From: Ganoderma boninense
Lineage: Eukaryota; Basidiomycota; Agaricomycetes; Polyporales; Polyporaceae
Reading direction: 5' to 3'
Assembly: GCA_002900995.3 (NCBI GenBank)
Contig: CM035314.1
Span: 2,264,115 to 2,328,114, forward strand
DNA length: 64,000 bases
Part shown: piece by piece, positions 1-64,000 of the stretch
Numbering within the stretch: the first letter of the stretch is position 1
Layout: every line of letters begins with the position of its first letter
Notes under the pieces: generated by a model
The model's database searches: none
Told to the model about the DNA's origin: nothing
The model's input: only the letters and a program-made list of their open reading frames with translations
Translations under genes and position numbers: made by a program

Positions 1-400
1 AGACTCCAGTACGTGGCCTATATTTCGCAGCGCAGCCGGTTCTAACAATCAATTGAATATAACTGTATTCCCATGACGTTCTGTGGCCAAGCTGGGCCCA
101 GGGTAATTACGTGGGGACATAAGTTCAAGGCTTTCAAGAGCCTGCCAGTGAGAAAAACACACGTGGTTAAAGTTCTGAGTCTGAATACTTTTCGGACCAC
201 ACTGATGGCAGTGTAAAACAGTCCTTACGTTAGCAAGTCGTATGCTTGGCCGTGCCACCCGCGGCCGCAGCGTGCAAAGATTGGGAATATTCATTTTTCC
301 CTGGTGGCATTCAAAACAACCCTGCAACAAGGGCCGGAAGTGACCTCAGGCTTCGAACTCGCCACGACGGCGATCGCTCTTACGGTTCACCGCCGTGAAA
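1..400. other. upstream flank, no gene recognised
   Basis: I see no convincing gene here. An open frame on the minus strand at 49-330 has scattered Cys pairs but no family resemblance and no splice context. From about 335 onward the sequence resembles the DNA upstream of the second P450 gene (about 24100-24160, minus strand), so the last part belongs to the duplicated promoter. Confidence 0.5.
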
Positions 401-430
401 TCCAAGGTATAAGTTAAAGGTCGTCCCGCA
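401..430 (+). promoter_or_regulatory. conserved core promoter of P450 gene 1
   Basis: This 30-base block holds GTATAAGTTAAAGG, a TATA-like element, about 50 bases before the start codon at 481. The same block occurs on the minus strand at 24071-24100, 52 bases before the start of P450 gene 2, with 28 of 30 bases identical. Such conservation next to less similar flanks suggests core promoter function, probably shared regulation of the two paralogues. Confidence 0.6.
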
Positions 431-480
431 GAAATCCCTCTAGATCTGCTGAGGCCCAAGTTCAACCTACCAGTGGAAAG

Positions 481-3037
481 ATGACGGCCTACATCTCCCT
501 GACTGTGCTAGCTGTGTTCGGGTACCTCGCACTCAAGGTCTTTCGCAACTACTTGTTCAGCTCGCCTCTCGACAACATCCCGGGTCCTGCTCCGGTATCG
601 CTCTGGACTGGTAGGTTGCGCGCTTTATCCCGGGGCAATGAACTTCGTTGTGATGCTAATGAGATCATAGGTCACCTCCCCCAGCTGTTTCATCGCAAAG
701 CTTGGAAATTTATGGCGCACACTGCCTCTACCTATGGACCGATCTCTTTACTGAAGGGCCTCTTCGGCGTAAGTGCCTTAGGGAGCCCTCCGTGCTATTC
801 TGTCTCACGGCGTCTGTTGTGGCCCAGAGACGGATCCTGTTGATCCACGATCCGCTGGCCTTGCACACGATCGTCGTCAAGGAGCAGGAGTTCTACACCA
901 AATACGTCACCCCTTCCAAGTAAGTACGCCTCTTCGTCTTCCCCTGCTGGTCTTTTCGACCATCACCACCGCCACCACCACCACCCGGACCACCACACCA
1001 TGATATCTCACCATTGTGTTATTGTGTTACACGCAGTGACGTTAAGTTGTATCTCGGCCCGGGCGTGCTGACAACCGTCGGCGAGCAGCACATGCGGCAA
1101 CGGAAGCTGCTGAACCCGGTCTTCTCTGTGTCCCACCTTCGCAAGATGACGCACATCTTCTACAACGTCGCCCACAAGGTGCGTGCTCTAGCATCGTGTC
1201 TATCCGCCGTCCTCAAAGTGTTCTTGTTGGTTGGCAATCGGCAAGTCTACAGATGCGAAGCGCACTCGCCTTGCGCTTGCCTCGGGACGGCGACGGGAAG
1301 GTGCTGGACGTTAACGAATGGATGGCGCGGACGACGCTCGAGATGCTCGGGCAGGCGGGGCTGGGGTACTCGTTCGACAACTTCGAGGAGGACTCGATCG
1401 ACCCATACGGCGAGTCGATCAAGATGTTCTTGTACGTCCCCGTCCCCGTCATCCTCCCCGCTCTTGCGTTGCCTGTGCATGCGTTAACCCCCATTGAACT
1501 GACACTTGTTCTGGGTGTTTTTCTTCTCCGGCATGGGGTGGATGCGGTCGTGATTAAGCCCGGCGTTTGGGCCAGTGGTGAAGTTCAAATTCCTCGTTGA
1601 GCAGCTCTCATGGGTCTTCTCCGACGCGTCCCTCCTGTGGTTGCTCAGCCTGATCCCCAGCAAGGACATGCGGCGCATGCTCAAGATCACGGACACTATG
1701 CGCAAGCACTCGCAGCGGATCATCGACGAAAAGAAGGCTGCACTGAAGAAGGGCAACGACGCGCTGAAGCGGGCAGTCGGTGAGGGCAAGGATATCATGA
1801 GTATTTGCCGTGCGTACCGCTTGCTCGTCCTGGCTGGACCTCGCGATAACAGCTGACGCTGACGGGGCTGTGCTGGGGATGTACTGGCATTAGTCAGGGC
1901 GAACATGGCAGCAGGAGACAAAGAGAAGATGACGGATGAGGAGATCCTGGCCCAGACGTCGTGAGTCGCATTGCGCATCCATATGCTTCCCAATGTTGTT
2001 GACCTCCAAGCGTACGACTAAGGACATTCATCCTCGCTGGTATGGAGTCAACATCGAACGCGCTCTCGCGCGTCCTCCACCTCCTCTCGCAGAACCCCAC
2101 CATGCAAGAGAAACTGCGGGCTGAGATCGTCGACGCACAAGGAGGCGCAGAGCCGGGCGACACTAACGCCGCGATCCCGTACGACGACCTCAACAAGCTC
2201 CCGTACCTCGACGCCGTGTGCCGCGAGACGCTTCGGATGCACGCCCCTCTCCCAATCACGAGCCGCCTGTACGTGTCTCGTCTCCAAAGCTTCATCCCTC
2301 CGTCTGTGAGCCCTCCTCCCCTCCGCTGACTGGGACTCATTCTTGTTCTTGTTCTCGCTGTAGGGCCGCGAAGGACATGGTGCTGCCGCTCGCAACGCCC
2401 GTGCGTGGAAACGACGGCAGAGTGATGCACGAGGTCGTCGTGCCCGAGGGTACGGGCGTGCTCGTGCACTACCAGGGCAGCAACAGCGCTCCAGAGCTCT
2501 GGGGCGACGACGCGCACGAGTGGAAGCCTGAGCGCTGGCTCACGCCGTTGCCCCAGGCCCTCGAGGACGCGCGCATCCCCGGGGTTTACTCGAATCTGTG
2601 AGTGCCTAGCACGATGCGCTTGGTTGTGCCTCTCGCGATCTGGCTGGCTGATCCCGGTGTGTGCAGGATGACGTTCTCGGGTGGGGCAAGTTCGTGCATG
2701 TAAGTTGTCCTTCAAGCTGTTCTCTCTTTTATTCGCAGGAGGATGGAGTTAATGGCATGCTCTTTGTTCAGTGGATTCAAGTTCGGGCAGCTCGAGATGA
2801 GTACGTGGCTTTCCCCATTCTTTCGTAAACCGGCCCCGCGGGGATCACGATTGCGCTTCCTGAGTCTGACATGACATTCGACTCGCTGCAGAGATCGTCC
2901 TTGCAACCCTGCTGTCGAGCTTCGCATTCGAACTGTCGGACAAGGATATCACGTGGAACTGGGCCGGTGTCATGTACCCGACAATGGGCGAGGAAAGCAA
3001 CAAGTCCGAGATGTTGCTGAAGGTCAAGGCCCTGTAA
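481..3037 (+). CDS. cytochrome P450 monooxygenase, copy 1
   Basis: Haem-thiolate monooxygenase, anchored in the ER membrane by an N-terminal helix. I read 12 exons: 481-610, 671-768, 828-919, 1037-1178, 1253-1431, 1559-1809, 1894-1960, 2023-2268, 2364-2597, 2667-2699, 2772-2800 and 2892-3037, giving 548 residues with every junction in frame. Visible motifs are an N-terminal hydrophobic stretch followed by the proline-rich hinge DNIPGPAP, the I-helix LAGMESTSN, the K-helix ETLR (ExxR), PERW, and the haem loop FSGGASSCIGF. The Cys ligand is present, but the normally conserved Arg/His two residues before it is Ser. Copy 2 at 21572-24018 has Arg there. The start is the first ATG before the membrane anchor and matches copy 2. 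It is divergent from the peptide genes' flank and marks the left edge of the cluster. The CYP family was not assigned. Confidence 0.93.
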
Positions 3038-3690
3038 AGCTCAGTAAACGATAGGTCCACGATAGGCTGTCAAGGCGCAGTAGAAACTCCGTCTTAGCTA
3101 CCAACATACTTGGCCTGATATCTAATGCGAATTCGTCAGTATGCTTCCGTCAGAAAACGAAGAACAAGTGGACAGCGTGTACGGTAAGGCGTTAGATCAA
3201 CACCGATCGTCAGAGCAGTACACACAGCCGAAAACACTCACCGACTCTTCCAGCTCATGACTTTGGCCGCATCAACTTGAATGGCAAGCTGTCTAGCGCA
3301 GTGACCTTCTGCGCATGCCAGCGGTCCCTCAGGGATCAACATTTGAGCTCGTGGCCCAAGACGCCCACTCAATTTGAACATGCGTCTACCTATATGTACT
3401 TATTGTGTTGAATGTGCCCATAACGCCTACGCTGAAACACTCTTCTGCGCTTCCAAACATTCTGACAACGACCACTGCGTGCATCAGCGACATCTCCGGC
3501 TTCATCCAGCACACAACAACCCATGTCCGACATCGAACTTTGATCGAACGTATCTCATCTACTAGTTCTCATCCACCCAGGAATACTGACGGCTCGGATA
3601 GTAAGTCATGGTTGCAGGTGAAGAACAGGATGGTGCCTAACAGGCAGGCTCGAAGCGAGCATAAACGTCAATCGAATGACCCCGTCGAGT
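3038..3690. other. intergenic, nothing recognised
   Basis: Downstream of P450 copy 1. Short open frames (for example 3374-3565) show no signal peptide, no domain and no splice-supported continuation. I see no RNA gene or repeat. Confidence 0.45.
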
Positions 3691-3709
3691 AATCCATGTG
3701 TCGCCGTAC

Positions 3710-3915
3710 GTGGACGCATCTCTCAGTGCTGTTTTCAAGTGCCTCTACCTATCTCTCATCATGCCGCCTCAGGTGCTTCCTATGGTCGAACGATCAACGT
3801 TGCTGGGGCTACAGGGAAAAACGGAATTGACCTTACTACCTTCGTCCCAAGGAAAGAAATGTGTCAACCCGAGATGGAAAATACTGCTTGGTTGAGCGAC
3901 CGGATATCCACCTGA
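3710..3915 (+). pseudogene. possible decayed precursor-peptide gene
   Basis: An open frame ends at 3915 with AWLSDRIST, which resembles the C-terminal end GWLSRRNLKS of the peptide gene at 15967-16201: a Trp-Leu-Ser followed by a charged residue, Arg and a short tail. Upstream, at about 3730-3790, a frame reads KCLYLSLIM, loosely like the signal peptide KILSLYLAALM of that gene. No start codon or clean intron pattern joins the two. I read this as a relic, or as a precursor gene whose first exon I could not define. Confidence is low. Confidence 0.3.
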
Positions 3916-4012
3916 TGTCGGGGCCATGTGGTCTTAAGGGCGTGGAACAGGTTTCATAGAGTCCTATCCCCACCACTCCCTGGTACGACCACTGAGCCCC
4001 CAAATTCCAAGG

Positions 4013-4224
4013 ATGCGTGTACAACTCCTTTTCCTTGCTGCCCTGGTGGTTCAAGCTGCATCCCTTATCGTGGGAGCGCCACACAAGGCCCGTGACGGTG
4101 GGTTATCGTGACCCAGCCCTATTGTTCTGCCCTAACACTGTAACTTGGCGTTTTTCCTGCAGGCCCTACCAGCTCGACCGCCTCGATCGGCGAGCCCGAA
4201 TGGCTTTGGGCGGCCCATAAATAA
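4013..4224 (+). CDS. small secreted peptide, putative precursor (type I, P1)
   Basis: Predicted 48-residue protein from two exons, 4013-4097 and 4163-4224, with a GT-AG intron inside a Gly codon. Residues 1-22 are a clear signal peptide (MRVQLLFLAALVVQ onward) ending near IVGA. A short spacer PHKARDG follows, then TSSTASIGEPEWLWAAHK to the stop. The architecture matches the genes at 17452-17651 and 15967-16201: signal peptide, an A-R-D/R-A junction, an intron at the same codon, a TSS/NSS element, then a Trp-Leu motif near the C-terminus. It is too small for an enzyme. With UstYa-like oxidases and P450s nearby, a ribosomal-peptide precursor is the best inference. A small secreted effector is the alternative. 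Confidence 0.72.
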
Positions 4225-5446
4225 AGTTTCTGGTTCGCTCTAGCAAGGCTCCTAGGATCACGAGCATGAGTTGTTATATTGCTTAATATGGTAAGGAGCT
4301 TTTACATTACCTGCGTACGCCGTTCGCAACTCATCGGTACTCATCGCCCATGCCAGATCAAGGCCGCCCCAGGGGAATATTCATTGGACAATATAGTTAG
4401 CCACGGTGGCGACTTGCTCCACTGGTTGTTACGCAATACGTATAAAGCTGCACACATGGCACATTGATCCTCAGGCTGTCCATTCATCGTAGCTCGGACC
4501 CTTGTTTTGTACCTCAAGTGCGTCTACACCGCATTCTGTGGGCAAGCGGGGTCTCCGAACCTCCAAATCGGCTCTTTGCGCTACTTGAGCGGATGTTATA
4601 CTGCCGGAAACTTCGCCACCTACCATTCCTATGAAGGCGACTCTGAGGCTGGTCTCATCCGCAAAGAAGAAGAGTCGGCGGTCACCCTGATAGGCTTACC
4701 AAAGGGTATTCGTATCGACAAACGCGACCTGATTATAACTTGACTCGGAGCGGGACAAAGGTCCCCACTTGAATGCCTTCATCAGACAACACGCTTCTGT
4801 GCTGTGGGAAAGGCTGGGCGCAGGGCTATGTTGACAGCATTATCTAGAAGACGTCAATCAGGAACAACTGATAGCACAGCTGCATGCGGCCGCAGGGGAG
4901 CTGGAAGGTGGCGTGTATACCCAAAGTAAGGATTTGGATATGCGGGTTACAGATACATACGTATGCCGCCCCAGGATGAACATTGAGGCCTTGAGGCCAG
5001 GCGTAGGGAGAATCCGGCGGCGTGTGCTGACGTTCTTCGATGTCGCCGTTCCCTTCGTCATGTCGGAACAGGCGTCGGCTTCGTGGCGTCAACAGCTTCC
5101 GCGGGCCTCGCGCCTGCTGAGGAGACCTGGTATCATTGTTGAGGATGCGTCTAGGATCGTGGCGGAGTTGGAGATATTCGTATACGCCTGGAATAGTAGC
5201 AGGACCCCGCGAACCGCGGGCTATGCATTACTTGACATTTGCACGCTCTTCTATCATCTAGAAGCCGGCTGTGCGTATGCAGGATACAGGTATTTGAATG
5301 ATCGAAAGGTCGCCATGTCCGGTCCAGGGGACCGCAATACACCAGGAGGATCCTTGGGGAACATGGACGACAATCCAGACCTACTTATAAAAGCGGTCAA
5401 CACCTCCACGCACCAATAGACAAGCTACTCGACATACCGCACAGCG
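4225..5446. other. intergenic, unassigned open frames
   Basis: Open frames at 4507-4743 (plus), 4844-5092 (minus) and 4913-5419 (plus) have no recognisable domain, signal peptide or splice partner. The two strands at 4850-5090 are open together, which points to chance. I cannot exclude a small real gene on the minus strand at 4844-5092. Confidence 0.4.
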
Positions 5447-5837
5447 ATGCCTTCCCCTCGCTTCTTCCTCCTCGCGATCCTTCTCGTCGTCTTTGCGACG
5501 TTGGTCGTCGACGCCGCCCCAGTACCCACAGGTACGAGACATGGACTACTAATTTCCTCTCAAAGGAGCCCATGCACGCTCATGCTCATTCGCGTCAATC
5601 CCAGAAGACGCAGACGCAGACGCAGACCACGCGGTTGTCGACGCGATATGGCTCAGCGTCAACGGGCGGCGGTCGACGCCCGAGGATGGTCAGTGCGCTT
5701 GCTCGCCTTCCATCGCATTCTCGAGGCGGCATTGACACCGATCATCCTCGATTCCGGCTCTTGGCCTCCGAAGGACGCCAGGCCTGACCGGCGCAGACAC
5801 AGCCTTGGGCGCGGGCCAGGCCCCTAGACGTTTCTAG
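5447..5837 (+). CDS. small secreted peptide, putative precursor (type II, P2)
   Basis: Exon 1 (5447-5531) encodes a signal peptide, MPSPRFFLLAILLVVFA, to about residue 24. Exon 2 starts at 5605 and reads an Asp-Ala repeat, then DHAVVDAIWLSVNGRRSTPEDG. A second intron probably starts at 5689. It aligns base by base with the gene at 14520-14831, including a shared CATTGAC branch-like site. The acceptor is at about 5773 (stop at 5787) or 5779 (stop at 5837, used here). Without that intron the frame stops near 5726. The dibasic RR just after WLSVNG is a plausible Kex2 site. The paralogue on the minus strand at 14.5-14.8 kb has the same layout. Function as a cyclised-peptide precursor is inferred. 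Confidence 0.68.
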
Positions 5838-6377
5838 AAGTACAATGTCTCCGGTGAGTTGGAACGGCGTTCAAATGTAATCACGTACTGACTGGCCCGT
5901 GCTTCTTCGACAGACAGTCCCCGTGAACAGTGTATTTAACTCGGACTTGCAGTCTTTTGTAACCTATATAACCCAGTGAGATGATGATTGTAGGATGAGG
6001 CATGAGAACACGATGTTAGACTTTGACTTTTGTGCGATGGTTGTATGTGTTCGGACCTTACTGTAATAAAAATGCACCTGAGAGCCTGCGCTATGTATCG
6101 CAAAACGGTCATTCAGCGCACGTCCGGAGTGATGTGTCAAAGGTGTCTGGCGTAGGCAGATCCCCGAAAAGATGCAAGGAGCGGAGAAATTCCATGCACC
6201 AGACGGTGGAGGTGGTGCACGATCGTGCTGGCAGTTCGCAGTTCCTGCGGAAAGAACACGGCAAAAACTCTGAAAGGTTTATGTTCATCAATCAAAGATA
6301 CAGGACATCTCCGCCACGTCGTCGTCATGTCCGCAGCCCCGGCGCACCTCTCTCCCGCAGGCGATCTCGAATCAGAC
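5838..6377. other. intergenic between P2 and UstYa gene 1
   Basis: This is the convergent 3' space of the precursor gene (plus) and the UstYa gene (minus). I see nothing beyond AT-richer untranslated-looking sequence and short chance open frames. Confidence 0.45.
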
Positions 6378-7003
6378 TCAGTGGCTATGGGATGTCCCCG
6401 CCCCCGCGGCATACGCCTTCTGGTTCTCCTCCACCGCCTCGTACACCGCGCGCCAATCAAGGCACCTGCGGACGGGATGCGGCTCGACGGGGTGGATATT
6501 GGACGGGTACTGGTACGGATCGAGGTGCGTGTCGCCGCGACACAGGATCATTTGCCGGATGTAGTTCATGCAATGGCGGGCGGGCTGCTCGTTGCGCTGC
6601 GCGCGCGGCTTTGTGAGCTGGTCGCGCATGACGTCGAGGCAGCGCAGCTGGTGGAACATGGAGACCATGAACGGCTCGTGGTGCGCGCCGAGGTGGATGA
6701 GCCCGTCGCCTGGGACGAGTGCGGCCCAGGCTTGCGAGGCGTTGAGGTCGTAGCGGAGGCCGCTGTCAAAGGCAAAGGCCACGGGCTTGCGCTCGACGTC
6801 CCATACCCCGCCTGGGTGGAAGACAAATGGGGGTTAGATAGGCATGCGACGTTCAGGGCAATTAACTTACCGTTAGGTACCAGCTCGTGCCTCGATTGTC
6901 GGTAGAGAATGGTGAGACTGACGAACTTGTACGTGAAGTTCAGTCCAAGGAAAAGGATGGCAATGGACAGGATGAAGGACTCGAATCGTCGTGGCGAGGA
7001 CAT
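6378..7003 (-). CDS. UstYa-like (DUF3328) protein 1, motifs degenerate
   Basis: Two exons, split at about 6815-6873, give roughly 188 residues. The N-terminus (start at 7003, or 7015 for the upstream in-frame ATG) holds one transmembrane helix, ESFILSIAILFLGLNFTY. The soluble part has the UstYa layout: a Gly-Asp-Gly turn with HLG, then FHQLRCLDVMR, ARHCMNYIRQ and CLDW near the end. The family acts on signal-peptide-bearing precursors of fungal cyclic peptides (ustiloxin, asperipin, phomopsin) in the secretory pathway. Canonical members carry two HxxHC motifs. Here the first is HQLRC (His to Arg) and the second keeps only HC, without the upstream His. It may be a non-catalytic partner or may bind metal differently. 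It lies between precursor P2 and UstYa gene 2. Confidence 0.83.
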
Positions 7004-8107
7004 GCTGGGAGACATTGGGAGAAAGGAGGAGGAAAGGGCAGAGAGGAGCACTGAACCTTGAGGACTCCACTAGGGAACGGATTGCACTGGTTTGGGATGC
7101 GAATGCCAGGATGGCAGTACGAGGGTTGCGCTTAGCAGAGTCCCGGGGAATCGGGAACAGAGGTAATGCCTTCAGTCCTAGACGTAATCGCAGATCGCCT
7201 CCTATAGAAACAGTCAGGTGCGATTTCAAGGCATGGTTCAAAATTAAGGGGCGTACTGCGAGTCCTTGTTCTTCGCAGCTTCGAGTCTCGTTATCGCGCC
7301 CATGGTCCGCATGACTCACAAGCAAGAATTCCTTGTTCGTTTCAACTTCCCAGACGTGAATAGCACGCCATGGGCTGTTCATATGTCGCCGCGGCCATTC
7401 GAGGATCATACTGGAGACAGTGGAGGAATCACAGATGGCAGTTCGTTGACAAGCGTTGTGGCGCCCAAGTGGGTGAGGCGGTGAAATCAACGTTCCGCGA
7501 CGCCACGTGGCCATGCTCATCGTTGTCATCTCCATCTTTGTTTGGTCTCACCTCCATCGAGTCCGACATTCACATCTTCCAGCTTTGTGTCAACTGCGGG
7601 TACGAAATTCGGGGCCTTGAATCGAAGAACCCACTGGAAATTCGTAGTGCGGCGGGCTAATCCTTCTTGGAAGCTGTACTCGTCCGTACCTCGTTCCTCA
7701 GATGATTTCAAGGGACTGCAAGTCCGCTACTGAATCGCCAGTACCGGTGACATCGATTCCGTATCCCAGTTCCCGCTCTGTCTGAGTCAAGAGGTGGCGG
7801 ATAGGGTCCAAACCGCGCCAATCTCCGTCGTTTCGTTGACGAGCTGAGGCCGTCATTTGCTGATGGACCGAGAACCTTATTCAACTCTTCCCATACACCG
7901 GCGGTTCCTGTCGGAACAAGAACATCCGCCCGCATAGCCCAGTTACCAGTGTCCGTGGAGTTTGCAGTGGTGTAACAGAACTTTCCTGTCCGCTGCTCCC
8001 GTTTTGATTAGAAGCTACGCCCCGTGCGTCATTCCGGCCCCGCCGTGAACTCAAGACGTTCTCTTCCTCTCCGACCTCATCCGCAACCTCAATCTCTTCC
8101 CTCTATC
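7004..8107. other. intergenic, no gene recognised
   Basis: This is divergent space between the UstYa gene 1 (minus) and the membrane-protein gene (plus). Several overlapping open frames exist on both strands (7266-7484, 7526-7711, 7542-7733 and 6873-7535), but none shows a domain or a consistent splice pattern. It may be promoter DNA with gene debris. Confidence 0.4.
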
Positions 8108-9163
8108 ATGTCCTCCCAACGCATTCCTCAGGACGAAGACATTGCTCTCCTCCAGAACGGGGAGAATGGCTCACAAGACTTCGACGAGGAATATTCTTTC
8201 AACCGAGCTGGTACCAATTTCCGTGCTCTAACATGTCCACTTATTGACTAACATACACACTGCGCAGCGTCCAAACGACAGCGTCCAGCATGGTACCGGC
8301 CCGAAGGTCGCTCGTCGGCCCTGACATGGGTGCTGGCCCTCATCGTCATTGTCGCTGCCACCGATGGGGTCGCGCTACTGTACATGTCCCGCATCATGGA
8401 CACAGTCTACGCCGACCTCAGCACCGACGAACTCGACTTCGCGAATCCCTACCACGGCCTCGACACGCTCTACAGCTCAGGAAAGATCAACTCGTCTAAG
8501 ATCAATCCCATCCAGAACATCCCCCGCGTCGTCGCACAGGTGTTCCCCGACCGCCCGAAGGAGCTCGCGCCGGTCGGCGAACACGACCTTTTCAACAAGG
8601 TCTTCGGGACGCTCTCCCCGCACGAGAAACATCTCTCCGTGTCACCCAGTGTGCGTGCCCCGCACATCCGCTCTCACAATTTCTGGTACTGACGCACGCA
8701 TGGCGTTAGGTCCACACGATCGCGCAGGTCCGCGCGCTCGACTTCGGGATGGAGGAGTGCTCCCTCGTCATCCAGCTCCCAGGAAATGGAGACCGCATCG
8801 AGGGGGACGAGCCATTCCGATTCAACCAGCTATCCGTGTTCGACGTGTACCGGCTCAACGCGCCCAAGCCTCTGGACGTCCGTAAGCTGTCGTACAACAC
8901 GAAGCCCCCCGTCAAGGAGAGAGTCGCGTCTCTCGCGCTGAAAGGCGGAGAGGAGAACCTCGTAACGACGTTCCCATGTCCCTGGGGAACATTGCACACC
9001 TTCGAGGTCGTATGCGGTGAAGGCTCTGACTGCCTGGTCGATATCTGGTCGAGTCAGAACACGACATACGGTGAACACCCTCCTCTTCCCTGTCATGTGG
9101 TGGCGATGCGTGCTGACTCGGTGTGTGGCAGGCATCTACATGTATCAGCACCAAACGATATGA
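8108..9163 (+). CDS. single-pass membrane protein of unknown function
   Basis: Four exons, 8108-8210, 8268-8650, 8710-9070 and 9132-9163, give 292 residues in frame throughout. The N-terminus is acidic and cytosolic-looking. One transmembrane helix follows, ALTWVLALIVIVAATDGVA, and then a luminal/extracellular domain with a Cys pair (CGEGSDC) and the C-terminal end GIYMYQHQTI. I recall this type of protein, with the same C-terminal end, as widespread in Agaricomycetes and often left as hypothetical; no biochemical role is known to me. Its place between two UstYa genes makes it a candidate accessory factor of the peptide locus, but it could equally be an unrelated resident. The start ATG has a good context (ATCATGTCC). 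Confidence 0.75.
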
Positions 9164-10660
9164 ACGAACGCAAGGAAGTCCGTCGTTCGTCAATGGGCTG
9201 TGAACAGCAACGATTAGTGTATTTTTGGACATCTGCGCCCCCGCCGCATCTCGTGTTCTTACACAGCGCGTGGGACCACTGAAAGCCGGGATTACGAGCG
9301 AGAACAGTAGCACGGAACCTCGCGCCCACGAACTCCCGCTCCACGCCGCTGACGCTTTAGGGTAACCAGGAAATGGGTTTGTGGGTGCACCTCCGACTCT
9401 TGTAGATAAGGATCTGCGCCAATCTGAAATACAAAACCTTTTACTCGTACCTACATTTGACCCTTAAACTCAAAGAAGCGCAAATAGGGCATTCCAGAGA
9501 CAGGGCATTCCAGAGACTGGTACTGGTTCATGTTAACCAACCAATTGGGAAACCTAAATACCTCGCTATCACCACTCTGGCACAGAAGACTCACAAAAGG
9601 GATCAAAGTCTCCGGAAGGCAATGCAGTCTCACCGTGATCCGGGACCGCAAACTCACTTCCTGTAACCCAAATCCCGCTGGAGCGTGGTATGTGCGAGCG
9701 CACTTGTTGCTCGTCTTGCACCACCACGCCCGTGGCGCTTCCCAGCGTGATCACGAATGATCAACGCGTTCGCGGCTATCCACGCGCACAGGCAGCGAAG
9801 GTGATCATGACAATCGAACAAAGCGCGGTTGACACAAATGATGCGATGTTTCGATGATCATCAACAAGCTGTTCACAATACGCGTTGAGTCGTTACTCAA
9901 CGTCAGCGACGGACTGTGCCCGTACCTCTTGGAAGCGCGACGTACCGCACCGGAACACGGGCGGAAGCCCTACGCAGCTGGGAAGCCTCGTCGACGTCTT
10001 CGAGGGACGTATGACACGTGGTAGAATGGAGGGCACGGTAGGGCACGGCGTCCTGGGTGTCTTCCTGTTCCCACAGACCGTGATTGTCCTTGGACTCTGA
10101 ACCCAACTGGGGTAAGTCTCATACGACTTGCGGTCCTCGGCGCGCAGCCAAATTCACGTTGAGAGGCCTAGGGAAACGTAATCAGCGCAGTGCGAGCGCT
10201 GCGCCGCTGCCGGCGAGCGGTATATTTGACAAGCTTGACTGGCAACTGAGGCAGCTGCGACGCCGGAAGCCTCGACATGGCTGTCCCTGTCAATTTCCCA
10301 TCTCGTTAATAATCACGAGCCCGCGGGGTACGATCTGACCTGTCGCGACGGGCGATAGTTTGGTACTAGGTTGAGACATGACCTTGTCTGAGGTTGCCGG
10401 AGACCTTCTCCCGCCTGGAAGCTTCCGGGTGTTCGTAACTGTAGGTGGCATACAGCGGGCCTGCGAGCATGTCGGAACCCGGACTCTAGGCAGTACCAGG
10501 CCTGGCGTTCCTTGTCTGGCGAAGAGTTAGGGTGGGTCAGCGAGACGGTGGAAACTGTTGATTCGCAGCGGTGCGCGGGACCGCCACGACAATTTCCTGT
10601 CATCTTTCTCGGGTATCGCGTGTCTAGTCCACCGACACACTCACCACGTTATCCCTCTCC
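9164..10660. other. intergenic, nothing recognised
   Basis: 1.5 kb without a supportable gene. A direct duplication, GGGCATTCCAGAGACa, occurs at about 9487-9515. Short open frames on both strands carry no domain. The last 100 bases are CT-rich, as is usual for a fungal promoter, and belong to UstYa gene 2. Confidence 0.45.
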
Positions 10661-11350
10661 ATGACCTCTCAGCACGTACCCATCCTCATCCTCCTCGTCC
10701 TTGCTGCACTCAACGTCTATATCGACTTCCTCCATGTGCAAGAGACACATCGAGTCGCCGTCGCGCGACCACCGCCATTAAACCACTACAGTAAGGAACC
10801 GAGATCTTACCTGCTCGCCCGTCGCTGACTGTGCACGTCGTGAACAGGCTTCATCGACGAAGACTACATCCCTCGTATGCCCCTGCCTAGCGCACACCGC
10901 GGCGGGGCCAAGTGGATACCAGAAGAGAGCGTACGGTACGCGCTCACGTCCCCCGAGGCGTTCGACGAGTGGCTCTGGACGGCGACCGTCGGCGACGGCA
11001 ACGTCCACTTCGGCGCGAACCGCCGCCTGTTCGTCGTCTCCGTTACGCACCAGATGCACTGCCTGCGCTCCGTCCGCGTCGCGCTCGAGGACGCGGGCAT
11101 CCCGCACGGGCACGCCGTCGGCCACCTCACGCACTGCCTCAACTTCATGCGCATGCACACGCTGTGTGCGGCGGACACCACGCTCGAGCCGCACGACGCG
11201 TTTGCGCGGAACTACACGCGGGAGAGGGCGGGCGGGGAGCATGTGTGCATGGACTGGGACGCGTTCTACAGGGACATGCGGACGAATTACCTGGAGTGGG
11301 ACGAGTTCCGGAAGGGCGAGGGAGAACGGCCTGCGATGACATGGGCTTGA
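10661..11350 (+). CDS. UstYa-like (DUF3328) oxidase 2, motifs intact
   Basis: Two exons joined across an intron at about 10792-10848, giving roughly 210 residues. An N-terminal membrane anchor (PILILLVLAALNVYIDF) starts almost at once. The catalytic half has both HxxHC motifs intact: HQMHC and HLTHC. These are followed by MHTLCAADTTLEPHD, the usual UstYa signature, and a C-terminal CMDWDAFYRDMR. Members of this family catalyse oxidative ring closure on ribosomal peptide precursors in the secretory pathway. The intact motifs make this the likely active oxidase of the locus, with gene 1 (6378-7003) as the degenerate partner. It is convergent with the Rieske-DUF455 gene, whose stop lies about 110 bases downstream. 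Confidence 0.9.
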
Positions 11351-11460
11351 ACTGGACAGCGGCGATGTTCTGATTTTCCCGATTAGATATACCGTGCTTG
11401 CTGGTTGTACAACCGTAGCCTGGAAGATGCGGCTGAATGTCAACGATAAGCACTCCACCA

Positions 11461-13768
11461 TCAGAGAGCACTCACATGCAAAACGTCACGCAGCAGCGCC
11501 CTCATAACCAACCGCAACATCCGCCTGCGGCCCTTCGAGTTCCCCAGAGCCTCACCCCGCTGCATCTCACCCTTCAGGTTCTCATAGAATGCCGGCGTTA
11601 GCCCCGCCTTCTCCCTGTCGACCGCGTTGAATGGGCCCTTGACGTCCCCCCTCCACCCCTTCTTCACCTCCTCCCGGAACGTCGCGACTGGGTCCACGCC
11701 CTGCTTCGCGCACACCCACGTGAACCAGCGGTGGCCGGTCGTGACGTGCGTCACCTCGTCGTGGTGGATCGTCTCGAGCGCGCGCACGCTCTCCACGTCG
11801 CCCGCCTTCCGGAACTTCTCGATCGTGCCCGGGTTCACGTCGAGCCCGCGCGCCTCGTGCACGAGGTGGATGATCGCGAGGCGCGCGCGCAGCGACGCAA
11901 ACGTCACCTGCGCCGACTCCCACAGCCCCGCGTGCACCGGCAGCGAGCCGTATGGGGTCGCGGGCGAGAGCGCGGCGAGGCGCGCGGTGAGCAGCGAGAA
12001 GTGCTTCGACTCGTCGAGCGCCATCTTGGTGAAGTCCGCGAAGAAGGCGGGCGGGAGGTCTGGGTGCGAGGGGCCGTAGCGCGCGATGATGTCCCAGCTG
12101 CGTGCGCTCGATGAGAACGCCATCATGGAAGACAGCGGGCGCGAACTTACGCAAGGTCGATGCTAGGAACAGATGTGAGATAACTGCTCGCGGATGTGCT
12201 GTTGGACAGTACTCACGCCCATTGTTCGATGTTTGCGAGCGCGTGGAGCATGACAGCGCGGTTCCTCCGCTTGTTGATCTTGCTCACGCCCACTGTATTG
12301 CGAATGTACAGCTCTTCGCGAGGCGGTACGTCCGGAGGTCTAGGTGCTTTCGACGAGCGGTGGCCAATGGACTTGAGTTGTCCTGTGCGGAAGAGCTGCA
12401 CAGCGTGCCTGGTACGTTGGACCTGTATCAGCGTAAGCCAGCAGTAGCTGTTTTCCTCGATAATGCTTGAAAGAAACACGGACGCTGAACGGCAGCACCT
12501 CCTGTTCATCACGACGGCAAGGAAAACATTCTCGAGATGGGGGCATGGTCGTGACGAATATGCGCTGTGGACGATGTGAATGGGCCTGAGACTGCGCTTT
12601 CACTGTCACTCTAAATCACCTCGCCTAGGCGAGACTCACGATACCTTCCAGCAGCTGCGGGTGCTCTGAGGAGATACAGAGTTGCTGACGCCTACAAGGT
12701 AGTAGTTTTGGAGTTTTTACTATCACGCGATCACTGACCCCGGATGACACTAGACGGGCCATAGCACGATGAACGGTTTCATGTGTGGTGAGCAAGTCAT
12801 TCTTCGATTCCTATGTTGATGTGTGAAGGTTAACCGATGACAGAGAAGCCTCCCTTTTTACGCTCGCGTATGGATGACACCAGCTCGAACATGGTCGCGC
12901 TCATCACGGATAGAACAAAACATTGGTAAGAAGACCGCAGACTCACCTTCAACATGGGATCCGGGGTATTGAGGATGACAACGGCCCATTGAACCAAGGT
13001 CGTGGGCGGATTCTCCACCGGAACCAAGGGTTCTGGCTCCTTCGGAGTTGGGGAGGAAGTGGAGAGATGGGAGAGGTCGACAGGAGGTGGTGGCGGGTCG
13101 GCGAACTCTGCCTTAGAGGTCGACCTAAGGTCTAGCTGGGGATAGGTCGAGACCTGCGCACCTTCGGATACTGGCCTGAACTCAACCAGACGCCATCCTT
13201 TTCCTCCTTCCGGTGTCTCTACCCAGATATACTCCGCGCCATCCTCAGTCCGGATATCTGTGGCGTACGTGCAGGCCTTCATGCCTGTTTCGCTGTGGCC
13301 CGTCTTCAGGTCAAAATCGTACCTGAGTTACGGAAGGTCAGCGCGATACGCGAGCCCGAAGTTGGGAAGCCATGATGAACCTATGCCATGGGCATACCGC
13401 AACAACCCCGGTATCGCACTCCTCGATCTCTGCGTGCGACATATCCGCTCCCATGTGTGGGCAGTTGGCCTCCATGACATATATCTGGTCCCGCAAACTC
13501 TGCATGGAGCGGGATGCTTCGTCTTCGCCGCTTTCGGGAAGTTGGCCAGGCGAGAGGCGGAACAAAATCAGGGGATGGTAGTCGCCGTCTTTCGAACGTA
13601 GTGTAAGGAAGAATCGGGAATGTGTTGCGAGGTTCTCAAGGGGGGAGATTCTACGAGAGGAGAGGAGTCGTAAGCTCACCGTCAACATCTGAATTCCAGC
13701 CCAACCTGCCTCAACCAGTCCTGTGCTCCAGCGCGCATGGAGGTTTTGGTGCCTGAAGCGGTAGCCAT
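11461..13768 (-). CDS. Rieske-DUF455 fusion protein
   Basis: Minus-strand multi-exon gene. The N-terminal half is a Rieske [2Fe-2S] domain with both ligand pairs visible, CPHMG and CPWHR, followed by DFDLKTG. After a Pro-rich linker comes the DUF455 domain, a ferritin-like helical fold: AVVILNTPDPMLK, HAVQLFRTGQLKSIGHRSS, HALANIEQWA, DESKHFSLL and HHDEVTHVTTGHRW. The His/Glu residues of the last motifs would bind metal. I recall this fusion from other fungi; its reaction is not known to me. The first exon is uncertain. A well-placed ATG at 13768 opens a short frame, but joining it to the Rieske exon needs a non-obvious splice. The alternative start is 13688. The gene may be a bystander or may supply an oxidation step to the peptide locus. 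Confidence 0.85.
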
Positions 13769-14519
13769 GGTGTTCTTATGTACAAACAGTGGAGGAATTG
13801 CTTTCTGACCCGTAGCGGGGTAAACAGAGCGTCGCTGGGGATGTTTCGATTGAGCCAGAAAATCAAATGAATCGAATACTGTAGACGCACACGGATATGA
13901 TACCCTCCTCTCGACACCACCGGTAGTATGCGAAATCTGGAATGGAGTCGTTGTACAGCAGTTGGGCGGAAAAGTAGCATGAAGGAGAAGAGAGAGAGTC
14001 GCACGCAGGCGTCGGCAAACGTTGGTCCCGTTGACGCCCAGCATGCGATCTGAAGTTTGTGGTTCCCCTCATTTTCAACCAAAATCACGACGACATTCGA
14101 GCGACTGCTCTTCCTCTGCTCTCGCTTCCTTAGAAATTATTTCAACGAACTGCGGACGATATGCTTTGGCTTTGAGGTGCGTGTCACCCTTGTCGTTTCG
14201 TGATAATATCGTCGCTCGCACCCCGGTCATAAACTCCCTCCGTCCTGCTCGATATAGTTACTGTGCCCACTGCTGGGCTCTGAGAGTGCCTGACGCTCTC
14301 CCGCCATCGAAAAGGTATGTCCTCGTCTGATCATGCATCGTTCTACGAAATTTATTGGATGGAGATACCCGGATTGAATGGTTTGCAGACGTTGCTTGTG
14401 GAAGGTAAAACCTAGCCAGTACATCACGTTTGAACGCCGTTCCCCCGTGACATACTTCTGAAGAAGTTTAATTTCTAGAAAAATGTAGGGGGTAGGGTAC
14501 GAGGGTACGTCCGCGACTG
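13769..14519. other. intergenic, nothing recognised
   Basis: Space between the Rieske-DUF455 gene and precursor P3. The frames present (for example 14022-14330 plus and 14227-14427 minus) have no domain or signal peptide. Confidence 0.45.
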
Positions 14520-14831
14520 TTACCCCTGGGATGCTCCAGAGACTACAGGCCCGAAACGAGGACGGTCGCAGTCAATGGCTCCTGAAGAAATTGAAGGCGA
14601 GCATGCACACTTCAATACCATCCTCGAACCTTCGGCTGCCGCTGACGCTGAGCCACTTCGCATCGATGACCTCGTGGTCTATGTCCTCTACAGATGCTGC
14701 GAGTGAGCAGATTACTCTCTGGTCTGGGGACGAGGAATGCCAGTACCTGCGGGAAGTGGCGCACCGTCGACAACCAACGCCGCGAATACGATGAGGAGAA
14801 TCGCGAGGAGGATGTATCGAGTTGAAGGCAT
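14520..14831 (-). CDS. small secreted peptide, putative precursor (type II, P3)
   Basis: Minus-strand paralogue of the gene at 5447. Exon 1 encodes the signal peptide MPSTRYILLAILLIVFAALV and ends at the same codon position as in P2. Exon 2 reads EDIDHEVIDAKWLSVSGS, then RRFEDG. The second intron (donor just after the GAG GAT codons, acceptor TGTAG near 14544) gives a short last exon ending at 14520. Unspliced, the frame would stop at 14572. Conserved against P2 are the signal peptide, the DHxV-I/V-DAxWLSV core, a dibasic RR shortly after it, and EDG. The conservation, across about 9 kb and opposite strands, argues for a selected gene family. Its role as precursor for the neighbouring UstYa enzymes is inferred. 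Confidence 0.7.
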
Positions 14832-15966
14832 TGTACGGTATGGCGAGTGGCTGCTCTATCGGTTCTTGTGGATATTAACGGTTTTTATATGTAGCCCGGG
14901 CATGCGGCATTGTAAGCATTCTTCTCGGGCCTCTCTCGCAAGGGAGGCCCGCACGATGCCACACTAACTCCCACAGACATATACACGACTTCCGAATGGT
15001 AGACGAGCGAGGGACGCTAAGTAAGCTCGCCCGTGGTTCGCGGTGCCTCCGATTCTGGGAGTATACACATATCCTCATTCTTCCCCTAAGCAGGCACCAC
15101 GTTCCGCGAAAACTGTCGCCGCCACGTTCGCGACACGCCGGAGGCGTCACTTTCGACATAAGGGTGACCGTGTCGGTCTGATGTCGAATTCGAGGGTGTC
15201 AGCTTTCACCCTACACGCTCAGGCTCTTCCGTTCAACCTCCAGCACTCCAACCTGTGCTGTGCTTGGTCATTTGTCAACGAACATCTGCGGGATACAGCT
15301 GTCATGTCGAGTCCTGCCATTCCCACAGGTGCGTAGAGCATGATATCAGACAACTAACCAAGGGCTTTGTGCCGCTGGAGAATACGGCGATCAGATAGGA
15401 CCTGTCGAGGCGACGATAGCTTCGGTACTCTCGGGGGTTCGTCTACGGTTCCAACTCTGGTGCAGCTGTCATATATAGGAATGCCAGTGGGCGGCGGCCT
15501 GTCGGAGAGTGCAAGTGCCGCGCATCATGGCTATGCTCGACTCTCAATGCCATGCCGAGAGCTGTCCACGCGCCCAAACTATTCAGCGACGACCTCTCGG
15601 TTCTGGATCTGGAGTACCGAATGACAAAGGCGAACGTCACTCCTGGACCTGCACGACGGGGCCGTTTTCACACCCCAAGATGGAAACAGCAAGATCCTGG
15701 ACCCATCTGCCATTCTATGCCTTGCCAATGTCATGTCTTTGACGTATAGCGTTACGACAACTTCAACGAGGTATGAATACTATAACATCCACGTTCTCTA
15801 CTAGCTCACTGCATGCGCATGGGAAATATCTATAGAACGGCGACAGTGCATGATGAGCGCCAAAGGAAGGTATAACGTGATGTGAGAGCCCGTACCCAGC
15901 AGAGTTAAACATTCGTCGTTGACTCTAGGATGCTTGTACCACGCTCAGGCACCTGTTGGCGACGCC
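14832..15966. other. unassigned region, possible gene debris
   Basis: Open frames at 15043-15336, 15367-15624 and 15552-15749 on the plus strand could be exons of one gene, since introns with usable ends can be drawn at about 15330-15363 and 15437-15479. I recognise no family and cannot keep a frame across the whole stretch. A decayed enzyme gene is possible. Confidence 0.3.
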
Positions 15967-16201
15967 TCAGGACTTCAAGTTACGACGAGAAAGCCATCCA
16001 ATGTCGGTCATTGGGAGCATCGTTGCGCCGACAGTGATGGAACTATTAGTGGCTGCAGGATAAATGTTGAGTATTAAGGTTGTATAACCACCACGGGTTT
16101 GTGCACGACAACTGACCATCGCGAGCCTCTACCGGTGCCCCCATAGTAAGAGATACACCCTGTAGCATGAGGGCAGCAAGGTAGAGACTGAGGATCTTCA
16201 T
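15967..16201 (-). CDS. small secreted peptide, putative precursor (type I, P4)
   Basis: Two exons encode about 56 residues. The signal peptide MKILSLYLAALMLQGVSLTM is followed by GAPVEARD, then the intron, then TNSSITVGATMLPMTDIGWLSRRNLKS. It is a paralogue of P1 (4013) and P5 (17651): the same APxxARD junction, intron in the same place, TSS/NSS just after it, and a Trp-Leu motif near the end. A dibasic RR directly follows GWLS, so Kex2 and carboxypeptidase trimming would leave WLS at the C-terminus. Short length, lack of any domain and repetition of the pattern favour a peptide precursor or signalling peptide. Confidence 0.72.
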
Positions 16202-17451
16202 CCTGTATGTGCGGATGTGAGCTGAAGTCGTACTAGAGAGAGGTGTGGATGGGTGTTCATGAAGCCTCCTCCGCGGTCTTTAAACAACACTGGCCCTCCG
16301 CGGCAATCCAGTGGAGCAGCCAGGCCTTATTTATTTTACAGTGTCATGTTTGTATATTCCACTCAGCGGCGCCGTTGTGCCCGCAAGTCGAAAGGTGGTG
16401 ATTTTCAGCAATAATAATACTGGCGTCGTTTCGGACTCGGAGTCCCCGAAGAGGCCGCGGACAGTGGATCAGACCGCAGACAGAACCCTAAGTAAGAAGT
16501 AGCACGCCTGAACAAGAAACTGACTTACTGGATAACAGAGTACAGAGACTTTGAAAGCATCGCGCCAATGCTGGGGGTGAGTTCCCTGCCGCTAGACTCT
16601 GACGAGGGCTGAACCAGAGCCTGCGTGACAGTGGCACTGAAGCACGGTCCTATGGAGCTCAACCTGTTACTACTAGGCGTTCTTAGGCCTATTTTTGTGG
16701 CGAATAGGGCAGTAAAATTGGTATGTCTCAATCGCGTCACGGATATGATGAACATAACGTTCCGAGTCGGAACAGGAAGCTTGATCCCAGCCATCGAGGA
16801 GCGCCACAAACCTGAGCGGATCGCCGGAGGGGAAGATGGTCGTAATGCATGGAGTCATTCGGGCGCAGCCTTCGTTGACAGCCGGATCTGAATCGTCTGT
16901 ATCCAACTGTTAAGGCTGGTCATGGTACGATCTGTTGCTGTCCTACCCTTGGTTGTCTGAAATCGGTACTACTACGTAGCTGATCATAGCTGTGCTGGGC
17001 GACGTCATCCCGCGGAATTCCCAGAGCAGTCCGCAGAGATGTGCGCGCGACCAATCATTCAAGATGTTCCTTCCCGCTGCACTTTTCGGGACAAATCTGG
17101 ATGTGCGATGATACCTCTGGTGGCCGTAGCATGCGGTACGGACGCGATTGAGATATCAAGGTGGGTTCTGCGGCGTCTTGAGTAGACAAGATCCATATGG
17201 TGCCATCGCCGTGCGTTGTCCGTAACAAGTAATAACCAGCGGAATGAATTATGAGCCCGCTATGCCATCGAGTGGGTGGACACTAAGTACTATAGCATCA
17301 TCTCTCCGACTTTTAAGGCTCAAAAGACCTGCAAAACCATCGCGGCAGTTGTCAGAGACGAATGGAGAATACAGGCACTGGTGCGAGAGGTCCAAGTGCG
17401 ACCTACCAGGAGACATATGCCCCATGCCAGTGCCTTTGACTTCGGGGTGCT
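16202..17451. other. intergenic, unassigned
   Basis: Minus-strand frames at 16525-16809 and 16673-16906 overlap each other in different phases. I found no UstYa or P450 motif in them. The stretch may contain remnants of another cluster gene, but I cannot support one. Confidence 0.4.
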
Positions 17452-17651
17452 TCACACGAATAGCCAGTCAGGCTCGCCCACAGAGACGTCCGAACTTGTA
17501 GTATCTACAAAACGAACGTTGTAAGTATTGCGCTGCCAGTGGTAGAGCGAACACTCCACGACAACCCACCGGCACGGCCCTCGACTGGCCCACCCAGGAC
17601 GATGGATGCAGCTTGCAGCATGAGGACGAGGGAAAGTAGTCGGGCACGCAT
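17452..17651 (-). CDS. small secreted peptide, putative precursor (type I, P5)
   Basis: The smallest of the set, about 44 residues in two exons. The signal peptide MRARLLSLVLMLQAASIVLG is followed by GPVEGRA, the intron at the family position (GTGGGT donor, as in P1), then DTTSSDVSVGEPDWLFV and stop. Compared with P1, the segment S-I/V-G-E-P-E/D-W-L is conserved although the genes lie 13 kb apart on opposite strands. Here the peptide ends two residues after the Trp-Leu, so the mature C-terminus would need no cleavage. An internal start or an unrelated secreted microprotein cannot be excluded. Confidence 0.72.
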
Positions 17652-18335
17652 CCTCAGTATGCGGGGGAAGAGGCTGGATCAGATAGACATGAGGCTCGTT
17701 GGGCCACATTTTAAGACTCGAGCCTGCCACCTACTTACATCATACGGAAGTCGAGTCGAACAACGAAGGCGTGGTTTGAAACTTGTCTTCATGTCTCGGT
17801 TCTTAGAGTCACGATCTTGATTCTAGCGTTGGCAACGTTCTGATCAATCACCGGCCGTGGAAACAGCGCGGTGGGCCAGAGAGAGCACCTGTGAGCCGGC
17901 ATGATGAGAGATCGTGACCGGGGAGGAGAAAATAGGACTGTGAGATTGTATGACATACAGCGGCCTCACTGTCATTCGGCGTGGCCATTCAAGCTATGCT
18001 CGCGTCTGGTGGCCACCTGGGAACCACGCGGTTTCCATACTCAAGTTGTTGCGGTCCATTTGATCCCTCGGTGGATAAGATTCGAAGCTGTGCCGTGTAG
18101 TGACACGTCCAACGGGAACAGATCTGGTGAAGAATAACTAACCTAGTATACGTGCAGATGGCTTAGTAGCATTAAGCCAAGGATGCTGAGGATGCGATGG
18201 TGGTCGTTTGGAAGAGAAGAATCTGCAGCGCCAAAGAGGATTGCGAGGCATGGGTAGGCGGGTTCTCAAAATTGACTCATCAGGACAGCCTTAAGACCAA
18301 ATGTGGATCGTACATCCTCTCTGTCCACCCTGGCT
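17652..18335. other. intergenic with a possible precursor relic near 18150-18215
   Basis: On the minus strand at about 18215-18165 the bases resemble the signal-peptide exon of P4 and P5 (reading RILSILGLMLLS), but the start ATG is replaced by ATC and no Trp-Leu exon follows. I read it as a weak relic of a sixth peptide gene. The rest shows nothing. Confidence 0.25.
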
Positions 18336-19418
18336 CTAGTTCCCCTCCGACCAACCGATGTTGTCCGACCACGCCGCGTAATCATTCGTCTCCTTCGTCA
18401 GGTGTGCAATGTATTGCTGCACGTACCCGTTCACATCCTTGCCCAGCAGCAGCCGGTGCGGCGGGTTCGGCAGCTTGCTCAGCTCAAGCACCTTCTGGAC
18501 GCCTTTCTTCGGGTCCCCGAATCCGAGCTTCTTCTGTGCCTCCGCTATGTTGCCCACACCGTCGAACATCTTTCGGAACCCGGCCGCGGCGGTCTCCCCG
18601 TACGCGGGGTGCGGCGGGATTTGCTGCACTGAGCTCCCGAACTCGGTGGTGAAGCCGCCGAACAGGACAGACGTGATCTAAGTGTGTATCATGGTAAGCT
18701 GTTCTGTGAATGTAATGGAGCGATGGAGGGGCTGATCGTTACCTTGATATTCCATGCAGGGTTCAACTCGCTGTGCAGAGTCTCCGTGAAGCCGTCGAGC
18801 GCTGTTTCCACGCCACACATTTGAGAAGACATGTTCTCGCCTGAGCAAAAACACGAATTCTACCCACCGTGCTTCGCCGCAGTGTAGAACCCAAACGTGG
18901 GCAGGGTCACCAGCGCGACCCCGGCGCTGTTCTGGACGAGGTAGCCCCCCTGCGGCGTGTTCTCCTCGCGGAAGAACCGCACCGCCTCCTGCGATACGTG
19001 CACCGCGCCCCAGAAGTTCACCTCGAACGTCGCGCGCGCCGCGTCATCTGGCACGCCCTCCGCCTCGCCTGCGACGGCGAACCCGGCGTTGTTGAACACG
19101 ACGTCGATGCGCCCGAACGCCGCCTTGGCCTTGGCGAAGGCTGCAGTGATCTCGGCGGGCTGGGAAACATCGAGGCGGAGAACGAGGAGCTGCTCGGAAG
19201 TGTACTGGGACGCGAAGTCGTTAAGGACTTCGGGCTTGCGAAGGGTCGCGACGACGCGTTCGCCGTTGGCAAGCGCGAGACGCGCCATCTCGAGGCCGAA
19301 GCCGGAGGATGTACCTGTGACTGTAGTAAGATGCATTTAGTCAGCCGATGCCTATATGGATATGGCCGTACGCAAAACATGGAGACGTACTCAGCCAAAC
19401 ACGAGAAGAGGACGACAT
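18336..19418 (-). CDS. short-chain dehydrogenase/reductase (SDR)
   Basis: NAD(P)-dependent oxidoreductase of the classical SDR fold. A small first exon starts at 19418 (SSSSRVWL) and joins TGTSSGFG (cofactor Gly motif). NNAG follows, then the catalytic YTAAK; a middle exon (GVETALDGFTETLHSELNP) and a last exon end at 18336. The total is about 285 residues, normal for the family. The start is chosen because the intron supplies the missing beta-1 strand before the Gly motif; starting at 19336 would remove it. It lies between precursor P5 and P450 copy 2, both on the same strand, so a tailoring role in the peptide locus is possible. SDRs of this subtype act on many alcohols and ketones, so no substrate can be named. 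Confidence 0.9.
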
Positions 19419-20233
19419 GGTTGCAGGAGGAGTGTATGAGTATGGTGTTGTCCCGCTGTGGCAGGCCGACTGTTATATGTCGGCCCAAGGAGATTCCTTG
19501 GTCATCCAGCAAGCATGCGACTGTATCCACGGCTTACAACAAGCATCCATTGCCTACTGTAAGCCGATGTACTCGGGAGCGACGTTGCATGGAAAAGCTC
19601 CCGAGAGAGTCCGCCGTGCTCTGTAAGAACGTCGATCGCCCTTAGGGATAGGGGCAGCTGCGGAGCGATGGCGTGGATCGCCGGCACAGGAGATCAAGCT
19701 TCAAGAGACAAGAGTAGCGTCAACGTTCGAGATTCGGAGACTTTCGGAGATCGTGGTGGATCAATTCAATAATTCAATGGACGACTGTAGGAGTCTGTCG
19801 AAACATTTTCCACCAAGGCGTTTTGGGGCCGGGTCAACTTCCTCGTCAAGGTAAGGCTGAATGACTAGTCGGATCGGCTCTGGCATTCACTATTCATTGA
19901 GTTCGTGTGTTCGCCGGCCGTGCCAAACTCCAGGTTAATCGGCACGGACGTGGCAGTGTGGGATAGTAGAGCTATCGCTGCTCGTTCAAGGTCAGCATGA
20001 AGTATGTGGAAGCTGGAACTTGACCCACGGTATTCTAATAATCTGGTGGTCATCGACGTTACAAGTTTAACTTTCCAAGGTTGTGTAGAAGGAGGGGGAT
20101 GAAAGAGCATGCGAGTAAGATTGACCCAGAGCACAAGTGGCTACATCACGTGATCTGAATCCGTCACACTCGGTCGATTCTGGCGGGGGAGAATGTGCAA
20201 AAAACTATAGGCTCAAGACTAGCGTCCTCTATC
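19419..20233. other. intergenic, nothing recognised
   Basis: Promoter side of the SDR gene and AT-richer spacer. No supportable gene. Confidence 0.45.
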
Positions 20234-20297
20234 AAAAATCTAAAACCGTAACTTTGTGGAGCAACATGCATTCTACGAAGTTACGGTTTTCGATTTT
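20234..20297. repeat. short hairpin, MITE-like
   Basis: Left arm 20234-20256 and right arm 20275-20297 are inverted copies. Both contain AAAACCGTAACTT, flanked by A-rich TC/CG steps, with an 18-base loop. It may be a tiny non-autonomous element end or a transcription-stop hairpin. No target duplication is obvious. Confidence 0.5.
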
Positions 20298-21571
20298 CTA
20301 CTTAGGCCCTCATTGAGAAGTAGATAGACATCCGCTTTGCCCGAGCGGATGGGCGTCTCGACATAAGTTTTCGGGTACAGGCGCTAAGGGCACTTATCTC
20401 GCTTGGATGGCGCGCTTTGAGCCCGCCGAGTGGAAACATTGGACAAGCACCGCTGAATGCCTTCTCGCGCCATTACCGCGTCCATCGCGATGAAAACTAT
20501 CAGATACAAGCTCAGTTTCGCGATAGGCCTTGAGGAGCATTTGACAATAATTCTAGGTGGGAGTCGAAACAGTTGCCTACTAGCCAAGGGGTCGTCTTGA
20601 TGTAAACGACTCACCTTTGTCGGGTTATTTCTGCATCTGGAACGATTAAGACCCAACAAAAAGTGTAAGAATAATTTCAATGGTTGAAATATTGGCTGTA
20701 TCGGCCTCCCGAGGGGAAAGACGTTGGGGTGCATATTTCGCGTGTCATAAGTCCACATTTGGGACTGAAAGCGCTCGTCTCACGTGCCTCGTAACGCTGT
20801 GACATAGTCGTCAGTTGTGCTCTGGGTCAATCTTACCGCTGTTCGCTACGGCTAACTCGGCGTGGGAATCAATACTTGATTACGAAGACGTGATAAAAAT
20901 GGCAACCTAGACGCTGGAAACTTGTCGACGCTTTGCCACCGACAAGTGTTGTACTGTACCCATCCGGAATAGTAGCAGAGGGATGCAAGCTTACAATTCC
21001 GGATGAATACAAGACGTACAACACTCTGTGGCTAAGTACTCTGTCACCACTGGACTCCAATACACTCGCACCACCTTGACAAGTTCGGGGAGAGAAGGTA
21101 CCGAGTCGGATCCGACGTGCAACCCGATATTCTTCTCACAAGTGCCTTCAACTTGTGTCCTGTGACAATACTCCGTTCCGTCGAAGTCATCAGTTGCGGG
21201 GCGCCACAACTCATGCGCAGGAGGCTGTTGTCCTCAACAGCTCAATCGAAGCCAGGCACCCACGCGATCACCGTCATCCGAGTTCCAGTCCGGGGACGAT
21301 ATCCAGACACATTGAGGCTGCGGGGGAGAGAGTGGATATGAGAGTCGGTGTCTGTTTTCCATTGCGCGTAAACGTTCGTACATTCGTGTTGATCCGATGG
21401 CGTACACGTCGTCTTTGTTGGTCTGCTGTTTGTGCCAATGGCACCAGCCTGCTCAGCTGGTGCATTGATATAAGATAACATGCTGAACATGTTAGTGTCT
21501 AAGATGGACTACCCCGCTTTCCGTTGAGTCGGACGTTTCTACTGCTCCGTGAGAGCGATACGGAATGAGCC
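20298..21571. other. intergenic, nothing recognised
   Basis: Downstream of P450 copy 2. Only short chance frames; no RNA gene seen. Confidence 0.45.
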
Positions 21572-24018
21572 CTACAGTGCCTTGACCTTTAGCAGCATCT
21601 CGGACTTGGTGCTTTCCTCGCCCATCGTGGGGTACATGACGCCAGCCGAGTTCCACGTAATCTCCTTGTCAGACAGTTCGAATGCGAAGGTCGACAACAG
21701 AGTGGCAAGGACAATCTCTGCGATGACGCGAACGTTGCATGAGCATCGTAGCAGGCTCGTTTGTGGATCGTTGGGAAATGGGACGTACTCATCTCTAGCT
21801 GCGAGAACTTGAATCCACTAGAAAATTAGTGTACCATCAGTACTAACCCTCACAAGACCGAGCCATCGTGACAGGACAATGACAACTTACATGCACGACC
21901 TCACTCCGCCAGAGAAAGTCATCCTGCAGGAACAATCTCGGTCAGCCCGCGCTATCCGACTCCAGACGAAGAAACCCTGAGCTGGGTGTATGCACTCACA
22001 GATTCGAGTAGACCCCGGGGATGCGCGCATCATCAAGGGCCTGGGGCAGCGGCGCGAGCCATCGCTCCGGCTTCCACTCATGCGCGTCGTCGCCCCAGAG
22101 CTCTGGAGCGCTGTTACTGCCCTGGTAGTGCAGGAGCACGCCCGCGCCCTTGGGCACGACGACCTCGTGCATCGCCCTGCCGTCTTTCCCGCGCACTGGG
22201 GTCGCAAGGGGCAGGACCATGTCCTTCGCAGCCCTGTACAGCAGGCAGTATGGACATGGAGAACAGGCTAGGGATCCGGCGAAGAGGAGAGGACGTACAG
22301 GCGGCCGGCAAGGACCACGGTCGCGTGGATCCGGAGCGTCTCACGACAGACGGCATCGAGGTACGGGAGCCTGTTGAGGTCGTCGTACGGGATCGCGGCG
22401 TTGGTGTCGCTCCCTGCGCCTCCGTGTGCTTCAACGATCTCGGTCCGCAGTTTCTCTTGCACAGACGGGTTCTGCGCGAGGAGGTGCAGGATGCGCGAGA
22501 GCGCGTTCGACGTCGTATCCATGCCCGCGAGAATGAACGTCCTTTCGCCGCGGGCGGGAGTGCAGTGGTTAGAACGGAGATGATGTTGGGGTAGATATGG
22601 GTGCGCGAGGCAACTCACGACGTCTGGGCGAGGATCTCCTCATCCGTCATCTTCTCCTTGTCTTCCGCCGCCATGTTCGCCTTGACTAGGACACATCCAG
22701 ACCCCATCTCATCAACGTCGGCTGTAGTCGCGAGGCCCGGCCAGGAAGGGCGAGAGGTACGCACGGCAGATGCTCATAATGTCCTTGCCCTCGCCAATCG
22801 CGTGCTTCAGCGCGTCGTTGCCCTTCTTGAGCGCGGCCTTCTTCTCGTCGATGATCCTCTGCGAGTGCTCCCGCATTGTGTCCGTGATCTTGAGCATGCG
22901 CCGCATGTCCTCGCTGGGGATCAGGCTGAGCAACCACAGGAGGGCGGCATCGGAGAAGATCCATGAAAGCTGCTCGACAAGGAATCCGAATTTCACGACT
23001 GGTCTAATCGCCGGGCTTGATCACGAACACACACGCCACATGCCGAAAAAATACGCGCAACGAACGTCAGTTTAGAGCAGAGCGGGGAGGGAGACGAGGG
23101 ACGTACAAGAACATCTTAATTGACTCGCCGTACGGGTCGATCGAGTCCTCCTCGAAGTTGTCGAACGAATGCCCAAGCCCGGCCTGCCCGAGCATCTCGA
23201 GCGTCGTCCGCGCCATCCAATCGTTGACGTCCAGCACCTTTCCGTAACTGTCCCGGGGCACACGAGTGGCGAGTGCGCTCCGCATCTGTAACATTAGCCA
23301 CTGTGAGGACTTGCAGGCAGGACGAGGAAACTTCAAGCATGATGCTAGAGCACCCACCTTGTGGGCGACATTGTAGAAGATGTGCGTCATGTTGCGGAGA
23401 TGGGACACGGAGAAGACCGGGTTCAGAAGCTTGCGCTGCCGCCGGTGCTGCGCGCCGACGGTCGTCAGCACGCCTGGGCCGAGAAACAGCTTCATGTCGC
23501 TGTATATAACACATCAGTGAGATATCATGGCGTCGTAATGGCCGTCGAGAAGATGGGCGGGACAAGACGCGTACTTACTTGGAAGGGGTAACAGATTTCG
23601 TGTAGAACTCTTGCTCTTTGATTGCGATCGCATGCAGGGCTAGCGGATCGTGGATCAACAGGAACCGTCTCTAGACCACCGCAGAGGACGTGAGACAGAG
23701 ACAAGATACCAGTAGAACATTCAACGGCACTTACGCCGAAGAGGCCCTTCAGCAAAGAGACCGGTCCATAGGTGGCAGCGGTATGCGCCGTGAACTTCCA
23801 AGCCTTCCGGTCCAGCAGCTGTGGGAAGTGACCTGTGGTCCCATTAGCATCTCGAGCACATTGTCTGTAAAGGGACCGCGCAACATACCAGTCCAGAAGG
23901 AGGCCGGAGGAGGACCCGGGATGTTGTCGAGAGGCGACCTGAACAAGTAGTTGCGGAAGATATGGAGTCCGAGGTACACAAGTGCAGCTAGCGCCGCCAA
24001 GGAGACATACGCCGTCAT
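21572..24018 (-). CDS. cytochrome P450 monooxygenase, copy 2
   Basis: Inverted paralogue of the gene at 481-3037, with the same 12-exon plan (for example, the same short haem-loop exon and the same TT|C split codon before PAIRPVVKF). The N-terminus has a membrane anchor and DNIPGPPP hinge. The I-helix is LAGMDTTSN, the K-helix ETLR, then PERW, and the haem loop is FSGGVRSCIGF, with the canonical Arg present. Compared with copy 1 the I-helix carries the more usual D-T-T, so copy 2 looks like the better preserved enzyme. The start ATG at 24018 aligns with copy 1. The stop at 21572 follows EMLLKVKAL, also shared. It bounds the right side of the peptide locus; substrate unknown. Confidence 0.93.
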
Positions 24019-24070
24019 CTTGCCACGGATAGTGTAAACTTGGGGGCCGCAACAGACACAGAGAGGCTTG

Positions 24071-24100
24071 TGCGGGGCGACCTTTAACTTATACTTTGGA
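24071..24100 (-). promoter_or_regulatory. conserved core promoter of P450 gene 2
   Basis: Reverse complement of this block matches 401-430 at 28 of 30 positions, with the TATA-like GTATAAGTTAAAGG 52 bases before the start codon. Similarity continues more loosely for about 60 bases upstream, so the promoter was duplicated with the gene. Confidence 0.6.
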
Positions 24101-24610
24101 TGCCACGGAGGTGAACCCTGAGAGCAACCGCCCTCGTGGAGAGTTCGAAGATCACTGCCGGCCTTGATGTGGAGATATTTTGAATGCCGTTTGACCAAAA
24201 AGAGTTATTCCAACCTTTGCACGCGCTGCGGGCGCGGGCTTTGTCCCACGTAAGTCCTGTTTTGCGGTGCCATCTTGGTGCCAACGGTGTTGGTTTTCAG
24301 GAGCCGCGTCCGGCATGGCGGTGCAGTCGCCACCGCAGAAATAGTCGGAGATTACAATTTGTTACGTTCTGAAGAAAGTGGTGTCATCGGAGTGTAAATC
24401 TGGGATTGAAAAGGATCATGAGGATAACCAGCGCGTGTTTCTCAAACTTATCCAAGGTCCCAGCACTCAGGTGAGCCCCCCAGTGTGGCCACAGGAAGTC
24501 ATGAACATTCATTGCGATTGAAATGTTCATCAGAACAGGGCTGGGCTGAGTAATATTGGTCAGGTACTGAAGTCTTCGGCGCGGTCCGAACTGTGCAGTC
24601 GACGCCGCAG

Positions 24611-25385
24611 GGCTGGTCGGCCGTCCCGCAAAATGACGTAGCCGGCGCTTGGGCGGGCTTGCGGGCCGTGGCAGGCCGTGGCTTCTGTGGCGGACAGCGA
24701 AGGCGGCGCTTGGCAGCGCGCGATCGATCATCGCTGTCCCGCCGCCGCCCAAATGCAGCCGTCGCGTCGGTGCTGCATTGAGAAAGACACAGTCATGCAT
24801 GTTTCTAATCATAGGTATTGACCTGAAAAATGTGCTCGGCCGCCATGTATTACTGCTTTATGCCACATGGATAATTCTACGTTGTGTTAAGTGAGCATGG
24901 ACACGGAGCCGAATGTCGATACGTGCAAATTAGTTTGGCAGTAGTCTAGGGAAACATGGTGCAGTGGTCAACATTGCCGCCTGTCTGGCAGTGTGGAAGT
25001 GGTGCATAGGTTCGAGGCTGGCCTGGACATGTTTTTTGTTGAATCGTTTTGCATGATTTCGTGAAGATACAGCCATTCGTAACTCAGCAAAATCATACAA
25101 GAATCTACACATGTTTTATGTTTTAATTTCACTGCACAGTATATGTTTGTATGCACACCGTTTTCGGTTTGGTGAACAGAACTGGGGGCTGCGGAGCGGC
25201 TGATACGAATCGGGAAGGGCGGGGGGGGCGCGCGTTCTCACGATATGCATCAACTTCTTGACGCTTCGCGACGTCGAGAATCCTCACCGTGACACTGGCA
25301 CCTGTCCAGCGCCGCCTTCGCAGAACGTTCCCGGCCCTCTAGGGCGTCAAACAATGACGCCATTTTGTGGGACGGCCGACCAGCC
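24611..25385. mobile_element. candidate non-autonomous DNA transposon
   Basis: The 30 bases at 24611-24640 and the reverse complement of 25356-25385 agree at 27 positions (GGCTGGTCGGCCGTCCC, then a CAAAATG-containing stretch). The roughly 775-base interval has no supportable gene; its left end is GC-rich and the centre AT-rich. This fits a MITE-type element whose outer border may extend a little beyond, since GACGCCGCAG-like sequence flanks both arms. No target-site duplication was identified. Confidence 0.5.
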
Positions 25386-26277
25386 ACGCCGCAGTCATGG
25401 CTGTCCAATTTCAATTCAATAGCGCAGGGCAGTACCTAGTAAGTAGCACCCACTGGCACTCCGAGAGGGGTGTACTCGGAGGCATCAGAATTGACGAGCA
25501 CAATCCCCTACGTGTCGATCCTTGAGTGCCTCGATCAAACCTTCTTCATCGCGTGCGATTCATCAGACTAATGCAGTGGACACAGGGAGCGTCCATAGGT
25601 ACCAAATCAACTAATACTTAAACATTGACGCTACTTTGAAGAGACACAGGTTCCCTCGCGATTGAGTGAAACCCATACCTTGGCAGGTAGCCTTCAAGCC
25701 TTTGACTTTACGATGGCTTGGATGAAAGGAAAGCTCTGTACGTACTTCTGTCTGGCTCGGAGGACCAGTTCTCCAGGCCACCAGCTGCGTTGAAGCTATA
25801 ATAATTTCTGAGCATTCCCAGGCGGTGCTTCTGCCCGCAGTGTGTTGCGTGGCCGCCACTATCAGTACGTAGTCAGTATCTAAGTTCAATACTCACCTGT
25901 CTTGTAGTTCCTCGCGGAATCAACACCAGTATCCGGGCTCCCCTCTGCTCCGAGTCTCAGTCTCTCCGACTGCCTGCTCCTCCGTCCTCCGTCTGCCCGT
26001 GCCCGTTACACAGTGTCTGAAACTTCTTCTGGTGCTTCGGATTTTGAGCACAGTTGTACGTGAACGGGGTCTGGGAGCGATTTGACATGGCTGCAGTATC
26101 CATCCTCTGATATCTGGGAATATGGCGTTAGTGCTGCAATACGTTCACACGAGTAAATAACCTACCCTCGTGACCATAATAAGCTTGTGGTGGCGATATC
26201 GGACGTTCCACGCCCTTGTCTACCACCCCTTCGTTCATTCCTGTTCCTCTCTTCTCCGTCGATTCTTACATTGAACG
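25386..26277. other. intergenic, promoter side of the kinase gene
   Basis: No gene recognised. The stretch from about 25920 to 26060 is CT-rich on the plus strand, as is common upstream of fungal genes. Confidence 0.45.
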
Positions 26278-27753
26278 ATGAGGATCAGCTACGGTCTGGA
26301 ACGCATTGGATCTGGCCGACATGGTCAAATTTTCCTCTAATAGCCTTCAATAGAACTTCTGCTGATATCTTTCGCCAGGCCAGGTTTACCCAGCCACTGC
26401 GACAACGGCCACACGTACGGAAGAAATTGGACGCATCTTTGCACTGAAGAAGACCGCGGTCACGAACCACGTCCGACATCCGATGTTGCTCCACGAAGCT
26501 TGTGCCCTTGTTCTGTTGCGAGGTATGCCTAGAGTAAACCACATCTGGCGCGTGGTGGCTCATGCGAAGACCCTTAGGACACTCCAGCATCCCCAGGGTG
26601 GTCGCATGGGGGAGGTCGCAGTACTTTGAATACCTAGTGATGGATTGCTTAGGATCAAACCTTGAGCAGACCCTCAAAACGACCGGGCCGCATCGACTCA
26701 CTCTGCGAAATTTGGTCATCCTTATCTGCCAGATGGTGAGTTTGGCTTCGGGTTTCCAACTCCGTTGATGCAGTTAACACCATCTCACCTCCGTGTCCTC
26801 CACAGCTAGACGTCATTGAACATGTCCACGAAAGAGGCATTGTCCACTGCGACATCAAGCCTCGCAACTTCGTGTTCGGGACCGACGAACATGCAGGGCG
26901 GCTCCATCTGATTGACTTTGGGCTCTCTCGGCCTTGGATCGATCCAAGCACCGGCAACCCATTCCCCGAAGACGCAAACTTCGGGTTCCGAGGGACATTG
27001 CACTTCGCCAGTCGGCACGTTCACTTGAATCATAGTAAGCTGTCATCCTTTTCTAGCGGCTTTCATCCCACACTGACTCAATCTGTCATTACAATTGCAG
27101 CCCCGTCGCGCCGGGATGACATGGAGTCGCTCGCGTACATTGTAGTCAAGCTACTCACGGGTACCCTCCCCTGGGCAGACACGAAAGAGACCGAAGACCT
27201 GCTTCCCATCCTCTTCGCACACAGCGGGAAGACTCTCTGCGAGGGTTACGACGAGGTCTTCGCTCAATTCGTCGACGAAATGCTCAGTCTGCAGTACGAC
27301 GAGACTCCGAGGTACGAACACTGGCGAGTCGCCTTCCGTGCCCTCGTTCCTGGCCTCTCTGTAGATTCGGTCTATGCTATCGAAGACGACAGCGAGCCTC
27401 GAGTTGGCACTTCGAGGTCGAGCCCCGACCGCCCAGTCTTGCGCTGCGATGACTGCCCGAAACCGGATGAGCTCGAGGACAGCGACCCATCGCTGGAGCG
27501 CGTACTTGGTGGTGCTTCTCGGTCGAAGTATGGCGGGAGACATGACTTTGCGCCGAACTGGGGCTCGTCCTGGACGTGCGGGTCGGCCATCCGGGGCGGC
27601 GATATGTTTGGGGACGAGTTTGCGATCGTTAAGGAGGGTGGTGTTGAGTTTATCGACGCACCTCCGGATTACATTCGTAGAACGGTGGTTTATCCTGGGC
27701 TGGCTCCCCCAGAGGAGATGAAAAACGACCAGTCCGATTCTCATTGTATATAG
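26278..27753 (+). CDS. CK1-family protein kinase
   Basis: Five exons read by eye, from the ATG at 26278. Motifs in order: glycine loop IGSGRHGQVY, a Lys in ALKKT, the CK1-like hinge region DCLGSNLEQ, the catalytic loop HCDIKPRNF (HCD in place of HRD), the activation segment start LIDFGLSR, then GTLHFAS and the C-lobe sequence DDMESLAYIVVKLLTGTLPW. These are casein-kinase-1 features, including the position of the SIN/HLN-type element (HVHLNH). The catalytic Lys, Asp and DFG Asp are all present, so an active Ser/Thr kinase is expected. After the kinase domain a roughly 120-residue acidic tail follows, with no recognised domain. Basidiomycetes carry many such CK1-like copies. No link to its neighbours is evident. 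Confidence 0.87.
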
Positions 27754-28284
27754 AAAGCCTTTGTTGGTGTATGTATGTCTCTCTTACAGCCTCTTATTTG
27801 TCCATATCGATGTTGCATTCACTGCTTACTCTCGTTTGGCGGCTGAAGCGATCGAATGCCACAATTGCGGGAGAGCGAGCGCGAGGGTATCCGTGAGAGT
27901 TCATATCCATATCCGTCATTGATGGAGGAGTAGGATATGTAACGCAGCAAATTCAATAGATACATTGCCCCTCCGGGCGGGCCTGGCCACTGCCGCTGGC
28001 TTCGACGGTGCGCAGTTGCGCGGAGTATGGTAGGCAACAAATGATGTTGATACAAGAGATGTATATGTGCGAGTACAAGTTTTCGAGCACGTGCATGTGC
28101 ATGTGATACTATGAGGCGGCAGGGAGGATATCGATTCGCGATGGGAAGATATGTGCATAGTGAGAGGTGAGTAAAGGGGACAGGGAGATAGTGTACACAT
28201 ATGAGAATGGCGAAAGGCAGGAGGGGCAGTTTCAAAGCTACAACTGGCGAAGGATGCAAAGTTGAGAAGACGCACACTGCAGAG
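27754..28284. other. intergenic, nothing recognised
   Basis: Convergent 3' space between the kinase gene (plus) and the R1 gene (minus). Minus-strand frames here are compositionally biased and carry no domain. Confidence 0.5.
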
Positions 28285-31200
28285 CTACGCATCGCAGGGG
28301 CAAGAAACACGATCCTCTACTAGTGCAACGGAGGGTAGATGCAAGGACGTGGAGGGTCCGCTCTTTTCAGCAATGCGAGCTACTCCGAAAGGCTGTGGGT
28401 TAGCGGCAGGCAAGCTTCGAACGTAGTAGCATCCTGTCTTGAGACCTGAACGCCAGGCGTGGAGCTGGATGTCCATCTATGGCGACAGGTATCAGCGAGG
28501 TTCAGCGAAGGGTGGCATGGGACTTGCCAGGATTTGAGGGGTAGGGGAAGAGATGAACATAGTGAGGGACTGGCTCTGGTCAATGAACGGGCCTTGTTCG
28601 GCGGCGAGGTTCACGAGCTCCACGGGGTCGAGCTCAAACGCAGTCTTGAAGACAGCTTTGATGTGATCGGGAAGATTAGGGACCGACTGAACGGAGCCTG
28701 GAAAGGAGCAGATTAAAAGAGGTAGCACTGGGAGGGATATGGGCGCACCGTGCGCGGCAAGAATGTGATCTCTGACCCCGTCTGTCCATAAGCCACGGCG
28801 TTCAAGCGCAGTAACGAGCGGCCTAGATATCTCATTGAAGTTACCGCTGAGGAGGCAGAATTGGACCACATTGCTAGAAAATGTGTCCAGCAGTGAAGGT
28901 ACGTTAATGGCATGGGAGGACTGCGATACGAACCTGAGGTACGGGTCGATCCCTTCGGAGTTCCCGAAGAGCTGAGCTGTGGAGGCCGTGGGCATTTGAG
29001 CAGTTAGCATGGAGTTGCGAAAACCAGTGCGCTTGATCTTGTCACGGAGAGCGTCGAAGTCGAACTTGTCGGAGGTGTCGGCGTTCCACATGTCTACCTG
29101 TAAGATGCCTTGCTCCGCTGGAGAGCCGACCCAAGCGTCGTATGGACCGAGCCGGTCTGCGAGGTCGCTGCTGCTGTCCAACGAGGCGTGATAAATGGTC
29201 TTGAAAATTTGGCGATTGAGGGCGTGCGCTTCTGAGGAGGCGAACGGGAGCTCGGAGAAGCCGAAAACGTCCGCAAGTCCCTGTACGCCGACGCCTATCG
29301 ACCGGGAGCGGAATGCAGCCACCGCGGTGTCAGTGGTCAGGTAGTCAGCGATGTCGATAATGTGGTCGAGCCCGCGAATGACGAGCTTGGTGACGCGATG
29401 CAGCTCCTCGTGATCGAATGTACCGTCTGCGCGCAGGAAGCAAGGGAGACACAGAGATGCCAAAGAGCACACCGCGGTTTCCACAAGAGAAGAGTACTGC
29501 ACGATCTCCGTGCAGAGGTTAGACGATTTGATGACACCTAGGTTCATGTGATTGTTTTTGCCTGGAAAACAGGCGATGAGAACGTGGACCGACAAAGCCA
29601 CAGCGACGCACTGTTAACATTGTCGGCGTACATCAAGAAAGGCGAACCGGTTTCGCAGATTGCGTCAGCGATGACCTCCCATAGTGCCCGGGCTCGGATA
29701 GACGCGGCACGGACGCCTCTACGCTCGTACTCTTCATAAGCAGTGTCGAAAGCGGTACCGAAAAGGTCCGATAGAGCAGCCACGCGACGCGGGTCAAACA
29801 AACTCCAAACCCCGTCATCCTCAAGACGTCGCATGCTGAAAGAGAGACAGGCATTAGGGGAAGGAGCGGGGGAGGCGGGAGATAGACACTGGAAGAGAGC
29901 GTACAATATATTGGGGATCCAGAGCGCTGGAAAGATATGGTGGAACCGATACCCAGCCGCCGCGCGAGTAGTGCGACAGAGGATGAAGTTGCGGACATCC
30001 ACATGCCATATGGGCAAGTATGCAGCGGCCGAGGACGCCCGGTGCCGACTGGACCGGGACCAGTACGACGCGAGGGAGTCGTACACCTTGAGGAGGGGCA
30101 TGAGTCCGGGGTGCGATCCAGAAACGGAGCCCCTTTGGAAGAAGTCAGGCGAAGTTGCTCTGGGATCAGCAAGGGCAGGGGGCTTACTTGGTAGCGGGAA
30201 CATCTGCGAGGCTGAGGCCGATGCCACCGTCAGCGGCCCACAGAGCGGACAATGCGGAAAACCCGGGAGTCGCAGATTTGGCGTCAAAGGCAAAGGGCTC
30301 GTAGGTAAAGCAGGACGCGAAGTGTCAGTTGGTGAGACCGCCGTTCCACAAGGTGGGCGAGGCGAACAACACCTTTCTAGTTGATAACAAGTCGTAGGTG
30401 GCGAGCACGTCATCAAGGCAGTGGCCGTGTATACCAATGGCGACGCGCATGAAGAGAAACTGGAGGCGTTCTAACAGCTCGCGGCCGTTCTTCATGAGGT
30501 AGGACTTTTCGAAGGTCTGCAATGCGCGACTGGAAGAAGTGAGCGTGTGTACAGAAAAGGGGCACAGCCAACATACTACGTGAAGTCGAAGTCACGCTTG
30601 TGCATGATGGCGGCGTCAAGCGTCTCTGCGTGCTGGTGAACGACGGAAACGAGCGCCCCAGTAAAGACGGGATCCTCCGCTGCGAAGAAGTTAGGAACAG
30701 GAGGCAGGTGCGTGCAGGGACCGGTACCATTTTCGTACGAGAGCACCCAGGTACTGAAACGCTTGGCGACACGCTTGTGGTGGTAGCACGCGTAAACCCG
30801 GCCAGCGAGGACGGAGTAATCTGGGTGGCAGGAAGAGAAAGTCGAGACAATCTCGGCAACGAAGATCTGCGCTAGGTGAATGACAAGACGAGGAAGAGAA
30901 CTGCAAGATCTCACCAGCAGCGCTTCCGCGGACATGGTGTCAGCCGGGAGCCGGGTTTGCAGGCTTAACACGACTCTGTAAAAGCGTGGTGAGGGGCGGG
31001 ACCGAGAGCGACGACACTGGAAAGGCTCACTCTGGCAAGACGTCGGAGCTGATGCTTAGGCCCCATGAGAGCTACAGACGGGCGGTGAGGGAGTGGCCGA
31101 GAGGGGGGGGGGGCAGGAAGGGGCGCAAGCAATGCATACGGATTGGAGGCAGAGTTGGACCTGGGGCAACGAGTAGAAGTCAGCGAAGGAGTGCGGCCAG

Positions 31201-31411
31201 AACAAAGTAGGATTCGTGCCTTGCGGGGATCGAAACACTGAATCCGGCTATAATGGGAACAGCGTAAGCAGCTGGAGCGAAGGTGCACTCAAAAGACAAC
31301 TGACCCGTCTAAAAGTAAGTGGTTAGAGGGTACGAGGTAAGGATGAGCGGCGGGAGCTGGCGTACCTCGCTTTAAAATGAGGGTCGTCTGGAGCTGTATG
31401 ACTTGAGACAT
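28285..31411 (-). pseudogene. ribonucleotide reductase large subunit (R1), one nonsense codon
   Basis: Class Ia R1, which reduces ribonucleotides to deoxyribonucleotides together with R2. Exons run from an ATG at 31411: the ATP-cone start LILKRDG, then RIQCFDPRKARILLCSG; HPDYSVLAGRV; MRVAIGIHG; FASPTLWNGG; FASCF (first redox Cys); ALWIPN; SSNLCTEIV (Cys and Glu of the radical site); ETAVCSLASL (second redox Cys); MPTASTAQ; FIDQSQS; GLKTGCYYVR; and a C-terminal CPCDA with a Cys pair, stop at 28285. The last intron uses a GC donor. All catalytic motifs are present, yet one TGA (30325-30327) interrupts the frame just before FASCF, where the reading is otherwise continuous. The protein is divergent from the usual eukaryotic R1. 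It may be a recently inactivated extra copy. R2 lies at 49235-50432. Confidence 0.85.
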
Positions 31412-33385
31412 GGGCGACACTTGGTGTGCAAGGCAGTGGTAAGTTGACGTATTTCGTAGGGGGAGGGTGGGTCTGGTTCACGAGGAGGGTCAAGGAGGTA
31501 GCATCGGCCTTTAAGCGAATTGCGGATAGAGAGCATGTATTGCGAAAACGTGCGGGGTGGGAACTTGTGGACGTTGTGTGGATGGAATGGGAGTAGGAAA
31601 CGGTTGGAGCGCAGCGTGTACTCGGAGATAGGAAACATCGAGAAGCAGTAAGGTAGGGCGGCAAGGTCTGGTGTACAGCAACGGATGCACAGAGCACGTC
31701 GCTATGATACGAGGCGGTGTGGGTACGTGGGAAGGAAAGGGAGAACTTGAGGTGGTACAAGGTGGGAAGAAACTGGCGCACGATGCTGTTGTGTGAGTGT
31801 CGGTTATGATGCACAGGGGGCCATTTCGAATACATTGGTGAGGAAGACAGATCAGATCACTAGTAGGGCGGGGAATGCGGAGCGGGTTGTACGTTGTGTA
31901 CGGTAGCGAAGGGACATTGTACGCACACAGATTTGGGCCAGGAACGAACACAGGGTTACGTGGACGCGATAAAGTTTTGGGGCACAGTACAGCCTTTAAG
32001 TTCAGGAAGGTTGTGTACGCGTATATTACTATAACGTACGACAAGCGCAGCATCGAAAAAGGGGTGTCTACGACAGTCAGGGACAGTGATTGTGTGTGAA
32101 ATGGCTGGAAATCGGTTAGAGCGGAGCTGGTCGTCGAAGCGCAAGGAAATAAGTGCGCACGAGCATAGCAGGAGATCTATGAATCGCCGTTCAGAGGACG
32201 GAATGTTGGTGATTCGCATGATGTTGGTGGCGGCATGGCGGAGAACAATGACGTGGCCGCGGACAGTCAATCCCCAAGCGTTAAAAATCGTCTGGTTGAT
32301 CGCAGTAGTTGAGGACCGTTGAGAGGTTAGGATAGAGTAGTGATTGGCCAGTTTGAACGAGGGATCAGTGGGGAAAGTAGATATGCGAGCCCGGTTAGAG
32401 CCTCGGGGGTACCACCGTCTGGTTTGTAAGTCCTCATGCCATATACTCGAACCGGGTTCCTCAGAGAATGGGCTGTCGGCGGGGATCCGGATGAGCCTCG
32501 TACGCCCTGCTGTCATAGGGTATAAAAGGGCGACAATGTGTCGGTGGATTGTACCCTGAGAGGAAAGGATAAGCTGAAGCGTTGGATTGGGCGGGATGGC
32601 TACAATACATTGCGTATTTGTTGGAGGACTCGGCGATTCCAGCGAGTAATGGCGGCGAGCCCGGAGAGCTTTGGAGGTCGACGAGGCCGAGACATAGCTG
32701 TGAGGGAAGTGCATCTGATGGTAGCGAATACTGTGAAGAAAGTCGATGAAATTGTAGCATGTAAGGGAAGGTAATGGAGTCAACACTGACAGTGAGTTGT
32801 CGTGGTTGTGAGTAGGTCGTCTCTTGGGAGATTTGAAGGCGGAAGAGTTGTTAAGTACGAACTGTGACGTGTGAGCGGTGAATGCAGGTTGTATGTGGAG
32901 GGCAGGAATGGAGAAGGATAGAAGAGTAGGACAGCACGAGGAGCGTAGGATTTGAGCGACAGGCGAAAATACAGGAGCCGGGACTACCGGTACAACGTGT
33001 GTACTGTGTGTCAGGGACGGCGATTTGTACCGTGAGCGACGAGGGTTGTGGGGACAGCGTGTACAGTGTAAAGGCGTCGTTGCTAAGTAACCCTTTGAAC
33101 AGACAGGGAAGTCAGCGGCGACGTGGGGAGTGGAAAGGACTTGGGGTGCACGGACGATTGGATGCAGGTCGCTGAGTAAAGAGCGAGGGCTGCGGTTGTT
33201 AGCTCGGTGGCCTTGACATGCTTCAGAAAGTGTGGGGGGGGGGCAGTTAAATGGGTATATAAGGCAGGGGTGCATTCGCTGTGGTTGAGCACGTCTCGAA
33301 CGTCTGAACTGGGGAAGTTTCTGTACTGACCTCGGGCTTGACTCACATCTCTGGCAGACGGTCGAACTTTTGGTGCTAGTTTGCG
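31412..33385. other. G-rich intergenic region
   Basis: Divergent spacer between R1 and the gene at 33386. The plus strand is strongly purine/G-rich. A 439-codon open frame on the minus strand (31956-33275) has low-complexity composition, no domain and no splice support, so I treat it as a by-product of base composition. Confidence 0.5.
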
Positions 33386-34864
33386 ATGGAAAGTGCCGAG
33401 GATTTGCTTGTGAGGTACAAGAAGCACCCCTTTGCGAAGGGTTTGCTGCCTTTCGGGTCTGCTATGGCCAGTCTCGGTTCGCCGGACTGTAAGGTTTTTG
33501 CTCAGCAGGATGGTAGTCAACGTTGGGTGGTGAGTGTGACGCGGGTGCTTGGTGGTGTTTTGATTGACTATTTAGCAGATTCGCGACAGGGCGACTGGTC
33601 AACCGGCTCTCTTTAGCCACGCAGCTGTGTACGCTGAAGGCGATCACATGGCCACGGGCAACTACGTGCCGGCGGATGAGGAGGTGCCGTTTGGTGTCGA
33701 TCCGAGGAATGTGTAAGTACAGCGCAGGGGAGAGGATGGCAGTTGGCTCACATCGGCTTAGGCAACGGCGCGCGAACACGCAGTGCTTTTATACTTATAT
33801 CTTCGACACATTCACGGATATTAGCTTGTATGAGGGGCAGTGGGTGAGTGAGTGTGGCTCATTTAGTGATGCAGGCCTGATTAATTTCCAGGCTCTGGAC
33901 GAGTACATGAGTGGCATAGCTGGTTTTAACTCTAGGTTGGTACCGCGGCGGGCGTACCTGTCAGGTCAAGACGTTAGGTTCAGAAGCAGGTTTTGGATGC
34001 AGACGCTGATGTTTGTGTGCAAAGCTCCGCAGAGCGACTCGTTGGTCGGATCCGATCACCTGCACCCCTGGGTGATTGAAGCGGAGAGGCAGTCTAAAGG
34101 GTATCACGGCAATCTGGATCGGCCTAGGGTTTGGGTGAGGGACGGCATTGATACAGTCCCTATCTCAGAACGCGGGGCGGGAACTTTGCAGCGGGGAGAT
34201 GTACTGGCGGTGTCATTCACTGTCACGTACCATATCACAAGCTCGTACTGGTTTCCGCAGTTCCACCCCGCGGACTTGGTTGTCTTGAAGTCCGGCGATG
34301 GTGACGTGCCGGACTACAGTGCGCCGGGGATCGATCTCTACAAGCGGCCTCCGCCGAGTTTTGGGGGCGTGGATGGATTAGACGGTGAGGTGCACTGTTG
34401 TGGGTTCTTGGTGGGGGGGTGCTGACGGTGGGTACTTGACAGGCGACAAGGAGGATCCACCGGAGGGCTCGGCGTTGCAGCCGGAAGGAGAGAGGAGGGA
34501 AGACGGTGCGCCAATGGAGGACGTGGTGGAGGCGGGTCTGAAGGTCAACATTGGAGGTGGTGAAGATTCAGTGGAGCGAATGGAGGTGGACGAAAGTGGC
34601 GTACTAGTTGGACGAGGCTCGCCCGATACGTTGGGGTCGGTTGGCGATGGGGAGACGGGGGTCGGGGAAGGTGAGTGTTGTACACCTGTGGGTTTGATGT
34701 TGGCTGACGACGGTGTGGTAGGGTTTGAACTGTTGGGTTCAGCGGAGGGTAACGGGCAAGAAGAGGACAAGGAGTTCGTGGACATTGCGGCTCAGGAGGA
34801 AGCAGTCCAGTTGCGCAAAGTCGGAAGCGGCAGGGCCGGCCGGTCCGGGAGGAAGCGCGTGTAG
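33386..34864 (+). CDS. unknown protein with acidic C-terminal region
   Basis: Five exons splice cleanly: start 33386, introns at about 33534-33580, 33714-33769, 33844-33889 and 34384-34443, stop 34864. The protein is about 420 residues. The N-terminal two thirds look folded, with PFGSAMASLGSPDCKVFAQ, QCFYTYIFDTF, GDVLAVSFTVTYHI and WFPQFHPADLVVLKSGD. The C-terminal third is rich in Asp/Glu/Gly and ends in a basic patch, GRAGRSGRKRV. I do not recognise a domain. Beta-strand-rich patterns such as RGDVLAVSFTVTYH recall a binding fold, but this is not evidence of function. It lies next to R1 in opposite orientation. Confidence 0.6.
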
Positions 34865-35596
34865 AAAGATGCAGAGAACGACAAGATGATGGCGGTAAGA
34901 TTTGGGAACACATGGAACGAGTGTGGGGTTGAATCGGGGCGTGGCGGGTGGTTTTGGGGCCTTTGTGTGTGAGAGTTGGTTGTATGATAGATTGGCGAGT
35001 TTGGAAGGTGAAACGATGGGATAGAGTCTTACATGCACTCGAAGTTTGGAGATAAGTAGGGGAGACAATTGATAGGCGGATAAGGGCCGTAGCGAACGAA
35101 GTTTTGAGACGAAATATACTCAGACTGTGGGACGAAGGACGTTGTATGTTCGACATCGGAAGCAAGGGCGCATGATTTGACACATTGTTAATAGGGAGAG
35201 CAGTGAATTGGAGTCGGGAGTTACATTTGGAGGGAGGTACAAGTGCAGAGGTATGGAATTTTCATATGCAGGGCGTACACAGCGCAGAACACGGGAACGT
35301 ACAAACGGTCAACACGAAGGAAGCGGACCTACGGATATCATTACAGGAGATGCAGACGGACGTGACAAGCTAGTAAGACATGCGAGACCGACGAAGCGAC
35401 GGGCTGGCAGAAAGTGAGCGTCGGAATGTACGTTACAGAAGAGTAAGAGGATGCATAAGACGGCTGGGTGGGGAGCAGAGTTCGCGGACAGGCTGCGAGC
35501 CAATAGGGGACGAATCGTACAAAACAAGCTACATCCTTCGAGGCCAGAGAGACGCCTTTCGCAACTGAGTTAGCGGGGAATGACAAAGAGCACGGG
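34865..35596. other. intergenic, nothing recognised
   Basis: Purine-rich spacer; no supportable gene. Confidence 0.45.
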
Positions 35597-37472
35597 CTAG
35601 GCTCGACTCACATCCCTATGAGAGCCAACGTCGTCATCCCGGCGGAACCGTGTTTGCGTCGGGGTCAGGTCGCCGTCGTCGAAGGACGAGGAGTCTGTGA
35701 AGCTTCTATACTGTGACTGTGTGGGAGTGAGCTCGCCGGGGTCTATATAAGTAAGGTCGACAGTGGCTCTATAGCGAGATCGAGTAGGTGTGAGATCCGC
35801 GGCGTGCAGTGGTGGCATGTCTGCGGACGCTGGTGCAGAGGAACCCGAGGAAGATTGGGTGACAGCGGGAGCATAAAACGCCGGTGGCAGAAGAGATGGC
35901 AGCATGGGGACAGAGGGCCTCGATGGCTGAGGCGGAGCCGTCGTCTGAGGGGTAAAATGAAGGGAATAGAGACAGTTCAGCGGCTCACGCACGATCGAAG
36001 AGGGCAAAGACTTACCGAAAATGACGGGAGACCCCCCCTGGCGAGACTCTGGAAGTCCGAGGGCAGCTGAGGAGGATTGTGGTTGTCGGGGACGATAGGT
36101 TGACCGTTAGCCAGGCGAAGAGCTTGAATAAACGGGCGGAAGTTCGTAAGGGTGAGTTAAGTCGGAGTAGATGATGAAGCGGGACGTACTGCGAGATATG
36201 GGAACCTGGAGCGAGGGGCGGCGGGCCGCGGAAAAGGTGGAGTGCATGTCGACGGGACGGGGCGCGGGAGTCTGGTAAGCGGAGCCCTCAAACGACAGTT
36301 TCGCGAAGGGGGTCGGGTAAGAACACGGGACCGCGACATTGTCTCCAGGTTGTTGGGAGATTGGAGGTGCGGGAGACGCGGTGGGAAGGTGTGCGACAGA
36401 CAGGTGCGCATCGCAGCGGTACGGCAGATGAGTGTATGCAAGGTTGGCGTCGTCGGTTGATGTGTCTCCATGAGAGGAACGGGTTTGGAACGCGTCGACG
36501 AGATCTTGGTAGGTGTCGTAACCGACAGTTGGTTGCTGAGGAGGGAGGTCCGTTAACCCAGATAAAGTAGCGGTGGGAGGAGGGGGAACGTCGAGGTTGG
36601 GAGCCGAAAAGTGATGAGGGACTTGAACATGCTCGGGATCGTACGGTGCGTCGAGAGAGGAGGCGTAGAAGAGAGATAAGCTTGGATCGGTGAAGTCCGG
36701 GGGGAAGGTAGACGCTGGGATGGGAGCTACGGAGAAAGACGTGGAGTGTGCAGGAGGGCTTGTGAAAAAGGAGAGGTCTGCAGCATCGGGCGAGAATACG
36801 GCATGATCGTGGAGGCGGGGTAACACAGGGGCGGAGGATGTGGCGAGGTACGGGTTCGGAGACGGGGCCTGGTGGGAGGCAGCCTGGTCTTGTCGGACCA
36901 CTGGAGGAGGCGCCTCAACGACGACAGCCGGATCGGTGCACACCTTGTGGGTGTTAGCGAAGAACGAGGTGCGAGTGGCAGAGATGTACCTTTTTCTCGT
37001 CGGAAGGGCGAGGGAGCCCCGAGGTGTCGACATCGGGCGAAGCACCTCGTTTGCGTTTGCTGCTTTCACACCGTGCCTTCCGTCTGTCTGCCGACCAGAT
37101 GCAAGTGCGCTGGTAGCGAGCGCACTGGAAACAGATAGGCGGCTGGCCGACACACTGGCAAGGGGAGTTTTCTAGCGAGAGCTGCGACAAGGAAAGGGAA
37201 AGAACCTACTCTCTCTTTGAAGGCATTGCACGTGTCACAACCGAACTTCATAGCTTCTTCATCGTCGATAGGACTGTGAGGCCCTCGCCAGTTGAACCCT
37301 GTGGTGTACAGTTGGAAGGGGCACTCTGAGTCAAGTAGCAATATGGAGACACTGACCACCGGGGAAACCTGACGGGGAGCATGGTGTTAGTCAGAGCACT
37401 GTAGGAAAGAGCAGAGCGGACTTTGGTACCTGAGCCTGAGCCGGAAGGGATGGTCGAGGATCGGGTACTCAT
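35597..37472 (-). CDS. Cys-rich, Ser/Pro-rich protein, zinc-finger-like N-terminus
   Basis: The N-terminal exons from the ATG at 37472 encode two Cys clusters, CDTCNAFKE and, after an intron, CQCVGQPPICFQCARYQRTC, followed by a basic stretch ESSKRKRG. This arrangement suggests zinc binding and nuclear localisation. The remainder is Ser/Pro/Thr-rich and low in structure, ending with three copies of a D/E-LTPT-x3-YR/FR motif between about 35640 and 35800. I can connect the exons as far as about 36107 in one frame; the join to the last exons needs a frame change near a seven-base G/C run at about 36035, so the 3' structure is uncertain. A regulatory protein is the most natural guess, with no proof. 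Confidence 0.45.
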
Positions 37473-37718
37473 TGCGAAGAGTGTAGGCGAAGGGGCTTGC
37501 AGGGTGCGGTAAGGGTGGGACAGAGGAGATAGGCAGACGTGGTGAGACGCCTTTTTGACGGAGGTGACGGAGGCGAGCCAGGAGGTGAGGTAGAACCGCA
37601 GCGGGAAGGTGGGTGAGGATAGAGGATTTTTGAGTTCGAAGGCACGCTGCGGCCCGGCAGGCTGGAGCCGATAACGACGTGAGTGGAGAGGCGGACGGTT
37701 TAGGAGGGCGTACTTACT

Positions 37719-38089
37719 ATGATGTTTGACGCCTGCCAGGAACGTACATATTGGTCAGAAGTTCCTTCTCGCAAGAAGCAAGAAGGTGGTACGGTACAAC
37801 CGTGTTGGTCGTGTGTAGAAGGAGAAGGGAAACGATGCGTAGTACAAAACTCTAACCATACCGGAGGATCACCGGTCCACCGGTGGAAGGGCGTGATTGG
37901 ACGGCAAGCGTCGCCGCAGTGCAGGATGAGATATACGTGGGCGCTCCGCCCTTTCCATATCCAGAAGTGAAATTACGAGTCTTGCAAAGAAGTTGGGCTA
38001 ACGCGTGGGAGGTGGGAGTCTGTTGCAAAGTCAAAAAGAAATTACGAGACTGGGCAGTCTCGAGGATGCCTCGTGGCCGACATGCGTAG
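37719..38089 (+). CDS. small Cys-containing protein, unknown
   Basis: Two probable exons. The first has CWSCVEGEGKRC, a possible single zinc knuckle. The second, starting after the acceptor CAGTGCAG near 37922, reads DEIYVGAPPFPYPEVKLRVL and ends at 38089 in a basic tail MPRGRHA. The codon pattern and splice sites look real, but no family is recognised. Confidence 0.4.
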
Positions 38090-38245
38090 GGAAAAATCGG
38101 AGAATTGCGTAAAGGTACAGTGATGTACAACTACGAGCGATGACGGTGCTCAGCGTCGAAATCCGGGACATGGTCTCCGAGTGTCTGGACGACTTCCGCG
38201 GTATCTATGGTCGAAACGGGGTGGCTTGGTCTGCATGGCGGCAAA

Positions 38246-39094
38246 CTAGTCAGCACGGAAGATCTGTGGTGTGCAGTGCGCAGGTAAAGGGACTTTCCTA
38301 TCGTGAGTGACCAGAGAAGCGTCTGATTCCAAGACCCACAGCGCACCGGAGCAGGTTACAGGTAGCGTTAGGTGTGGCGTACGCCAGACGGTGCATAAAT
38401 CGAGAACCATGATTGCATGGTCAGAGAATACGGTTCTTCCGTCACCGTCAACGTCGGAAGACGGACCCCAGGATTGTACGGACGTAAACTCGTAGCCACG
38501 AGCCTCGTACTTCCCACACGCGAGCGTCAGCTTTTCCGATGGGGAGATGTCTTCAACCAAAGCTTTGTCGTTCAAGGTCTGCGTCGGGAAACCGCAGATC
38601 GCACCGTGCAGAGAAAGAATGTTCACGACAATTGTCGTCCAGAAATACAGAAGGGGGCTGGCGGCGTTGTCCGTCGAACTCTGTATGACGTCGAGGTGCT
38701 TGCCTGTAGGAGCGATGTAGCGGCATACACATTTGATGCCGGTGTATGCAGATCCAGCGTGTAACTGGAACGCGTGGTCCAAGGTTGCGAGGTTCGAACT
38801 TTCGAGGGTGTCAACGAAATCTGAGTACGCGGTTTCCGGGACGTAAATGTCCATGTCACCGGGATCCCAAGCATTCGTCCAGGCGAAAAATGCGAGCGCG
38901 CTCGATCCTGAGATGATGGCGCGGTGGATCGTCAGAAGGCCGTCGAAATCTTGAGCGAGGTTCCCGAAGAACCATCGCAGGGTTGTAAAGTAGCGGCGAC
39001 AGAACTCTGCTGCGACCAAGGACTGTAGACCTCGGCAGCAAGCAGCACATCGCACCAGTGCCATCGTGTTGCAGAGCTGGAGGACATGCGACAT
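38246..39094 (-). CDS. F-box/nucleotidyltransferase-like protein A
   Basis: An open frame of about 280 residues. An F-box-like helical start (SHVLQLCNTMALVRCAACC) is followed by IISGSSALAFFAWT and DPGDMDIYVPE, a pattern resembling the G-S and D-x-D residues of the nucleotidyltransferase fold seen in many uncharacterised basidiomycete proteins. The start is set at 39094; an upstream exon is possible. A paralogue with one nonsense codon lies at 42213-43235. The catalytic acidic pair is present here and absent in the paralogue. Function unknown. Confidence 0.6.
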   Translation of the reverse strand: MSHVLQLCNTMALVRCAACCRGLQSLVAAEFCRRYFTTLRWFFGNLAQDFDGLLTIHRAIISGSSALAFFAWTNAWDPGDMDIYVPETAYSDFVDTLESSNLATLDHAFQLHAGSAYTGIKCVCRYIAPTGKHLDVIQSSTDNAASPLLYFWTTIVVNILSLHGAICGFPTQTLNDKALVEDISPSEKLTLACGKYEARGYEFTSVQSWGPSSDVDGDGRTVFSDHAIMVLDLCTVWRTPHLTLPVTCSGALWVLESDASLVTHDRKVPLPAHCTPQIFRAD

Positions 39095-39750
39095 GGCGTC
39101 GAGATGGAGTCTGGGATTCGGTTTCGAAGTTGTACGGGAGCACACAGTGTGCGGTACTCACGACATTGGTACACTTGAACGTGCTCTGCAAAGATCGCGA
39201 TTTAGTCAAGTAGACAGAGCGTAGGTATAAACGATGGGACTCACTGGAAGCAGGAGAAAAAAGGCTTACGACAGTCGATTGAGATGTGTTCCGCTGTATA
39301 AAAGCTCAGAGGCTGAAGCGCTTTCCCGGGCGTAAAAGTGCACGCCCCGGTGGAGGCCAAGATTCGGACGCGCTACCAGAAAGTGGTGAGAACAGTCTGG
39401 TCTGCTAGGCGATGGGTAGACTGGTCAGGTCCAGCGATGAGTAAGCAAATGTGTGCTATGTGTACGAGGGAAAGTTGTGTAGGGTGGATGGGTTGCGAAT
39501 GTGGCCGGTTGAGAAGTGAAGGTTGCGAGGGCAACGGTGTAGAGTGTGCACCGGTGTCGGGAATCAGGTGTTTTTGACGACCGACATAGGTACGGGAATA
39601 GTCACGCTGATTGACCTTGTGAACAGACGATGAGCTGTTGAAGTAACTGGCGGGTGCGGGAGCGGTGTAGGGAGCTGAGACGGGTGGTGGCTAGGCGAAG
39701 TACATAGAGTACAAATAGAGGCACGTACCAATAGACCACGCCAAGCCAGC
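39095..39750. other. intergenic, nothing recognised
   Basis: A plus-strand frame at 39338-39577 is Cys-rich (MCAMCTRESCVGWMGCECG) and could be an exon of a small Cys-rich gene, but I find no start or partner exon with confidence. Confidence 0.35.
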
Positions 39751-40645
39751 ATGGAAGGAGTCCCCGCAGTGGCCGTTTCCGTGCCTCTGTATATCCCGTT
39801 GCCCTGCCATCCGTTGACGAGGAGGAAGGTAAGCCAGCGTGCATCGAACTTCGAGACGGCGAGGGAAGCTGATGTGTACTTACTTCTCATGGTAGAAATA
39901 TGTGCTTGCAAATGTCGAGGTCGAAATCGTCCGGCGTTCGGGAGTTCGAGTCAAGACACAGTGGGTAGTTGTTGAAGCTGCGACGGGTTCCATGGGCAAC
40001 CTTGGTGCACGGAGGCCTTCGGCACCCATCATTCCGGGCGTGGCGTTGTTCATGCCAGATGACGCGACGAAAGCACCTGTGTACATGTTCGTCAATTACA
40101 TTGAAGGGGTGCGAGTACAGGTAAGTACAGACGTAGTAGGCGACGGGCTTACTGATGTCAGGTTGTAGCCCGGGTGGATCGTGGACGTTAAGCTTTCAGG
40201 GTCAGCACCCGAGCTCCGGGACCTCGCTGTCTACACTTCGGTGCGGATGAACCGAGGTTCCCGGACACAATACTCTGCGGAGACGCCTTTGGAGGGTTTG
40301 GGCATTTGGGGTCGAGGAGTTGTGTCAGAAGTTCCCGAAGAGGAGCTGGGGGCAGCGAGGGCCGAAACGGTAGCCCCGGTACGAGAGGTTGTCGACGATT
40401 GCAAGGCCGAGTCGAGCTCCATTGCAGGCGAAAAGGCCTTTGAGTCCAGTGTAGAAAGGAACAGGTGGAAGGTGTCGGAAGGAATTGCAGACAAGGTGCC
40501 TCAAGAGGTGGTTTATGATGTCGGTGAAGGAAGAGAAACCAGCGGAGGGAAAGGGGAGCAGTGGTGCCAGGGTGGTATTGACGACGAAGGGATTTGTCCG
40601 ATGAATTGTCCGGTGCACTCTGTGGAGGATTTGTACGCGAAATAG
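39751..40645 (+). CDS. unknown intron-bearing gene
   Basis: Three exons: start 39751, introns at about 39829-39895 and 40122-40168, stop 40645. About 250 residues. Middle part: KYVLANVEVEIVRRSG, PGVALFMPDDATKAPVYMFV and PGWIVDVKLSGSAPELRDLA, which look like a folded beta-rich domain. The C-terminal part is acidic and Ser/Glu-rich. No domain recognised. The true start may lie in a further upstream exon. Confidence 0.5.
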
Positions 40646-42212
40646 TTGGCATCTGGGTTACAAAGCGTTTGTAGCAGGGGGGCACGGCAAGGTTGAGTGG
40701 AAGTCGGTTGTCGTGCGATGGTAGGTCAAGGGCATGTGAAGAACGGTTTGAGTGGGGCTGGTGTTACAGCGTACAGACAGCTCTGGAGCATTCGGGCAGA
40801 GCTTTCGGAGAAGGCGCAGTTAGGATCTGAGATTAGGCTGGCGTAAGGAGCGCTGGCAAGCGCGGGCAACTCGACTCTTGAATCAGACAGTTCCGAACCG
40901 TGGCTAATTTGATGCTGCTCTGTGACAGGACTTGCTTTGCGACACGAAGTTCCACCGAGAGCGATGGTAAGGAAGGCTAAGGTAAGGACCTTGAATTCGC
41001 TGTTTACCCCGACGATCCACGTTACTGCTGCAGGTGTCGGTTGGTCAGCAACATCGACGAAAAAATGTAATGGAGAAGGAGCCTCAGCGTTTTGAAGGAT
41101 GAAGGATGGGATGGCCGTATGGAATGGGGATGTGCAGCATGGGCTCGGTGAGCACGCCGGCACCGGGTCGCCGGCAGCTCCGTTGCTGAGACCGTGGGTT
41201 TCATAGAGCGAGCCGCGGTCTGGAGGGCTGGGAAGCCTGGCGAAGCGGAGGCTGTTGCGGGCGTCGCAAACTGATTGCTGACCACACTGTCTTGTTTAGT
41301 GGTAAATCATATTTACGGCTGGTGAAGGTTGCACCAGGTCAGGAGACACGGGGATACCCAGGCGCGCAGTGTCCGCCAGGGGTCGGATGTAGGAGTTCGT
41401 CCGAAAGATATGGAAGGTGGCATCCAGTAGAGACGAGTGAGTTGCGTTCGTCACTATGGTGAGTATTTTACGGAGTCTACAACGTATACGGTACCGAAGT
41501 GCGAGAGCTTCAAGCTATGCCTACTTTCTGACGAAATGAATTGTCAGGACCAGTACGGCGTACAGTTAGCGCCGTGCGGCTGGGGAATGTTGCACGTATG
41601 ACGGTGTCGGGCGACAGACGTAGTCAGTGGTGGATATTCGCGGTAGCCGGGCAGTTCGATGGGGTTGCGCGGGCTGGCTATGGGACACTATGCAAACCAA
41701 GTGAGCAGGTGAGCTCGTTTTCCATGATGCGAAGGATATGTCGTTGAATATGTGAGAAGGCATTCCAAGGGTACAGAAGAGCACGCCGAGCTTTGACATG
41801 AGTAGGTACAACGCACTTGAAGCCAGCAGTAAGCTGCAGACCCGCATACAGGGCACCGTGTAGTCAGGCTGCAGTGAGAGCGATGATTGAGGGGAGAAAT
41901 TCAGCGTGCGACTAGTGGACATTGTGGCGCATGCGTAGAGTGTCTGCTATGTCTTGGATCGGAGGCTGAATGTTCCTTGGGTATAGGATCGCATCGTGTA
42001 CCTTTCACGAGTACATGCGTTCATGCGTGGAGGTTCGCACAGCAGGCACTGGTTACCCAGGATAGTCAAATGTTGTGAGTGGGAGGCGTAGGCCTTGCTG
42101 ATGCAGTGACATGTGATGCGCAGCGAGGGTTATGATGTTGAGGTAAGAAGAGGTTCTGCTCATTTTGAGACGACGGTACAACATATGACGACGAAGCTAT
42201 GGCGCAATGGGC
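40646..42212. other. intergenic with an orphan open frame
   Basis: The plus-strand stretch 41541-41747 reads SAVRLGNVARMTVSGDRRSQ and may be an exon of an unrecognised gene. The rest shows no supportable feature. Confidence 0.35.
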
Positions 42213-43235
42213 CTAGAACGATGAACGGCGAATGGGGTGGGTTGCGATGGACGACAGAACCGTACGTGTGTTATCATAGTAGAAGTCCTTGACAGTGGAG
42301 ATGAATGCAGATTTATCTGCCATGAAGTGAATATGTATCGACACGACGTAAGCGGGAAGAATGGACTTGTCCTCAGTGCAACCACTCTGACATCTGTCTT
42401 GGGTGGGAATTCGCCATGCTGTCATTGCACCGTAAGGAGCGACGTTCGACTCGCGAAGACTGTCCAAATCCACGAAGAACCCGTCGAAAAAGACAACGAG
42501 CGATCCTGGGTCACCAAAGTACCTGGCTTGGAAAGGACAGACATGGAGGTGCTTGCCACACCCGCCCGACAGCGGTATTGACGATGAATATGGGCCGCTG
42601 CTGAATGATGACCATTCTTCGGAGTATCTAGGGAGTTGGAAGCCGTAGGAGTGGAGACGGTCGGCCGTATCGTAGTCGAGGCACCTTCTAGCCTCCATGT
42701 GGCCGTCGCAGGAGAGGCCGCGGTAATTGAGGGTGAGTCTTGGATAAGCGCAACCAAAAGACGATTCAGTGACGAAGTTCATCAGAGCCGTGGTCCATGC
42801 TCCGCAGACCACATCGCAGGCGGATGCCGTGGACGATTCGTACACATGCACGACGAGGCCCGAGGTGAGGTGGAACTGCGCAATCCTGGCGATATGCCGA
42901 AGGGAGGGAAACGAAGCGGGGGCTGGCTTGTTGATGGCATGAGTGACGTGTGTGCCGAACGGAATGATACGGCTGAGGCGCTGTAGAAATGGTTTGAAGT
43001 CGATGTTTCCTACGGCAATCTCCAATGTCGCGCCGCAGAGCGAGGGATCGTGTAGTATTTGCGACAAAGCTGCCTCTCCGACGATCAGGGCGCGGGAGCG
43101 AGTCAGCGCTGGGAGGAAACCCGCGGGGTTGGTGAAGAAGCGTGCGACCAGGTTAAAAAGGGAGAGGCGAAGTTCTTTAGTCGCCAGCAAGTACATGTCT
43201 CAACACGTTGCGCGCCAGGCAAGCAGTGAGGCCAT
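42213..43235 (-). pseudogene. F-box/nucleotidyltransferase-like protein B, one nonsense codon
   Basis: Paralogue of 38246-39094. From an ATG at 43235 the frame reads MASLLAWRATC, then TGA (43200-43202), then DMYLLATKELRLSLFNL, which lines up without gaps with MALVRCAACCRGLQSLVAAE and following residues of protein A. The stop sits exactly at an Arg of protein A. Downstream, IVGEAALSQIL corresponds to ISGSSALAFF, but the acidic pair of the fold is lost (ATLEIAVG). A start at the ATG just after the TGA (43196) would give a shortened 327-residue protein. I favour a pseudogene or a protein with a truncated start. Confidence 0.55.
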
Positions 43236-44551
43236 TGGCATGTGGGGGAAGATGAACTGACTTGCGAGAGCAACATGGCTAGGAAGGCGTCGGAATGGGA
43301 CGTGCGAGATGGATGAAGATGACTGCTCACCGGTTGGCATATATAGGAGCGTAGAGCACTGTTTCCATTGGGACTGGATAGCGATGGTCGGAGGGGCCGA
43401 CGTCGGGAGGCAGGGAGAGTAGACCTAATGGCTGTGGGAAGTGCAATGAGCGTATGGTACAAGACAGTCGTGTAGATAAAGAGACGTACATCGTTGCAGA
43501 TACAAGTAGAGAGCGGCCAGCGCACAGCTTTCAAGTTCGGAGCCCGCTGGGAGGAGAAGAAAGCAGGCAATGCAGGTCAGTGCAATGTGAGGTAAAATCG
43601 GCGAGGAGTTTTGGGGGTCGCAAGAATTGACGTCCGCAGGGGGCGTGCACCGTGGGGAGTGGTACCGGAATGTGTACGCCGGGAGGAGGGGTTTGAAGTG
43701 ACTAGGAGCTTCTTGTAGTTGTGGTCGAGCGAGTTGCTGAAACTGGGATGCGCGGAACGCTCGAAAGCCGAAGAAAAGTGAGAAGGGTGCACCAGACGAC
43801 GGGTTGATCATGCGCATGAGGCCCGGCGCCGGTTTGGAAACCGGCGATGCGCTTGTAGACGGCGAAAGTGGGGGCTCTGAACCTGAGTCGAGCATGAAAT
43901 GGCAAAGTGGCAGCTTGCCGAAAAACTGCGACGTGGAGGCTCGGAACGCAGGTTATCCAGAAATAAGAGCAACTGTTTAGAAGCTGAGAAGATGCATACC
44001 TGTTGTAGCTTTGCGAGGTGAGAGACCCCGAAGTAGGAAGGTACCGACCGGTACCTTGAGCGTTGAGGGAAACATCAAAGCCCCAGCAAGGGGGAGGGTG
44101 AACTCCGCTACGCGGCACAGCCCGAGTTCTCACGCCCACATGACAAAACCTGGCGTGTCGTAGCACAGCAAGTTCAAAAGTCCCTCCCGTCACTGTGAGT
44201 GTCGTATGGAATTACTGGTGTTAAATCGTCTGTTTAGCAAAGCGATGCAGGGAGGCTCGACGAATTTCATGCGTATGAGGCAGCAGGCTCGCATTGAGCT
44301 GGCTCCACACAGCCATCGGGACCGGCAAGAATAACCGTCAGCTGATATTCAATTGTGGAAATCAGACGGGGATCAGACGTTGAAATTGTCCTTTAGGGAA
44401 GGTGACGGAAATTGTAAAGTGGAGGATATAAACCTGGTTTGTGACGGGCTGTACACCGAGAAGCACCTTCCTCCCTGACAGAACTTCACGGCTTTGCAAG
44501 GAAACCATGCAAACGCACCTAATCCCCGGCGATCCCGGGTACTGGAGCCTG
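43236..44551. other. unassigned region
   Basis: Minus-strand open frames at 43425-43895 and 43702-44193 overlap in different phases. The stretch LMRMINPSSGAPFSLFFGF looks partly coding, but I recognise no family and cannot define splice sites. Confidence 0.3.
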
Positions 44552-44692
44552 CTAGTGTTCCATGTATCTCACTTGAAGCCATCGAGAAAGCCGCTAGTGT
44601 TCCATATATTGCACTTGGACACGTCAAGAAGGCGGCTAGTGTTCCATGTATCTCACTTGAACACTTCGAGAACACAACTAGTGTTCCATGCC
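44552..44692 (+). repeat. 42-base tandem repeat, about 3.3 copies
   Basis: Units start at 44552, 44594, 44636 and 44678 with CTAGTGTTCCATG, each full unit exactly 42 bases (14 codons). Read on the plus strand the units give ASVPCISLEAIEKA-like 14-residue repeats inside an open frame at 44494-44784; on the minus strand they give EIHGTLAAF-like repeats. A length divisible by three and sequence drift between units fit a coding repeat, but no gene context is clear. Confidence 0.65.
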
Positions 44693-45401
44693 CTGCAGGT
44701 GAGAGAAAGCTTAGTGCTACCTATGGAGCCATCGTCCCTGACAGCACATCACAGAGCGGGCTTAGAGGTGAACGGGGACCTTAAAACTTCACCGAAGACC
44801 TCATCGATCTCTCCAGGAGAGGTATGTGAACTTTGATTCACAGTATCATTCCGATGGCTTCGGTAGTTGACTAATGTGCATGCAGAAAACTCAACTTGCT
44901 AGCTGACATTCTTTGTCACCGGATCTCACCCGTGCCGGAGAACGTGTAGCTGCACATACCATTTAAAGAAGAATGCTTCATGTCTGGTATCAATAGATGA
45001 CGTACAAAGAGTTGTGAACAGAAGTGGCCAATAACAAGCTCCTGTCACAAACTAGTCGTTGCCGTAGAGGAAGCTTCTAAGTGAGTGATCCGAGGAAGTA
45101 CCCGAGATTGGCAGTTGGTGAACCTAAAGACTTGTGGACGATGACGCCACTGCTGTGTGTACGAACATTGCAGACTGCATATAGAGGAGGTATTCTTGGC
45201 TGGTATGTAGGGAATTTTTGGAATTTTTGGTAACCTGGTGCAATGTTTAGTTTGGGTGTTTATACATACAATGACTCAGCATAACAGGATACAGTTGTCT
45301 TGAGGACAAGGTTTACTGTTGTGAGTTGACTGCTCGAACTGCATGGCATTTATGAAGGTATGGTAGGTAACAGTGAGTGGTACCAGTAATCGAGAAGGGT
45401 G
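44693..45401. other. intergenic, nothing recognised
   Basis: AT-richer spacer without a supportable gene. Confidence 0.5.
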
Positions 45402-46303
45402 TTATGCAAAATAAGCGAAATAGTCCCTAATATGTATAGCATCAAGAATTGTTAGGTTGACATAACTCGAGCAGGAACGGGATGCAAACTTTGCAACCAC
45501 AAGAGAACCATACCATGGGCGGCGCAACAGTACATTGACAGTCTGGGTAAGCCGTATCAAGGCATGGTTAGGGTTATAGTGCGAATAGTAGTCATCTTTG
45601 CAGTAGTACACATGCAGAGGGCACTCTAGAAAGTTGAGAGACTTATCGTACCAGATGATGAATGAGCTTGAGACGATATGTGGTTCGAAGCACTGAGACA
45701 AGCACATAGCCGGCCCAGAAGGTGTCCCTGGGGATGGTGACATGTTTATTGGGAGAATCTGACAGTCGTCTGTAGACAGAGAAACCGAAAATTTAGAGAA
45801 GTGCAACGTGAGGTGCCAGGAACAGACAACGCACCTCCGTCGTGCTTAGCGTACAGGGCATTTACGATATAGTCGTACGGTTGGCCCGAGGGCGATTGGG
45901 CTGGCATGTGGTCGACAGAGACTGGCGGGAGAGGCGAAACCGCGCTCCTCGTTTGCAGGGTGAGTCGTCCTACATATGGATATCTTGCAGATGACGACGT
46001 TGAGAGGTGCGAACCCGACGAACAAGATGCCGTGATGTCACGGTTGCAAGTCTGAGCGTGGAGTGGCCAGTGCTGACAGAGATGGATATGAGCGATGGAT
46101 GGAGTCTGTGAGGGAATACGACACACCTCCATGAAATGCTCCGCTGTGCAAAAAGCTGGAGTCACAGGGCACCCTCTGCAGTAGTAGATAGTATGACAGC
46201 CACAAACAGCGCAACGAGGAGCCTCGATGATGCGAAGGCATTCGATGGGGTGAATAGGAGGGCGAGAAATATGAGGAGGCGCGAAAGGAGAGTAATTGTC
46301 CAT
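45402..46303 (-). CDS. MYND-type zinc-finger protein
   Basis: Two exons joined across a GT-AG intron at about 45777-45841, roughly 275 residues. The zinc finger near residues 30-80 shows CAVCGCHTIYYCRGC, then FCTAEH, then HLCQHWPLHAQTC, which is the MYND spacing of Cys/His pairs (with HWPLHAQ as the typical end). After a Ser-rich linker comes a C-terminal domain with DYIVNALYAKHDGG, WYGSLVVAKF and IRDYFAYFA, which I recall from other uncharacterised basidiomycete MYND proteins. MYND fingers mediate protein contacts. No further function can be stated. Confidence 0.65.
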
Positions 46304-46917
46304 GGCAGGGGGTGAGGTCGGGTCGAGAAAGATTGTTGTGTACGACGGAGTCTATATAATACATCATCGGTTGAGAACAGTTGGAGGCGCCGACGAGATG
46401 TTGAACAACCTGACCGAGTCACCGGCGACCGGCGAGCTTCTTCCGGCATTGAGTTCCCTGGAAAAGGGTGGTGTAGAGCGAGGGAGTGAGCCACCGACAA
46501 GCTCCAAATAGGCACAAAGGGGTGATAATAAGGGTAAACGTACCCACTCGGACTCGTAGATACATTGCAACAGCACGATAAGAGGATACTGAGTTCGAGC
46601 AGCAATGGTCAGTCAGTTCACAAGACATAAAGGATTTGTGGATGTGGCTAGTTGCAGTGCAAGGCAATAGAGATTCTGTGAATAAGCATTCTGTAGAACA
46701 CTATAGCTCGCGAGGTGTCCACCTGCCGCACTTCAGGGCCAATCAAAGCATGAGCGGCGGAGATGGGGTATAGTTGAACGGAAAGCTGAAGATGGTGTGG
46801 GTGAGCAGTTTCTAGGTCAAGACACACGAGAGGGTTGGCACGTTACTTACCGTGTGCCGGGTTTGAGATACAGAACTGAAGTGGGGAGTACAGGGAGCTT
46901 TGAATGTTTGGACGGCG
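46304..46917. other. intergenic, nothing recognised
   Basis: Promoter side of the MYND gene; only short frames. Confidence 0.45.
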
Positions 46918-47863
46918 TTACGCTGGTGAGCCGCAAGAGAGACCAAAGCTAAGTGCGACATCCCCATGTGGCAATGATTGCAAGTTACACGATGCGTGAG
47001 GAGCACACGGAAGCGCAGCAAAATACACAGGCACTTCATTCCGGCCGTGCACTCCGTGAGCGGTTGGGATACCTATCTCCTTGACTGCGGTGTACAAGGC
47101 TCGCGTCGAACACAGGCTGCAGGTGAAGGGCCGCTCGTACGCCTGTGATCTAGGTCTCACATGAGCAGTGAGGATATGGACACAGGCATATAACCATAGA
47201 TTGATGGCGGCGGAAGAATGAACAATAAGCTGGAACAATGAACGGTTAGTAGGATCAAAGGAGACATACAGTGACTCGGGAAGTCTAACGTCGCTGAGGG
47301 GCATATTGATGACTCCAATAAATGGCACCACGCAGACCGGTCGGACGGGCATGGGAATCTGTCAGGTCTCAGAGGTCTGCAGCGACGTTGACAGGGGTCC
47401 CAGTCCTGCGCTCTAGAGGACAGTTGACGAAGGGTTCCTGCAGCACCGCCACGATAGTGCCCTCTCGACCGTGAGATGCTTGCCAAGGTCTTGCCGTTTC
47501 CAGTCCGTCGACCCAGTCCGCGTCGGTGATTAGCGCACATCGCGGCTGGAGGCTGAACCGGGCCACCGATATTCGATTTCGTAGGCGTAGGTGAGGTGTA
47601 CGCCGTTCCCCGGGTGCACAGCTGACTTTGGAGCCGACAGCGGCCGGACGCAGGACTACGAGACTCTTACTGACCGCTGCAGCGCTGTTGCTGTACAGCG
47701 CATGCGGATGCCTCGCAGTCGCAGGGGACAGTAGATGGTTGTTTATTGAGTTCCGTTGATGATGCCCGGATGCAACGCTAGAACTAATAATCGATACAAC
47801 ACGGCGAGTGATACCGCGCTTCTCCCAGAATGTGCACGAGTTATGCATGCATCGCACGGCCAC
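46918..47863 (-). CDS. possible gene of unknown function, structure uncertain
   Basis: Minus-strand frames 47369-47863 (ending with WVDGLETARPWQASHGREGT and VNCPLERRTGTPVNVAADL) and 46918-47352 (starting MPVRPVCVVPFIGVINMPLS, containing RPFTCSLCSTRALYTAVKEI) may be consecutive exons. The second contains a CSLC pair. I could not find a unique start or fix the join. No family recognised. Confidence 0.3.
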
Positions 47864-48108
47864 ACGATAGGGACAAGCAGGTAGTACATTTCAATGGCCT
47901 CGAAATCACATCTATCTGAATATGCCTAGACAAGTCGCATCCCCAAGGTTTGGGAACTATATACATGCCCAACTTATAGGAATGACATGCGGAAACAGCT
48001 GTACCCATACAACAGACACCGAGAAGCAGTCGAGTGTGCAACGAAAGGCGTCTGCAACAACAGGTGAGCAACTGGAAACATAAAAGTGTTGCACCACAAA
48101 CTGTCCTG

Positions 48109-48726
48109 TCAGTCGCGCAGGTCTGAAGCCTGTTCAAGGGCTTCGCTAATCGCACGCGCGAGCCCGTCCTGCAGCTGGCTTTCGACCACTGCACCTGCAC
48201 GCAGCTCGGAGGGCCCAAGCTCGGGCGCTCGGTTGACTAGGTGTACAGTGACAAAGGGCTGGACGGTACCTTCCAGCCCCAACTCGAGCATGATTATAAC
48301 AATGCAGAACCACAGCTAATCAGAGTAAGTTCCACATGCCTTCCTAACCTGGAGAATGAAACTCACCGCTGTACCCCTGTAAACAAAGCACATGAACTGC
48401 TCCAGAGATCCTTCTACACCCGGCGCTGGAAAACGGGGTAGGGGTTGTAAAGCAGGGAGGTTGCCCCATCCCTGTGGGCGAGGCTGAGAGCTGGGAGGTG
48501 CGCTGTCGCTGTCGGAGTCATCTTGACTTCCCGGATCCGTAACGTGCTCGTGTTGCCGTGCAACCGTGGTGTCATCGAGGTCGCCAGCTGCGACATCGCG
48601 CCCGTAGTAAGTGATTATCGTGCCTGTGCGAGCTATGAGGGTCGCACCAGCGTCGCCAGAGTAAGGCGAAGAATATGGTACATCAGAAAGCGGACGCCGG
48701 TAGGAAGATATGAGTTGAGGGGACAT
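48109..48726 (-). CDS. unknown protein with Asp/Ser-rich linker
   Basis: Two exons joined across an intron at about 48317-48366. The protein has an N-terminal part with GATLIARTGTIITYYGRD, an acidic-serine stretch QDDSDSDSAPPSS, then SLEQFMCFVYRGTA joined to LWFCIVIIMLELGLEGTV, and a C-terminal helix ending QASDLRD. The frame also stays open upstream of the chosen ATG, so the true start may be in a further exon. No domain recognised. Confidence 0.45.
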
Positions 48727-49234
48727 TTCCCGCACAAGAAAGTGGACTTGGATGCGCACATTAAGATCGCACCGGCCTCTTATACTTGCAGAAAGCTGCC
48801 TCGGTGAAAACCAAAAAGAAGATCAGTCGCACTAAAACTGGTGAAACTAGCAAAAGGCGAGTGGTCTGTTTGATACCAGGGCCGTGGAAGGGGGACACCT
48901 CGAGCAAAACCACGTTTTGGGGATCAGGGGGAGCACGTCGTACGAAAGCGGTGTCATCCCACATTGTCATAGTAACAGGAGCGGCGGAGACCGCGATCAG
49001 TGCGCACTTGGCTGCTTTGCCACAGGACAGAATGTCCCACACGAACAATGGCAGCTTCAGTGCGAAATGTACGAGCCGCGCTGCAAGTGCCGAACCAAGA
49101 AAACAGGTAGGGCACAGGACATCTCACTTATGTAACGCGCGGAACTGCTGAAGGAATACAGACAATGGGACAACCAATCGGCCATCGTACACAATCACAG
49201 GATATACAAACATCCGGAGCGCGAAACCATTGCC
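48727..49234. other. intergenic, ambiguous open frames
   Basis: Both strands are open at about 48786-49151. The minus-strand frame (48761-49048) could be an upstream exon of the preceding gene, but no clear splice signals join them. Confidence 0.35.
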
Positions 49235-50432
49235 CTAAGCCCTACTAGCGAGCGGTACGAAAGCCAGCGACGATGGCGCTCCTTGGTACTCGGACACCGA
49301 GCGCTCGAAGAAGTTTGCACGTCCAGGGATCACTGATCCGTCCATGAAAGGGAACTATGCAGACACAGTCAGCGAATCGGAGAGCAGCGCGATGATCGGC
49401 AAGACAGGCCACGTACCGGATTTACCGTCCCAAACAATGCCGGGTATCCAAGAGAGTGGAGCAGAAAGTCCGCGACGTACTCGATGTACTGCTCCATAAG
49501 AGAAGCATTCAACCCACGAACCGGCGTCGGCAAAGCCACTGCACATACGGAATGAGCAAGCGAGTCAAGGAGCGCAAACGTCAGCAACACACTCACATTG
49601 AAAGAAAGCCTGCTCTAGAGCAACGGCCTCTCTGAGCATTGCATGCACGACTGTGACGTCCACCTGGTCACACAGCAGCCGGTACAGCTCACAAGCGAAC
49701 TCCACATGTTTGGCCTTCATCTCGCATGATCAAGTCATTGGACTGACACAAGCCCGGTAGAATCCCGCGGCTCCTCACCCAAAATATAGCAGCGAAGGAA
49801 GAGGAGAAGAACACCCCCTCCACGATGGCGAACGCAATGAGGCGAACCGGGAAAGTATGCGCAGACCGGTCGAACCACTTCAGAGACCACGCAGCCTTGC
49901 CCTCGACTCCAGGAAACGACTTCACCGCGTCGAAGAGACCGCACATAGTAGTCTCGTCGACCACGAGCTCTTGAATAAGACGGGCATAAGTCTCAGCATG
50001 AACGTTTTCCCTAGTACGAGAGTCATTAGTCCTACTAAGCCAGCAAACAGCGTCGGCCGATGACGTACATCATAAGCTGGAAGCCGTAGAAACAACGAGC
50101 CTCGGGAGCATGAGCGTCGGTGTAGAACTGCTGGACAAGGTTATCCCCTACGATCCCGTCTGCCATGGCGAAAAACGCGAGAACCGCAGAAAGGAGACCG
50201 CGCTCGGCGTCTGTAAGAATCTCCGCCCAATGCGCCAAATCGGCAGAGAGATCAATCTCCTCGGTCGTCCAAAACGACCGCTGCACGATTTTGTAACGCT
50301 GCCAAAGCTAGTAATGCAAGTTAGCGAACCTAACTCAACCGGAGACGTGAAGAGGCCTACCGTAGGATACTGAATAGGAAATAACACAAAACGGCTCCTG
50401 TCTTCATGGACTACTTGAGCTGTGGCTGCCAT
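49235..50432 (-). pseudogene. ribonucleotide reductase small subunit (R2), one-base frameshift
   Basis: R2 builds the di-iron tyrosyl radical cofactor used by R1. Exons from the ATG at 50432 read [72 protein letters not shown] and RDEG, then in another frame KHVEFACELYRLL, EQYIEYVADFLLHSLGYP and NFFERSVSEYQGAP, stop at 49235. Iron ligands of the E/ExxH/E type are visible. Between RDE and KHVEF one extra base (in the GGCC at about 49713-49716) shifts the frame, so the copy is disabled unless the base is a sequencing error. The C-terminus lacks the acidic-aromatic tail (DADF-like) used by most eukaryotic R2 proteins to dock on R1. It is on the same strand as R1 at 28-31 kb. Confidence 0.85.
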
Positions 50433-51474
50433 ACCCTGAAAATACTGAGTCAAGGACGGACGGGGAACAGAATGAACCACAATCTTGGCCACAGCGAGAT
50501 TTAAGAGCAAGCCCGGCGTTAAGACACCGACAAAGTGTACCGAGCTGAAGGACACAAAGTACTGTGCGTAGTGAAGCCTAAACATCTGCAAGGCGACACC
50601 GAGTATCGCAAGCCGTAAGCCGTAAAATTTTCTCCGCTACTGTACCCAGGCTGAGAAGGTACAAGTGTCGCAAGAACGCAGAGCCTGAGAGCCATACTGC
50701 GTCCGAGGTGAGGTGGAGTGAGTCACAGAGTCGTACGAATTCAGTACCAACGCCAAGCGGAGCAGTGTACCCAGCAAACAAAGGTACCGGGTATGACAAA
50801 TGAGGCTGAGACAAGGTACCGGCTCACCAGACAGAGGCCGACGAGAATATCAAATTGACTGCTGCGCACTGTAGAACAAGAACCAGAGCAGAGCCGGCGT
50901 GGCCGACATGTTACGACATTAGCATACGCAGGCAGGGAGGCCGTGTACTCACCGCCAACCACCTGACATGTACACGGAGACGGCGTCCTCGCAACACTGG
51001 CTAGAAACGACAACCACTGCACGTACCGTGTCGCTGGCAACCAGGCTAGTGCTCTGAGTCATCATATCCGATCTCCGATGCAAAGATTGGGGGTTGCGAA
51101 ACAGGCCGCACGGTTGGTAGCGAAGGCCCCTGGATGGCTGTTCCGACAGCGCTGCCGGGTGCGAGGCTCTGAGACGGATGTACAAGGTGGGGGCATGGGG
51201 TAGGTGGCGCCAATGCTCGAAAGGAGTAATCGCATTCACCAGTGACAGCGTCTGAAGAGGAGCAGAATGGAAAGGTGTGAATTTGGTACCATTAGCAGCA
51301 TTGCGCACCTCACAGGCTGCACCGGTCTGGGAAACCCAACCACATCATCAAAAGCCGCGTCCACCGGGTTTCGCCTTGCGAGGTGTACAGGGTAAACTCG
51401 ATGGATACACATTCCGTCACAACAGGTGTACGTACGCGCTACCTAACACCGGGGACCACTAGTCTCCCCAACTT
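50433..51474. other. unassigned region upstream of R2
   Basis: Minus-strand frames at 50578-50814 and 50949-51308 could be exons of one gene, but no domain or frame-consistent join was found. Confidence 0.35.
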
Positions 51475-52301
51475 TCACGACGTAGTTGCAAGCCTGGTAC
51501 TTTGCAACAAGTCAAAGCGCAAGGCCCAACCATCTGTAGTGTCGTGTACACGGCGCACACAGAGTTCGGCCAGGACATAATCGTCCAGAAAGACATCAGA
51601 CCATGAGATCTGAGCGTCATCACCGCCGAAAGCGACGTCCAGCATGTTGGCCTTATCAACTCGTCAGGCCGTCTCCACTCGGAGTGTAGAGAGCAACATA
51701 CCTCGTCCTGAGAATCGACGGTCGTGTTTATGACAGCTGTCCTTGGAAAGTGCTCTGCCGCACAGCCTCAGATAAGTTGGGATGGTGCAAGGTAAAAAAG
51801 TCTCACCTGGCACAGGCCTCGCAAAACCTACAAGTAGATCGAGTGCCATGACATCTTGCACTGCGAGAGGCAGCAGCTCCAGTACGAGCCGATCGCGACC
51901 CGCAACGTCTTCACGAAGGGAAATGTACGTCACCGCCGCTGGCATGTAAAACGTGAAAGGCCGGGAACCGTGGTACAACGTATCACGATCGTGGCTCCGG
52001 TAACCCCAAGTCAGCGGCGGGCCAATTCCAGAAAGAGGGTGGACCCGGGTGCCTAGCAGCTCTGAGTGAGTGTAAACCTGAAAAGCACTGTCCTGGAGGA
52101 GTCAATAAAGAGTATGAGAGCATCGCGAAAGGTGACCATGCACCTAACGTCGTTGTCGCAAAGCCATTCGGTATACCGACGTTGCCGCACGATTGTCGTC
52201 GCTTCGGTGTGAGGAAGGACGGTACGAGGGTTCCCGGTCCTGGATCGCACCGTGTGCAACATTTGTTGGAGGACTCCAACAAGCCGGTCCGAAGTAGACA
52301 T
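51475..52301 (-). CDS. orphan family protein, copy A
   Basis: Homologue of the plus-strand gene at 60831-61655. Shared blocks in order: DRLVGVLQQML; RQRRYTEWLCDND; GIGPPLTWGYRSHDRDTLYH; GSRPFTFY; LELLPLAVQDVMALDLL; and SWSDVFLDDYVLAEL near the end. Introns are visible (for example at about 51795-51830 and 51658-51710). At the first intron I could not find a splice choice that keeps the frame; one base seems missing compared with copy B. The family is not recognised and has no evident catalytic motif. It lies next to the Helitron gene, in opposite orientation to it. Confidence 0.55.
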
Positions 52302-53171
52302 GTCGGTGACGATACAGCGCATAGGCGCAAAACACAGCGACATTTTGTACGGGGAGTAGGCTGCGGATGAGCGTACCCTGGAGACTTTGTACTGATCGGG
52401 GGTTTGAAAGACGCCCCGCGCGCAAAAGATGAGGCAGCTTCTGGAACGTCCTGGGCGACCAATTGCTTTCGACGTTCCGATCTTCAGCACATGAGATGCT
52501 TCGTCGCCAACCTCCGTCGACCGCAGCTGGTACAACGTGGTCCTGTAGGGCAAGCCACTAGGCAGACAACATTCTAGAAGCGCACATCTGAGCATTCGAA
52601 CAGATGACCAGGACGTAAGCTCCGGAGACCCAAGAGGGATAGCAGCTAGTGCCGCGTGCGGCATCCTCATGGCGCGCATGGAGTGGGGTGTGGGTTGTAC
52701 CACCTGCACGTTGTGTAACTGCGCAACAGACGGTAGTAGTATGCAAGTGACACCTTCCATTACTGAATACATACCTTGATACATCACATTACCCGGTGCT
52801 GTCGCTAACGAGAACCGGTGTTAGGACGATTTCGAACGCGCACGATCAGCAGGGCTTACGTTCGAGAAACGCGGAGACGTGGATATGACAGTTCCAGCAC
52901 CGAGGCAATCGCTTAGTGGAGAAGGTGGTGTTCGCCGTCGTCCTGCATGGCAAGTAAGACTTGAACGTTGCGTACAACATGAGCAGCGCTGGGGTACGAG
53001 GTTGACAATGCTGTTCGGAGGACAAACCCTGGCAGCTCTTACGTAAGAAGCGCGGATACCTTTATAAGACAGCCGGGTCGCGATTCCCACTTCAGCACTT
53101 ATCCTCATTTCAGGCGCGGTACAACGTGTTGCATTGAAAGCCACCCAACGAAAATCACAACGTCTCTCGTA
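52302..53171. other. spacer between orphan copy A and the Helitron gene
   Basis: Divergent promoter space. Frames at 52558-52746 and 52821-53261 (minus) have no support. No hairpin typical of a Helitron 3' end was identified with confidence. Confidence 0.4.
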
Positions 53172-56100
53172 ATGAGTATGGTCCCAGCAGACAACACGTC
53201 TGTCGACCTGCTGACGCGTAGCGCGGCCTCGAACAAAATCGGTAAGTGTGAATGGGGACATCTCAGCAGGTTCTACAGCAGCTGACAGCGGGTTCGTATG
53301 CAGCTGGAACCAATGCTCTAGACACGGCTTCGGCTACTAGAAGCACAGCGTGCGTCGAGGCTGCGAGCGAGGGTGGGGCTCAGTCAGGTGTGTACTACCA
53401 CTGTGTGCAGGTTGCCGGTGCAAGATAGCTAAACGACGGCGTCCGTTACAGTGCTCTCGCATAACATACGCGAGGCATTGGTAGCTCCGTCTAGTGCGTC
53501 GACGGAGACGGTTGTCGGTACGTCAGTGTCACTAGCGCCAGTAGGTGTGCATCGTATCGAGTACTGACATACATGTCTTTTAGGTCGTGTTCGCGAATTA
53601 TCTGCGAACGGTGTCATATTGGAGTGGTACACGGCTGGTGCAGATGAGTTGGATTTTCTCTACATGCTAATGTGCACGCTGACAGTGACAGATGTGTTTG
53701 ACTGGGCGACGATTCCTGACGTCCTTGAACCAGACGACCTGATAATAAATGCCATGCTCCCCACGCTGTTGGGGATGTACCACATGTGGCGCGCAAACGA
53801 TCTACGGGAGGTTGCCCACGCTCACAACATCCCACTCCGAATGCACGAAAGCGCAACGGACCTGTTGCAGACGTTGCATGGGCACGCGTGCAGTGCGCAG
53901 TGTGCGCGCGTGTTGGTGGTATTTCGAGCATTGCACATACGTCGCCAGGCGTCCCAGGTAGAACGGTCGAGGAACATTCGTTTGCACCGGGCTGTCCCCA
54001 CCTCACATCCTTACACCGAGATAGCTAGCGAGGAACTTCGACGCAAGATAATACACGAGTGGCAAGAGGCGTTTTCGACAGAGCAGTTCCGGATGGCTGT
54101 GTGTGCGCCGTGTGGGCGCCGTGTCCTGTCTCGCAAAGTGCTGTCTGTTGCTCCATCTGACGTTGACCTTAGGCTTCTCAGGAATGAAGGCCTCCCCCGC
54201 AAAGTCCTGCCCACCACATATAATTTCGCTGCGTATGGGGAGGCGCTGTTGGACCCGCGAGGTCTTGTGGATAGGGACCAACTAAGTTTCATACATATGT
54301 GTGAGACATGCCAACGGGACTTAGTCGTCAAGCACCGCATGCCAAGGCTGTGCCTGGCGAACTGGTTGTACTACGCGATTGATGAACTCGAACCGGGAGC
54401 GAGATGTGCTTTCGACAACTCTACATCTACTGAGAGACATTTGCTCGCACGGGCTCGGAACAGTCGGATTTCGTACCGGTTTTGCGAACTCACCCCTGGG
54501 CTGTTGCAGGAAGGTACTACACGCTCAGGAACGAAGTCGCACAGTCAGATGTGCATGAAAGGTAACGTACTTATTATGCCTCAAAATTCGACCGTTCTCA
54601 GCAGAGTGCTGCCTCCACCGCCAGAGATGGTTAGGGACACAGTTTGTGCTGTGTACATAGGGAGGACAAGACCGACTCAGGAGAACATCAGTAAGCTGGG
54701 CCCGATTCTCGTGAGGAAGTCCAGGATGCTGAGTATGATCCAGTTTATTGTTCGGGAGAACCCTCACTATGCTTGCGACACTGACTTCCATGGTTTGAGC
54801 CAGCGCAATTTGGATGGGCTATTTGGGCCTGGAACTGAGAGTCAGGATGAGGGAATACCATGCGGACTCAATGTTGGGTTCATCGAGGACAGCGTCGCTA
54901 CGCGGTCATCCATGTCTGGGTATACAGACCGCGAGCCTAGGGAAATAGACGATTATCCGATCCAGAAGGGCCTGCTAATGGAGAATGTGGGTTACACAAT
55001 GGGCAATGAATCACCGCAATCTTATAACACCATGAAACTGAAAGCGCTGTCCCACTGCTTGGACAAGGGTCGTGTTGTTCGCTCGCTAGGTGGTGAAATG
55101 TTTGTACCGGACTTCGAGAACCCGAGCTTGCTAACGTGGCTTTTTCCGCATCTCGATCCTTGGGGCATCGGTGGATTTCATGAGCCAAACCGGCTTGTGC
55201 CCATAACGATGGAGGAGCAACTCAAGTATCTTCTGGAATTGGACAGTGGCAGGTTTGAACGGGACCCCGACTTCGCGTTCGTCTACTACAATATCCTCCA
55301 AAAAAAGGCTGTATGTGAATCAGTGCGTTTTCGAGTCAAATTATCAGAGCAGAGTAGAATAGTCCGGGAACTTCTGAGCATAGATCCCGCCGAAGTTGAG
55401 CGCCTTATTCGCAGTTACAAGGTGAATCCGCGATACGAGGCCACCGACCCTGAGCAGACTCGCATGCTGTCTCTCATCAACAGTGTTGGTACCTTGCTGC
55501 ACAACGTGCCAGGCACAGCAGGCTACAAGCTCAAAATGAGAAATGAGATTAGGTCACTGGTAAACATGCGAGGAACACCAGCTTTTTTTGTCACATTGAA
55601 CCCGTCAGATATTAATCACCCTCTTGTACGGCTTCTCGCAGGCGAAAATATCACACTGGAACACCTAGAAGCAGGGGAACAACTTGACAAGTGGGATCGG
55701 ATGCTACTGGTTGCTGAGCAACCCGCAGCATGCGTGAAGTTTTTTCACCAAATGATCTCCAAATTTATATCTATTGTCTTGCGTTACGGCCGTAATGAAC
55801 GAGGTCTTTTGGGTAAATGCACCGGTTACTATGGAACTGTGGAGACACAGGGACGCGGAACCCTCCACTGCCATATGCTCATATGGCTACAAGATCATCC
55901 CTCTCCACAAGAAATGAGAGACATGATGCGAGAGTCAAGCGAGTACGAAGAAGATGTGTTCACGTGGTTGGAGAGTATCATTAAATGTGAATTACTGGGG
56001 ACCACTAGAGTTGTCACGGAATCGACCGGAGCGTTGCAATGTCCGCACCTAACTAAGCTTCCGGGGTACGTTGACCCAGGGACACACCTCGGACCGTCAA

Positions 56101-56369
56101 TATCTGAGGTCCCACACGAGCAATTTGCACTGCAGTTTGCATCAGACGTGAACGACTTGGTGACAAACACGAACTGGCACCAACACACAGATACATGTTG
56201 GAAGTACCTGTCTCTGAAGCAAGCGCGATCAGATGAAACATGCAGAATGCGCATAGATGGCACGACTAGAGATAAATCATTCACGGACGAAGAGAGCGGT
56301 TCGATCCAGTTGCGCAGGCTTCATCCCCGCATAGCAAGCTACAACGACGTGATTATATTTCTGATTTGA
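53172..56369 (+). CDS. Helitron Rep part (N-terminal and HUH domains), ends at TGA
   Basis: The long open frame 53619-56369 extends 5' through likely small exons (ATG at 53172; acceptors near 53293, 53452 and 53583, the last joining GRVRELSANGVILEWY). It has paired Cys motifs CAPCGRR and CETCQRDL, then the Helitron replication-initiator core: GTPAFFVTLNPSDINHPLV, KFFHQMISKF and GTVETQGRGTLHCHMLIWL, where HCH is the HUH metal site. The frame stops at TGA 56367-56369, directly before sequence that clearly continues the same protein in the same frame. On its own this part has the HUH metal site but lacks the catalytic tyrosines. Confidence 0.85.
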
Positions 56370-56375
56370 GCAAAT

Positions 56376-59300
56376 ATGGAGATCAAGCATATCGGATCCG
56401 GGGAACATGCAAAAGCCTTGATTTACTACGTAACAGACTACATAACCAAGGCATCCCTCCCAGCACACGCTGGTTTGGCAGCTTTGCTTTACGCCATACA
56501 TCGAACGCGAGACAAATATGCAGACGTGCCTGACTGGCAAGAGACCAGACATGCTGGAGCACTCACTGTGCTTGTTAACAGTATGATGGCTCGGCAAGAA
56601 ATTCCTCACCAGCAAGTTATGAGCTACCTAGTGGGCGGTGGAGACTCATATAAGAGCGATAAATTCAGGGTATTGCACTATGGCAGTTTTGAGCGACTTG
56701 TGCTGCGTCATTGGTGTACCGATGAGATAGACGTACCAATGGAAGAAGGAACCGATAGCGCAGACAATATATCCCCACCATTGGAAGGTCTGGGCCACGG
56801 AGCAGACAGGAACGCTGCGACATTTGAGTCGTTACACACCGAGGATGACTCGGTAACTCTTGTACTAGGCGCAGGGTCTATATCGGCAGTAAATCAGCAA
56901 CAAGATTATTTATACCGGCCGTGTGATGAAGTATTCGCCGACATGTGCTTGTATGAATACACAGGTATGACAGAAAAAGTCACGAAGAGCGGTGAGAACC
57001 GGAGGGTGTCTCGTAGACAAGATGAACCCTCCAACCCTGGAGCAAGGGGGAGACCCGAGGAGCCTAGGGGTTCGTTCAGTCCCGAGCACCCGCAGCACAC
57101 AACACATCTAGTGAGAAAATGTACGGTGTGGGTCGTCCCCGTTATATTGGGCGATAAGATTCCCCGGCCAGACCGAGGGCCCGAAGAACGACAACGGTGG
57201 GCTCGCTCCATCCTCACCTTGTTTACTCCATGGAGACACCCACGAGAGCTCAGAAGCCACGGAGAAACATGGTACGCTGCTTATGAGAATCGTGTGCACC
57301 TCATCTCCCCTGAACATATGCGCATAATCCATAACATGCATGTTCTCAGCGAGTGCAAGGAGGCACGCGACAAGGCGAATCTTGCATTCAAGGCGACGCA
57401 AGCACCTGCCCCCACCGAAGCACCGATCGTCGCACCAGGCACTGTCGATATATACGGTGACCATGTGCATGCACGGGACACAACAATGGATGGCGGCATA
57501 CCACAGAGCGACATCAAACCAGGCTCTACCAACAGTACCCTCCTCAGTGAGCTGGACAAAGAGATAGGAACGCGGTTCCGACACGCAATCGATGCGCAGT
57601 ACTCCTCAACCGGGTTAACACTGAGCGATGCAGGGCTAGTAGGCACTTCAACCCGTTTCACGGAAGAAAAAAGAGCGGAAATCCAGGCCGATCGTGTAAC
57701 AATGTGTCGTCTTAAGAGGAAGCGACGTCCTGATGAAGCGCATGAAACTTTACAGAGTGCCGACAGGAACACACGGCGTCGCACAGACACCGGCCCCATC
57801 ATGGACACGATAGTCGTCCGCGACGGGAGTACCTCCCAACATCATCAAACAGTGCGAGGTGTAGGATACGACCACGGAGACGCCATCTCACAAGTAGTCA
57901 TCGAAAAGAACCTGCAGTCAAATCCCGAACAGCTAAGAGCCTTCGAGCTGGTCGCCAACCACGCAGTCGGGGGGGGGCCGCAGCTACTTATGTACATTGG
58001 AGGCGTCGGAGGGACTGGGAAGTCTCACGTTGTTAATTCCATCCTCAGATTGTTCCACCTGCTTGGAAGGAGCAAAAGTGTGCTAGTTGCAGCCCCAACT
58101 GGGGCTGCAGCGATTCTGATCGGCGGTCACACGATCCACTCACTCACCTTTCTTCCGGATAAACGCGGCCGAGATTTGCAAGAGCTATGTACATTATGGG
58201 AAGGGGTCGACTACTTGATCTTGGACGAAGTGTCGATGGTAGGAGCTACGTTCCTGAGTCAGCTGAACTCTAGACTCCAGCGAGCTAAAGGGTCTGACGA
58301 GACAGTAAGCGACCTACCGTTTGGGGGTATCAACATCATATTCACGGGCGACTTTGGGCAACTTCGCCCAGTACGAGACCCCCCGCTGTATAGCCATAGC
58401 CTTGTTAGCAATCCTGGTCTCCAAAACTGTGAACAGGCAAAAAGCATCAACGCCCTCATGGGTGCATACCTCTGGCGACTCGTTCACACTGTTGTGCTGC
58501 TGAAAATCAACCAGCGACAATCTGGCGACAACCTCTACGCCGATCTCCTAAGCCGGATTCGAGAAGGGAGGGCAAACACGAACAACGGCCACTCCATCTC
58601 CGATTATGATATTCTGAAAACGCGGTATGCAGATCGTGTGATGGAGAACAACCGCGACTCAACCGAGTTTTGTCACGCGCCCATCATAGTTGGCAGGAAG
58701 AAGCTCCGTGACTTGCTCAATCTACGTATCATGGGCCACCACGCACGAAACACCAACTCCACCATCCATCTTTACCATGCAAGAGACAAAATGTCTGGAC
58801 AATGTGTACGAGGCGAGGACGCCCATTGTCTGTGGGCACTTTCATCAACAGCAACGCACGACAGTCTCGGTAAATTGCCGCTGTTTCCCGGCATGAAGGT
58901 AATGGTGCAAGAAAATCTCGCATTCACCAACGGAGTAGTGAACGGGATGGAGGGCACGATCAAAGATATCGTGTACGAAGAAGATGAGGGGCGAAGATAC
59001 GCTGTGGTCGCATATGTGCACGTTCCAGGTGCAGGCAAGCTGTGCACAAGTGCGACCAACGATGTCGTCCCCATCTTTCCTGAGTGGACCACCTTTCATT
59101 GGATGTGGAGTGTCAGCGGCGTACCATGCAAGATAAGCATATCCAGGCTTCAACTCCCGTTGCTGCCAGCATATGCCTATACAGACTACAAATCGCAAGG
59201 ACGCTCTCTCGATGCTGCCATCGTCGACCTGTGCACAGCGAGCACCTTACAAGGTGCATATGTCATGCTTTCAAGGGTAAGGGCACTCAACGGGCTATGC

Positions 59301-59447
59301 ATCCTCAGGCCGTTCAGCCCGCCGAAAATAGAACAGCGACTATCCCAGGAATTGCGTGCAGAATTGACAAGACTCCACCTCCTCGATATTCAAACACGTG
59401 AAATGTACCAGTCGAGGTATGCAACCTCCAATACTGACAGTAACTGA
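56376..59447 (+). CDS. Helitron tyrosine motif and PIF1-type helicase part
   Basis: Same reading frame as the upstream part, separated only by TGA. It begins MEIKHIGSGEHAKALIYYVT, continuing to DYITK; these tyrosines are the Rep nucleophiles. A linker of about 450 residues precedes the SF1B helicase: GGVGGTGKSHVVNS (Walker A), APTGAAAILIGG, YLILDEVSMVG (Walker B), FTGDFGQLRPV, NQRQSGDN, GVVNGMEGT, DYKSQGRSLDAAIVD and YVMLSRVRALNGL. All helicase motifs are intact. It unwinds DNA during rolling-circle transposition. With the Rep part it forms a single-protein RepHel of about 2,000 residues. Confidence 0.93.
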   Translation: MEIKHIGSGEHAKALIYYVTDYITKASLPAHAGLAALLYAIHRTRDKYADVPDWQETRHAGALTVLVNSMMARQEIPHQQVMSYLVGGGDSYKSDKFRVLHYGSFERLVLRHWCTDEIDVPMEEGTDSADNISPPLEGLGHGADRNAATFESLHTEDDSVTLVLGAGSISAVNQQQDYLYRPCDEVFADMCLYEYTGMTEKVTKSGENRRVSRRQDEPSNPGARGRPEEPRGSFSPEHPQHTTHLVRKCTVWVVPVILGDKIPRPDRGPEERQRWARSILTLFTPWRHPRELRSHGETWYAAYENRVHLISPEHMRIIHNMHVLSECKEARDKANLAFKATQAPAPTEAPIVAPGTVDIYGDHVHARDTTMDGGIPQSDIKPGSTNSTLLSELDKEIGTRFRHAIDAQYSSTGLTLSDAGLVGTSTRFTEEKRAEIQADRVTMCRLKRKRRPDEAHETLQSADRNTRRRTDTGPIMDTIVVRDGSTSQHHQTVRGVGYDHGDAISQVVIEKNLQSNPEQLRAFELVANHAVGGGPQLLMYIGGVGGTGKSHVVNSILRLFHLLGRSKSVLVAAPTGAAAILIGGHTIHSLTFLPDKRGRDLQELCTLWEGVDYLILDEVSMVGATFLSQLNSRLQRAKGSDETVSDLPFGGINIIFTGDFGQLRPVRDPPLYSHSLVSNPGLQNCEQAKSINALMGAYLWRLVHTVVLLKINQRQSGDNLYADLLSRIREGRANTNNGHSISDYDILKTRYADRVMENNRDSTEFCHAPIIVGRKKLRDLLNLRIMGHHARNTNSTIHLYHARDKMSGQCVRGEDAHCLWALSSTATHDSLGKLPLFPGMKVMVQENLAFTNGVVNGMEGTIKDIVYEEDEGRRYAVVAYVHVPGAGKLCTSATNDVVPIFPEWTTFHWMWSVSGVPCKISISRLQLPLLPAYAYTDYKSQGRSLDAAIVDLCTASTLQGAYVMLSRVRALNGLCILRPFSPPKIEQRLSQELRAELTRLHLLDIQTREMYQSRYATSNTDSN

Positions 59448-60830
59448 TGAGGTACTCACAAATGAACGCTCTTGCGGCTAAACTCGCCAGCAGCGTTGGG
59501 ATCTCACCCTCTCAGCAAAAGCGGTCTTTTGCGCAGGCCCAACGGGGTCGAACATCCCGGGACAGCGATTTCCGATTGTACGGACGCATACGTGTACGGT
59601 ACGCCGAGACGAGTTCCAAAACAGCCCATGTAAGCATCCATTAACACAAATAACGGCGTCGACTCCTACCTGTGCAGGGTACACTAGTGTCGGGCCCCTC
59701 GGCACTGCTGTAAGGAGCAGATGACTGATAAGTCAGCTATTCAAAAATCACTGCATCGATGTTTGCGCACCCATCATTTGCTGAAGAGACGCCACTCATT
59801 GTGCCATTGCGTGCAGGTCGACACCTCCCTTCTGTAAACAAACAACCAGAGTCATACGAAAATCGTAGTAAGTCCTCCGCCTCGAAGAACGTTCCAACCA
59901 TGTACCAGAAGCTGATGACAAGTAACACATACCATCTATACGTTCGCAAGCAAATGTAACATGGGGCCCACTTATGACGACGGTGTCTTCATGGAAGGCA
60001 GGACATGTGTATGTAAGTACACGTATTGGGCACGGCGTCAACATAGCAGAGCGCGCTGTCACTTACGTAACTTGACTAAACACGGTAGCCTTACTTAGTA
60101 AGGCGAACGGTTCCCCCGAGGGCCCAGGCCCCACTTTCACGTACACAGTTCACGGCGCGCACGCTCACACTCCCTTCCGCCATGTCAAGTCTCGCACTGT
60201 GTCCCGTACCGGCTCTTCAATGTACTACGTCAGTTGCTATGACACCACGCCGTTCGTACATCCCTACCTCTACAACCCAGAAAGTTCGCACCTGATTTCA
60301 CAGACAAAATGCGGGAACAGCGCCGTCGCTATGGAACTCTTCTTCGGTACTTGATGTCCTACCAGTACATCTGGTTCAGCTTGCTCTCTGAGCGGCCCCG
60401 TGCGTACTCCGCCTCCTGCCCACGCTACGCTTCACAGCTACATGTGTTTCGATGCTTACGCTATACGTCTTCCGCCTCGCGACCCCGCAACTGACGCATC
60501 CCTCTCTTTCTAGCAGCAAAACCCAGTCACATTGCTAGAAGTCATCCACCTGCCATCCACCGACCACCCTGCCCTTATGCACCGCGGCGTCACCTGGATA
60601 CGCTCCTCGACCACCGGCCGCGCAGCACAAGGTGCCCCTTCCTCCTGTTCTGTCCCTCACTTCACTTTTGCAACACTTGCTCATTCCCAATGTACCATCG
60701 CACGATCGTTTCCCCTCCGGAACATGTCCACTTAACCCGGTGCGCAGTCATGGCTTCGTACAAATTCAGCGCGCGGTTTCTAAGTCTCGCACTACCCAGC
60801 TCCGCCCCCCTCCTCCCCCGCCGTACACAC
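59448..60830. other. downstream flank of the Helitron gene
   Basis: A 65-codon frame (59447-59644) overlaps the RepHel stop and has no recognised domain. Further short frames to 60735 have none either. CT-rich sequence before 60831 looks like the promoter of orphan copy B. Confidence 0.4.
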
Positions 60831-61655
60831 ATGTCTAGGACAGACCGGCTCGTAGGTGTCCTTCGTCAAATGCTGGAGACTGTGCGACGTAGGACTGCCA
60901 GTCCTACTCCGCAGTCTCTGAACGACGAGGTCAACACTATCCTCCGGCAGCGGCGCTATGCCGAGTGGCTCTGCGACAACGACATCAAGTACGTGCAGAG
61001 TGAGGAACTGTTGGCTCTTGCACTGATGCGCCGAGTCATTGCAGTGCGTTTAGGACTTATACTCACCCAGACGTTGTCGGCACGCGTGTGCTCCCCCTCT
61101 CGGGTATGGGACCGCCTCTTACCTGGGGTTACCGAAGCCGCGACCGCGATACTCTGTACCACGGCTCACGCCCGTTCGTCTTCTACGTCCTGTCGACCAT
61201 CACGTATATCGCGCTTTGTGAAGACGATGAAGGCCGCCATCGCCTCACACTGGAACTCGCTCCACTCACGCTTCACGACATCCTGGCCCTGGATTTACTC
61301 GCGAGCTTTGCGAAGCCCGTTAACAGTGAGCGGGGTGACAGTATTGTCTTATGCAGTGCTCACATTGTCATGCAGACGAGTACCCACGCGGAGTCTTGAT
61401 CCATACCACTATTCCCTCTCAGCACCAAGTGAGTGTATATCTGAGACCTATTGCGCAGATTTCTGATGACAGGCAAAGCGGGTTATATCAGATTTGGGGT
61501 TTGGCCTTGCAGAGAGCAAAATCCCATGGGCAGATATCGTTGTAGACGATTATCTGTTGCCTGAGCTCACGGTGTCACGCTCACCATATGTTGTAGTATT
61601 GATGTATCATGTTACGACTAACACCCTAGAGCGTTTTACATCAGGTTACGGCTAA
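60831..61655 (+). CDS. orphan family protein, copy B
   Basis: Homologue of 51475-52301 on the other strand. Exon 1 starts MSRTDRLVGVLRQML and runs to RQRRYAEWLCDNDIK. An intron at about 60988-61046 joins TYTHPDVVGTRVLPLSGMGP and LTWGYRSRDRDTLYHGSRPF. Then come LELAPLTLHDILALDLL and, after further introns, PWADIVVDDYLLPEL, stop at 61655. The first junction is clean here, unlike in copy A. At the second intron (about 61326-61352) I could not keep the frame seen in copy A. The function is unknown; the conserved blocks suggest a folded domain. Confidence 0.55.
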
Positions 61656-61810
61656 AAGTGCGATGTATCAGGAACCTCTGGAGCCTCCGGGACAGCTTGT
61701 CGTTGCTTGCCTTATTTAGGAGGTCCTCCTCCGGGGCCACTGATGGCACAGCATTGCTGCCTCCTAGGCTTAGATAAGCCTGTGGACCACTGTCCCGGGT
61801 GCCTGGGTGC
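61656..61810. other. short spacer
   Basis: Nothing recognised. Confidence 0.5.
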
Positions 61811-61900
61811 CTCCCCCATCAATTCTGGGCTCCCTCCCATCAATTCCGGTATTTCCCCATCAATCCTAGGCTCCCCCCATCAATTCCGGGTTCTCCCATC
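61811..61900. repeat. minisatellite, about 20-base units
   Basis: About four units of CCCATCAATTCCGG followed by TATT/GCTC/GTTC variants. Its mirror image closes the window at about 63935-64000 as part of the large inverted repeat. Confidence 0.6.
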
Positions 61901-62625
61901 ATTCTACCAACCTCCTGCCTCTCCTGTCCCAATATGGCAGTCCCTCCTTCCTCCCGGAATTGTGTTAGCTGTATCTCCCTCATTTCTGGGTGTATTGACT
62001 TCGTTCTTGTTGCATTATGTTCGTCTAATTAGCGCGCTTCTAATGCACCTAACACGACCATACAACGAGGGTTATAACATATACTAATGGCCCCTCTGTA
62101 GTCACTCTAGGGGGGGAATGTTTGGCCCATATCTCGGCCGTTTTTGCACGCATTTGCTCGCGAGAGGGCGCGTTTTGTTCGCGTAATCGACGCGCACAAA
62201 ACGAGCCCTCTCGCGCCCAAATCCGTCCAGTGGTTCCTCCGGTGCATATATCCCCTCCTCCTGGGGAACAGGTATATGCACCTTGGGAACCACTGGACCA
62301 ATTGGCTTCGTTCTTTTTGCATCTGGTAGCTACTAATAAGTGTATTCTAGGCGTACAACCTGCATACATGCGCACCCAGTTGCCACTGTATGAGGGGGGC
62401 ATCAATAGTCACCTGTAGTCAACTTCTTCCCCCCATATCTCCTTCGGTTCTTGGCCGTTTTCTGTGCCCCTTATATGCCCAGAAAGCTCTGTGTAAGGGC
62501 TTTCCAACGAGCCTACATACGCCCCAATCCGTCCACTGTAGCCCTCGGACCATAGACCCCTTCCCCTGACTACTCCCCTCCCCACTGTTTGGCCCATATC
62601 TTGGGCAGTTCTGGGCCAATCCACT
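61841..62625 (+). repeat. long inverted repeat, left arm
   Basis: About 785 bases that recur in reverse complement at 63214-64000 with almost no change; I found one 2-base indel (TTTTGTTCGCG against TTTTGTGTTCGCG). Inside lie two perfect-looking short hairpins at 62159-62215 and 62226-62297. The small open frames in it are mirrored in the other arm and show no domain. The match continues to the window end, so the true arm is longer. Confidence 0.85.
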
Positions 62626-63213
62626 TGCTCTTTTTTGTGTCGTATGTGTGTACTATACCACAAGCCAATTCACCACTGAAAGGTACTATCAGGCATGTAG
62701 ATCTATATCCAGGGTGTTATCAGTGGTCACCAGTTTACCCCCCTCTGACAATGTTTCCACTTGCCTGATAAAACATACATTTATAGGGTCGGATAGCAAC
62801 CAATTACAGCTATCCAATGCAACAAAGTTGAGGGGAAACAGGTAAGAAGTCATTGAGATATGACTTGTTGAAGCCAAGGGGGACCCCTTGGGCCAGTAAG
62901 CCATTTCTGAGAGGAGTGTCTTACTGCCTGTCTTAAAGTGTCTTACACCCCAGTGTACATTTGATCTATTAGGTGTATCTCATCCATTTCTTGACCGATT
63001 TGGATAGTTTTGGGCTTGTTGGAAAGTGGCTGCAAAGGGCTTTCAAGTAGTGTATATGATCTAGTTAGCTACCACCACTTACATATATGTCAGAGGGGGG
63101 TAGATCTAGGTACCACTGATAACAGACTCTATATAGATCGCTGGAGGGGATAGTGGTATACACTGCATGGTTACAAGCAGTGCTATTGCATACATAGGAT
63201 GCAAAAGAGAACG
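62626..63213. repeat. diverged centre of the palindrome
   Basis: The inverted symmetry continues inward with mismatches, for example 62700-62750 against 63089-63138, both holding TGTTATCAGTGGT and CCCCCCTCTGAC. The symmetry centre is near 62920. No gene recognised. Confidence 0.6.
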
Positions 63214-64000
63214 AGTGGATTGGCCCAGAACTGCCCAAGATATGGGCCAAACAGTGGGGAGGGGAGTAGTCAGGGGAAGGGGTCTATGGTCCGAGGGCTA
63301 CAGTGGACGGATTGGGGCGTATGTAGGCTCGTTGGAAAGCCCTTACACAGAGCTTTCTGGGCATATAAGGGGCACAGAAAACGGCCAAGAACCGAAGGAG
63401 ATATGGGGGGAAGAAGTTGACTACAGGTGACTATTGATGCCCCCCTCATACAGTGGCAACTGGGTGCGCATGTATGCAGGTTGTACGCCTAGAATACACT
63501 TATTAGTAGCTACCAGATGCAAAAAGAACGAAGCCAATTGGTCCAGTGGTTCCCAAGGTGCATATACCTGTTCCCCAGGAGGAGGGGATATATGCACCGG
63601 AGGAACCACTGGACGGATTTGGGCGCGAGAGGGCTCGTTTTGTGCGCGTCGATTACGCGAACACAAAACGCGCCCTCTCGCGAGCAAATGCGTGCAAAAA
63701 CGGCCGAGATATGGGCCAAACATTCCCCCCCTAGAGTGACTACAGAGGGGCCATTAGTATATGTTATAACCCTCGTTGTATGGTCGTGTTAGGTGCATTA
63801 GAAGCGCGCTAATTAGACGAACATAATGCAACAAGAACGAAGTCAATACACCCAGAAATGAGGGAGATACAGCTAACACAATTCCGGGAGGAAGGAGGGA
63901 CTGCCATATTGGGACAGGAGAGGCAGGAGGTTGGTAGAATGATGGGAGAACCCGGAATTGATGGGGGGAGCCTAGGATTGATGGGGAAATACCGGAATTG
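63214..64000 (-). repeat. long inverted repeat, right arm
   Basis: Reverse complement of 61841-62625; see that entry. It runs to the last base of the window. Confidence 0.85.

Follow-up and report, generated by a model that had tools for sequence, protein, structure and literature searches.

Putative small secreted precursors and their UstYa neighbours

The 64,000-nucleotide stretch of Ganoderma boninense DNA analysed here (the window) carries two UstYa/DUF3328 genes lying among five very small genes, and the question raised by this locus is whether these small genes encode the peptides on which the two enzymes act. The small genes start at 4013, 5447, 14831, 16201 and 17651, all of which had been placed correctly in the initial annotation. 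Gene g1 (4013..4224, forward strand; exons 4013-4097 and 4163-4224) encodes 48 residues with the tail PTSSTASIGEPEWLWAAHK; g2 (5447..5787, forward strand; exons 5447-5531, 5605-5688 and 5774-5787) encodes 60 residues with the tail EDADADADHAVVDAIWLSVNGRRSTPEDGRQA, its third exon having been picked by agreement with the end (EDGRQA) of the G. adspersum protein P0002. On the reverse strand, g3 (14520..14831; exons 14831-14747, 14696-14619 and 14542-14520) encodes 61 residues with the tail ASVEDIDHEVIDAKWLSVSGSRRFEDVSGASQG, g4 (15967..16201; exons 16201-16117 and 16052-15967) 56 residues with the tail TNSSITVGATMLPMTDIGWLSRRNLKS, and g5 (17452..17651; exons 17651-17570 and 17504-17452) 44 residues with the tail DTTSSDVSVGEPDWLFV.

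The proposal that these genes have a putative signal peptide, an intron position and a Trp-Leu (W-L) tail in common is borne out: the N-termini are hydrophobic and signal-like in 5/5 (signal peptides being called from a simple hydrophobicity score, not from SignalP), the first intron is always in phase 1, with its donor 85 nt after the ATG in g1 to g4 and 82 nt in g5, and the W-L tails read GEPEWLWAAHK in g1, VDAIWLSVNGRR in g2, IDAKWLSVSGSRR in g3, TDIGWLSRRNLKS in g4 and GEPDWLFV in g5. The first-intron models are the preferred choice among several possible splice pairs per gene, and a second intron is modelled in g2 and g3. Each gene holds one W-L segment in a product of 44–61 residues that has no repeated cores between Kex2 sites, so the layout does depart from that of repeat precursors, as had been claimed. 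In all five products the stretch from the signal region to W-L is free of dibasic sites. In g2, g3 and g4 the motif is followed by RR, and W-L lies two residues from the protein end in g5 and five in g1. None of the five tails contains Tyr. Basidiomycete lipopeptide mating pheromones are defined by a C-terminal CaaX, and Cys at the corresponding position, four from the C-terminus, is found in 0/5 of the products.

Both genes annotated as UstYa/DUF3328 match PF11807, each E-value coming from one exon and both being over the Pfam cut-off. Subtype A (6378..7003, reverse strand; exons 7003-6871 and 6811-6378; 188 residues; E=1.6e-12) reads HQLRC and PARHC, two of the four His of HxxHC...HxxHC being missing, and subtype B (10661..11350, forward strand; exons 10661-10790 and 10848-11350; 210 residues; E=3.9e-13) has both copper motifs in canonical form (HQMHC, HLTHC). 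The A+B pair occurs in the window and at five further sites in the genome (six in total): a B gene lies within 7 kb of the A gene for 6/6 A genes outside contig C21, on which an A match stands without a B match. Judged by their sequences, the window genes are a matched pair, and the alike branching of the A and B groups suggests that the two duplicated together. A PDB sequence search with subtype B returned an unrelated protein as best match (E=0.5) and no solved relative, and AlphaFold models of the C-terminal exons of A and B, for which the input was a two-sequence alignment, were poor (mean pLDDT of 43.6 for A and 38.6 for B) and were set aside. The initial annotation mentioned neither the subtype pairing nor the second introns nor the lack of Tyr.

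Between the UstYa genes lies a gene (8108..9163, forward strand) for a protein with a membrane-anchor-like hydrophobic stretch and a But2-like C-terminal domain, whose start and first splice sites are modelled and whose last exon end, 9163, was read off the sequence by eye; it has a relative at the C11a site and a short match at C11b. Beside the cluster, a short-chain dehydrogenase (SDR) gene with approximate bounds 18360..19420 on the reverse strand (PF00106, 4.4e-29, from the tested open frame 18860-19336) is a possible tailoring enzyme. As candidate pathway enzymes, the DUF455/Rieske open frames (11.5-13.8 kb) were weighed and dropped: DUF455 found no match elsewhere in the genome, and a blastn comparison did not reveal it at the other loci compared, so that it is probably a bystander.

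Other A+B sites and the role of the Trp-Leu segment

Precursor genes were found at 5/6 A+B sites, the exception being the C11b pair, for which no recognisable precursor was found within 20 kb. At C11a two genes end in ETDWL-stop, one of them with an uncertain splice site. In the gene at 2080758 the donor lies at nt 106, and the intron position therefore varies across the wider family. For the gene at 2081572 the junction ...EGRAT-VEDV... was discarded as wrong, being present nonetheless in the alignment of ten precursors, an orthologue search and one whole-genome search; the only GT donor reaching ...ETDWL is GTGCAA, in phase 1 and weak, so this model remains uncertain. The three A+B sites of C4 adjoin a second single-core family, chosen by eye among 25 listed candidate pairs, many of them unrelated, and backed by later comparisons. 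In its members KR separates a conserved leader from a variable core (QLECDDRYPENF, QLECDMANF and CTGTDF, with Tyr in 1/3), which is ordinary RiPP precursor logic. Tandem Repeats Finder, applied to a UstYa stretch each from C12 and C6, listed only units of 7-15 bases.

From these sequence features we consider that g1 to g5 are probably secreted, single-core ribosomal peptide precursors oxidised by the paired UstYa enzyme. We infer the action of UstYa on these peptides, together with the modification, the processing and the product, as follows. The precursors would enter the ER, and a membrane-bound UstYa with a binuclear copper site would oxidise the C-terminal segment, with Trp-Leu or its close surroundings as the most likely target; DUF3328 proteins described in PMC12435403 can indeed be binuclear copper oxidases. 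The canonical subunit B and the histidine-poor subunit A may together form a heterodimeric enzyme. Release of the product would fall to proteases, Kex2-like or other: RR stands behind the motif in g2, g3 and g4, whereas W-L is terminal in the two C11a genes and has two residues after it in g5.

That W-L is itself the modified core is plausible. Its place at or near the protein end in the two C11a genes, g5 and g1 favours its lying inside the product. Its conservation could instead mark a recognition or follower element, the modified core being elsewhere in the tail, for example in the variable stretch from the signal peptide to W-L. This we regard as rather unlikely, even though W and L are the sole invariant tail positions in the alignment of ten precursors and alleles, the conserved part of the C4 family is its leader and the variable part its core, and VDA-x and IDA-x precede W-L in g2 and g3 much as VDA-M precedes KR in the C4 precursors. 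With W-L terminal at C11a and almost so in g5, a recognition element would need to be a follower, and the stretch before W-L that would then hold the core is largely Ser, Thr, Asp, Ala and Val.

The same RR sites, along with a DADADAD stretch in g2 which we take to resemble dipeptidyl-peptidase spacers, would also suit unmodified secreted signal or effector-like peptides released by Kex2/Ste13-type cleavage, the UstYa pair serving another substrate. The KEP-derived peptides reported as detected in Agaricomycetes are linear and minimally modified (PMC9769878). We nevertheless judge this improbable, since a different second precursor family adjoins the same A+B pair, which is hard to explain if the pair ignores peptides. 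It is very unlikely that the UstYa pair serves to tailor a product of terpenoid, NRPS or polyketide type, with the small genes beside it by chance: P450-like and SDR genes do lie on the cluster flanks, and DUF3328 enzymes also act in such non-ribosomal pathways (PMC12048977), but a Pfam scan of 31 window open frames (of 106 of at least 130 residues) detected no backbone synthase, and tiny precursors recur at all A+B sites but one. Oxidation of the g1 to g5 peptides by the UstYa pair remains the preferred reading.

Chance, alleles and orthologues

A layout rule, drawn up after the genes were known and with several rules and thresholds tried, asked for a product of 40-75 residues that contains W-L and has a hydrophobic N-terminus, from a gene with a short intron whose phase-1 donor lies at nt 79-88. 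It gave five matches in positions 1-22000 of the window, exactly g1 to g5, against a mean of 0.14 and a maximum of 3 under a first-order Markov null (200 runs). The rule gave no match in the remaining 42 kb of the window or in the 10 kb upstream of it, one match (C12:1581534) in 210 kb of other UstYa-bearing stretches (C6, C12, C4, C21, C11a and C11b), and two on haplotig C23, both of them alleles, a third allele not being picked up. A stricter variant had a null mean of 0.03 (60 runs) and did not recover g4 and g5.

Comparison of the g3 to g5 alleles supports the models of these genes at the sequence level: the coding sequences are 94.5% identical with no indels (27 mismatches and 0 gap events in 492 aligned bases), whereas the other DNA is 89.7% identical (279 mismatches and 25 gap events in 2718 bases), with Fisher p=0.0006 for mismatches and 0.024 for gap events. 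The overall dN/dS between alleles is mildly low, at 0.68, from 9 synonymous and 18 nonsynonymous changes. Two Ganoderma proteins, P0001 and P0002, are orthologues of one precursor subfamily (E=2.4e-12 and 1.5e-11), and a homologue search with g5 alone gave no match.

In the whole genome, the five precursor queries matched at UstYa loci or haplotigs, bar one weak match with a stop codon; since the g1 query did not recover g5, these searches miss known paralogues, and absence elsewhere is weak evidence. The motif E-T-D-W-L-stop has 2 matches in 55.6 Mb, both at most 2 kb from a UstYa match, and its reversed control also has 2, so that only the location is informative; GEPxWL has six matches, three of them elsewhere. 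As judged from sequence, g1 to g5 are confirmed as real and as one family, and that they are chance open frames, which their shortness might suggest, is barely credible given the Markov null, the alleles and the orthologues.

Relation to known systems

The window cluster has the appearance of a mushroom counterpart to a fungal cyclic-peptide pathway. Like the ascomycete dikaritins (ustiloxin, phomopsin and asperipin-2a), it combines putative secreted ribosomal precursors with clustered UstYa/DUF3328 genes; this enzyme is class-defining for dikaritins (PMC12048977), and the cluster contains two genes for it. The ustiloxin cluster has two DUF3328 genes, ustYa and ustYb (PMC7099791). Unlike in dikaritins, where the repeats lie in one gene, there is here one core per gene across several genes, and one UstYa subunit is devoid of two conserved His. 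Furthermore, dikaritins are defined by a Tyr-ether cross-link to another side chain (PMC11253845), so the Tyr-free window tails exclude a Tyr-ether dikaritin there.

With the KEPs (Kex2-processed repeat proteins) the window precursors share a putative signal peptide and, in some members, dibasic sites; KEPs, however, are found via repeats, of which these precursors have none. In a fungal survey one KEP type includes Ganoderma, and DUF3328 genes lie near 103/1680 (6.1%) basidiomycete KEPs, which was read there as meaning that the cyclisation motif may differ between phyla or that cyclisation may hardly occur in Basidiomycota (PMC7329392). Pleurotus is reported to have 16 UstYa-like genes (PMC8893723). 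To this survey, the occurrence of single-core precursors next to UstYa pairs gives a directly testable answer, namely that substrates are present but repeat-free; a cluster of such genes would escape searches for repeated peptides. Among the literature matches listed, no title or abstract opening names a basidiomycete UstYa precursor with a single core. We propose only tentatively a UstYa pathway of the basidiomycetes' own, with many tiny single-core precursors per genome, oxidation of Trp or Cys and not of Tyr, and an obligate heterodimer with a subunit lacking half of its copper-binding His, missed by repeat mining; this would account for the many UstYa genes and the scarcity of UstYa-linked repeat precursors in mushrooms.

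Subtype B resembles the DUF3328 copper hydroxylase CctR in its HxxHC...HxxHC; CctR is a homodimer that loses activity on change of a conserved His or Cys (PMC12435403), whereas B adjoins A, in which two of these His are missing. The A+B pairing leads to the prediction that the copper enzyme is a heterodimer whose site is asymmetric. A Trp cross-link, if the product has it, would to our knowledge be a new bond type for the UstYa family. Chemical precedent for the oxidation of Trp and Leu is found in the plant stephanotic-acid/moroidin burpitides, in which a copper enzyme links the Leu and Trp side chains; there, however, the enzyme belongs to the BURP-domain family and the link runs from Leu2 to Trp5, three positions further on (PMC11253845), whereas in the Ganoderma precursors Trp and Leu are adjacent.

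Five small precursor genes and their alleles

The five small precursor genes (g1 to g5) start at 4013 (+), 5447 (+), 14831 (−), 16201 (−) and 17651 (−), all five where the initial annotation had placed them, and its claim of an intron at a common position holds in the preferred gene models from which the splice structures are taken, the first intron being phase 1 throughout (donors at nt 85, 85, 85, 85 and 82). A second intron was modelled in g2 and g3: in g2, where the acceptor was picked for its agreement with the end of the G. adspersum protein P0002, the C-terminus is EDGRQA and matches that protein, and in g3 the C-terminus EDVSGASQG resembles EDASGVGVS of the G. sinense protein P0001. 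The tails, each with Trp-Leu (W-L), fall into three groups, GEPxWL (g1, g5), DAxWLSV...RR (g2, g3) and DIGWLSRR (g4). Four proteins from Ganoderma sinense and G. adspersum were the only database relatives found for the precursors, the C4 family described below included, which makes a host in or near Ganoderma probable; the UniRef name of the 61-residue G. sinense precursors P0001 and P0004 starts with 'Transporter', which fits them ill.

Contig C23 (58,939 bases, 20 kb of it read) is 88-89% identical to the corresponding part of the window and bears alleles of g3, g4 and g5; no allele of g1 or g2 was found in these 20 kb. Across the three allele pairs the coding sequence has 27 mismatches and no gap over 492 aligned bases; mismatches and gap events number 26 and 1 over 251 intron bases, and 279 and 25 over 2718 bases of other aligned DNA. 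The predicted introns are as divergent as non-coding DNA, the exons less so. The overall dN/dS is 0.68, or 1.19 for exon 1 and 0.43 for the remainder, all on few changes, and no difference between alleles falls in the segments DHEVIDAKWLS, LPMTDIGWLSRRNLKS and SDVSVGEPDWLFV. The small contigs C23 and C21 resemble alternative haplotypes, of C11 and probably C4, and lend themselves to allele tests.

An architecture rule devised after the genes had been seen finds five genes in the 22 kb cluster, none in the window's remaining 42 kb (the in-genome control) or in 10 kb upstream, one across 210 kb of DNA around other UstYa genes and two on C23, both alleles of window genes; its Markov null has a mean of 0.14 and a maximum of 3 (200 sequences). 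When g1, g2 and g4 were searched against the genome (55.6 Mb, 74 contigs), only window genes and C23 were recovered, by a search insensitive enough for the g1 query to miss g5. Of six genome matches to the GEPxWL DNA pattern, two are window genes, one is a C23 allele and the others lie on C1, C4 and C8; its reversed control has one match.

Paired UstYa subtypes and neighbouring genes

UstYa exons have 19 matches in the genome, on C4, C6, C12, C21 and three places of C11 (the window at 2264115-2328114, C11a and C11b), and motifs place 13 of them in two subtypes, represented in the window by UstYa A (6378-7003, −) and UstYa B (10661-11350, +). Seven matches are of subtype A (one each in the window, C11a, C11b and C21, three on C4), with the pattern HQLRC ... 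xxxHC: motif 1 carries Arg in place of its second His, and motif 2 has lost its first. Both HxxHC motifs are present in subtype B, whose six matches comprise three on C4 and one each in the window, C11a and C11b. The remaining six (two on C6, four on C12) lie outside both subtypes, and one of these, C12:1540481, is also without a full second motif. B lies within 7 kb of A in all six cases outside C21, which has an A match only. In a tree of 17 matches, omitting C21 A and C12:1579542 and including five ungrouped rows, all six B group in a single fork (98/98), and all six A in another (90/88). Since both forks split alike, the C4 trio versus window, C11a and C11b, the sequences suggest that A and B duplicated together. 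CctR, a DUF3328 hydroxylase, holds two coppers per monomer in this motif, which lies at a dimer interface, and is inactive once a conserved His or Cys is changed (PMC12435403); because A is without two of these His, it is, by analogy, unlikely to act as a normal homodimer, and we infer that B is its partner.

A But2-like gene lies near the UstYa pair both in the window (8108-9163) and at C11a (L026 6315-7082); a But2-like DNA match also occurs at C11:2141528 (2.14 Mb), where no UstYa is listed. Rieske and DUF455 open frames stand in tandem at 11461-13775 (−), perhaps as one gene, and DUF455 has no match elsewhere in the genome. The cluster is flanked by P450-like genes at ~2.0-2.8 kb (+) and ~21.8-22.7 kb (−), related to each other and to L030 by an EWKPERW motif and blastn similarity, with a single Pfam match, below cut-off. 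Farther along are ribonucleotide reductase large subunit exons (28492-30470, −) and a Helitron-type element (53568-59447, +) of two adjoining open frames with Helitron_like_N, DUF6570 and PIF1 helicase.

Precursors at the other paired sites

Candidate precursors were found at five of the six A+B sites. At C11a (2.08 Mb), UstYa A, UstYa B and the But2-like gene are similar in DNA to their window counterparts, and two small secreted-looking genes terminate in ...ETDWL-stop, gene 2080758 with a consensus donor at nt 106 and gene 2081572 with a weak donor only. The whole-genome E-T-D-W-L-stop pattern matches just these two, its reversed control likewise giving two matches; a C11a precursor query with an incorrect junction also matched C3:1424283 (E=0.013, internal stop). 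The C11b pair (C11 2172765 and 2179530) has no recognisable precursor in 20 kb.

A second family has one gene at each of the three C4 sites (837610-837844, 848495-848739 and about 862996-863229, all −), ~1 kb or less from UstYa A and with B near. In its members a phase-1 intron follows the signal region, and the shared leader reads MKLSF...C..DE.DIPxGA...DVPG.AVDAM.KR, the segments after KR being QLECDDRYPENF, QLECDMANF and CTGTDF. One member used as query recovered the same three genes and a C21 copy, no more, and relatives in G. adspersum and G. sinense have the core CVGVDF. The family follows classical RiPP logic, with constant leader, dibasic cut and variable short core.

The C6 and C12 UstYa sites were analysed in part. 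Near two other UstYa genes, C12 holds three paralogous small secreted-looking genes (1534653+, 1535758+, 1542090+), seen as first exons only, with MRGLLAI...AAxxAPV and a GTAAGT donor directly after; they are possibly a third precursor family.

Proposed pathway and known systems

We regard it as fairly probable that the cluster makes single-core secreted ribosomal peptides oxidised by a paired UstYa enzyme, a confidence somewhat tempered by genome searches that overlook paralogues already identified. The precursors would be secreted into the ER and oxidised there by UstYa (in the CctR model the catalytic part lies on the lumenal side of the organelle), and proteases would release the product. 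Both C11a proteins end in W-L, and in g5 two residues follow it, which means that a C-terminal core must include W-L; RR follows W-L in g2, g3 and g4 and is a plausible Kex2 cut site. In plants, copper enzymes can link Leu to a Trp three positions away, as in moroidin (PMC11253845), but the same bond in the window peptides is speculative.

Identity of g1 to g5 as Kex2-processed repeat proteins (KEPs) is ruled out, because repeats are absent. A lichen study likewise reports no repeats near DUF3328 genes and raises a single core peptide as a possibility, with no precursor named (PMC12048977). In respect to dikaritins, the window cluster is alike by enzyme but unlike by chemistry, as the five tails hold no Tyr and Tyr-ether formation is therefore impossible there, and unlike by precursor layout, where the proposed difference is borne out, each precursor having one core and no repeats.
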